DNA of 40,274 nucleotides from Achromobacter dolens (GTDB lineage: Bacteria; Pseudomonadota; Gammaproteobacteria; Burkholderiales; Burkholderiaceae_B), in NCBI RefSeq assembly GCF_902859745.1, contig NZ_CADIJW010000050.1, forward strand, positions 1 to 40,274, given 5' to 3'. Of the stretch, positions 1 to 40,274 are shown one piece after another. The position numbers and the translations under genes were made by a program. Numbering within the stretch: position 1 is the first letter of the stretch; each line of letters starts with the position of its first letter. The notes under the pieces are model-generated. The model was not told the origin of the DNA. It ran no database searches and saw nothing but the letters and a program-made list of their open reading frames with translations.

Positions 1-2
1 CC

Positions 3-776
3 ACGGCCGGCGCCGCGGGCGCCGCCGCCAAGAGCGGCGCCTCGCGCTGGCTCGGCCCCATCGCCGGCATCGCCGCCGGCCTGGGCATCGCCGCGCTGCT
101 CTCGAGCATGGGCCTGTCGGGCGCCTTCGCCGAGTTCCTGTCGTCCGCGCTGCTGATCGCCGTGGTCGTGTTCGCCGTGATGTTCATCATCCGCCGCCTG
201 CGCGGCGCGGCGCCGCGTCCGGCCACGCAGGGTGCCTTCGGCGGCGCCAACAACGCGCCTGGCCAGCCGCAGCAGCAGCCCATGTGGCGTGAGGCGCTGA
301 AGCCGGCCGCTCCGGCCGCGGCGCCGGTCGCAGCCGCCGCTGCCGCCCCGGCCGCCGTGCTGCCCAAGGCGGGTGACGACAACAACTGGTTCGTGCCCGG
401 CGACTTCGATACGCCCAACTTCCTGAAGCAGGCCAAGGAACAGTTCGTGCGCATCCAGGCCGTGTGGGACAGCGGCAGCACCGACCGCCTGCGCGACTAC
501 CTGACCGACGACCTGATCACCGAGCTCAAGCCGCAACTGGCCGAGCGTGGCGCGGCCCCCAACAAGACCGAAGTGGTGCTGTTGAACGCCGAGCTGCTGG
601 GCATCGAAACCGTGTCCGACGGTCACCTGGCCAGCGTGCGTTTCTCGGGCATGCTGCGCGAAACCCCGGGCGCCGAAGCCTTCCGCTTCGAGGAAGTCTG
701 GAACCTGTTCAAGCCCGCCAACGGCGGCTGGCTGCTGGCCGGCATCCAGCAGATCCCGGTGGAATACGCCAGCTGA
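3..776 (+). CDS. Tim44-like domain protein, 5'-truncated
   Basis: The reading frame is open from the left edge, so the start codon and any signal peptide lie outside the window. The visible part has two closely spaced hydrophobic stretches (about nt 60-200) ending in a basic IIRRLR motif. A Pro/Ala/Gln-rich linker follows, then a globular C-terminal domain from about nt 395 that looks like the bacterial Tim44-like domain (FLKQAKEQFVRIQ, then a beta-rich end with EVWNLFKP and GGWLLAGIQQ). Members are predicted inner-membrane-anchored proteins; the bacterial function is not settled. It sits upstream of ubiJ-ubiB, and in relatives this gene commonly lies between ubiE and ubiJ. A hairpin with a T-run follows at 830-855. 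Family assignment is fairly sure, function is not. Confidence 0.8.
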   Translation, partial: TAGAAGAAAKSGASRWLGPIAGIAAGLGIAALLSSMGLSGAFAEFLSSALLIAVVVFAVMFIIRRLRGAAPRPATQGAFGGANNAPGQPQQQPMWREALKPAAPAAAPVAAAAAAPAAVLPKAGDDNNWFVPGDFDTPNFLKQAKEQFVRIQAVWDSGSTDRLRDYLTDDLITELKPQLAERGAAPNKTEVVLLNAELLGIETVSDGHLASVRFSGMLRETPGAEAFRFEEVWNLFKPANGGWLLAGIQQIPVEYAS

Positions 777-829
777 TCCGGCTGGCGCCAATCTCCTGCT
801 ATCGCGGCGGCCTCGCGGCCGTCCGCCAC

Positions 830-855
830 AACCGGCCCCTCAGGGCCGGTTTTTC
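830..855 (+). terminator. Rho-independent terminator after the Tim44-like gene
   Basis: A perfect 9-bp stem (AACCGGCCC at 830-838, GGGCCGGTT at 843-851) with a CTCA loop runs into a T-run. It lies 54 bases past the Tim44-like stop codon and before ubiJ, so ubiJ-ubiB may need its own promoter or read-through. Confidence 0.85.
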
Positions 856-971
856 CATGCGCGGGCGCAAACCGCGTCCCGACTGTCCGGAACACACCCC
901 CATCCAACCCGTTACACTCCCGATTTACCCATCAACTTCGTCAGCCCCGTTGCGCGGGGTCGCGGACCGTC

Positions 972-1610
972 ATGTTGCCCTTTTCGTTTCTGCCCACTCC
1001 TGCACGGCTGGCCGTCGGCGCGCTCAACGCCCTGTTGAAGCGTGAGGACTGGGCGCGCGAACGCCTGGCCCGTCACGCCGGCAAGACCGTGCGCTTTGCG
1101 CTGGGCGGCTTCACGCTGGGCCTGACCCTCGACAGCGAGGGGCTGGCGGCCCAGGCCGATGCCGCGGTGGTGCCCGACGTGACCCTGACGGTGGCGCCCG
1201 AGAAGCTGCCGCTGCCGCGCCTGGGCGCGGGCGGCGCGGCGCCCGATTTCGCCGAAGCCACGCACATTTCCGGCGACGCCGCCCTGGCCCAGGTGGTGGC
1301 GGACCTGTCCAAGCAGTTGCGCTGGGACCCGGAAGACAGCCTGGCCCGGCTGGTGGGCGACATTCCCGCGCTGCGCATCGCCGGCGGGCTGCGCGCGGCC
1401 GCCGGCGGCGCGCGCGAGGCCGGCCAGCGCATGGCCGAGAACGTGTCCGAGTACCTGGCCGAGGAAAGCGGCATGCTGCTGGGCCGCCCGGCGCTGGAGC
1501 AATGGCGCCTGGACCTGGCCGAGCTGAACGCCCGCGCCGACGCCCTGACGCGCTCGGCCGCCGCCCTGCAATCGCGACTGGCCACGGTCGCCGCCAAGCG
1601 AGGCGCCTGA
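972..1610 (+). CDS. ubiJ: Ubiquinone biosynthesis accessory factor UbiJ (SCP2 domain)
   Basis: This 212-residue protein has an N-terminal SCP2-like sterol/lipid-carrier domain (about residues 15-115) and a C-terminal helical, coiled-coil-like segment (LAELNARADALTRSAAALQSRL region). UbiJ is an accessory factor of the soluble ubiquinone-biosynthesis complex, where it is thought to bind the hydrophobic prenylated intermediates. The gene ends 3 bases before ubiB, so the two are almost certainly co-transcribed. The length matches E. coli UbiJ (about 200 residues). The ATG at 972 is preceded only by a weak purine stretch, but the N-terminus looks natural (MLPFSFLPTPARLAVGAL). Assignment rests on the domain plus the neighbour. 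Confidence 0.88.
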   Translation: MLPFSFLPTPARLAVGALNALLKREDWARERLARHAGKTVRFALGGFTLGLTLDSEGLAAQADAAVVPDVTLTVAPEKLPLPRLGAGGAAPDFAEATHISGDAALAQVVADLSKQLRWDPEDSLARLVGDIPALRIAGGLRAAAGGAREAGQRMAENVSEYLAEESGMLLGRPALEQWRLDLAELNARADALTRSAAALQSRLATVAAKRGA

Positions 1611-1613
1611 CCC

Positions 1614-3167
1614 ATGTTTCCCTTGCTGCGCCTGCTTCGTATCATCCTGGTTTCGCTGCGCTACGGTCTGGACGAGCTGGTGCTGTCCAGCCTGAACCAT
1701 CCGCTGGCCACCTGCCTGCTGCGTGTCATCCGCCTGGGGACCCGGCCACGCCAGCCGCGCGGCCTGCGGCTGCGCCTGGCGCTGGAATCGCTGGGCCCGA
1801 TCTTCGTGAAGTTCGGCCAGGTGCTGTCCACCCGCCGCGACCTGATTCCCGCCGACATCGCCAACGAGCTGGCGCTGCTGCAGGATCGCGTGCCGCCGTT
1901 CCCGTCGGCCCAGGCCGCGGCCTGCATCGAGGCCGCGCTGGGCGCGCCGCCCGAAAAGCTGTTCGCGCAGTTCGAGGTGGACCCGGTGGCGTCGGCCTCC
2001 ATCGCCCAGGTGCACTTCGCGGTGCTGCACGACGGCCGCGAGGTGGCGGTCAAGGTGCTGCGCCCCGGCATGCTCGGCATCATCGAGAAAGACCTGTCGC
2101 TGCTCAAGATCGTGGCCCGCATCATCGAGCGCCTGGGCGCCGATGGCCGCCGGCTCAAGCCGCGCGAGGTGGTGGCCGAGTTCGACAAGTACCTGCACGA
2201 TGAGCTCGACCTGGTGCGCGAGGCCTCCAACTGCAGCCAGTTGCGCCGCAACTTCGGCCCGGAATCCGGCCGCGGCGACATGCTGATGGTGCCCGAGGTC
2301 ATCTGGGAATACACCGCGTCCACGGTCTTCACCATGCAGCGCATGTACGGCGTGCCGGTGGGCCAGGTCGAGCGCATGCGCGCCGCCGGCATCGACATCC
2401 CGACCCTGGCGCGCACCGGCGTCGAGATCTTCTTCACCCAGGTGTTCACCGACGGCTTCTTCCACGCCGACATGCACCCGGGCAACATCTACGTGTCCGA
2501 CCGGCCCGAGACGCTGGGCAGCTATATCGCCCTGGACTTCGGCATCGTCGGCTCGCTGTCGGAATTCGACAAGAACTACCTGGCGCAGAACTTCCTGGCC
2601 TTCTTCCACCGCGACTACCGCCGCGTGGCGCAATTGCACATCGAGTCCGGCTGGGTGCCGCCCGACACGCGCGAGGAAGAACTGGAGGGCGCGGTGCGCG
2701 CCGTCTGCGAACCCTATTTTGACCGGCCGTTGTCCGAGATTTCCCTGGGCCAGGTGCTGTTGCGCCTGTTCCAGACCTCGCGCCGGTTCAATGTGGAGAT
2801 CCAGCCGCAGCTCGTGCTGCTGCAGAAGACGTTGCTGAACGTCGAAGGCCTGGGGCGGCAGCTCGACCCCAACCTGGATCTCTGGAAGACCGCCAAGCCC
2901 TATCTGGAACGCTGGATGCGCCAGCGTGTCGGAATCAAGGGCCTGCGGCAGAGCCTGGAAAAAGAAGCCGCGCAGTGGTCGCAGATGCTGCCGGCGCTTC
3001 CCAGGCTGGTCCACGACCACCTGAACCGCCCGAACCTCTCGCCGGCGCTGCTGGCCGAGATGGCGCAGTTGCGGCGGGCCCAGGAACAGAACAACCGGCT
3101 CGTCGCGGCGCTGGTTGGCGTGCTGGCCCTGGCGATCGGGGTGGCGTTGTGGGCATTGACCCGATAG
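1614..3167 (+). CDS. ubiB: Ubiquinone biosynthesis regulatory protein kinase UbiB
   Basis: This 517-residue member of the ABC1/ADCK/UbiB atypical kinase family is needed for ubiquinone biosynthesis at the inner membrane. Family motifs are present in order: the KxGQ motif (KFGQ, residues 66-69, followed by STRRDLIP), the Ala-rich nucleotide loop (ASASIAQVH), the VAIK-like lysine (VAVKVLRPG), the catalytic-loop equivalent (FHADMHPGN) and the metal-binding LDFG. A C-terminal hydrophobic helix ([20 protein letters not shown]) anchors it in the membrane. Length is close to E. coli UbiB (546). It follows ubiJ with a 3-base gap. No key residue appears to be missing. Confidence 0.95.
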
Positions 3168-3202
3168 GCGGCGCGATGGTGTAAGTGCGATCCCCCTGTC
3201 AT

Positions 3203-3218
3203 GTTTCATTCATGAAAC
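3203..3218. promoter_or_regulatory. Palindrome upstream of the ferritin-like gene (possible operator)
   Basis: GTTTCAT-TC-ATGAAAC is a perfect 7-bp inverted repeat with a 2-base centre. It lies in the 180-base gap between ubiB and the ferritin-like gene, about 130 bases before the latter's start. It has no T-run and so does not look like a terminator. The bound protein is unknown. Confidence 0.35.
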
Positions 3219-3347
3219 GGTCATCATAGCTTCGCGGGAGACGGCGAAAAATAGCGCTGGGCAGACTTGTGCAGCGTCACGCCGGCAAGTGCGTGCGCCA
3301 TTCATCAATTTCTATAGCCCCACAGCGGGACAAAACAAGGGCAGAAC

Positions 3348-4226
3348 ATGCTTTATCCTGAACTCTTCAAGACCATGGAAGCGGTGCGCTGGAACATGGC
3401 GCACGATATTCCCTGGGGCGACTTCGATCGCAGCAAGCTCTCGGACGAGCAGGCGCACACGATCAAGATGAACGCCATCACCGAATGGGCCGCGTTGCCG
3501 GCCACCGAGATGTTCCTGCGCGACAATCGCGGCGACAGCGATTTCTGCGCGTTCATGTCGGTGTGGTTCTTCGAAGAACAGAAGCATTCCCTGGTGCTGA
3601 TCGAATACCTGCGCCGCTTCCGTCCCGACCTGGTGCCCACCGAGGAAGAGCTGCACAACGTGCGCTTCGAATTCGACGTCGCGCCCGAGCTGGAAACGCT
3701 GATGCTGCATTTCTGCGGCGAAGTGCGCCTGAACCACTGGTATCGCCGCGCCGCCGAATGGCATACCGAGCCGGTCATCAAGGCCATCTACAAGACCGTG
3801 GCGCAGGACGAGGCCCGCCATGCCGGCGCCTACCTGCAGTACATGCGCCGCGCCCTGCACAACCGCGGCGAGGACACCAGCGTCCAGGCGCGCCTGGCGT
3901 TCTCCAAGATCGGCGTGCTGATGGCCTCGGCCGGCCGCACCCAGCAGGCGCTGCACCCGACCAACCTGCACGTCAACAAGGACCTGTTCCCCAACGACAC
4001 GGTGCAGTCGCGCCTGCCCGAGCCGGGCTGGCTGGAGCATTGGCTGGACAGCCAGATCCGCTTCGACGGCATCTGGGAACAGAAGGTCGCCACCCGCATC
4101 CTGCACATCCTGTCCAAGCTGATGGACCGCAGCTTCGAGACGGTCAAGGACCTGAACCGCTATCGCAAGGAAATGACGGCGCTGGTGGTGCCCAAGGAAA
4201 AGGAAATCGTGCTGGCCGGCGCCTGA
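3348..4226 (+). CDS. Ferritin-like diiron protein
   Basis: This 292-residue, mostly helical protein carries two carboxylate-bridged diiron signatures: E76-E77-Q-K-H80 in one helix and E155-A-R-H158 in a later one, with E141 and E46/E54 as candidate remaining ligands. The spacing suits the ferritin-like / acyl-ACP-desaturase fold. It has no signal peptide or membrane segment, so it is probably cytoplasmic. Relatives are usually annotated as ferritin family or hypothetical proteins, and the reaction (desaturation, hydroxylation, oxygen scavenging) cannot be told from sequence. It is monocistronic, with AAGGGCAG as a ribosome site just before the ATG and a palindrome in its upstream region. The fold call is fairly secure; the substrate is unknown. 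Confidence 0.75.
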   Translation: MLYPELFKTMEAVRWNMAHDIPWGDFDRSKLSDEQAHTIKMNAITEWAALPATEMFLRDNRGDSDFCAFMSVWFFEEQKHSLVLIEYLRRFRPDLVPTEEELHNVRFEFDVAPELETLMLHFCGEVRLNHWYRRAAEWHTEPVIKAIYKTVAQDEARHAGAYLQYMRRALHNRGEDTSVQARLAFSKIGVLMASAGRTQQALHPTNLHVNKDLFPNDTVQSRLPEPGWLEHWLDSQIRFDGIWEQKVATRILHILSKLMDRSFETVKDLNRYRKEMTALVVPKEKEIVLAGA

Positions 4227-4251
4227 CCGGGCGCCGTCGTACAATCGCGGC

Positions 4252-4740
4252 ATGCCAGCCGCCCGTTTCGAATCCAAAGTCCTGTCCCGCGACGACTGCG
4301 TCGCGGCCGTTGCCGCCGGCCGCCTGCCGCGGCCGCTGGTGTTCACCAATGGCGTCTTCGACATCCTGCACCGGGGCCACGCCACCTACCTGGACCAGGC
4401 CGCCCAACTGGGCGCCACGCTGGTCGTGGCGGTCAACACCGATGAATCGGTGCGCCGCCTGGGCAAGGGCGCCGAGCGCCCGCTGAACCGCATGGAAGAC
4501 CGCGCCGCGCTGCTGGCGGCGCTGGGTTTTGTCACGGTGGTCACCTCGTTCCACGAGGACACGCCCGAGGCCCTGATCGGCCAGCTCAAGCCGGACCTGA
4601 TCGTCAAGGGCGGCGACTACGACATGGAAAAGCTGCCCGAGACCGCCCTGGTCAAGACCTGGGGCGGCCGCGCGGTGGCCATTCCGTTCGAGTTCGAGCG
4701 CTCCACCACGGCGCTGGTCAAGAAGATCCAGGGCGCCTGA
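4252..4740 (+). CDS. rfaE2: D-glycero-beta-D-manno-heptose 1-phosphate adenylyltransferase
   Basis: This 162-residue cytoplasmic nucleotidyltransferase corresponds to the C-terminal (adenylyltransferase) half of E. coli HldE. It makes ADP-D,D-heptose from heptose 1-phosphate and ATP for the LPS inner core. The diagnostic block is FTNGVFDILHRGHATYL with the HxGH ATP-binding motif at residues 40-43, followed by KGGDYDMEKLPET and the terminal STTALVKKI. It stands alone here, so the heptose kinase (HldA/RfaE1) must be encoded elsewhere, as is usual when the two activities are split. The stop codon is 16 bases from the end of the convergent TolC-family gene. Confidence 0.93.
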   Translation: MPAARFESKVLSRDDCVAAVAAGRLPRPLVFTNGVFDILHRGHATYLDQAAQLGATLVVAVNTDESVRRLGKGAERPLNRMEDRAALLAALGFVTVVTSFHEDTPEALIGQLKPDLIVKGGDYDMEKLPETALVKTWGGRAVAIPFEFERSTTALVKKIQGA

Positions 4741-4756
4741 GCCCGGCGCCACACGC

Positions 4757-6088
4757 TCAGCGCGGCTCGCGCAGCAACCGGTTGATGGCTTCCAGGTCGG
4801 ACTCGGCCAGGATGCCGCTGGTGGCCTTCAGGCGCAGCCCCGACAGCACCGTGCTGTAGCGCGCCAGCGCCAGGTCGCGCTGGGTGGCGTAGAGCTGCTG
4901 CTGGGCGTTGAGCACGTCCAGGTTGATGCGCACGCCCACCTCGTAGCCGGTGCGGTTGGCCTCGACCGCGGCGCGGCTGGACTTCTCGCCGGCTTCCAGC
5001 GCCTGGATGCGCGCCAGGCCGCTGGTGACGCCGGTGTAGTACTGGCGAGCGGCCTGCACTGCCTGGCGCCGCGCGGCCTCGAAATCGTGGCGGGCTTTCT
5101 GTTCGAGCTGCACTTTTTCCGTGACCTGCGAGGACACCCCGCCGCCCGAATACAAGGGAATCGACAGCACCACGCCGATGGTGCTGTCGATCGGCTTGCC
5201 GGGGGTGGCATTGCGCATTACCGCGTCGCTGGCGCTGCCGCTGGTGGCGCGCAGGTTCAGGGTAGGGTAGTGGCCGCTCTTGGCGATCTGGATCTCGCGG
5301 CCGGCGATGCGCGTCAGCAACTGGGCGCGCAGCACCTCCAGGCTGGAGGATTCGGCCTGGTTGCTCCAGTCGGCCACGCGGGCCGGCTGCGGCGCGGGCA
5401 ACTGCACACCCGGCGGCAGTTCGGCCAGCGCGCCGGGGGCCGCGCCGATGATCCTGGCCAGTTCGTCGCGGCGCACGTCCAGGTCGTTCTGCAGGCGCAG
5501 TTCCTGCGCCACCACCAGGTCGTAGCGCGCCTGCGCTTCGTAGGTGTCGGTGATGGTGGCGTTGCCCAGCTCGAAGTTGCGCTTGGCCGACTCCAACTGG
5601 CCGGCCACGGCGGCTTTCTCCGCCTCGGTCGCGGTCAGGGCGTCCTGGGCGTACAGCACGTTGAAATAGGCGTCGGCCACGCGCAGCAGCAGGTCCTGGT
5701 AGGCCTGCTGCAATTGCACCTCGACATCGGCGACGATGAGCTTGGACTGCTCGTAGTTCTGCCAGCGGCCCCAGTCGAACAGCGGCTGGCTCAGCGCCAG
5801 GTCCCAGACGCCCCGGCCGCCGCTGTAGGCCATGCTCAGGCCGCGGGTGCTGCGGGTTTCCTGGTAGGCGCCGCCGACCCCGGCCGAGACCTCGGGCAGC
5901 AGCAGGGCGCGCGCCTGCGGTTCCTTTTCCAGCCCGGCGCGGTAGTTGGCGCGGGCCGCCGCATAGATGGGGTCATTGCCCAGGGCGGATTGCCACACCT
6001 GCAGCAGATTCTGCGCGCACGCGACAGACGGGCCGACACTTGCGGCGGAGGTAAAAACCAGTAAAGCCGTAAGCAGTCGGACGCGCAT
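4757..6088 (-). CDS. tolC: TolC-family outer membrane efflux protein
   Basis: This 443-residue protein has a signal peptide (MRVRLLTALLVFTSAASVGPSVACA). Two homologous outer-membrane-efflux repeats follow, typical of TolC: the opening NLLQVWQSALGNDPIYAAARANYRAG, then long coiled-coil helices and the second-repeat strand/helix block with IPLYSGGGVSSQ. TolC proteins form trimeric outer-membrane channels for type I secretion and tripartite drug efflux. No membrane-fusion protein or pump lies next to it, which suggests a general-purpose TolC shared by several systems. The PIMT-like gene is upstream on the same strand, 101 bases away, with a strong hairpin between them. The symbol is given by family resemblance. 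Confidence 0.88.
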   Translation of the reverse strand: MRVRLLTALLVFTSAASVGPSVACAQNLLQVWQSALGNDPIYAAARANYRAGLEKEPQARALLLPEVSAGVGGAYQETRSTRGLSMAYSGGRGVWDLALSQPLFDWGRWQNYEQSKLIVADVEVQLQQAYQDLLLRVADAYFNVLYAQDALTATEAEKAAVAGQLESAKRNFELGNATITDTYEAQARYDLVVAQELRLQNDLDVRRDELARIIGAAPGALAELPPGVQLPAPQPARVADWSNQAESSSLEVLRAQLLTRIAGREIQIAKSGHYPTLNLRATSGSASDAVMRNATPGKPIDSTIGVVLSIPLYSGGGVSSQVTEKVQLEQKARHDFEAARRQAVQAARQYYTGVTSGLARIQALEAGEKSSRAAVEANRTGYEVGVRINLDVLNAQQQLYATQRDLALARYSTVLSGLRLKATSGILAESDLEAINRLLREPR

Positions 6089-6160
6089 GATCTGTCAGGG
6101 GGAGGGGTGCTGCTCCAGGGAATCCAGGGCGGGGGCCCGTGTGGCCGGGCGGGCCGGCGT

Positions 6161-6182
6161 GGCGGGGCCGCACGGCCCCGCC
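6161..6182 (-). terminator. Intercistronic hairpin between the PIMT-like gene and tolC
   Basis: GGCGGGGCCG-CA-CGGCCCCGCC is a perfect 10-bp stem with a 2-base loop. It begins 8 bases beyond the end of the PIMT-like gene on the minus strand. There is no clear T-run, so it may stabilise the upstream mRNA or cause pausing rather than act as a classical terminator. Confidence 0.5.
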
Positions 6183-6189
6183 TGGGAAC

Positions 6190-6870
6190 TCAGAACTTGA
6201 ACTGCGACACCGTGGCGCCGCGCAGGGGCTTGATGACCGTTTCGAACAGATTGACGGTCTCGAAGCTGGCGGCGGTGGTGCGGGTGATGCGACAGGCCGT
6301 CATGATGGGGGCCTGGCCGACGACGACGACCAGGCGGCCGCCCACGCGCAACTGGTACTTGAGCGCGTCGGGCACGACCGGCACGGAACCCGTCACCAGG
6401 ATCGCGTCGTATTCGGTGGAACCCCAGCCGTTGCGGCCGTCGCCGGTTTCGACCTTGACGTTGGTGACGTTGTTCATCTGCAGGTTCTGCTGCGCGAACG
6501 TGACCAGGCGGCTGTCGATCTCGACCGAGGTGACCTGCTGCGCCAGGTAGCCCAGCAGCGCGGCCTGGTAGCCGGAGCCGGTGCCGATTTCCAGCACGCA
6601 GTCGGACTTGCTCAGTTGCAGTTCCTGGGCCAGGCGGGCTTCGACCTTGGGGGCGAGCATGGTCTGGCGGGTATTGACCGCGTTGATTTCCAGCGGCAGT
6701 TCCAGGTCGGAAAACGCCAGGGCGCGCAGGGCCGGCGGAACGAACTGTTCGCGGCGCACATCGAACAGTGCTTGCAGCACGTTGGCGTCCAGGACGTCCC
6801 ACGGGCGGATCTGCTGTTCCACCATGTTGAAGCGGGCTTGTTCTACGTCGGGCAGGGTCGAAGCGTTCAT
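6190..6870 (-). CDS. Protein-L-isoaspartate O-methyltransferase-like SAM methyltransferase
   Basis: This 226-residue class I SAM-dependent methyltransferase of the PIMT (Pcm) family has motif I at residues 92-101 (CVLEIGTGSG), the acidic ribose-binding position in VTSVEIDSRL, and GWGSTEYDAILVTGSVP as the post-motif region. True PIMT repairs isoaspartyl residues. The canonical substrate-binding segment ahead of motif I (TISQPY in E. coli Pcm) is replaced by NTRQTMLAPKVEARL, so the Ser-Gln-Pro core is absent and the substrate is doubtful. It lies upstream of tolC on the same strand. No signal peptide is present. The start has TTTTTTCCTGACC (minus-strand complement) upstream, and a purine-rich site is weak. 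Confidence 0.8.
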   Translation of the reverse strand: MNASTLPDVEQARFNMVEQQIRPWDVLDANVLQALFDVRREQFVPPALRALAFSDLELPLEINAVNTRQTMLAPKVEARLAQELQLSKSDCVLEIGTGSGYQAALLGYLAQQVTSVEIDSRLVTFAQQNLQMNNVTNVKVETGDGRNGWGSTEYDAILVTGSVPVVPDALKYQLRVGGRLVVVVGQAPIMTACRITRTTAASFETVNLFETVIKPLRGATVSQFKF

Positions 6871-7113
6871 GACGGTCAGGAAAAAAGCGGAGGAATCAGC
6901 CGACCATTGTACCGATTCGTAGCGTCCTGTGACGCCGGGGAGCGGGCCGCCTGGTTACACGCCCGGAAACGGGCCGGCGGTCGCGGCGCTTTCGGACGCA
7001 ATCACGGCCAGCCGGGCGGACGGGAGGAGAGTGCGGGGAGTCGGGTTACATCGGCCCTGGCGGCCGGCCGGGGCGGGGGACCTGATGCGAAGTCCGATTC
7101 CGCCCCGCCGGTC

Positions 7114-7956
7114 TCACCACCAAGCGTGGAAGTGGTGCACCGGGCCATGGCCGGAGCCGACCGACAGGCGCTCGGCGTGGCGGATGGCTTCGGTCAGGTA
7201 GGCCTTGGCGCGGCGCGCCGCCTCGGGCACGTCCTCGACCTGGGGCAGCAGGGCGGCCAGGGCGGCCGACAGGGTGCAGCCGGTGCCGTGGGTGTTGGCG
7301 GTCTCGATGCGGTGACCCGGCAGCTCGATCATGCGGTCGCCGTCGTGCAGCAGGTCGATGGTGTCGTTGCCGGGCAGGTGGCCGCCCTTGACCATGACCC
7401 ATCGCTGGCCCGAATGCGCCAGCTTGTTGCGCAGGCGCTCGGCCACGCGCCGCATTTCCTTGACCGTCTCCACCGGGCGCTCTTCCAGCAGCACGCCGGC
7501 CTCGGGCAGGTTGGGGGTCAGCAGCGTGGCCTGCGGCAGCAGCGCTTCGCGCATGGCGCCGACGGCATCGCGTTCCAGCAGCAGGTCGCCGCTCTTGGCG
7601 ACCATGACCGGGTCCAGCACCACGTGCGCCGGGGTCCACTTGGCCAGCTTCTCGGCCACCACCTGGATCACTGGCTGCTGGCCCAGCATGCCGATCTTGA
7701 CCGCGTCGATGCGCACGTCGGCGAACAGGGTGTCGATCTGCTGGCCGACGAAGGCCGGCGGCACCGGCGAGATGCCGCTGACACCCTGGGTGTTCTGCGC
7801 GGTGAGCGCGGCGATGACGGCGCAGCCATAGGCGCCCAGGGCGCTCATGGCCTTGACGTCGGCCAGGATGCCGGCGCCGCCGGACGGGTCGACGCCGGCG
7901 ATGGTCAGCGCGTTGGGGATCGGGCGGCCAGTGGCGGCCGGCTGGCGGCTGCTCAT
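7114..7956 (-). CDS. thiD: Hydroxymethylpyrimidine/phosphomethylpyrimidine kinase ThiD
   Basis: This 280-residue ribokinase-fold enzyme phosphorylates HMP and then HMP-P to give HMP-PP, the pyrimidine half of thiamine. The substrate-site motif GVDPSGGAG is at residues 21-29. Also visible are [15 protein letters not shown], the central [11 protein letters not shown], and the C-terminal anion-hole motif [13 protein letters not shown] chose the ATG at 7956 ([10 protein letters not shown]). It overlaps the thiG stop as ATGA, a sign of translational coupling, and it fits the family length (about 270). The frame stays open upstream to 8352, but that part is out-of-frame thiG coding sequence and not ThiD. 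Confidence 0.95.
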
Positions 7957-8762
7957 TTGGCGGCGCCGGGGGCGGCGGTGATCAGGCCTTCGGTGGGCGA
8001 GCTGGGCGCGCCGCTGTAGAGCTTTTTCGGCATGCGGCCGGCCAGGAAGGCCTCGCGGCCGGACTCGACGCCCTTTTTCATGGCGCTGGCCATCAGCACC
8101 GGGTCGCGCGCGGCGGCGATGGCGGTGTTCATCAGCACGGCGTCGCAGCCCAGTTCCATGGCGATGGCGGCGTCCGAGGCGGTGCCCACGCCGGCGTCCA
8201 CCACCACCGGCACGCGCGCCTGGTCGATGATCAGGCGCAGGTTCCAGGGGTTCAGGATGCCCATGCCGGAGCCGATCAGCGAGGCCAGCGGCATCACCGC
8301 CACGGCGCCCATGTCTTCGAGCATGCGGCACTGGATGGGATCGTCGGTGCAATAGACCATGACCTGGAAGCCCTCATCCACCAGCGTTTTGGTGGCCTTG
8401 AGGGTTTCGGGCATGTTGGGGAACAGCGTGTGCGGATCGCCCAGCACTTCCAGCTTGACCAGGGCGTGGCCGTCCAGCAGCTCGCGCGCCAGGCGCAGCG
8501 TGCGCACGGCGTCGTCGGCCGAATAGCAGCCGGCGGTGTTGGGCAGCAGCGTGAACCTGGACATCGGCACGTAGTCGAGCAGGTTGGGCTCGCCCGGGTT
8601 CTGGCCGATGTTGGTGCGGCGGATGGCGACCGTGACGATCTCGGTGCCGCTGGCGTCCAGCGCCGCGCGGGTCTGTTCGAAATCCTTGTACTTGCCGGTG
8701 CCGACGAGCAGGCGCGACGAGTAGGCGCGGCCGGCGATGGTGAGAGTGTCTTGAGTGGTCAT
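7953..8762 (-). CDS. thiG: Thiazole synthase ThiG
   Basis: This 269-residue TIM-barrel enzyme forms the thiazole phosphate of thiamine from deoxyxylulose 5-phosphate, dehydroglycine and ThiS thiocarboxylate. Hallmarks are [11 protein letters not shown] near the start, [24 protein letters not shown], the Schiff-base lysine K103 in LVKLEVLGD, and the phosphate-binding [14 protein letters not shown]. The last four bases overlap thiD. No ThiS-like sulphur carrier (a short ORF ending in Gly-Gly) is found in the 205 bases upstream, so thiS must be elsewhere. The thiamine operon is therefore split. Confidence 0.96.
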
Positions 8763-8967
8763 GGCGATGCTTCAAAGGGCGGGCGCGCGCAGCGGGACCC
8801 GCGGGGGCTGGCTGATCATCGGGCGGATCAATGGGTTGATCCCGGTTAGGCGAATCATAAAGCACGGCGCGGCGCGCCCGCGCGAAAGGCCACGTTGGCG
8901 TGTTCCAGAAATCGCGCTTGCCGCGCAGGCGTGGCCGGCGCGAGGCGCCTCGGGATGCGGATACGCC

Positions 8968-9900
8968 CTACGGATGGCGCAATCGGTCCAGGTCCGCGCA
9001 CAACTGTTCGGCGGCATCGATCAGGCGCGGACCGGGGCGGTACAGCGCGTCGGCGTCGATGCCGTAGACGTGGCCCGCCAATGCCGCCGGCAGGCCCATG
9101 GCGCGCCAGGCGGCCAGGTTGCGGGCGGTGTCGGCGGGCGCGGAGACGCCGGCCAGCACCGCGTCGGGCCGCGCCGCCAGCACGCTTTCCAGGCCGACCT
9201 GCGGCGCCACCACGGGCGCCTGGGCGAAGACGTTGACGCCGCCGCACAGGCGCAGCGCGTCGCTGACGATGCTGGCGTGGTTCAGCGTGTAGATGGGGTC
9301 CAGGCCCGCCTGCACGAAGACCCGCACCGGCGCGCGGCCGGCGTAGCGCGCGGCCAGCGCGTCCAGGCGCGCGCGCAAGGCCTGGGCGGCGGGGCCGGCC
9401 TGCGCCTCGGTGCCGAACAGCACGCCCAGGCGTTCGACCGCGTCGGGAATGGCCGCGAGCGTCTGCGGGTCGCTGTAGTAGACCGCCACGCCGAGCTTGT
9501 CCATCACGCGCGCCAGCGGCGCGGCGGCGGAAGGCTGCCAGGCGATCACCAGGTCCGGACGGGTGGCGGCCACGCGCTCGGGATCGGGCTGGGTGCCGTC
9601 GCCGATGACCGGCAGGGCGCGGGCCGCGGGCGGATAGTCGCTGCCGCGGATCGTGGCGACCAGGTAGGCGCCGGCGCCGGCCGCGTAGACCAGCTCGGTG
9701 GCGTGCGGCGCCAGGGTCACCGCGCGCCGCGCCGGGACGGCCAGGGTGACGTCGCGGCCGCGGTCGTCGCGCGCATGGATCGCCGCCGGGGCTTCGGCCG
9801 AGGTCGCGGCTGCAGTCTTGGCCGAGGGGGCGGCCGCCGCCGGCCCCGGGGCGCACAGCAGCCCCAGGACGGCGAACGGAAGGGCGCGGACGAAGGTCAT
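8968..9900 (-). CDS. BtuF-like cobalamin/corrinoid ABC transporter substrate-binding protein
   Basis: This 310-residue periplasmic binding protein has a signal peptide (MTFVRALPFAVLGLLCAPGPAAAA) and the two-lobe PBP_like (PF01497-type) pattern of BtuF and siderophore binders: RAVTLAPHATELVYAAGAGAYLVA, then GDGTQPDPERVAATRPDLVIAW, and late HVYGIDADALYRPGPRLIDAAEQL. It lies downstream of a TonB-dependent receptor controlled by a cobalamin riboswitch, so corrinoid is the likely ligand. No btuC or btuD follows: the next gene on this strand is thiG, 205 bases on. The inner-membrane permease/ATPase must be elsewhere. The 54-base gap to the receptor gene contains a hairpin. Confidence 0.85.
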   Translation of the reverse strand: MTFVRALPFAVLGLLCAPGPAAAAPSAKTAAATSAEAPAAIHARDDRGRDVTLAVPARRAVTLAPHATELVYAAGAGAYLVATIRGSDYPPAARALPVIGDGTQPDPERVAATRPDLVIAWQPSAAAPLARVMDKLGVAVYYSDPQTLAAIPDAVERLGVLFGTEAQAGPAAQALRARLDALAARYAGRAPVRVFVQAGLDPIYTLNHASIVSDALRLCGGVNVFAQAPVVAPQVGLESVLAARPDAVLAGVSAPADTARNLAAWRAMGLPAALAGHVYGIDADALYRPGPRLIDAAEQLCADLDRLRHP

Positions 9901-9916
9901 GCGAGGGATCGATACG

Positions 9917-9938
9917 GTCGGCGTGGAGGAACGCCGAC
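9917..9938 (-). other. Hairpin between the TonB receptor and the btuF-like gene
   Basis: GTCGGCGT and ACGCCGAC form a perfect 8-bp stem with a 6-base loop, extended by weaker flanking pairs. It lies 16 bases before the btuF-like start codon on the minus strand. It could lower expression of the downstream gene relative to the receptor, or protect the receptor mRNA. Confidence 0.45.
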
Positions 9939-9954
9939 TATATCGGATCGCCGC

Positions 9955-11994
9955 TTAGTAGCGCACCGTGAGGGAGGCGTAGAAGTTGCGGCCGGGCGCG
10001 GGGTACAGGTTGTAGTTGGCAACCGGTCCCAGCATCTGGAACGAGGCGTCGCCGCCGCGGATGCCGTAGGTGGCGTACTTGCGGTCCAGCAGGTTGTTGA
10101 TGCCGAACGCGCCTTCGATGTTGCGGGTGAACTTGTAGGCCACCTTGGTATTGAAGAGCACGTAGGCATCCAGTTGCGTGTCGAACTGGTTGGCCTGGTC
10201 GTTGTCCATGCGCGACTTGCCGACGTACTGCGCCGTCACGTTCCACAGGAACGCATCGGTGGGGCGCCAGGTCACGCCGGCGTTGGCCAGCCACTTGGGC
10301 GCCAGCGGCACGGTCTTGCCCGCCAGGTCGACGCCGCCGTAGGTGCCCGAGCGGAATTGCGCTTCCATCCAGGTCAGGTTGGCGTCCAGCGTCATGCTGC
10401 TGGTCAGCTTGTGGTGGCCTTCCAGTTCGATGCCCTGGCGACGGGTCGGATCCAGGTTGGTGTTGGCGCCGGTGCCCGGGCCCCACATGCCGTCGGCCAG
10501 CGGGTTGTACTGGATCTCGTTGGTCAGGTCATAGCGGAACCACGACAGGCGCGCGCTGGTGCTGTCCGAGGCCCAGGTCACGCCCAGTTCCTTGTCGGTG
10601 GACGTCTGCGGCGCCAGCGGCGATTGCACCGACAGGGCTTCGTCGGCATTGGGCAGGCGGAAGCTGCGGCCGACCTTGCCGTACAGGCCGAAGCCGGCGG
10701 GCAGCTCCTGGCGCACGCCGAGCTGCCAGGCGGTCAGGTGGTGGCCCTTGTCGGATTCCTCGCCCGAGCCGGAAATCACTTCCAGCTTGTCGGAGGCGTA
10801 CTGGCGGCGCGCGCCCAGGGTGACGTAGGTGCTGTCGGTGGCGCGGATCTGGCCTTCGGCGAACAGGCCGTACTGGTGCTGGCGCGACTGCCACTTGGAG
10901 GGGGCGAAGTCGTAGTAGGCGTTCTGGTCGGCGGAGGTCTTGGCTTCCTGCGCGTCGGCGCCGAACACCACGCTGTGGCCGCCGTTGATCGGCAGGCGGT
11001 AGCGCAGGCTGGCCAGGTTCTCTTCCAGCTTCTGCTGGCGCAGCGTGTCGCCGAAACCGTCGTACGACAGGCCGTTGAGCTTCTTCTCGCGGGTCGAGGC
11101 GTCGGCGTACAGCGTGCCCACGCCGAGCTGCTGCTCGACCTGCAGGCCGAAGGTTGTGGTGGTGGTCTTGACGAAGTCGACCTTGTTCTTGGCGCCGCGG
11201 GGGTCGCTTTCGAACTGGTTCTCGCCCGTGGTCGGGTTGATCAGGCGCGGGCCCGGCAGGTCCAGCTTTTGGGTGGTGGTGTTGCCATACAGGCGGATCG
11301 AGCCGTTGTCGTGGCGGAAAGTGATGCCGCCGCCGCCGCCCTCGCGGCGCTCGCCGCTGTGATCGCGGTAGCCGTCGCTGTGCAGCGACTGCATGTAGGC
11401 GTCCACGCCCACCTTCTGGTTGTTCAGCGCCACGGCGGCGTCGTACTGGCGCAGGCCGTAGCTGCCGAAGGTGGCGGTGGCGCGGGCCGCGACCGGCTCC
11501 TTGGCGAAGTCCTTGCGGGTGATGATGTTGATGACGCCGCCGGTGGTGCCGCCGCCGTACTGAACCGAACCGCTGCCGCGCACGATTTCGACGCGTTCGA
11601 CCTGGTCCAGCGGCACCACGCCCAGGCTGGGGGCGGACAGATCGTTGGTGTTCTGCTTGACGCCGTCGATCATGATCAGCGTGTTGCTGGCGCCGGTGAT
11701 GCCGAAGCCGCGCAGGTCGACGATGGCGTTGTCGCTGGCGCTGGTGGTGTTGACCAGGTGGATGCCGGCCTGCGTCGACAGCAGGTCCTGCATGGTGCGG
11801 GCGCTGCTGGCGGCGATGTCTTCGGCGGTGATGACGGAGATCGACACCGGCAGGGTGCGGCCATCGCTGGGCACGCGCTGGGCGGTGACGGTGACGGTGT
11901 CGAGTTCGGGGGTGGCGGCTTGCTGGGCGGCGGAGAGGGCCGGGGCGGAACAGAGCAGGGCGCCAGCGTAGCGCCGGATGGAGCGGGATTTCAT
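9955..11994 (-). CDS. btuB: TonB-dependent receptor, BtuB-like (cobalamin uptake)
   Basis: This 679-residue outer-membrane receptor has a signal peptide (MKSRSIRRYAGALLCSAPALSAA), a TonB-box-like segment (LDTVTVTAQR) and a plug domain (about residues 45-155, with VDLRGFGITGASNTLIMIDG and VERVEIVRGSGSVQYGGGTTGGVINI). A 22-strand-type beta barrel ends in the outer-membrane signature FYASLTVRY. Such receptors import scarce ligands using TonB-ExbBD energy. The ligand is inferred from the cobalamin riboswitch in its leader and the BtuF-like gene downstream. On protein sequence alone it could also be a siderophore receptor, so the symbol depends on context. Confidence 0.88.
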   Translation of the reverse strand: MKSRSIRRYAGALLCSAPALSAAQQAATPELDTVTVTAQRVPSDGRTLPVSISVITAEDIAASSARTMQDLLSTQAGIHLVNTTSASDNAIVDLRGFGITGASNTLIMIDGVKQNTNDLSAPSLGVVPLDQVERVEIVRGSGSVQYGGGTTGGVINIITRKDFAKEPVAARATATFGSYGLRQYDAAVALNNQKVGVDAYMQSLHSDGYRDHSGERREGGGGGITFRHDNGSIRLYGNTTTQKLDLPGPRLINPTTGENQFESDPRGAKNKVDFVKTTTTTFGLQVEQQLGVGTLYADASTREKKLNGLSYDGFGDTLRQQKLEENLASLRYRLPINGGHSVVFGADAQEAKTSADQNAYYDFAPSKWQSRQHQYGLFAEGQIRATDSTYVTLGARRQYASDKLEVISGSGEESDKGHHLTAWQLGVRQELPAGFGLYGKVGRSFRLPNADEALSVQSPLAPQTSTDKELGVTWASDSTSARLSWFRYDLTNEIQYNPLADGMWGPGTGANTNLDPTRRQGIELEGHHKLTSSMTLDANLTWMEAQFRSGTYGGVDLAGKTVPLAPKWLANAGVTWRPTDAFLWNVTAQYVGKSRMDNDQANQFDTQLDAYVLFNTKVAYKFTRNIEGAFGINNLLDRKYATYGIRGGDASFQMLGPVANYNLYPAPGRNFYASLTVRY

Positions 11995-12079
11995 CTACAA
12001 GACCTCGATGCGACCCGCGACCCCGCAGGTCAATCACGATGGGGAGGAAACCCGGGCCACGCCGCGATCCCTGGGGAGC

Positions 12080-12300
12080 GGGCGCCGGACGGGCGTCCTG
12101 GCGATCGAACAGGCCGGTATCGGGCTGCCATGGGCGCATCGCGCGCATGGGGACCGTTGCGGGGGCAGCACAGGCTGGATGTCCGGGCCGGCCGGCCTTG
12201 TGGGCGGCGGGGCGGATGTCTTCCTGTTTCCCGTTTACCTTTCGCGCGCGGACCGGCAAGTGTTGCGTTCTTGCCTGTCCCTGTGCGCCGAAAGCACCGG
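12080..12300 (-). promoter_or_regulatory. Cobalamin (AdoCbl-type) riboswitch
   Basis: Read on the minus strand, the btuB leader contains the conserved core blocks in the right order: GGTAAACGGGAA (ending near 12228), then the hallmark CTGTGCTGCCCCCGCAACGG (near 12174-12155), and at about 12103-12090 a B12-box-like CGCCAGGACGCCCG, close to the consensus GCCAGGAGACC. The receptor ATG is about 85 bases further on. When bound to cobalamin this class usually represses translation or transcription of B12 uptake genes. The 5' boundary (GGTGCTTTCGGCGC, near 12298) is approximate. Confidence 0.9.
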
Positions 12301-12441
12301 TTCGGGGCCGAAACTGTATCACCGGAGGGCGAAACAGGGCCTGTTTTGTTACGATCAGGGGTTGATTTTTCGGCCTTTATCGTTTTTTAGCGACATTTGC
12401 GCGGCCGCTTTCGTTGCCCAACCCTCCTTTCGGACCTGAAC

Positions 12442-16215
<3,774 letters not shown>

Positions 16216-16265
16216 GGCCGGTTTCGCCGCCGCGCCGGGCCCGCCCGGTATCTCAGTGCCACCCC

Positions 16266-16305
16266 AGCGCCGCCCCGGCTCGTCCGGCGCGGCGCTTTGT
16301 TTTAT
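16266..16305 (+). terminator. Rho-independent terminator after metH
   Basis: A long GC stem (AGCGCCGC pairing with GCGGCGCT, with an inner CCGG pair and a CTCGT-like loop) is followed by TTTGTTTTATT. It lies 50 bases past the metH stop and just before the operator cluster of the next operon. Confidence 0.88.
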
Positions 16306-16310
16306 TCGGA

Positions 16311-16382
16311 CGGTTTACCAAATGGATAGTGGTAAACCATGATGTGCCAAATTGGTAAACCACATAATATTTGGTCCAACCA
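16311..16382 (+). promoter_or_regulatory. Four-site operator cluster for the FCD regulator
   Basis: TGGTAAACCA occurs exactly at 16330-16339 and 16353-16362. A one-mismatch inverted copy (CGGTTTACCA) is at 16311-16320, and TGGTCCAACCA is at 16372-16382. Site starts are 19, 23 and 19 bases apart. Each is a TGGT...ACCA palindrome of the kind bound by FadR/FCD-subfamily GntR regulators, and the regulator gene starts 12 bases after the last one. A possible -10 (CATAAT, 16363-16368) lies between sites three and four. Autorepression and control of the downstream operon are inferred. Confidence 0.75.
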
Positions 16383-16393
16383 CTTTCAACGCC

Positions 16394-17122
16394 ATGACAC
16401 TACAACTGATCCCCAAGCCCGAGGAACCCGCCAGCAAGCCGGTGGCCGACCGCGCCTACCTGCGGCTGGCCGCGCAGATCCAGGCGCTGGTCGCGCAGGG
16501 CGAGTTCGCGGTGGGCAAGCGCCTGCCGGCCGAGCGCGCGCTGGCCGAGCGCTTCGACGTCAGCCGCACCTCGCTGCGCGAGGCCATCATCGCGCTGGAA
16601 CTGCAGGGCGTGGTGGAAGTGCGCGGCGGTTCGGGCATCTACGTCTGTGAACCCAAGCCGGGCGTGGCGCGGCTGCCGGCCGCGCAGGAGCCGGGCGCCG
16701 GTCCGTTCGAACTGCTGCGCGCGCGCTGCCTGGTGGAATCCGAGATCGCCGCGCTGGCGGCCACGACGCGCAACGACGCCGACCTGGACCGCATCTTCGA
16801 GGCGCTGACCACCATGCGCGAACAGATGATGCACAAGGAAGAGAACCAGGAGGCCGACCGCCGTTTCCACCTGTACATCGCGCAGTCCACCGGCAACAGC
16901 GTGCTGCTGGGCACGGTGACGGCGATGTGGGACCAGGCGCAAGGCCCTATCTGGGAAAAGATCGAACAGCATTTCCATACGCAGGAATTGCGCCAGGCCT
17001 CGCAGGAAGACCATCAGCGCATCTTCAGCGCGCTGGTGGCGCGCGATGCGGATGGCGCGCGGCAGGCAATGCGCAATCACCTCGAACGCGTGATCGGCGA
17101 GTTCGCGCAGGGGTGGCGTTGA
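16394..17122 (+). CDS. FCD-domain GntR-family transcriptional regulator
   Basis: This 242-residue protein has an N-terminal winged helix-turn-helix (KRLPAERALAERFDVSRTSLREAIIALELQGVVEVRGGSGIYV) and a C-terminal all-helical FCD ligand domain. The usual metal-site residues are visible (D and H in EADRRFHLYIAQSTGN, H in DHQRIFSAL, H in MRNHLERV). This FadR/UxuR/ExuR-like subfamily commonly senses sugar acids or other organic acids. I chose the ATG at 16394. A TTG at 16352 in the same frame would put translation through the operator repeats. It is the first gene of the sugar-acid operon, with the next gene 83 bases downstream. Confidence 0.92.
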   Translation: MTLQLIPKPEEPASKPVADRAYLRLAAQIQALVAQGEFAVGKRLPAERALAERFDVSRTSLREAIIALELQGVVEVRGGSGIYVCEPKPGVARLPAAQEPGAGPFELLRARCLVESEIAALAATTRNDADLDRIFEALTTMREQMMHKEENQEADRRFHLYIAQSTGNSVLLGTVTAMWDQAQGPIWEKIEQHFHTQELRQASQEDHQRIFSALVARDADGARQAMRNHLERVIGEFAQGWR

Positions 17123-17205
17123 CGTAATACCGGCAGGCGGCCCCCGGCTGAGCGCGGAAGATACCGCGCCCCGGAACCGGGCGACACACATCAGGAGACA
17201 ACAGG

Positions 17206-18072
17206 ATGCAGCAAAGGAACAAGGGGAGCCGCGCCTGGCACAGGGCGGCGGCGATGCTGTCGGCGTGCGCGCTGGCGGCCTATGCGCTGACCGCGCCGGC
17301 GATGGCGCAGGAAGCGCCCGCGGCGGGCCAGAGCGCGCGCATCGATGCGATCCGCAAGGCGGGCGAGCTGCGCGTCGGCGTGCTGCAGAATGCGCCCTGG
17401 CTGCTGCAGGACGTGTCCGGCAAGGGCGGCGAGGGCTGGAGCGGCCCGGCCTGGCTGCTGGCCAAGGAATACGCCCGCCTGTTGGGCGTGAAGCTGACGC
17501 CGGTGCAGGTCTCGCACGAGACCAAGGTGCCGGTGCTGGCGGCCAACCAGGTCGACATGACCATCAGCCCGCTGGCCGAAACGCCGGAACGCTTGAAGGT
17601 GGTGGACTTCGTGCTGTATTCCTCCACCAGCGTCTGCCTGTTCGGCCTGGCGTCCAATCCCAGGATGGCCGCGGCCAGGTCGGTCGATGACCTGAACCGG
17701 CCCGGCGTCACCATCGCATACTTCACCGGCGGCGCCGAGGAAGCCTGGGTCAAGCAGCGCTTTCCCAACGCCACGCTGCGCGCCGTGGCCAACTCGGGCG
17801 CCACCGCGCCGATCGAGGAAATCATGGCCAAGCGCGCCGACGCGGCGCCGATTAACCGCGTGCCCTGGGTCGGCCTGAGCCGCAAGGTGCGCGGCCTGAT
17901 CGCGCTGCCCGCCGAGGCCAACTGCCAGCAGAGCACCGAAAAGGCCTCGCCGGTGGGCCTGGCGATCGACAAGAACCAGCCCGAATACCTGGCCTGGCTG
18001 CGGCAGGTGGCCGCCGGCATGAAGACGCGCCTGGACGCCGACGAAATGCGCATCATCGAACAGACCCCGTAG
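17206..18072 (+). CDS. Family-3 periplasmic substrate-binding protein (ABC importer), copy 1
   Basis: This 288-residue protein has a signal peptide (MQQRNKGSRAWHRAAAMLSACALAAYALTAPAMAQ, with cleavage after AMA or AQ). A bacterial extracellular solute-binding protein family 3 domain follows (IRKAGELRVGVLQNAPW, HETKVPVLAANQVDMTISPLAETPERLKVVDF). This family usually binds polar amino acids. It shares long blocks with the next gene (RIDAIRKAG, PVQVSHETKVP, FGLASNP, NSG..APIEE), so the two are tandem paralogues. AGGAG is well placed before the ATG at 17206. Given the enzymes downstream, the ligand may be a sugar acid rather than an amino acid; this is inference. Confidence 0.88.
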   Translation: MQQRNKGSRAWHRAAAMLSACALAAYALTAPAMAQEAPAAGQSARIDAIRKAGELRVGVLQNAPWLLQDVSGKGGEGWSGPAWLLAKEYARLLGVKLTPVQVSHETKVPVLAANQVDMTISPLAETPERLKVVDFVLYSSTSVCLFGLASNPRMAAARSVDDLNRPGVTIAYFTGGAEEAWVKQRFPNATLRAVANSGATAPIEEIMAKRADAAPINRVPWVGLSRKVRGLIALPAEANCQQSTEKASPVGLAIDKNQPEYLAWLRQVAAGMKTRLDADEMRIIEQTP

Positions 18073-18203
18073 GCCGCTCCGGCCTTTCCCCACCCCACTG
18101 GATTCACCGACCCCGCGCAAGGCGCGCGGCCCGGGCGACTGCCCGCGGCCTCGCGCGCCCGCATCCGGCGTCCGCCGCCGGGCTTGCCTCCAAGGAGACC
18201 GCA

Positions 18204-19037
18204 ATGCAACCGTCCTTCCTCACCCGTTTCGCCGCCACCGCTCTGCTGCTGGCCGGCGCCGCCACCGCCCAGGCGCAGACGCCGCCCGCGCCCGGCGAGA
18301 GCCCGCGCATCGACGCCATTCGTAAGGCCGGCGTGCTGCGCGTGGGCGTGGTCAACAACCCGCCGTGGCTGGTGCAGAACACCACCGGCTCGGGCGAGCC
18401 CTGGATGGGCTCGTCGTGGCTGCTGGGCAAGGAATTCGCGCGCCTGCTGGACGTGAAGATCGTGCCGGTGCAGGTCAGCCACGAAACCAAGGTGCCGGCG
18501 CTGATCGCCAATCAGATGGACATCATGATCGGGCCGCTGAACCAGAACGCCGAGCGCGCCAAGATCATCGACTTCGTCACGTTCTCGAACACCAGCGTCT
18601 GCATGTTCGGCCTGGCGTCCAACCCCAAGTTCACCAGCGCCACCAAGGTCGAGGACTTCAACCAGCCCGGCATCACCATGGCGTACTTCTCGGGCGCGGG
18701 CGAAGAGCCGCTGGTGCTGGAGAACTTCCCCAAGGCCAAGCTGCGCGGCGTCACCAACTCGGGTTCGGTGGCGCCGATCGAGGAAGTGCTGGCGGGCCGC
18801 TCCGACGTGGCGCCGCTGAACCGCATGCTGTGGCCCAACATCAGCAGGAAGGTCAAGGGCCTGGCCGTGTTCCCCAAGGAAAACGATTGCCAGGACAGCA
18901 AGATCTTCGCGATCGACGCGGGCATGGGCGTGGCCAAGAACCAGCCGGTGTACCTGGAGTGGCTGCGCAAGGTGGAAGCGCGCATGCATCCCGAACTGGT
19001 GGCCGAAGAGCGCCGCATGACGCAGAACCTGAAGTAA
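18204..19037 (+). CDS. Family-3 periplasmic substrate-binding protein (ABC importer), copy 2
   Basis: This 277-residue paralogue of the preceding gene has a signal peptide (MQPSFLTRFAATALLLAGAATAQAQ). Its binding domain contains GVLRVGVVNNPPW, PVQVSHETKVPALIANQMDIMIGPL, NTSVCMFGLASNP and VTNSGSVAPIEEVLAG. A strong AAGGAG site precedes the ATG. The 131-base gap from copy 1 is GC-rich with short inverted repeats, and the dehydrogenase gene starts 12 bases after the stop. Two different binding proteins feeding one permease pair would broaden ligand range or affinity, though one may have diverged to a sensor role. The amino acid differences cluster in the C-terminal third. Confidence 0.88.
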   Translation: MQPSFLTRFAATALLLAGAATAQAQTPPAPGESPRIDAIRKAGVLRVGVVNNPPWLVQNTTGSGEPWMGSSWLLGKEFARLLDVKIVPVQVSHETKVPALIANQMDIMIGPLNQNAERAKIIDFVTFSNTSVCMFGLASNPKFTSATKVEDFNQPGITMAYFSGAGEEPLVLENFPKAKLRGVTNSGSVAPIEEVLAGRSDVAPLNRMLWPNISRKVKGLAVFPKENDCQDSKIFAIDAGMGVAKNQPVYLEWLRKVEARMHPELVAEERRMTQNLK

Positions 19038-19049
19038 GGCGGACACACC

Positions 19050-20087
19050 ATGCTCAATTGCGCGATTCATGGGGCCGAGGACTTGCGGCTGGTGGAACAG
19101 GCGCCCGAGCCGCTGGGCCCGACGCAGGTGCGCGTCGGCGTCAAGGCGGTCGGCATCTGCGGTTCGGACCTGCATTACTACCGTCACGGCCGGGTCGGCG
19201 ACTTCGTCATCCGCGAACCGCTGACGCCGGGCCACGAGGCCTCGGGCCAGGTGCTGGAGGTCGGCTCGGCGGTCACCGCCGTCAAGCCCGGCGACCGCGT
19301 GGCGCTGGATCCGGCGCGCACCTGCGGCGTGTGCCGCTACTGCCGCCAGGGCGATTCCAACCACTGCGAGGCGGTGTTCTTCTTCGGCAGCGCCAGCCGC
19401 TATCCGCACATGCAGGGCGCGATGCGCGAGCAGGTGGTGGTGCAGGAAAAGCAGTGCGTGCCGGTGCCGGACAGCCTGTCGTTCGAGCTGGCCGCCTTCG
19501 GCGAGCCGCTGGCGGTGGCGCTGCACGCGGTGCGCAGCGCCGGCACGCTGCTGGGCAAGACGGTGATGGTGGTGGGCGCCGGGCCGATCGGCGCGCTGGT
19601 GCTGATGGCGGCGCGCCTGGCCGGCGCCAGCCAGGTCATCGTGGTCGACATCGTCGACCAGACCCTGGCAACCTGCGCCAAGGTCGGCGCCACGCGCACC
19701 ATCAACGCCGCCGCCGAGCCGGGCGCGCTGGACGAACTGGCGGCGGGCAAGGGCACGGTCGATGTGTGCTTCGAGGCCTCCGGCAACTACGCCGGGCTGG
19801 CGAACTGCATCCGCGCCACGCGGCCGCGCGGCACCATCGTCACGGTGGGCACGCTGGGCGGCAGCAGCGAGCAGTGCCCGTTCAACCAGATCATGGTCAA
19901 GAGCCTGAACGTCATCGGCAGCTTCCGCTTCGTCGATGAATACGCCTGGGCGGTCGACTACCTGGGCCGCGGCCTGGTGGACGTGGCGCCGCTGCTGACG
20001 GCGGCGGTGCCGGCGCGCCAGGCGCACGAGGCCTTCGCGCTGGCGGCCGACCGGCGCCAGGCCATGAAAGTGATGGTGACGTTCTGA
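19050..20087 (+). CDS. Zinc-dependent L-idonate/L-gulonate 5-dehydrogenase-like enzyme
   Basis: This 345-residue medium-chain zinc alcohol dehydrogenase has catalytic-zinc ligands C37 (GICGSDLHYY) and H62-E63 (PGHEASG). The structural-zinc quartet is C92, C95, C98 and C106, and the Rossmann motif is VVGAGPIGALVLMAARLAG. It is most like L-idonate 5-dehydrogenase (IdnD) and RspB-type enzymes, which oxidise C5 of a hexonate. L-idonate would give 5-ketogluconate and L-gulonate would give D-fructuronate. Because a fructuronate-reductase-like gene and a mannonate dehydratase follow in the same operon, L-gulonate 5-dehydrogenase is the better contextual guess. Substrate is not decidable from sequence alone. 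Confidence 0.85.
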   Translation: MLNCAIHGAEDLRLVEQAPEPLGPTQVRVGVKAVGICGSDLHYYRHGRVGDFVIREPLTPGHEASGQVLEVGSAVTAVKPGDRVALDPARTCGVCRYCRQGDSNHCEAVFFFGSASRYPHMQGAMREQVVVQEKQCVPVPDSLSFELAAFGEPLAVALHAVRSAGTLLGKTVMVVGAGPIGALVLMAARLAGASQVIVVDIVDQTLATCAKVGATRTINAAAEPGALDELAAGKGTVDVCFEASGNYAGLANCIRATRPRGTIVTVGTLGGSSEQCPFNQIMVKSLNVIGSFRFVDEYAWAVDYLGRGLVDVAPLLTAAVPARQAHEAFALAADRRQAMKVMVTF

Positions 20088-20120
20088 GCCCGGCCGCGCT
20101 CGCGACCGCACGGAGATTCC

Positions 20121-20786
20121 ATGGACTTCGATTTTTCCCCCATCGTCGATAACTGGCGCTTCTTCGCCAGTGGCCTGGGCATCACGGTGGCGCTGAGCGC
20201 CGTCACGGCGGTGTCCAGCATCCTGCTGGGCCTGGTGATCGCGCTGCTGCGCCTGTACGGGCCGCGCTGGCTGCGGGTGCTGCTGGTGTTCTACATCGAC
20301 AGCATGCGCGCCATCCCGGTGCTGGTGGTGCTGGTGTGGATCTACTTCGCCTTCCCGCTGCTGGCCGGGGTGACCTTCGCGCCGTTCTGGGCGGCGCTGG
20401 TGGCGTTGACGCTGCACATCGCGGCCTACTCGGCCGAGGTGATCCGCGCCGGCATCGAGTCGGTGCGCCCGGGGCAGATGCGCGCCGGCCTGGCGCTCGG
20501 CATGTCGCGGGCCCAGGCGCTGCGCAAGATCATCCTGCCGCAGGCCACCATCCGCATGCTGCCGGCCTTCGGCTCGGTGCTGACGGTGGCGATCAAGGAC
20601 ACCGCCATCGCCACGGTGATCGCGGTGCCCGAACTGATGCACAAGGCCGAGACCATCGCCGGGCAGAGCTACCGGCCGATCGAGGTGTTCACCGCGGTGA
20701 TCGTGGCGTACTTCGTGATCCTGTTCCCGGTGACGCGCGGCGTGGACCGGCTGTACCAACGTTACGCACACCTGGGGCGCTCATGA
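20121..20786 (+). CDS. Polar-amino-acid-type ABC transporter permease (HisM/GlnP family), first
   Basis: This 221-residue inner-membrane permease begins MDFDFSPIVDNWRFFASGLGITVALS. It has several hydrophobic helices and the cytoplasmic EAA loop (AAYSAEVIRAGIESVRPGQMRAGLALGMSRAQALRKIILPQA) that contacts the ATPase. It belongs to the His/Glu/Gln/Arg/opine permease family. Its stop overlaps the start of the second permease as ATGA, so the two are translationally coupled and probably form a heterodimeric channel. It lies 33 bases after the dehydrogenase gene. Confidence 0.92.
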   Translation: MDFDFSPIVDNWRFFASGLGITVALSAVTAVSSILLGLVIALLRLYGPRWLRVLLVFYIDSMRAIPVLVVLVWIYFAFPLLAGVTFAPFWAALVALTLHIAAYSAEVIRAGIESVRPGQMRAGLALGMSRAQALRKIILPQATIRMLPAFGSVLTVAIKDTAIATVIAVPELMHKAETIAGQSYRPIEVFTAVIVAYFVILFPVTRGVDRLYQRYAHLGRS

Positions 20787-21442
20787 ATCTGGACTGGGGA
20801 ATTATCTGGGACTCGCGCCAGGTGCTGCTGCAGGGCGCGGCCATGACCGTGATGCTGACGGTGGTGACGATGGCGCTGGCGGTGCCCGGCGGCATGGTGC
20901 TGGCGCTGATGCGGCTGTCGTCGAACCGCGTGGCCAATGGCATCGCGGTGGCGATCGTCGAGTTCTTCCGCAACCTGCCGCTGATCCTGGTGATCTATTG
21001 GGCGTTCTACGTGATGCCGATGGCGCTGGACGTGCAGTTCTCGGCGGTGACCACGGCGCTGGTGGCGCTGGTGCTGAACGTGTCGGCCTACAACTCCGAG
21101 ACCTTCCGCGCCGGCATCAATTCGATCCGCAAGGGCCAGATGGAGGCGGCGCTGGCGATGGGCATGTCGCGCCGCCAGGCCATGTTCAAGGTGCTGGTGC
21201 CGCAGGCAGCGCGGCGGATCCTGCCGGTGCTGGCCAGCACCTGGATCTCGCTGTTCAAGGACACCTCGCTGGTGTCGGTGATCGCCGTCAGCGAGCTGGC
21301 CTATGCCTCGATGCAGGTGCGCGCGCAGAGCTTCCGCGTGCTGGAAATGCTGACCGCGATGGCGGTGATCTATTGGCTGATGGGCTATCCGCAGGCCAAG
21401 CTGGTCGACTGGATCCACCGCAAATACGGAGTCAAGGAGTGA
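20783..21442 (+). CDS. Polar-amino-acid-type ABC transporter permease (HisQ/GlnP family), second
   Basis: This 219-residue permease starts MNLDWGIIWDSRQVLLQGAAMTVMLT at the ATG overlapping the previous stop. It has the same family architecture, with the EAA loop in SAYNSETFRAGINSIRKGQMEAALAMGMSRRQAMFKVLVPQAARR. It is a diverged sister of the first permease. The frame stays open upstream, but that is out-of-frame sequence of the first permease gene. The ATPase gene follows 5 bases after the stop. Confidence 0.92.
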   Translation: MNLDWGIIWDSRQVLLQGAAMTVMLTVVTMALAVPGGMVLALMRLSSNRVANGIAVAIVEFFRNLPLILVIYWAFYVMPMALDVQFSAVTTALVALVLNVSAYNSETFRAGINSIRKGQMEAALAMGMSRRQAMFKVLVPQAARRILPVLASTWISLFKDTSLVSVIAVSELAYASMQVRAQSFRVLEMLTAMAVIYWLMGYPQAKLVDWIHRKYGVKE

Positions 21443-21447
21443 ACGAG

Positions 21448-22326
21448 ATGATCCTGGAACAAGTGGCCGGCACGGCCGGCGCGGCGGCGGCCGCAGCAAC
21501 GACCCGCGCGGCAACGGCCGCCGCAGCGCCGGCTGCCGCAGCGACGGCTGCCGCGGCAACGGCCGCCGCACGCAAGGGCGCCGATCAGCCGCCGGTGCTG
21601 GTGTACGAGCACGTGCGCAAGGTCTTTGGCGACTTCGTGGCGTTGAACGACGTTTCGCTGCAGGTCAACAAGGGCGAGGTGATGTGCCTGATCGGCCCGT
21701 CCGGTTCGGGCAAGTCTACGCTCCTGCGCTGCACCAACGCATTGGAGAAGATCGACGGCGGCCGCGTGCTGCTGGACGGCGTGGCGGTGCCGGAGGCCGA
21801 ATCGGAAGTGCGCAAGGTGCGCCAGCGCATGGGCATGGTGTTCCAGAGCTTCGAGCTGTTCCCGCACAAGTCGGCGCTGGACAACGTCGCCATGGGGCCC
21901 ATCACCGTGCTCGGCATGGCGCCGGAGCTGGCGCGGGCCCGCGCCATGGCGCTGCTGGAGAAGGTCGGCCTGGCCGCCAAGGCCGGCAACTTTCCCGCCA
22001 ACCTGTCCGGCGGCCAGCAGCAGCGCGTGGCGATCGCCCGCGCGCTGGCGATGGAGCCGGAAGTGATGCTGTTCGACGAGCCGACCTCGGCGCTCGACCC
22101 CGAGACCGTGGGCGAGGTGCTGAACGTCATGAAGAAGCTGGCGCAGGAAGGCATGACCATGATCGTGGTCACGCATGAAATGAGTTTCGCGCGGCGCGTG
22201 GCCAACTGGGTGGTGGTGTTCGAGAACGGCGCCATCCTGGAACAGGGCCCGCCCGCGCAGATTTTCGACAACCCGCAGGTCGCCCGTACCCGCGACTTCC
22301 TCAGCCACCTGGGCTGGGAAGGCTGA
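21448..22326 (+). CDS. Amino-acid-type ABC transporter ATPase with Ala/Thr repeat extension
   Basis: This 292-residue ATPase of the GlnQ/HisP family has Walker A GPSGSGKS (residues 83-90), Q-loop MVFQSFELFPH, signature LSGGQQQR, Walker B VMLFDEP and the switch histidine in VVTHEMSF. It powers the permease pair just upstream. The family is normally about 240-260 residues. The extra length is an N-terminal low-complexity arm (about residues 7-42), nearly all Ala and Thr. The ATG at 21448 has AGGAG eight bases upstream, which supports translation of the arm. A later start at a GTG near 21598 is possible but has a poor ribosome site. Confidence 0.93.
   Translation: MILEQVAGTAGAAAAAATTRAATAAAAPAAAATAAAATAAARKGADQPPVLVYEHVRKVFGDFVALNDVSLQVNKGEVMCLIGPSGSGKSTLLRCTNALEKIDGGRVLLDGVAVPEAESEVRKVRQRMGMVFQSFELFPHKSALDNVAMGPITVLGMAPELARARAMALLEKVGLAAKAGNFPANLSGGQQQRVAIARALAMEPEVMLFDEPTSALDPETVGEVLNVMKKLAQEGMTMIVVTHEMSFARRVANWVVVFENGAILEQGPPAQIFDNPQVARTRDFLSHLGWEG
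21511..21570 (+). repeat. 15-bp tandem repeat, four units, inside the ATPase gene
   Basis: Four consecutive in-frame 15-bp units (GCAACGGCCGCCGCA and near-copies at 21511, 21526, 21541 and 21556) encode ATAAA, APAAA, ATAAA and ATAAA, residues 22-41. Units one and four are identical. Gain or loss of a unit would keep the frame, so length could vary between strains. Confidence 0.85.
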
Positions 22327-22350
22327 ACACCCTCCCGTTTCACGGAATCC

Positions 22351-23565
22351 ATGATGAAAATTACGAACGCACGCGTCATTGTTTGTTCGCCGGGCCGCAA
22401 TTTCGTGACCCTGAAGATCGAGACCGACCAGGGCCTGACCGGCATCGGCGACGCCACCCTGAACGGGCGCGAGCTGGCCGTGGCGGCCTACCTGACCGAA
22501 CACGTGGTGCCTTGCCTGATCGGCCGCGACGCGCACCAGATCGAGGACATCTGGCAATACCTGTACAAGGGCGCCTACTGGCGCCGGGGCCCGGTCACCA
22601 TGACCGCCATCGCCGCGGTCGACACCGCGCTCTGGGACCTGAAGGCCAAGGCCGCCGGCCTGCCGCTGTACCAACTGCTGGGCGGCAAGAGCCGCACCGG
22701 CGTCATGGTCTACGGCCACGCCAATGGCAGCGACATCGAGCACACCGTCGACGAGGTGCTGCGCTATGCCGACATGGGCTACCGCGCGATCCGCGCGCAG
22801 AGCGGCGTGCCGGGGCTGGACAAGGTCTACGGCGTCGGCCGCGGCAACCTGTTCTACGAACCCGCCGACGCCGACCTGCCCAGCGAGCACGACTGGTCCA
22901 CGGAGAAGTACCTGCGGCACACGCCCAAGCTGTTCGATCGCATCCGCGAAAAGCTCGGCTTCGAGCACCACCTGCTGCACGACGTGCACCACCGCCTGAT
23001 GCCGATCGAGGCTGGCCGCCTGGGCAAGTCGCTGGAACCGTACAACCTGTTCTGGATGGAAGACGCCACGCCGGCCGAGAACCAGGAGGCCTTCCGCCTG
23101 ATCCGCCAGCACACCACCACGCCGCTGGCGGTGGGCGAGATCTTCAATTCGATCTGGGACTGCAAGGACCTGGTGCAGAACCAGTTGATCGACTACATCC
23201 GGACCACCGTGGTGCACGCCGGCGGCATCACGCACCTGCGCCGCATCGCCGACCTGGCCTCGCTGTACCAGGTGCGCACCGGCTGCCATGGCGCCACCGA
23301 CCTGTCGCCGGTGTGCATGGGCGCGGCGCTGCACTTCGACCTGTGGGTGCCGAACTTCGGCATCCAGGAATACATGCGCCACACCGAGGAGACGGACGCG
23401 GTGTTCCCCCACGCCTACACCTTCTCGCAGGGCATGCTGTATCCGGGCGATGTGCCGGGTCACGGCGTGGACATCGACGAGAAGCTGGCCGCCAAGTATC
23501 CGTACAAGCGCGCCTACCTGCCGGTGAACCGCTTGCAGCAGGACGGCACGCTATGGAATTGGTAG
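22351..23565 (+). CDS. manD: D-mannonate dehydratase, enolase-superfamily ManD type
   Basis: This 404-residue enolase-superfamily enzyme dehydrates D-mannonate to 2-keto-3-deoxygluconate. The ManD pattern is complete: R148 (RAIRAQ) and Y160 (KVYGVGRG) as acid/base candidates, D211 and H213 in HDVHHR, E237 in [10 protein letters not shown]263 in VGEIFN, H313 in [10 protein letters not shown], and a conserved C-terminus ending in GTLWNW. Some subgroup members are slow or use D-gluconate, and E. coli RspA belongs here. It starts 24 bases after the ATPase gene and overlaps the next gene by 13 bases, so it is firmly within the operon. Confidence 0.93.
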
Positions 23566-25115
23566 CCCCCGCGGCCGTCCGGCTGCATCCGGCGCGCCTG
23601 CAGGCGCTGGCGCCCGGCCTGGCGCGACCGGCCTACGATAGGGGCGCGTTGCGCGCCGGCATCGTGCATCTGGGACTGGGCGCGTTCGCGCGCGGCCATC
23701 TGGCGGCGGTGAATGAGGCGGCCATCCACGCCAGCGGCGACCCGCGCTGGGGCATCTGCGGCGTGTCGCTGCGCCAGGCCGACACCCGCGATGCGCTGGC
23801 GCCGCAGGACGGGCTGTACACGCTGGCGCTGCGCAGCGCCGACGCCGAGGGCCGGCCGCGACAGCAACTGGCCGTGATCGGCTGCCTGCTGGAAACGCTG
23901 GTGGCGCCGGAGGATCCGCAGGCGGTGCTGGCGCGCATCGCCAGTCCGTACACGCGCATCGTGAGCCTGACCGTGACCGAGAAGGGCTATTGCCACGATC
24001 CGGCCAGCGGGGCGTTGAACCTGGCGCATCCCGACATCGTGCACGACCTGGGCCAGCCGCTGGCGCCGCGCAGCACCATCGGCTTCCTGGTGTGGGGGCT
24101 GCAACGGCGCCGCGCCTCGGGCCTGGGCCCGGTGACGCTGCTGTCGCTGGACAACCTGCCCGGCAACGGCCATCTGCTGCGCGGCCTGGTGCTGGCGTTC
24201 GCCGCGCAGGTCGACGCCCGCCTGGCCGAATGGATCGGCCAGGCCTGCACGTTTCCGTGCTCCATGGTGGACCGCATCGTGCCGCGCACCACCGATGAGG
24301 ATCGCGCGGCCGTGGCGCAGGCGCTGGGCATGACGGACGCCTGGCCGGTGCAGGCCGAGCCGTTCCTGGAATGGGTGGTGGAAGATCGCTTTGCCGCCGG
24401 TCGGCCGGACTGGGCCGTGGGCGGCGCGCGCTTTGTCGACGAGGCGGCGCCGTTCGAGACCCTCAAGCTGCGCATGGTGAACGGCGCGCATTCGGCGCTG
24501 GCCTACCTGTCGGTGATGGCGGGGTGGGGCACGGTGGACCAGGCCGTGGCGCAGCCGGCGCTGCGGCGCTATCTGGCCGACCTGATGCGCATGGAAATCG
24601 CGCCGACCCTGCCGGTGCTGCCAGGCCTGGACCTGGCGGCTTACCAGGAGCGGCTGTTGCAACGCTACGCCAATCCGGCGCTGCGGCACCAGACGCGGCA
24701 GATCGCCATGGACGGGTCGCAGAAGATGCCGCAGCGCCTGCTGGGCACGGTGCGGGCGCGGCTGGCGGCGGACCGGCCGATCACGGGGCTGGCGCTGGCG
24801 CTGGCCGGCTGGCTGCATTTCCTGCGCGGTGTGGATCAGGCAGGACGGCGTTATCCCATCGACGATCCGCTGGCCGAGCCGCTGGCGCAGCGACTGGCGC
24901 AGGCCGAGCATGCGGCGCGCGATGCTTCGCCGGGACCGGCCGCCGCGCTGGCCTGGGCGCGCGAGATGACGGCCCTGGCCGCCGTGTTCGGCGACCTGGG
25001 CCGCGACGAGCGTTTCGTGCGCGAGGTGGCGCAGGCGGCGCAGTCGTTGCGCACGCTGGGCGTGGCGGGCGCGCTGGAGGCGACCCTGGCCGCGATGCGC
25101 GCGGACGCTGGCTAG
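23553..25115 (+). CDS. Mannitol dehydrogenase family oxidoreductase, probable fructuronate reductase
   Basis: This 520-residue polyol-specific long-chain dehydrogenase has the nucleotide-binding segment [17 protein letters not shown], the middle [16 protein letters not shown], and the catalytic K-x4-N-x2-H motif at K305, N310 and H313 ([10 protein letters not shown]). The family includes mannitol 2-dehydrogenase, UxuB (D-fructuronate/D-mannonate) and UxaB. Next to a mannonate dehydratase, UxuB-type activity is the natural reading. The ATG at 23553 lies inside the end of manD (13-base overlap). The gene ends 13 bases from the convergent amidase gene and is the last gene of the operon. Confidence 0.9.
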
Positions 25116-25128
25116 GGCGGCGTCCGCG

Positions 25129-26574
25129 TCAGGCAGCCGGCGGCGCCAGCCGGCCCAGCAATGGTTCGATTGCCATGCCAATGGCGAGGATCTGGCGGTC
25201 CTCGCCCGGCAGGCCATCCACCTCCAGTCCGATCGGCAGGCCGCCGTCCGACAGGCCGGCGGGCAGGCTCAGGCCGGGCAGGCCCGCGTTGCTGCCGGGG
25301 TCGACGTTGCGCGCCAGCCGCAGGAACGACTCCAGGCTGCTGGCCTCGGACGCGGCGAGCGGCGCCAGCACCGGCACCGTGGGGAACAGCAGCCCGTGCA
25401 GCCCGTGCCGCGCGAACGCACGGCGGTAGACGTCGACGAGCGCGTTGCGATGTTCCGCGATGGCGCTGTCGTAAAGCGGTTGCAGCGGCAGCAGTTCGCC
25501 CGATGGCGTGGGCAGCACGCCCGGCACGACCAGGTCATCGAAGATGGCTTTCACGTCAGGGCTGGAAATCCGAGCCACCAGTTCCTCGAATGACACGCCC
25601 GCGTCGTGGCGTTGCAGATAGGCGATCAGATCGTGCTTCTGCTCGTACAGGCACAGTGGCATGCCGGTCGCGGCGTTGCTGGCTTCCAGGCCGGGCAGGT
25701 CCAGCGGGACCAGGGTCACGCCGGCCGCGCGCAGACGCTCCAGGGCGGCCTGCGCCGTGGCCTCTACCCGCGGGTCCAGGTCCTGCCAGAAATAGCCGGG
25801 CAGGCCCAGGCGCAGGTCGGCGGCGCGCAGCGCCGGCAGTGGCGTGTCATCGCCGGCCAGGACGGCATCCAGCAGCGCGATGTCGGCCATGCCGTTGGCG
25901 ATGGGTCCGGGCGTATCGCGGGTATGCGAAATCGGCGTAATGCCCGAACCGTCATAGCGACCCACGGAAGGCCGGAAGCCGACGGCGCCATTGAGGGCGG
26001 CGGGCAGGCGCACGGAAGCGCCAGTGTCGGTGCCTAGCGCGGCCGGCACCAGGCGCGCGCCCACCGCCGCGCCGCTGCCCGAGGACGAACCGCCGGCGAT
26101 GCGTTCGGCGTCATAAGCGTTGCGCGTGCCCGCGCCGCGCGGGCCGGGGTAGGCGGTGTTGTAGCCGGACACGCCGAAGGCCAGTTCATGCATGTGGGTC
26201 TTGCCGACGATGATGGCGCCCGCCTCGCGCAACCGGCGCACCACCGGCGCGTCTTCCTTGGGGATGAAGCCATGCAGGGCCGGGGTGCCGGCGGTGTTGG
26301 GCAGCCCCGCCACATGGATGTTGTCCTTGATCGCCAAGGGCACGCCCTGCAGCGGCCGGGGCGCGCGGCCGGCGGCGCGCCCGGCGTCGGCGGCCCTTGC
26401 CTGGGCCAGCGCGCCCTCGGCGTCGACGGTGATGAAGGCATTGAGGTCCTGGCGGGACGCGATGCGGTCCAGACAGGCCCGGGTGAGGGCCTCGCTGGTG
26501 ATCTGGCCGTCGCGGAACAGCGCCGCGGCCTCGGTCACGGTGGGGCAGCTCGAGGACGTCTGGTGGGCGGTCAT
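25129..26574 (-). CDS. Amidase-signature family hydrolase (indoleacetamide hydrolase-like)
   Basis: This 481-residue amidase-signature enzyme has the complete Ser-cisSer-Lys triad: K83 ([12 protein letters not shown]), S164 in the [13 protein letters not shown] glycine/serine loop, and nucleophile S187 in [13 protein letters not shown]. Overall it resembles bacterial indoleacetamide hydrolases and other broad amidases ([43 protein letters not shown]). GatA is unlikely because no gatB/gatC is nearby. No signal peptide is seen, so it is cytoplasmic. It is divergent from the MmyB-like regulator gene, which may control it. Substrate is not determinable here. Confidence 0.88.
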
Positions 26575-26745
26575 GGCGGGGTTGTCTCCTTGGTTTTGGG
26601 GCGGTTGCGTCGGGTCGATACCGTTCTGTGCAGGGTTGACCGTAGCGCGGCCGGGCGCCGTTCGTCGATATGCCGGTCCGGCCCGTGGTCGCCCGCGGGC
26701 GGGGCGCGGTACCGCGGGGACGGTCAGGCGCTAAGATAGGTGGAG

Positions 26746-26761
26746 CTTATACACGTACAAG
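26746..26761. promoter_or_regulatory. Imperfect palindrome in the amidase/regulator divergent region
   Basis: CTTATACACGTACAAG matches its own reverse complement at 12 of 16 positions. It lies 18 bases before the regulator's ATG in the 205-base divergent spacer, which is otherwise GC-rich. This is a plausible autoregulatory site, but only position and partial symmetry support it. Confidence 0.3.
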
Positions 26762-26779
26762 TCCCTCTCTTATCCTGGT

Positions 26780-27598
26780 ATGAACACTTCCCCCCAGGCC
26801 GGCGCCGCCGGCCACGAAGGCTCCCGCCTGCGCCGCCAGGCGCTGGGCGAATTCGTGCGCAGCGCCCGATCGCGCATCACGCCGCAGATGGCCGGCCTGC
26901 CCGAAGGCATGCGCCGGCGCACGCCGGGGCTGCGGCGCGAAGAGGTGGCGCAACTGTGCGGCATCAGCGTCACCTGGTACACCTGGATCGAACAGGGGCG
27001 CGAGGTGTCGGTATCGCCGTCGGTCTGGTCGCGCATCGCGGGGGTGCTGCAACTGGCGCGGGCCGAGCGGGCCTATCTGTTCGACCTGGCCGATTGCGCC
27101 GATCCGCAGCATGCGCGCGACGACGCGATGGGGGCGCCGGGGTCGTTGCGCGAGTGCGTGGACGCCATCACCGCGCCGGCCTACGTGCTGGACCGGGCCT
27201 GGAACGTGCTGGCCTGTAATGAACCGCTGCGGGAACTGTTCGACGACTGGCCGACCCGGGATCCGGAGCCCAACCTGCTGCGCTACATCTTCCTGGACCC
27301 GGCGGCGCGCGAGCTGGTGGTGGATTGGGAGCAGCGGGCGCGGCGCGTGGTGGCGGAGTTTCGGGCGGACGCGGGCGCGCATCTGGATGAGCCGGCGGTG
27401 CTGGCGCTGATCGATGCCCTGAACCGGCAGAGCGCGGTGTTCGCGCATTGGTGGAACCGGCACGCGGTGGTCGAGCGCGAGGGCGGCCTGCGTGAATTCG
27501 CGCATCCGCGGCGGGGGCGGATGGCGTTCCAGCAGATCACGTTTCGCCTGGCGACGCATCTGGATCTGAAGCTGGTGATGTTGCTGGGGGATGAGTGA
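26780..27598 (+). CDS. XRE-type regulator with MmyB-like ligand-binding domain
   Basis: This 272-residue regulator has an N-terminal Cro/C1-type helix-turn-helix (TPGLRREEVAQLCGISVTWYTWIEQGREVSVSPSVWSRIAGVLQL, about residues 50-95). A C-terminal MmyB-like domain follows (CVDAITAPAYVLDRAWNVLACNEPLRELF and the ending RMAFQQITFRLATHLDLKLVMLLGDE). In Streptomyces, MmyB-type domains are linked to methylenomycin regulation and bind a fatty-acid-like ligand. Proteobacterial members usually control a neighbouring gene, so the divergent amidase is the obvious candidate target. The gene is followed by a gene-free stretch with large inverted repeats. Confidence 0.88.
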   Translation: MNTSPQAGAAGHEGSRLRRQALGEFVRSARSRITPQMAGLPEGMRRRTPGLRREEVAQLCGISVTWYTWIEQGREVSVSPSVWSRIAGVLQLARAERAYLFDLADCADPQHARDDAMGAPGSLRECVDAITAPAYVLDRAWNVLACNEPLRELFDDWPTRDPEPNLLRYIFLDPAARELVVDWEQRARRVVAEFRADAGAHLDEPAVLALIDALNRQSAVFAHWWNRHAVVEREGGLREFAHPRRGRMAFQQITFRLATHLDLKLVMLLGDE

Positions 27599-27618
27599 CG
27601 GGTGGGTTCTTGAGGCGC

Positions 27619-27780
27619 GAGTGGCGGGGCAGGCGGGGGATGGCGGGGCGTGTAGATGCGCCCGGCGGAAACCGAAGGCAGCCGCCGGCAGGCGGCAACG
27701 AGGTTGAGCCCGGGGCAGTCCGGAGCGAACGCTCCGGACCGCAATCGTAGCCCCGCCATCCCCCGCCTGCCCCGCCACTC
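27619..27780. repeat. Large nested inverted-repeat element with 31-bp perfect arms
   Basis: The left arm (27619-27649) and right arm (27750-27780) are perfect reverse complements over 31 bases (GAGTGGCGGGGCAGGCGGGG... pairing with its mirror). Between them are two further hairpins: GCCGCC-GGCA-GGCGGC (27681-27696) and GTCCGGAGCG-AA-CGCTCCGGAC (27718-27739). The whole can fold into a branched cruciform. There is no ORF and no transposase. It may be a palindromic dispersed repeat (REP/MITE-like), a bidirectional terminator, or a structured RNA. Confidence 0.8.
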
Positions 27781-27872
27781 GCTCGCGTCGTGACTTAACG
27801 GCGGCTGTTGGGGCGGGTCTTGTTCTTGGCGTTCTTGCCAGCAATCTTTGAGGCGGAAAGGGTTTGCGGGGT

Positions 27873-27908
27873 CGCCAAAGGCGGCCGCGCGGGCGGCCTT
27901 CTTTGGCG
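27873..27908. terminator. Hairpin near mutY 3' end, possible terminator
   Basis: CGCCAAAG (27873-27880) pairs with CTTTGGCG (27901-27908), with an inner GCGGCC/GGCCGC-type stem and a short loop. A modest T-containing tail follows on the plus strand (TTTGGGTGT). It lies between convergent genes, so it could end transcripts from either side. Confidence 0.45.
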
Positions 27909-27964
27909 TTTGGGTGTCTGGCGTCGGGGTGGTGACGCTGCGCGCGGGGGGCGGTCGGAGGGTG

Positions 27965-29041
27965 CTACTTGCTGTTGGCCAGCAGGTCGCCGGGGAGGCC
28001 GGCTTCGATCAGGCCCAGCAGGAGTTTCTTGACGGGGGCGGGCAGGGCGGTGTCGGCGAGTTCGGCCTGGGTGATCCAGCGCTCGGGTTGCGTGGGCTGG
28101 CGTAGCGAGGCGCTGCGCACGGGCACGTACCAGGGGCGGATGTGCAGGCGGTAGTGGGTGAAGGTGTGGGCGAAGGCGGCGAGTTCGAAGCGCTGTTCGG
28201 GGTCCAGGCCTAGGGCGCGGGAGGCGGCCAGGGGGTCGCCGGCGGCGTCGAATTCGGGCAGGCTCCAGAGGCCGCCCCAGATACCGGGTTCGGGGCGTTG
28301 CTGCAGCAGGAAGGCGCCCTGGTGCTGCAGCACCAGCATCGCGGTCTCGCGTTCCGGGATCGCCTTGCGCGCCTTGGGCGTGGGCAGCTCGGCCTGGCGG
28401 CCTTCGCGCTTGGCGACACAGGTATCGGCGACCGGGCAGCGTTCACAGGCGGGCTTGCCGCGCGTACAGAGGGTGGCGCCCAGATCCATCAGGCCCTGCG
28501 TGTAGGCGGCCATGTCCAGGCCGGGCGCGGCCTCGACCTGGGCGTCGGCCAGGGCCCACAGGCGCTGCTCGATCTCGCGCCTGGCGGGGTCGCCGGCGAT
28601 GCCGAAGTGACGGGTGAAGACGCGCTTGACGTTGCCGTCGAGGATGGGCGAGCGCTCGCCGTAGGCGAAGGCGGCGATGGCGGCGGCGGTCGAGCGGCCG
28701 ATGCCGGGCAGGGTGGCGATGGCTTCGGCGCTGGGCGGGAAGTGGCCATTCCAGTCGCGCGCGATCTCCTGGGCGCAGCGGTGCAGGTTGCGGGCGCGGG
28801 CGTAGTAGCCCAGGCCGGCCCAGTAGGGCATCACCTCTTCCTGGGCGGCGGCGGCCAGCGCGGCCACGTCGGGGAAGCGCTGCAGGAAGCGTTCGTAGTA
28901 GGGGATCACCGTGGCCACCTGCGTCTGCTGCAGCATGATCTCGGAGAGCCAGATGCGGTAGGGATCCCGGGTGTTTTGCCAGGGGAGATCGTGGCGGCCG
29001 TGCTGGCGTTGCCAGGCGACGATGCGAGGGGCGAAGTCCAT
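27965..29041 (-). CDS. mutY: A/G-specific adenine DNA glycosylase MutY
   Basis: This 358-residue repair enzyme removes adenine mispaired with 8-oxoguanine. The catalytic Glu is E34 in SEIMLQQTQV. The helix-hairpin-helix is LPGIGRSTAAAI, with catalytic Asp D135 in ILDGNVKRV. The 4Fe-4S ligands follow the C-x6-C-x2-C-x5-C pattern (CTRGKPACERCPVADTC). A C-terminal MutT/NUDIX-like domain (LQQRPEPGIWGGLWSLPEFD) recognises 8-oxoG. Length is near E. coli MutY (350). The gene is divergent from the indolepyruvate oxidoreductase gene. Confidence 0.97.
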   Translation of the reverse strand: MDFAPRIVAWQRQHGRHDLPWQNTRDPYRIWLSEIMLQQTQVATVIPYYERFLQRFPDVAALAAAAQEEVMPYWAGLGYYARARNLHRCAQEIARDWNGHFPPSAEAIATLPGIGRSTAAAIAAFAYGERSPILDGNVKRVFTRHFGIAGDPARREIEQRLWALADAQVEAAPGLDMAAYTQGLMDLGATLCTRGKPACERCPVADTCVAKREGRQAELPTPKARKAIPERETAMLVLQHQGAFLLQQRPEPGIWGGLWSLPEFDAAGDPLAASRALGLDPEQRFELAAFAHTFTHYRLHIRPWYVPVRSASLRQPTQPERWITQAELADTALPAPVKKLLLGLIEAGLPGDLLANSK

Positions 29042-29084
29042 GCCCGCAATTATCGCATCGCCCTATTGCCGGGGGTGGGGCGAG

Positions 29085-29096
29085 CGGTTACAACCG
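29085..29096. promoter_or_regulatory. CGGTT-AC-AACCG palindrome in the mutY/oxidoreductase spacer
   Basis: A 12-base palindrome with perfect 5-bp arms lies in the 170-base divergent region, about 115 bases before the oxidoreductase start. It could be an operator for either gene. The evidence is symmetry only. Confidence 0.25.
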
Positions 29097-29211
29097 TAGG
29101 ACAGAGGCGCATCGAGCGCCCGGAATTCACCTCCCGCCGCTTGCCTGCATGCGCTTCAAGAGGGCGTGGTGCGTTGGCTGCCGCGGGCGTTCCACGACCC
29201 TCGGAGTAGAC

Positions 29212-32200
29212 ATGAATGCCCCCCTCACGCCCGCGCTGCGCGCGGCGCTCGAATCCGTCCAGTTGGACGACAAATACACCCTCGAAAGCGGCCGCGCCTG
29301 GATGAGCGGCATCCACGCCCTGGTGCGCCTGCCGATGATGCAGCGGCTGCGCGACCTGCGCGCGGGGCTGAACACGGCCGGGTTCGTGTCGGGCTACCGG
29401 GGCTCGCCGCTGGGCGGGGTCGACCAGAACATGTGGAAGGCGGCCAAGTACCTGAAGGCGCACCACGTCGAGTTCCAGCCGGGCATCAACGAGGACCTGG
29501 CGGCCACCGCGGTGTGGGGCACCCAGCAGGTCAACCTGTTCCCAGGCGCCAAGTACGACGGCGTGTTCGGCATGTGGTACGGCAAGGGGCCGGGCGTGGA
29601 CCGCTGCGGCGACGTGTTCAAGCACGCCAACGCCGCCGGCACGTCGCCGCACGGCGGCGTGCTGGTGGTGGCCGGCGACGACCATCCGGCCAAGTCGTCG
29701 ACGCTGCCGCACCAGAGCGACCACATCCTCAAGGCCTGCATGATCCCGGCGCTGTTCCCCTCCAGCGTGCAGGAGGTGCTGGACTACGGCCTGCACGGCT
29801 GGGCCATGAGCCGTTATGCCGGCGTCTGGGTCGGCATGAAGTGCATCACCGACATCGTCGAGGTGTCGGCCTCGGTGGACGTGGATCCGTACCGCGTGCA
29901 GATCGTGCTGCCCGGGGATTTCCAACTGCCGCCGGACGGCCTGAACATCCGCATCCCGGACACGCCGCTGCAACAGGAAGCGCGGCTGCTGGACTACAAG
30001 CTGTACGCGGCGCTGGCCTACGCGCGCGCCAACAACCTGAACCGCGAACTGTGGCAGGTGCCGGCGCGCGACGCGCGCTTTGGCATCATGACCTCGGGCA
30101 AGGCCTACCTGGACACGCGCCAGGCGCTGTCCGACCTCGGGTTGAGCGAGGCGGTGTGCCAGCGCATCGGCCTGCGGCTGTTCAAGGTGGGCATGGTGTG
30201 GCCGCTGGAGTCCACCGGCATGGCGCGCTTCGCCGATGGCCTGGACGAGATTCTGGTGGTCGAGGAAAAGCGCCAGGTGCTCGAATACCAGTTGAAGGAG
30301 GAACTGTTTAGCTGGATCGGCAGCGGCAAGAAGATCCCGCGCGTGGTCGGCAAGTTCGACGACAAGGATGGCGGCGAATGGGCGGTGCCGCAGGGCAACT
30401 GGCTGCTGCCGGCGCACTACGAGTTCTCGCCGGCGATGGTGGCCAAGGCCATCGCCGCGCGCCTGCTGCGCTTCGAATTGCCGGCCGACGTGCGCGCCGG
30501 CATCGAGGCGCGCCTGGCCTTCATCGCCGAGCGTGAGCAGGCGCTGGCGCGGCCGCGCGTGGTGGAAGACCGCAAGCCGTGGTTCTGTTCGGGCTGTCCG
30601 CACAATACCTCGACGCGGGTGCCGGAAGGCTCGCGCGGCATGGCCGGCATCGGCTGCCACTACATGGTGACCTGGATGGGCCGCAACACGCAGGTGTACA
30701 CGCAGATGGGCGGCGAGGGCGTGCCGTGGCTGGGGCAGGCGCCGTTCACCGAAGAGAAGCACGTGTTCGCCAACCTTGGGGACGGCACCTACTTCCATTC
30801 CGGCCTGCTGGCGATCCGCGCGGCGGTGGCGGCCAAGGCGCCGATCACCTACAAGATCCTGTTCAACGACGCGGTGGCCATGACTGGCGGGCAGCCGGTG
30901 GACGGCCCTATCAGCGTGCCGATGATCAGCCGCCAGGTGGCCGCAGAGGGCATCGACAAGATCGTGGTGGTGACCGACGAGCCGGAGAAATACCAGGGCA
31001 TGGCCGGCATGGCGCCGGGCGTGCCGGTGCAACACCGCGACGAGCTGGACGCGGTGATGCGCGAGTTGCGCGAGCACCCCGGCGTGTCGGTCCTGATCTA
31101 TGACCAGACCTGTGCCACCGAGAAGCGCCGCCGCCGCAAGCGCGGCGCCTATCCCGATCCGGCGCGGCGCGTGGTCATCAACGAGCGCGTGTGCGAAGGC
31201 TGCGGCGACTGTTCGCAGAAATCGCACTGCCTGTCGGTGGAACCGCTGGAGACCGAGTTCGGCCGCAAGCGCGCCATCAACCAGTCCAGTTGCAACAAGG
31301 ACTTCTCCTGTCTGAAGGGCTTCTGCCCCAGCTTCGTCACGGTGGAAGGCGGCAAGCTGCGCAAGCCGCGCGCGCTGGCGCCGGAAGGCGCGGTCGACGA
31401 CGACGTGCCGCAACCGGCGCTGCCGGCGCTGGCGCAGGCCTATGGCGTGTTCATCGCCGGCGTCGGCGGCACCGGCGTGGTCACCATCGGGCAACTGCTG
31501 GGCATGGCCGCGCACCTGGAAGGCAAGGGCTGTTCGGTGCTGGACATGGCCGGCCTGGCGCAGAAGGGCGGCGCGGTGTATTCGCACGTGGTGCTGGCGC
31601 AGACGCCGGACCACTTGATGAACACGCGCGTGGCGATGGGCGAGGCCGACCTGATGCTGGCCGGCGACCTGGTGGTGGCCACCAGCGCCGACGCCATGGC
31701 GCGGCTGCGTCCGGGCCGCTCGCGCGCGCTGCTCAACAGCGACACCGCGCCCACCGCCGCGTTCGTCACCAACCCCGACTGGACGCTGCCGGGCGCCAAC
31801 CTGACGGCCGACCTGCAGGCCGCCTGCGGCAAGGACAACCTGCACACGGTGGACGCGTCGGCGCTGGCCGTGGGCCTGCTGGGCGACGCCATCTATTCCA
31901 ACCCGCTGATGATGGGCTACGCCTACCAGAAGGGCTGGCTGCCGCTGTCGCGCGAGTCGTTGCTGCGCGCCATCGAACTGAACGGCCAGCAGGTGCCCAA
32001 CAACCAGGCGGCGTTCGCCTGGGGCCGCCGCGCGGCGCATGACCTGGCCGGCGTGACGCGCCTGCTGGCAAGCGGCGGCGCGCCCGCGCATCCGGAGGGC
32101 ATCATCGAGATCCGCCGGCCGCGCGTGGTCCAACCGGTGGTGGAGCTGAAGAAGCCGGCCGGCGAGCTGGCGCGCGTCGTCGAAACGCGCCGCGCGTTCC

Positions 32201-32823
32201 TGACGCAGTACCAGGACGCGGCTTACGCCAGGCAGTACACCGACCTGGTGGACAAGGTGGCGCACGCCGAGCGCGAGGCCACCGGCACCCAGCGCCTGGC
32301 GCTGGCGGTGGCGCGCTACTACTTCAAGCTGCTGGCCTACAAGGACGAGTACGAGGTGGCGCGGTTGTACACGGACGGGGAGTTCCTCAAGCGCATTGGC
32401 GAGCAGTTCGAGGGCGACTGGAAGCTGCGCTTCCACCTGGCGCCGCCGCTGTTCGCGCGCCGCGGCGCGGACGGCCATCTGGTCAAGAAAGCCTATGGCC
32501 CCGGCATGCTGCGGGTGTTCCGCCTGCTGGCGCGCATGAAGCGCCTGCGCGGCACGCGCTTCGATCCGTTCGGCTACACGCGCGAGCGCCGCGCCGAGCG
32601 CGAGCTGGCGCGCGAGTATCGCGAGACGCTGAGCGCGATCCTGTCCAAGCTCAATCGCGGCAACCTGGATCGCGCGGTCGCCCTGGCCAGCGTGCCGGAG
32701 GAGATCCGCGGCTACGGCCACGTGAAGGAGGCGGCGATGGAGAAGGCCGCCGCGCGGCGCGAGGCGCTGCTCAAGGACTTCAGCGCCAGCGTGGTGTCGA
32801 TCGGCGGCGCGCGGGCGGCCTGA
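29212..32823 (+). CDS. Fused indolepyruvate ferredoxin oxidoreductase
   Basis: This 1203-residue single-chain 2-oxoacid oxidoreductase oxidatively decarboxylates aryl pyruvates (indolepyruvate, phenylpyruvate) to acyl-CoA, in the degradation of aromatic amino acids. Domains in order are: an alpha-like pyrimidine/core part (SGYRGSPLGGVDQNMW), a TPP-binding part with CSGCPHNTST (about residue 459) and GDGTYFHSG, a ferredoxin-like cluster (CEGCGDC from residue 661, then SSCNKDFSCLKGFCPSF), and a gamma domain starting GVGGTGVVTIGQLLG (about 750). A C-terminal helical region is shared by proteobacterial fused forms. I chose the ATG at 29212 with GGAG upstream; the frame is open 21 codons further up. 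Confidence 0.93.
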   Translation: MNAPLTPALRAALESVQLDDKYTLESGRAWMSGIHALVRLPMMQRLRDLRAGLNTAGFVSGYRGSPLGGVDQNMWKAAKYLKAHHVEFQPGINEDLAATAVWGTQQVNLFPGAKYDGVFGMWYGKGPGVDRCGDVFKHANAAGTSPHGGVLVVAGDDHPAKSSTLPHQSDHILKACMIPALFPSSVQEVLDYGLHGWAMSRYAGVWVGMKCITDIVEVSASVDVDPYRVQIVLPGDFQLPPDGLNIRIPDTPLQQEARLLDYKLYAALAYARANNLNRELWQVPARDARFGIMTSGKAYLDTRQALSDLGLSEAVCQRIGLRLFKVGMVWPLESTGMARFADGLDEILVVEEKRQVLEYQLKEELFSWIGSGKKIPRVVGKFDDKDGGEWAVPQGNWLLPAHYEFSPAMVAKAIAARLLRFELPADVRAGIEARLAFIAEREQALARPRVVEDRKPWFCSGCPHNTSTRVPEGSRGMAGIGCHYMVTWMGRNTQVYTQMGGEGVPWLGQAPFTEEKHVFANLGDGTYFHSGLLAIRAAVAAKAPITYKILFNDAVAMTGGQPVDGPISVPMISRQVAAEGIDKIVVVTDEPEKYQGMAGMAPGVPVQHRDELDAVMRELREHPGVSVLIYDQTCATEKRRRRKRGAYPDPARRVVINERVCEGCGDCSQKSHCLSVEPLETEFGRKRAINQSSCNKDFSCLKGFCPSFVTVEGGKLRKPRALAPEGAVDDDVPQPALPALAQAYGVFIAGVGGTGVVTIGQLLGMAAHLEGKGCSVLDMAGLAQKGGAVYSHVVLAQTPDHLMNTRVAMGEADLMLAGDLVVATSADAMARLRPGRSRALLNSDTAPTAAFVTNPDWTLPGANLTADLQAACGKDNLHTVDASALAVGLLGDAIYSNPLMMGYAYQKGWLPLSRESLLRAIELNGQQVPNNQAAFAWGRRAAHDLAGVTRLLASGGAPAHPEGIIEIRRPRVVQPVVELKKPAGELARVVETRRAFLTQYQDAAYARQYTDLVDKVAHAEREATGTQRLALAVARYYFKLLAYKDEYEVARLYTDGEFLKRIGEQFEGDWKLRFHLAPPLFARRGADGHLVKKAYGPGMLRVFRLLARMKRLRGTRFDPFGYTRERRAERELAREYRETLSAILSKLNRGNLDRAVALASVPEEIRGYGHVKEAAMEKAAARREALLKDFSASVVSIGGARAA

Positions 32824-32840
32824 TCCGCCTGCGCGGCGAT

Positions 32841-32872
32841 GGCCGGCGACGGGCATATGCCTGCCGCCGGCC
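32841..32872. terminator. Long hairpin between convergent genes
   Basis: GGCCGGCG (32841-32848) pairs with CGCCGGCC (32865-32872). An inner CGGGCA/TGCCTG stem (one G-T wobble) closes on a 2-base loop. It sits in the 93-base gap between the convergent oxidoreductase and M24 genes. There is no T-run, so termination activity is inferred from position. Confidence 0.5.
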
Positions 32873-32916
32873 CATGCGCCCTCGCGGCAGCCGCGCGCGA
32901 CTGGGGCTGGCCAGCC

Positions 32917-33606
32917 CTACGCCGGATAGTGCGCGTCGTCCAGCAGCATGTCCTCGAAGAACGCGCCGTAGCGGCCCTGCGGGTCGCGCAAGTGGATCTC
33001 CAGGATCCAGCGCATCTCCGATGGGCTGATCGCCAGCTCGGCGAGCGAGCCGGTATGGATTGCCGCGTGCGGGAAGTCGGATACGCGGTGGCCGGGCAGG
33101 TCGAAGTTCAGCTCCCAACCCATGGCGCGCGCCTGGCGGTCGGCGTAGGCGTAGAGCGCCTGTCCGCTCAGCCGCTCGCGCAGCCAGACGCCGCGCACGT
33201 CATGGAACAGCGCCTCGGCGTCGCGGGCGCAACGCGCCTGGCCGGGGTCGTCGCCCACCACGTAGCTCTTGCCGCCATCGCCTTCCCAGGCGTCCAGGCG
33301 CGGCGCGATGTCGAGAAAGAAGATGTCGTGTTCGCCCAGCACCGCGCCGGGCGTGGACGCCTGGCGCATGGCTTTCAGGGTGTTGGCGCCGAAGCGCACC
33401 CGCGTGGGATGCCAGCTCAGCGCCATGCCGGCATTGATCAGCGTCTGCTTGGCCAGGGCGACCGCGTCTTCCTCGATCATGCCGGGGCGGATGCGCGCGG
33501 CGATGTCCTCGATGGCCTGGCGTGTCTTGTTGCGGGCCAGCAGCATGCCGTCCACGGAGAAGGCGGGACCGACGCGTTCGCTGGGGTCGGAAGAGGGCGT
33601 TTGCAT
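32917..33606 (-). CDS. M24-family metallopeptidase-like protein (short form)
   Basis: This 229-residue pita-bread-fold protein has all five expected metal ligands: D99 (FFLDIAP), D110 (WEGDGGKS), H173 (LPGHRVSDFPH), E203 (ILEIHLRDP) and E218 (FFEDMLL). Aminopeptidase P, prolidase and creatinase have an extra N-terminal domain that is missing here, so the size is nearer to methionine aminopeptidase, although the sequence is closer to the Xaa-Pro/creatinase branch. I chose the ATG at 33606 (MQTPSSDPSE); the open frame further upstream reads as non-coding. It is divergent from a GlxA-type regulator gene. Substrate unknown. Confidence 0.82.
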   Translation of the reverse strand: MQTPSSDPSERVGPAFSVDGMLLARNKTRQAIEDIAARIRPGMIEEDAVALAKQTLINAGMALSWHPTRVRFGANTLKAMRQASTPGAVLGEHDIFFLDIAPRLDAWEGDGGKSYVVGDDPGQARCARDAEALFHDVRGVWLRERLSGQALYAYADRQARAMGWELNFDLPGHRVSDFPHAAIHTGSLAELAISPSEMRWILEIHLRDPQGRYGAFFEDMLLDDAHYPA

Positions 33607-33897
33607 GAGGGGGTTCCTTGCTTGGCAAGCCCGGAGGGCGATGCAAGCAGTCTGGGCGCGCGCCGGGTCATCGACCAGCGCCGCGCGGCACGGATTCCGG
33701 CCAGCCTGGCGCGTCCGGCGGCCATGGCCGTGGACGGCGGCGGATTGCGGCCGCCGTGGCACGGTTTGCGGCCAGGCCTGACGGCAGGGACCCCTTGCGC
33801 CGCAGACCTTGGGCTAAGGTAGCGTCTGGCGGCGTCGTTGCCGCCTTGGTGCCCACGCCGTGTCGCGCGGGGCCCGAGCCTCCCGCCCTCCGATCCC

Positions 33898-34854
33898 ATG
33901 AAATCCGTCGCCATTCTCGTGTTTCCCGGCGTGCAGTCGCTGGACGTCAGCGGTCCGCTGGACGTCTTTGCCGAGGCCAACCGCTTTTTGCTGCCTGCCC
34001 GGCAGTACCGAATGGAGTTGATCGGCCTGACGCGCGGCGTGGTCCCCTGTTCCAACGGCATGCTGCTGGCGCCGCAGCGCTATTACGCCGATGTCTCCGA
34101 CGCGCCCGACCTGCTGTTGGCCGCCGGCGGGCCCGGCCTGCCGGCGGCGCAGGAGTCGGACGAGGCACGGACCTGGCTGCGCGCGGCCTGCGCGCGGGCC
34201 GAACGCTACGGCTCGATCTGCAACGGCGTCTTCCTGCTGGCGCGCGCCGGCCTGCCGGCGGGCGCCACCGTCACCACCCACTGGAACGACGCGCCGGCGC
34301 TGGCGGCGCGCTATCCGGACCTGCGCGTCGAGACCGATCGGCTGTACGCGCGGGACGGCCGGCTGCATACGTCTGCGGGGGTGACCGCCGGCATCGACCT
34401 GGCCCTGTACCTGGTGGCGCAGGACCATGGGCCGGAGGTGGCGCTGAACGTGGCCAAACGGCTGGTGGTGTTCATGCATCGCGCTGGCGGGCAATCGCAG
34501 TTCAGCCCGTTCCTCACGCCCTTCGTCGAGGAGACCTCGGCGGTGGCGCAGGTACAGCAGTACGTGCTGGGGCATCTGGCCGATGATCTCGGCGTGGACG
34601 CGCTGGCGGCAGTGGCCAACATGAGCCGCCGCAACTTCTCGCGGGTGTTCCTGCGCGATGCGGGCGTCACCCCGGCGGATTTCGTGGAAAGCGCCCGGGT
34701 GGATGCGGCCCGCGCGCGGCTGGAGCGCGCCTCGGCGCCGCTCAAGACCGTGGCCTTCGATTGCGGCTTCCGGGATGCGCGGCACCTGCGCGAGGTATTC
34801 CAGAGGCGGCTGGGCGTGTCGCCCAGCCAGTATCGCGCCAGTTTCGGCTGCTGA
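33898..34854 (+). CDS. GlxA-type AraC-family transcriptional regulator
   Basis: This 318-residue regulator has an N-terminal DJ-1/PfpI-like domain (about residues 1-175, starting KSVAILVFPGVQSLDVSGPLDVF; the nucleophile-elbow equivalent SICNG has C108). A C-terminal AraC double helix-turn-helix follows (about 215-315, VDALAAVANMSRRNFSRVFLRDAGVTPADFVESARVDAAR and CGFRDARHLREVFQRRLGVSPSQYR). Relatives (GlxA, CdhR, GbdR, ArgR) often control catabolism of quaternary amines or amino acids. It is divergent from the M24 peptidase-like gene across a 291-base spacer, so that gene is a likely target. I chose the ATG at 33898 because it gives the conserved N-terminus. Confidence 0.92.
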   Translation: MKSVAILVFPGVQSLDVSGPLDVFAEANRFLLPARQYRMELIGLTRGVVPCSNGMLLAPQRYYADVSDAPDLLLAAGGPGLPAAQESDEARTWLRAACARAERYGSICNGVFLLARAGLPAGATVTTHWNDAPALAARYPDLRVETDRLYARDGRLHTSAGVTAGIDLALYLVAQDHGPEVALNVAKRLVVFMHRAGGQSQFSPFLTPFVEETSAVAQVQQYVLGHLADDLGVDALAAVANMSRRNFSRVFLRDAGVTPADFVESARVDAARARLERASAPLKTVAFDCGFRDARHLREVFQRRLGVSPSQYRASFGC

Positions 34855-34868
34855 CGCGCGGGGCGGAT

Positions 34869-35645
34869 TCAACCGCCCGCGGTTTCCGGCTTGCGGCGGC
34901 GGGTGACGCCGGTGTCGAAGCGTTCCACGCCGGGGCGCGTGGCGGGGCGGTCGAAACGCTCGACGCCGGGGCGATCGAAACGTTCCACGCCCGGCCGGGC
35001 GGCGGGGCGGTCGAAGCGTTCCACGCCGGGCCGTGTGAAACGCTCGACGCGCGGCGGGCTGTGGGTCTTGGCCTGCACGCTTTCGGCGGCGGCCTGTTCG
35101 CGCTTGGCGATGATTTCTTCGGCGCGCTGGTGGTGCGGCGCCATCTTGCGCACCATCACGCGGCCGTCGCGCGGGAAATAGTTGATGCGGCGGGCGTGCA
35201 CGTCGCCCAGGTCCTGGGCCTTGACGGGGATGCCTTCCGTGCGCAGGTAGTTCAGCACGAACTGGCCATTGCGTTCGCCGATGTTCATCTGCTGCATGGC
35301 CGACAGCACCGCGCCGCCGCCGAACACCTTGGCCTCGAGGCGGTCGCGCACCGCGCCGGCCTTGAGCAGTTCGTTGATCAGCACTTCCATGGCGAAGGCG
35401 CCATAGCGCATGGTGGCCGAGGCGGGCGACTGCATGTCGCCCTCGGGCAGCATGAAGTGGTTCATGCCGCCGACGCCAGTGACCGGGTCGTGGATGCAGG
35501 CGGCCACACACGAACCGAGCACGGTCGAGATCATGATGTCTTCGTCGGTGACGTAGTACTCGTTGGGGAGTACCTTCACCGCCTGGGATTGGAACGCGCT
35601 GTCGAAATAGTGGCGCGTCGCGCGGGCGTCAAGACGGGCGACCAT
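34869..35645 (-). CDS. cheD: Chemoreceptor glutamine deamidase CheD with repetitive C-terminal tail
   Basis: This 258-residue protein has a CheD core at about residues 20-185: catalytic Cys C46 in [15 protein letters not shown], His H63 in GGMNHFMLP, then [13 protein letters not shown] and [14 protein letters not shown]. CheD deamidates glutamines on methyl-accepting chemotaxis proteins. The core is normally 150-200 residues. Here a charged linker and a repeat tail (198-249) of PGVERFDR-type units are added. No other chemotaxis or flagellar gene is in the window, so this is an orphan cheD. ftsX is upstream on the same strand but 405 bases away, with an AT-rich leader between, so cheD probably has its own promoter. 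Confidence 0.93.
34899..35054 (-). repeat. In-frame tandem repeats encoding the CheD tail
   Basis: Five successive units encode [40 protein letters not shown] and [12 protein letters not shown] (residues 198-249), alternating 8 and 12 residues. Two of them form a 20-residue (60-bp) higher-order unit. Unit lengths are multiples of three, so recombination between copies would change the tail length without breaking the frame. Confidence 0.9.
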
Positions 35646-36050
35646 GGGGCGGAATCAAGGGCAAGGACAACGGTTTGAACACGAAGGGCGGCGCTCGGTA
35701 GGACGGAAAACGTTTCAAAATATGTAAAAAAATGTCGCTTTATTCTTACACATTTAGCCTGAAATAGGGGGAAAACCTGTGTAACCGCAACTTTGTTATG
35801 TCCCTGAAAAATATGGCAGTTTGGCCGTCGACCGGGTGTCATTCTGGCGCCCGGGGGGCAATGCTCGGGCGGCCGCGACACGAGTTGGCCGTCCGCCTGG
35901 CGCCGGGTCGCGCGGGGCCGTGGCAGGCAGGTGCTGCCATCCTACCCACGGCGGGGTAGGGCCGTTCCCCGGATCACGGGGAAGAACGGGGGCTATACGT
36001 GGCTTTAGGCGGCTCGATCTTGAGGGAAATCAGACGAAGCCCGATGCCCT
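35646..36050. other. Gene-free stretch between cheD and ftsX
   Basis: This 405-base gap contains no convincing gene. Its left part (about 35700-35835) is clearly more AT-rich than the surroundings and lies directly upstream of cheD, so a cheD promoter probably sits here. I could not fit a sigma-28 flagellar promoter (TAAA-N15-GCCGATAA) to it. Its right part contains two adjacent hairpins (35942-35984). The rest is unremarkable. Confidence 0.6.
35942..35984 (-). terminator. Two tandem hairpins downstream of ftsX
   Basis: CCTACCC/GGGTAGG (35942-35948 with 35955-35961) and TTCCCCG/CGGGGAA (35966-35972 with 35978-35984) are perfect 7-bp stems, 4 bases apart. They begin about 66 bases beyond the ftsX stop on the minus strand. 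Neither has a good T-run, so they may be weak terminators or mRNA 3'-end stabilisers. Confidence 0.45.
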
Positions 36051-36959
36051 TCAGAATCGCGTGCTGCGTGTGACGGACCAGCGCGCCGACAGCGCGCCCA
36101 GGGCGGCGGAGGCGACGATGGCGGCCAGCAGCACGGGAGTGCCCGGCAGATGCAGGGCGAATTCAGCCCCATAACTGCGGGCCAGGCCGAGCAGGGCGTT
36201 GTTCAGCGGCGACAGCGCCACCGCCGCCACGCCGATGGCCAGCAGCGAGGCCAGGGCGCCGGACAGCGCGCCCAGGTACAGGAACGGCCGCCGCACGAAG
36301 GACTCGGTGGCGCCCACCAGCCGCGCCACGGCGATCTCCTCGCGCTGCGACAGGGCCTGCATGCGCACGGTGTTGAACACCGTGGCCAGCACCACCACCG
36401 CCACGCACGCGGCCAGGAAGCCCAGGCCGATGCGGGCGAAGCGCAGGATGGCCTCCAGCCGCTGGACCCAGGCGCTGTCCAGTTGCACCAGGTCGACCTG
36501 GTTCCATTGTTTCCAGGCCTGCGCCAGCTTGTCGGCGCGGCCGGCCAGGTCTTCGCCGTCGGCCAGCGTCACCACCACCGCATCGGGCAGGGGGTTGCCG
36601 GGCAACACGGCCAGCGCCTGCTGCCAGGCGGGGTTGGCGCGCAGGTCGGCCAGGGCGTCGTCGCGGCCGACCACGCGCACCGCGCGCACGTCGTTGGCGT
36701 ATTCGCCCTGGATGCGCTTGGCCACGTCGGCGGCGGCGCCGGCGGGCGCGTCGACCCGCATGAAGACGGTGACTTCGGGGGTGACCGACATCTGCCGCGC
36801 CACAGGCTGCACCGACACCAGGATGGCGCTGCCCAGCAACGGCAGGGCCAGCGCCAGCGCCATCACCAGCAGGTTGGCGAGCGACGAGAACGGCTGCTTG
36901 ACCAGCCGGCGCAGGGTGACCATGAGCGCATAGCGATGCTGCCGCAGCCAGGCGTTCAT
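36051..36959 (-). CDS. ftsX: Cell division protein FtsX
   Basis: This 302-residue inner-membrane protein of the FtsEX complex links ATP hydrolysis by FtsE to peptidoglycan hydrolase activation at the septum. The topology is typical: a cytoplasmic N-terminus (MNAWLRQHRYALMVTLRRL), TM1 about 27-50, a periplasmic loop with the FtsX extracellular domain (SVTPEVTVFMRV to about 165), TM2 about 173-196, a cytoplasmic loop with RMQALSQREEIAVARLVGAT, TM3 about 225-250 and TM4 about 275-292. Its ATG overlaps the ftsE stop by 4 bases (ATGA). Confidence 0.95.
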   Translation of the reverse strand: MNAWLRQHRYALMVTLRRLVKQPFSSLANLLVMALALALPLLGSAILVSVQPVARQMSVTPEVTVFMRVDAPAGAAADVAKRIQGEYANDVRAVRVVGRDDALADLRANPAWQQALAVLPGNPLPDAVVVTLADGEDLAGRADKLAQAWKQWNQVDLVQLDSAWVQRLEAILRFARIGLGFLAACVAVVVLATVFNTVRMQALSQREEIAVARLVGATESFVRRPFLYLGALSGALASLLAIGVAAVALSPLNNALLGLARSYGAEFALHLPGTPVLLAAIVASAALGALSARWSVTRSTRF

Positions 36960-37669
36960 GCCGGTTCTCCCGCGATGCCGTGGCCGACGTCGGCCGGGGG
37001 CGTGGCGGCGCCGTGCGAGTCGGCGAACTTGCCCGGGTCGATGCGCAGGGTGCGGGTGGCGTAGCGCGCCATGAGTTCCTGGTCGTGCGAGGCGATCAGC
37101 GTGGTGACGCCGACGCGGTTGAAGTCGCGGAACACATTCATGATGCGCTGCGCGTTGTCGTGGTCGAGGTTGGCGGTGGGCTCGTCGGCGATCAGGATAG
37201 CGGGTCGGTTGACGATGGCGCGCGCGATCGCCAGGCGCTGCTGCTCGCCGCCCGACAGTTCGATGGGGTTGAGATCTTCCTTGCCTGACAGGCCGACCTT
37301 GTCCAGCGCGGCGCGGGCGCGGGCGGCGGCCGAATCGCCGGGATGGCCGGTGACGGCCAGCGGCAGCATCACGTTTTCAAACGCGCTGCGATCGAACAGC
37401 AGGTGCGTGTCCTGCAGGATCACGCCCACGGCGCGGCGCAGGTAGGGCCGGGCGCGGGCAGGCAGCTTGTCGAGCCGCTGGCCGTTGACCTGGATGGAGC
37501 CCCGGCTGGCGGGCTCGAGCCCGCCGATCAGCTTGAGCAGGGTGGACTTGCCGGCGCCGGAAGGCCCCGACACGAAAACGAACTCGCCCGCGCTCACGCG
37601 GAAGTTGATGTCGGCCAGGATATTGCGGCCGCGGCCATACGATTTGAATACGTGCTGGAATTCGATCAT
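36956..37669 (-). CDS. ftsE: Cell division ATP-binding protein FtsE
   Basis: This 237-residue ABC ATPase is the partner of FtsX. Walker A is GPSGAGKS (residues 35-42), the Q-loop region is VGVILQDTHLL, the signature is LSGGEQQR, Walker B is ILIADEP, and the switch histidine is in IASHDQELM. The start MIEFQHVFKSYG is the usual FtsE N-terminus. The frame is open far upstream on this strand, but that part is antisense to aapJ and is not FtsE. At 237 residues it is slightly longer than E. coli FtsE (222), with a non-conserved C-terminal tail after LRIDPGKF. The gene is translationally coupled to ftsX and divergent from aapJ. Confidence 0.96.
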   Translation of the reverse strand: MIEFQHVFKSYGRGRNILADINFRVSAGEFVFVSGPSGAGKSTLLKLIGGLEPASRGSIQVNGQRLDKLPARARPYLRRAVGVILQDTHLLFDRSAFENVMLPLAVTGHPGDSAAARARAALDKVGLSGKEDLNPIELSGGEQQRLAIARAIVNRPAILIADEPTANLDHDNAQRIMNVFRDFNRVGVTTLIASHDQELMARYATRTLRIDPGKFADSHGAATPPADVGHGIAGEPA

Positions 37670-37984
37670 GGCGGCTGTCGGATGAAGCCGCAATATTAAC
37701 TCGGGGACAGTAAGCTGGCCTAAAACCGCGCGAGGGCCGCGCGGGAAAAAGTGTCCTGATGTGACCGCGGACGCCGCATAAAAGTGACCGGTTGGACACG
37801 TTTTTTCGAACGAAAATGTGTCCCCGTTTTTATCGCAAAACCCCATTTGATTTCGTCCAGTGTCCCTATATTTCAAGGGAATTCCCGGATGCGGAGGCCG
37901 CTTTGCGGACGCTACCATCCGCCCCATGCGTAAAGCCCAACCCGGCCTTGCGTTCGGCTTCGCAACACCCCTACGGAGATCAAG
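37670..37984. promoter_or_regulatory. Divergent ftsE/aapJ regulatory region with GTGTCC repeats and a palindrome
   Basis: This 315-base spacer has no gene. GTGTCC occurs at 37751, 37818 and 37860, and inverted as GGACAC at 37794. The inverted pair 37794-37823 forms a nearly perfect 30-base palindrome (GGACAC, T-run, TCGAACGA, A-run, GTGTCC). GGGAATTCCC (37877-37886) is another palindrome, and TATATT at 37867-37872 could be a -10 for aapJ. The region resembles a regulated amino-acid-uptake promoter, but no specific regulator can be named. CGGAGATC is the aapJ ribosome site. Confidence 0.5.
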
Positions 37985-39001
37985 ATGAAAGTACTGAAAC
38001 TCGCTGCCATTGGCACCGCCCTGTTCGCTGCGTCCGCGGCTGCCAATGCGGGTGCGACCTTCGATAACGTCAAGAAGAAAGGGTTTGTCCAATGCGGCGT
38101 TTCGACCGGCATTCCGGGATTCTCGATCGCGGACAGCAAGGGTGAGTACAAGGGCCTGGACGTGGATCTGTGCCGCGCCGTCGCCGCTACCATGTTCGGC
38201 GACGCCAGCAAGTTCAAGGTCACGCCGCTGAACACGCAGCAGCGTTTCACCGCCCTGCAATCGGGCGAAGTGGACGTGCTGACCCGCAACACCACCGTCA
38301 CGCTGACGCGCGACACCACCCTGGGCCTGATCGGCGTGGGCGTGAACTACTACGACAGCCAGGGCGTCATGGTCTCGAAGGACCTGAACGTCAAGAGCGC
38401 CAAGGAACTGAACGGCGCCACCATCTGCGTGCAGCCGGGCACCACCACCGAGCTGAACCTGGCCGACTGGTTCCGTGGCCAGAAGATCGAATTCAAGCCC
38501 GTCGTGATCGACAAGTACGACGAAATCATCCGCGCCTTCTCGGCCGGCCGTTGCGATGCCTTCACGACCGACAAGTCGCAGTTGGCCTCGACCCGCACCA
38601 CGCTGGAGAATCCGGACAAGTACATCATCCTGCCGGAAGACTTCTCCAAGGAGCCGCTGGGCCCCATGGTGCGCCAGGGCGACGAGCAATGGTTCAACGT
38701 GATCCGCTGGTCGCTGAACGCGATGCTGGAAGCCGAGGAATACGGCATCACGTCCAAGAACGTCGATGAAATGACCAAGAGCACCAATCCCAACATCCAG
38801 CGCATCCTGGGCGTGACCCCGGGCATGGGCAAGAACCTGGGCGTGGACGACAAGTGGGCCTACAACATCATCAAGCAGGTCGGCAACTACGGTGAAAGCT
38901 TCGAAGCCACGCTCGGCAAGAGCAGCGCGATGAAGCTGGAGCGCGGCCTGAACGCCAGCTACAAGCAAGGTGGCTTGATGTACGGCTGGCCGGTGCGCTA
39001 A
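37985..39001 (+). CDS. aapJ: General L-amino acid ABC transporter substrate-binding protein AapJ
   Basis: This 338-residue periplasmic binding protein has a signal peptide (MKVLKLAAIGTALFAASAAANA). A family-3 solute-binding domain of the AapJ/BztA type follows: TFDNVKKKGFVQCGVSTGIPGFSIADSKGEYKGLDVDLCRAVAAT, NTQQRFTALQSGEVDVLTRNTT, and the late YNIIKQVGNYGESFEATLG. AapJ delivers a broad range of L-amino acids to AapQ-AapM-AapP. Its size (about 340) sets AapJ apart from smaller GlnH-type proteins. The aapQ-like gene follows after 127 bases that contain two strong hairpins. Confidence 0.93.
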   Translation: MKVLKLAAIGTALFAASAAANAGATFDNVKKKGFVQCGVSTGIPGFSIADSKGEYKGLDVDLCRAVAATMFGDASKFKVTPLNTQQRFTALQSGEVDVLTRNTTVTLTRDTTLGLIGVGVNYYDSQGVMVSKDLNVKSAKELNGATICVQPGTTTELNLADWFRGQKIEFKPVVIDKYDEIIRAFSAGRCDAFTTDKSQLASTRTTLENPDKYIILPEDFSKEPLGPMVRQGDEQWFNVIRWSLNAMLEAEEYGITSKNVDEMTKSTNPNIQRILGVTPGMGKNLGVDDKWAYNIIKQVGNYGESFEATLGKSSAMKLERGLNASYKQGGLMYGWPVR

Positions 39002-39014
39002 CACACGGCTGCCC

Positions 39015-39061
39015 GGCATGGCGCCAGTATGGCGCCATGCCTAGCCCGCCTTCGAGCGGGC
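39015..39061 (+). terminator. Two tandem hairpins between aapJ and aapQ
   Basis: GGCATGGCGCCA-GTA-TGGCGCCATGCC (39015-39041) is a perfect 12-bp stem. GCCCGC-CTTCGA-GCGGGC (39044-39061) follows 2 bases later. There is no T-run. Such structures after binding-protein genes commonly stabilise that part of the mRNA or partly terminate, so that the binding protein is made in excess over the permeases. Confidence 0.7.
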
Positions 39062-39128
39062 GGCAGGAGTGGACGGCGCGGGCCGCAAGGCCCCCGCTGC
39101 CCGGTGTCCGACTTCTGTAGATTCATTC

Positions 39129-40274
39129 ATGACGACTTCAAATAAAAACGCCCCGATTTCGGCACCCCCCCGGCGTCTGAACTGGAACGATCCCGGCGTG
39201 CGCGCCGTGGTCTATCAAGTGATCGCACTGGCCGCCGTCGCGCTGGCGGTGTGGTTCCTGGTTTCAAACACGCTTCACAACCTGTCCGTGCGCAACATCG
39301 CCACGGGCTTCGGTTTCCTGCAACGCGAGGCCGGTTTTGCCATCGGTGAAACGCCCATCGCCTACACCCCCGCCGACACTTATGGCCGCGCCATCTGGGT
39401 GGGTCTGCTCAACACGCTGCGCGTGGCCGTGCTCGGCATCGTGCTGGCGACCATCCTCGGCACGCTGATCGGCGTCGGCCGGCTGTCCAAGAACTGGCTC
39501 GTGGCCAAGATCACCTCGGTCTACGTCGAAGTGATGCGCAACGTGCCGCTGCTGCTGCAGTTGTTCTTCTGGTATGCGCTGATCACCGAGAACATGCCGG
39601 GTCCGCGCCAGGCGCACAACCCGCTGCCGGGCGTGTTCATCTCCAACCGCGGCCTCAAGGTGCCGGCGCTGGAAGGCAACTCGCTCGACTGGATGCTGGC
39701 CGGCCTGGGCCTGGCCATCGTCGCCATCCTGTTCCTGGGCCACTGGGGCAAGAAGCGCCAGGAAGCCACCGGCCACGTGTTCCCGCTGGGCCGCGCCGCC
39801 ATCGGCCTGTTGATCGGCCTGCCGGTGATCGGCTGGCTGGTCAGCGGCGCTTCGTTGACGCTGGACATGCCGGAGCTGAAGGGCTTCAACTTCAGCGGCG
39901 GCCTGACGCTGTCGCCGGAGTTTGCCGCGCTGCTGGCGGGCCTGGTGATCTACACCTCGGCCTTCATCGCCGAAGTGGTGCGCTCGGGCATCCAGGCGGT
40001 CAACAATGGCCAATGGGAAGCGGCCGGGGCCCTGGGCCTGCGCCGCAAGCAGGTGCTGCGCCTGGTGGTGCTGCCGCAGGCGCTGCGCGTGATCATCCCG
40101 CCGATGACCAGCCAGTTCCTCAACCTCACCAAGAACAGCTCGCTGGCCGTGGCCATCGGCTACCCGGACATCGTGTCGGTGGTCAACACCACGCTGAACC
40201 AGACCGGGCAGGCCATCGAGGGCATTCTCATCATCATGGGCGCGTACCTCACGGTCAGCCTGTCGATCTCGATC
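39129..40274 (+). CDS. aapQ: General L-amino acid ABC transporter permease AapQ, 3'-truncated
   Basis: The frame runs from the ATG at 39129 (MTTSNKNAPISAPPRRLNWN) through 382 codons to the window edge without a stop. It has the AapQ/BztB layout: a first membrane segment (VIALAAVALAVWFLVSN), a large periplasmic part with GFGFLQREAGFAIGE and TYGRAIWVGLLNTLRVAV, a further long insertion between core helices (MPGPRQAHNPLPGVFISNRGLKVPALEGN), and the cytoplasmic EAA loop (SAFIAEVVRSGIQAVNNGQWEAAGALGLRRKQVLRLVVLPQALR). It is close to its expected end, since the family is about 390-400 residues. AapM and AapP probably follow outside the window. It lies 127 bases after aapJ, beyond the hairpins. Confidence 0.93.
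   Translation, partial: MTTSNKNAPISAPPRRLNWNDPGVRAVVYQVIALAAVALAVWFLVSNTLHNLSVRNIATGFGFLQREAGFAIGETPIAYTPADTYGRAIWVGLLNTLRVAVLGIVLATILGTLIGVGRLSKNWLVAKITSVYVEVMRNVPLLLQLFFWYALITENMPGPRQAHNPLPGVFISNRGLKVPALEGNSLDWMLAGLGLAIVAILFLGHWGKKRQEATGHVFPLGRAAIGLLIGLPVIGWLVSGASLTLDMPELKGFNFSGGLTLSPEFAALLAGLVIYTSAFIAEVVRSGIQAVNNGQWEAAGALGLRRKQVLRLVVLPQALRVIIPPMTSQFLNLTKNSSLAVAIGYPDIVSVVNTTLNQTGQAIEGILIIMGAYLTVSLSISI

Follow-up and report, generated by a model that had tools for sequence, protein, structure and literature searches.

A probable sugar-acid catabolic operon with an amino-acid-type ABC importer in Achromobacter dolens

Operons with the mannonate dehydratase ManD for the catabolism of L-gulonate and L-idonate are known from Chromohalobacter and uropathogenic Escherichia coli; there, ManD and dehydrogenases act in a hexonate route, and the importer class differs from that of the locus described here. 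In the L-gulonate pathway of Haemophilus influenzae, the published account names GulPQM, GulD, UxuB, UxuA, KdgK, and KdgA, with import by a TRAP system; the conversion of L-gulonate via D-fructuronate and D-mannonate to 2-keto-3-deoxygluconate (KDG) was demonstrated, and the enzymes were identified among the genes neighbouring the importer (PMC5788505). A search of the open-access literature, including the available parts of PMC9007349 and PMC3333776, yielded no importer of the polar-amino-acid (PAAT) class tied to mannonate or gulonate, which is a weak negative.

The locus studied here lies in a window of 40,274 nucleotides, the whole stretch of A. dolens DNA that was analysed. It appears to be a sugar-acid operon with an amino-acid-type importer, and the importer is the unusual element of the system, the enzyme chemistry being already known from H. 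influenzae. The original prediction had read it as a candidate L-gulonate operon; its gene content, its layout, the absence of the uronate isomerase UxaC, and the pairing of importer and pathway held, while L-gulonate as the cargo is likely rather than secure. Taken in full, the best explanation, and in our judgement a probable one, is an inducible C6 sugar-acid catabolic operon with a dedicated PAAT-class ABC importer.

Gene content, layout, and operator of the locus

Nine open genes, all co-directional (+) and closely spaced, with zero internal stops, occupy positions 16394-25115; the intergenic gaps are, in gene order, 83, 131, 12, 33, -4, 5, 24, and -13 bases. The first encodes a GntR/FCD transcriptional regulator (16394-17122), behind which coordinates, spacing, and domain families confirm the expected single run of eight structural genes. 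These encode two SBP_bac_3 binding proteins, namely SBP1 of the widespread type (17206-18072) and SBP2 (18204-19037), a duplicate found in betaproteobacterial loci; a zinc-type medium-chain dehydrogenase resembling L-idonate/L-gulonate 5-dehydrogenases (19050-20087; ADH_N/ADH_zinc_N, with a four-Cys zinc motif); two ABC permeases of the polar-amino-acid class (20121-20786 and 20783-21442; both BPD_transp_1, and both above the HEQRo_perm_3TM cut-off); a GlnQ/EhuA-like ABC ATPase (ABC_tran) with an Ala-rich N-terminal extension (21448-22326); ManD, a D-mannonate dehydratase of the enolase superfamily (22351-23565; MR_MLE); and a fructuronate-reductase-like (UxuB-like) reductase of the mannitol dehydrogenase family (23553-25115; Mannitol_dh). 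A convergent amidase gene lies 13 bases past the reductase gene. No Rfam RNA, riboswitches included, matched the window at the gathering score, and a simple consensus scan of 16200-25300 gave no sigma-70-like promoter; terminator-like sites in the same interval numbered 1 against a shuffle mean of 4.3 and are rarer than in shuffles.

Domain searches supported the families of the predicted trio of enzymes. ManD, which is complete, scored 759 bits against the NCBIfam equivalog NF043051 (cut-off, 550); its closest solved relative is 2qjj, and it carries Ala at the position where 4k1w, otherwise near-identical in sequence, has Pro. For the dehydrogenase, the top NCBIfam model was L-idonate 5-dehydrogenase at 329 bits, under the cut-off of 469, and the closest solved relative was 6dkh, itself an L-idonate 5-dehydrogenase. 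The top model for the reductase was fructuronate reductase (404 bits, under the cut-off of 603), and the expected KxxxxNxxH motif was found as a single match, KLRMVNGAH, at residue 305. The absence of UxaC proved to extend to the entire genome, in which PF02614 had no matches, while 7 of 14 control genomes matched. Whole-genome searches for a UxaC elsewhere, by which D-glucuronate could enter, and for UxuA as a second mannonate dehydratase likewise found none. Elsewhere in the genome (contig C1, approximately 203,964-205,401), an aldolase above the TIGR01182 (KDPG aldolase) cut-off adjoins a KDG-kinase-like protein scoring 210 bits (NCBIfam cut-off, 400).

The assignment of the importer to the polar-amino-acid class was borne out, both PF00497 and TIGR01726 (HEQRo_perm_3TM) being above their cut-offs; the top NCBIfam model for the ATPase was GlnQ, at 322 bits under a cut-off of 379. 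An alpha-amino-acid site has an Arg for the carboxylate and an Asp for the ammonium group. In SBP1 and SBP2, Arg118 is kept and the Asp is replaced by Asn206, and both Arg118 and Asn206-Arg207 are invariant in all 56 aligned rows (19 of the 44 SBP2 and 35 of the 77 SBP1 sequences of the loci described below, plus the two from the window). At the Asn206 column, the 23 other SBP_bac_3 proteins of the genome have Asp in 14 cases and Asn in none, but since the remaining 9 likewise lack Asp, its loss is not diagnostic. The two paralogues differ from each other at fixed positions adjoining the predicted ligand site.

The regulator scored below the cut-offs of its nearest NCBIfam models, ExuR (165 bits; cut-off, 396) and UxuR (152 bits; cut-off, 442). 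Upstream of it, a cluster spanning 16311..16362 comprises two exact copies of TGGTAAACCA (16330-16339 and 16353-16362) and, at approximately 16311, where the noted stretch starts, a degenerate operator-like site, CGGTTTACCA, with 1 mismatch to TGGTTTACCA. The pattern TGGTWNACCA has 4 strand matches (2 palindromic places) in the window, against 0.11 expected by shuffling. The UxuR group operator is described as a TKGT/ACMA palindrome in which GT and AC stand 2 bases apart (PMC4494728). This form is matched by TGGTNNACCA: of 51 regions upstream of a regulator gene, 48 carry it between -200 and +20 relative to the gene start, and the rest of these loci contains it at 0.005 per kb. Exact TGGTAAACCA has 3 copies in the 6.29-Mb genome, 2 of them upstream of the regulator; the third (contig C29, position 6705) falls inside a 445-aa open frame matching BhcC-type aldolases and is regarded as a chance occurrence. 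When a wider regulon was sought in 21 genomes by the exact pattern, the counts in many of them were about those of the reversed-pattern control.

Recurrence of the importer with sugar-acid enzymes

Two peptide patterns led to 78 loci, drawn from the best 80 of 129 confirmed stretches; one of the patterns lies within the SHETK stretch, so that the conservation of this stretch is partly due to selection. Because our own gene caller missed some genes, presence was counted by tblastn, with one aligned piece covering at least 40% of the query. Among these best-scoring loci, mostly from alpha- and betaproteobacteria, a mannonate dehydratase is present in 61 of 78 (ManD in 44 and the unrelated UxuA in 17, never both), a reductase homologue in 60, the two together in 55, and a regulator homologue, 54-100% identical, in 48. 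The gene set sought in other genomes thus recurs; the combination of such an importer with this pathway, predicted to be unusual, is real but is no one-off. On a Roseateles plasmid, the same gene set, near uxuA, is annotated as an "amino acid ABC transporter".

Where at least 4.5 kb flanked the binding-protein genes on both sides (61 loci), the dehydratase was found in 57 and the reductase in 51. A mannonate dehydratase is missing from 17 loci. In 13 of them the flank is short or the sequence cut on one or both sides, but four (L074, L089, L090, and L093) have neither dehydratase nor reductase despite more than 9 kb on both sides. Among the 10 well-flanked loci lacking the reductase are six (L068, L069, L070, L076, L080, and L097) that do have a dehydratase; five of these were checked for UxaC, and the genome encodes it in all five, so D-mannonate or a hexuronate may be what is imported there.

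On the best permease tree, the minimum number of changes between ManD and UxuA is 3, although well-supported branches alone force fewer. For the tree tests, short loci were marked by hand, with L070, L058, and L079 placed contrary to the 4.5-kb rule, which gave a set of 62 loci, 58 with a dehydratase and 53 with a reductase. The linkage holds in both alpha- and betaproteobacteria, through the exchange of ManD for UxuA and through changes in the order and strand of the genes. This makes it very unlikely that the importer sits in the operon by chance, carrying an unrelated compound while the sugar acids use another system, even though a same-genus genome (G003, L108) keeps the regulator and the three enzymes with no importer gene, and the four loci named above have the importer with neither enzyme.

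The zinc-type 5-dehydrogenase occurs in 34 of the 78 best loci, 33 of them with SBP2. Nine further loci have an SDR and lack the zinc enzyme, the SDR adjoining the reductase in 8, and in the clade of the window a dehydrogenase of one or the other type accompanies SBP2 in 42 of 44 loci. The association of SBP2 with the 5-dehydrogenase appears as a single gain on the tree, with L037 (cut), L050, and L071 as exceptions; a tree test for joint change of SBP2 and dehydrogenase had one independent pair and no power.

Sugar acids of this route were expected to enter usually by other systems, and a survey of ManD across the order fits this within a small sample: of 8 loci in 7 of 300 genomes, 3 have TRAP components, 1 has an MFS protein, 1 has no transporter in the operon, 2 are unassignable, and the last is the window.

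The cargo of the importer

L-gulonate or a close relative is the likely cargo in A. dolens, the ligand being predicted from sequence. Three other loci (L079, L086, and L091) have importer, reductase, and dehydratase, and neither a 5-dehydrogenase homologue (E<=1e-50) nor a UxaC anywhere in the genome. Either another compound is fed into these operons or an unrelated enzyme is used, so specificity for L-gulonate should not be taken to hold for the entire importer family. These loci suggest D-fructuronate or D-mannonate as the older cargo. We tentatively propose, as one plausible history, that a separate PAAT branch of alpha- and betaproteobacteria, liable to amino-acid annotation, is a C6 sugar-acid importer whose older binding protein would recognise D-fructuronate or D-mannonate directly, and that in one lineage L-gulonate was added to its range through duplication of the binding protein, together with a 5-dehydrogenase.

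The same loci bear on a reading that we regard as possible if somewhat doubtful, namely that the operon takes up D-fructuronate, D-mannonate, or a further hexonate such as L-idonate or D-altronate and not L-gulonate, and that the 5-dehydrogenase acts on a side substrate or in reverse. Reductase plus dehydratase, as in L079, L086, and L091, is exactly what D-fructuronate needs, and the dehydratase, present alone in the six loci above, suffices for D-mannonate; the dehydrogenase in 42 of the 44 SBP2 loci, however, suggests that the oxidation step is used.

Import of D-glucuronate, with entry by an isomerase other than UxaC or by intracellular reduction to L-gulonate, we consider unlikely. UxaC was not found in 30 of the 37 importer-carrying genomes searched, A. 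dolens included, and domain-family and NCBIfam searches detected neither an isomerase nor an aldehyde reductase in the operon of the window. On the other side, UxaC was found in 7 of the 37 and its gene lies inside the importer locus at L084, while at L085 a xylose-isomerase-like TIM barrel adjoins the enzyme genes, so some relatives may serve hexuronates.

Glutamine, cystine, and ectoine systems give the best scores for the permeases and the ATPase, and mannityl opines are among the known ligands of PAAT-class binding proteins. Both points would suit an amino acid proper as the cargo, or a conjugate of sugar and amino acid (opine or Amadori type) whose sugar part the enzymes would use. This is decidedly unlikely: the same searches detected no amine-releasing enzyme in the operon, the amidase is convergent and present in 11 of the 78 best loci, all 11 from Achromobacter, and the ammonium-side column is Asn throughout the aligned binding proteins, albeit with the caveat on Asp loss given above.

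Proposed mechanism and comparison with known systems

For the preferred sugar-acid reading, we infer the following mechanism, its substrates and direction of regulation included. A repressor of the FCD family, akin to UxuR and ExuR, would bind the paired TGGTNNACCA sites at the promoter of its own gene until a sugar-acid ligand releases it. One permease pair and one ATPase would be common to SBP1, most likely binding D-fructuronate or D-mannonate, and SBP2, which travels with the 5-dehydrogenase and most likely binds L-gulonate. The dehydrogenase would oxidise L-gulonate at C5 to D-fructuronate, the UxuB-like reductase would yield D-mannonate, and ManD would convert this to KDG, from which the KDG kinase and KDPG aldolase encoded elsewhere would form pyruvate and glyceraldehyde 3-phosphate.

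If this is true, a group of importers now labelled "amino acid ABC transporter" is misannotated as to the kind of compound carried, the PAAT fold gains a new ligand class, and soil and opportunistic bacteria would in fact draw carbon from L-gulonate, D-mannonate, or D-fructuronate. D-fructuronate and D-mannonate, usually met as internal intermediates, would be food compounds if the older-cargo proposal is true. The two paralogues on one permease pair offer a ready test of the change from amino-acid to sugar-acid recognition.

The predicted route resembles that of H. influenzae, as the published account presents it, in C5 oxidation, fructuronate reduction, and mannonate dehydration to KDG, followed by kinase and aldolase; it differs in that H. 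influenzae has a TRAP importer and UxuA (PMC5788505), where the window has ManD and, for import, a PAAT-class ABC system served by two family-3 binding proteins; the kinase-like and aldolase genes of A. dolens also sit elsewhere in the genome. With the hexuronate isomerase pathway (UxaC-UxuB-UxuA, ExuT), in the form described, the locus shares a UxuB-like reductase, a mannonate dehydratase, and an ExuR/UxuR-like regulator, but UxaC and UxuA were not found in the genome, and the operon's importer is an ABC system, not ExuT (PMC6353982). Like the GlnHPQ, cystine, and ectoine importers, that of the window combines SBP_bac_3 binding, HEQRo-type permeases, and a GlnQ-like ATPase; unlike them, it has two binding proteins, with Asn-Arg replacing Asp at the compared site, and is encoded with sugar-acid enzymes.

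Operon layout and predicted route

The nine genes at 16394-25115 of this contig (contig 50 of a 6.29-Mb genome) are all read from the forward strand, in the order FCD/GntR regulator, binding proteins SBP1 and SBP2, zinc-type dehydrogenase, permease, permease, ATPase, ManD, and mannitol-dehydrogenase-family reductase, with successive intergenic gaps of 83, 131, 12, 33, -4, 5, 24, and -13 bases. The gene-by-gene account in the original prediction was borne out in both the common direction and the protein families, and the operon is real. The regulator, both binding proteins, the dehydrogenase, ManD, and the reductase have counterparts of 95-100% identity in Achromobacter ruhlandii LMG 1866 and A. 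insuavis LMG 26845. The ATPase has a low-complexity Ala-rich N-terminal extension of about 40 residues (21448-21580), the length of which varies among the Achromobacter loci compared and is far shorter in the relative locus L054. An indoleacetamide hydrolase gene (NF005688, above cut-off; 25129-26574, reverse strand) adjoins the operon and lies on its opposite side in other Achromobacter loci, such as L024 and L030. The region at 8968-16215 encodes a TonB-dependent receptor and a Peripla_BP_2 binding protein, divergent from a 1272-amino-acid frame that we take to resemble metH; the three could form a cobalamin set, and no Rfam match was found for this region.

ManD passes its curated model (759 bits versus a cut-off of 550). 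Its closest solved structure is 2qjj, with which it shares an Ala at a position occupied by Pro in 4k1w; we take this Ala to mark a high-efficiency group. The dehydrogenase, which has the four-cysteine zinc motif, is closest to L-idonate 5-dehydrogenase, and the reductase, which has KxxxxNxxH, to the fructuronate reductase model. Since both score below the curated cut-offs, we infer their substrates: together they would convert L-gulonate via D-fructuronate to D-mannonate, that is, epimerize it at C5. ManD and the operon-type dehydrogenase (E<=1e-50) are each present in the genome in a single copy. Searches of the whole genome found neither the uronate isomerase UxaC nor UxuA, the mannonate dehydratase unrelated to ManD, so the ordinary glucuronate entry is missing. 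2-Keto-3-deoxygluconate (KDG) is probably handled by a KDG-kinase-like protein encoded on contig 1 (210 bits versus a cut-off of 400), the gene of which overlaps the end of a KDPG aldolase gene scoring above cut-off. The operon enzymes and this pair can be arranged into a route leading from L-gulonate to central metabolism.

Importer and enzymes in other genomes

Scanning genome contigs with a binding-protein alignment (A2) gave 78 relative loci, from the best 80 of 129 confirmed stretches; alpha- and betaproteobacteria account for most of them, and one comes from a Rokubacteria bin. By tblastn, a reductase homologue occurs in 60 of the 78, ManD in 44, and UxuA in 17, the two dehydratases never together; 55 loci have dehydratase plus reductase and 12 have neither. 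In a strict recount limited to the 61 loci with at least 4.5 kb on each side, a mannonate dehydratase was present in 57 and a reductase in 51. Six of these loci (L068, L069, L070, L076, L080, and L097) have a dehydratase without the reductase, and four (L074, L089, L090, and L093) have neither, none being found within 9 kb on either side of the importer. On the best permease tree, the label ManD or UxuA has to change three times or more; well-supported branches by themselves force two changes for the UxuA set. The importer stays while one step is swapped to an unrelated enzyme, and this replacement argues more strongly for a shared function than conserved gene order would by itself. Nine loci of Polaromonas and Rhodoferax have no zinc dehydrogenase and encode an SDR, which adjoins the reductase on the opposite strand in eight; altronate/galactarate-dehydratase-family and Ldh_2-family proteins lie close by in some. 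A Roseateles sp. XES5 plasmid locus (L125, 6899-13292) carries the same importer, annotated as amino acid transport, with a GntR regulator, a mannitol-dehydrogenase-family protein, and uxuA.

Among 300 genomes of the same order, ManD occurs in seven (eight loci), and the binding-protein family (E<=1e-60) in the genome studied here only; at E<=1e-20, a binding protein was found in 7 of 151 genomes of the same family. Three of the eight ManD loci have TRAP components (L109, L110, and L112) and one an MFS protein (L111); the others are the present operon, L113 and L114, which lie outside the transporter assignment, and L108, from the same genus. L108 (7531-12161) has the regulator, dehydrogenase, ManD, and reductase, and all five importer genes are absent from both places that they occupy in the window, making it a natural test of other ways to obtain the compound. 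The L108 operon adjoins a metH-sized gene.

Operator sites

Exact TGGTAAACCA palindromes precede the regulator ATG at distances of 64 and 41 bases, and farther upstream there is a third, degenerate copy. The upstream regions of 51 regulator genes were compared, from 49 of the 78 loci, from L108, and from the window; 48 have a TGGTNNACCA site between -200 and +20, against a density of 0.005 per kb elsewhere in the same loci. The three exceptions are L032, cut by a contig end; L049, with two sites farther upstream, the tblastn match having started inside the gene; and L046, with no site in its regulator upstream region. The importer-less genome of L108 retains these sites. The 29 loci that lack this regulator, many of which encode a different GntR protein, contain few such sites (four in total). 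GT and AC are two bases apart, as given for the UxuR group in PMC4494728. Placed ahead of the regulator gene, the box points to autoregulation of the entire run.

Binding proteins and cargo

SBP1 and SBP2 share 57% identity across 249 aligned positions. The 121 binding proteins encoded in the 78 loci divide into 77 SBP1-type and 44 SBP2-type proteins; the two types occur together in 43 loci, SBP1 occurs alone in 34, and SBP2 alone in one (L054). Compared with solved relatives, including the reconstructed AncCDT-1, both proteins retain the Arg of the xER motif and have Asn-Arg where the relatives have Asp plus another residue; the roles of these residues are presumably those known from amino-acid-binding proteins. 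Arg118, Asn206, and Arg207 show no variation across the alignment of 56 rows (the two window proteins, 19 of 44 SBP2, and 35 of 77 SBP1). Of the 23 other SBP_bac_3 proteins of the genome, 22 keep the Arg, 14 have Asp at the Asp column, and not one has Asn there. The Asn-Arg site would suit a ligand that has a carboxylate and no alpha-amino group; it is not proof of one, because 9 of those 23 proteins also lack the Asp. A further SBP_bac_3 protein of the window (37985-39001) retains it. At fixed positions flanking the invariant residues, the two protein types diverge; for example, position 113 is Asn in all 20 SBP2 rows and Ala, Ser, or Gly in SBP1, and position 170 is Trp in all 36 SBP1 rows and Leu or Met in SBP2.

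SBP2 and a dehydrogenase (zinc type or SDR) are both present in 42 of the 78 loci and both absent in 33; SBP2 occurs without the enzyme in L037, cut by a contig end, and L050, and the enzyme without SBP2 in L071. As SBP2 presence changes only once on the tree, this association is one historical event and not repeated evidence. We hypothesize that SBP2 would serve the hexonate and SBP1 a compound entering after the oxidation. In L079 (a metagenome bin), L086, and L091, the importer is accompanied by ManD and the reductase, and neither UxaC nor a dehydrogenase homologue (E<=1e-50) was found in these genomes; the simplest cargo to propose for them would be D-fructuronate or D-mannonate, provided that the oxidation is not carried out by an unrelated enzyme. 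UxaC was present in 7 of 37 genomes searched, those of L068, L069, L076, L080, L084, L096, and L097. Five of these (L068, L069, L076, L080, and L097) have loci with UxuA and without the reductase, and make up the dehydratase-only loci covered by the search, the sixth, L070 (with ManD), lying outside it. The importer of such loci may serve D-mannonate, or a hexuronate with the other enzymes encoded elsewhere. L084 (10001-18919, Rhizobiaceae), in which the same importer is accompanied by UxuA, UxaC within the locus itself, and the reductase, is likely a hexuronate version of the system; an altronate-dehydratase-family member of the cluster lies on the opposite strand.

It is likely that the importer moves C6 sugar acids, and the chances that L-gulonate would be its main cargo in this genome are about even. 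More tentatively, it could belong to a sugar-acid branch of the polar-amino-acid (PAAT) family with D-fructuronate or D-mannonate as the older cargo. The route is a known one, the passage from L-gulonate to D-mannonate via D-fructuronate being described in PMC5788505 as experimentally demonstrated in H. influenzae; what is new here is that a PAAT-class importer would be dedicated to it.
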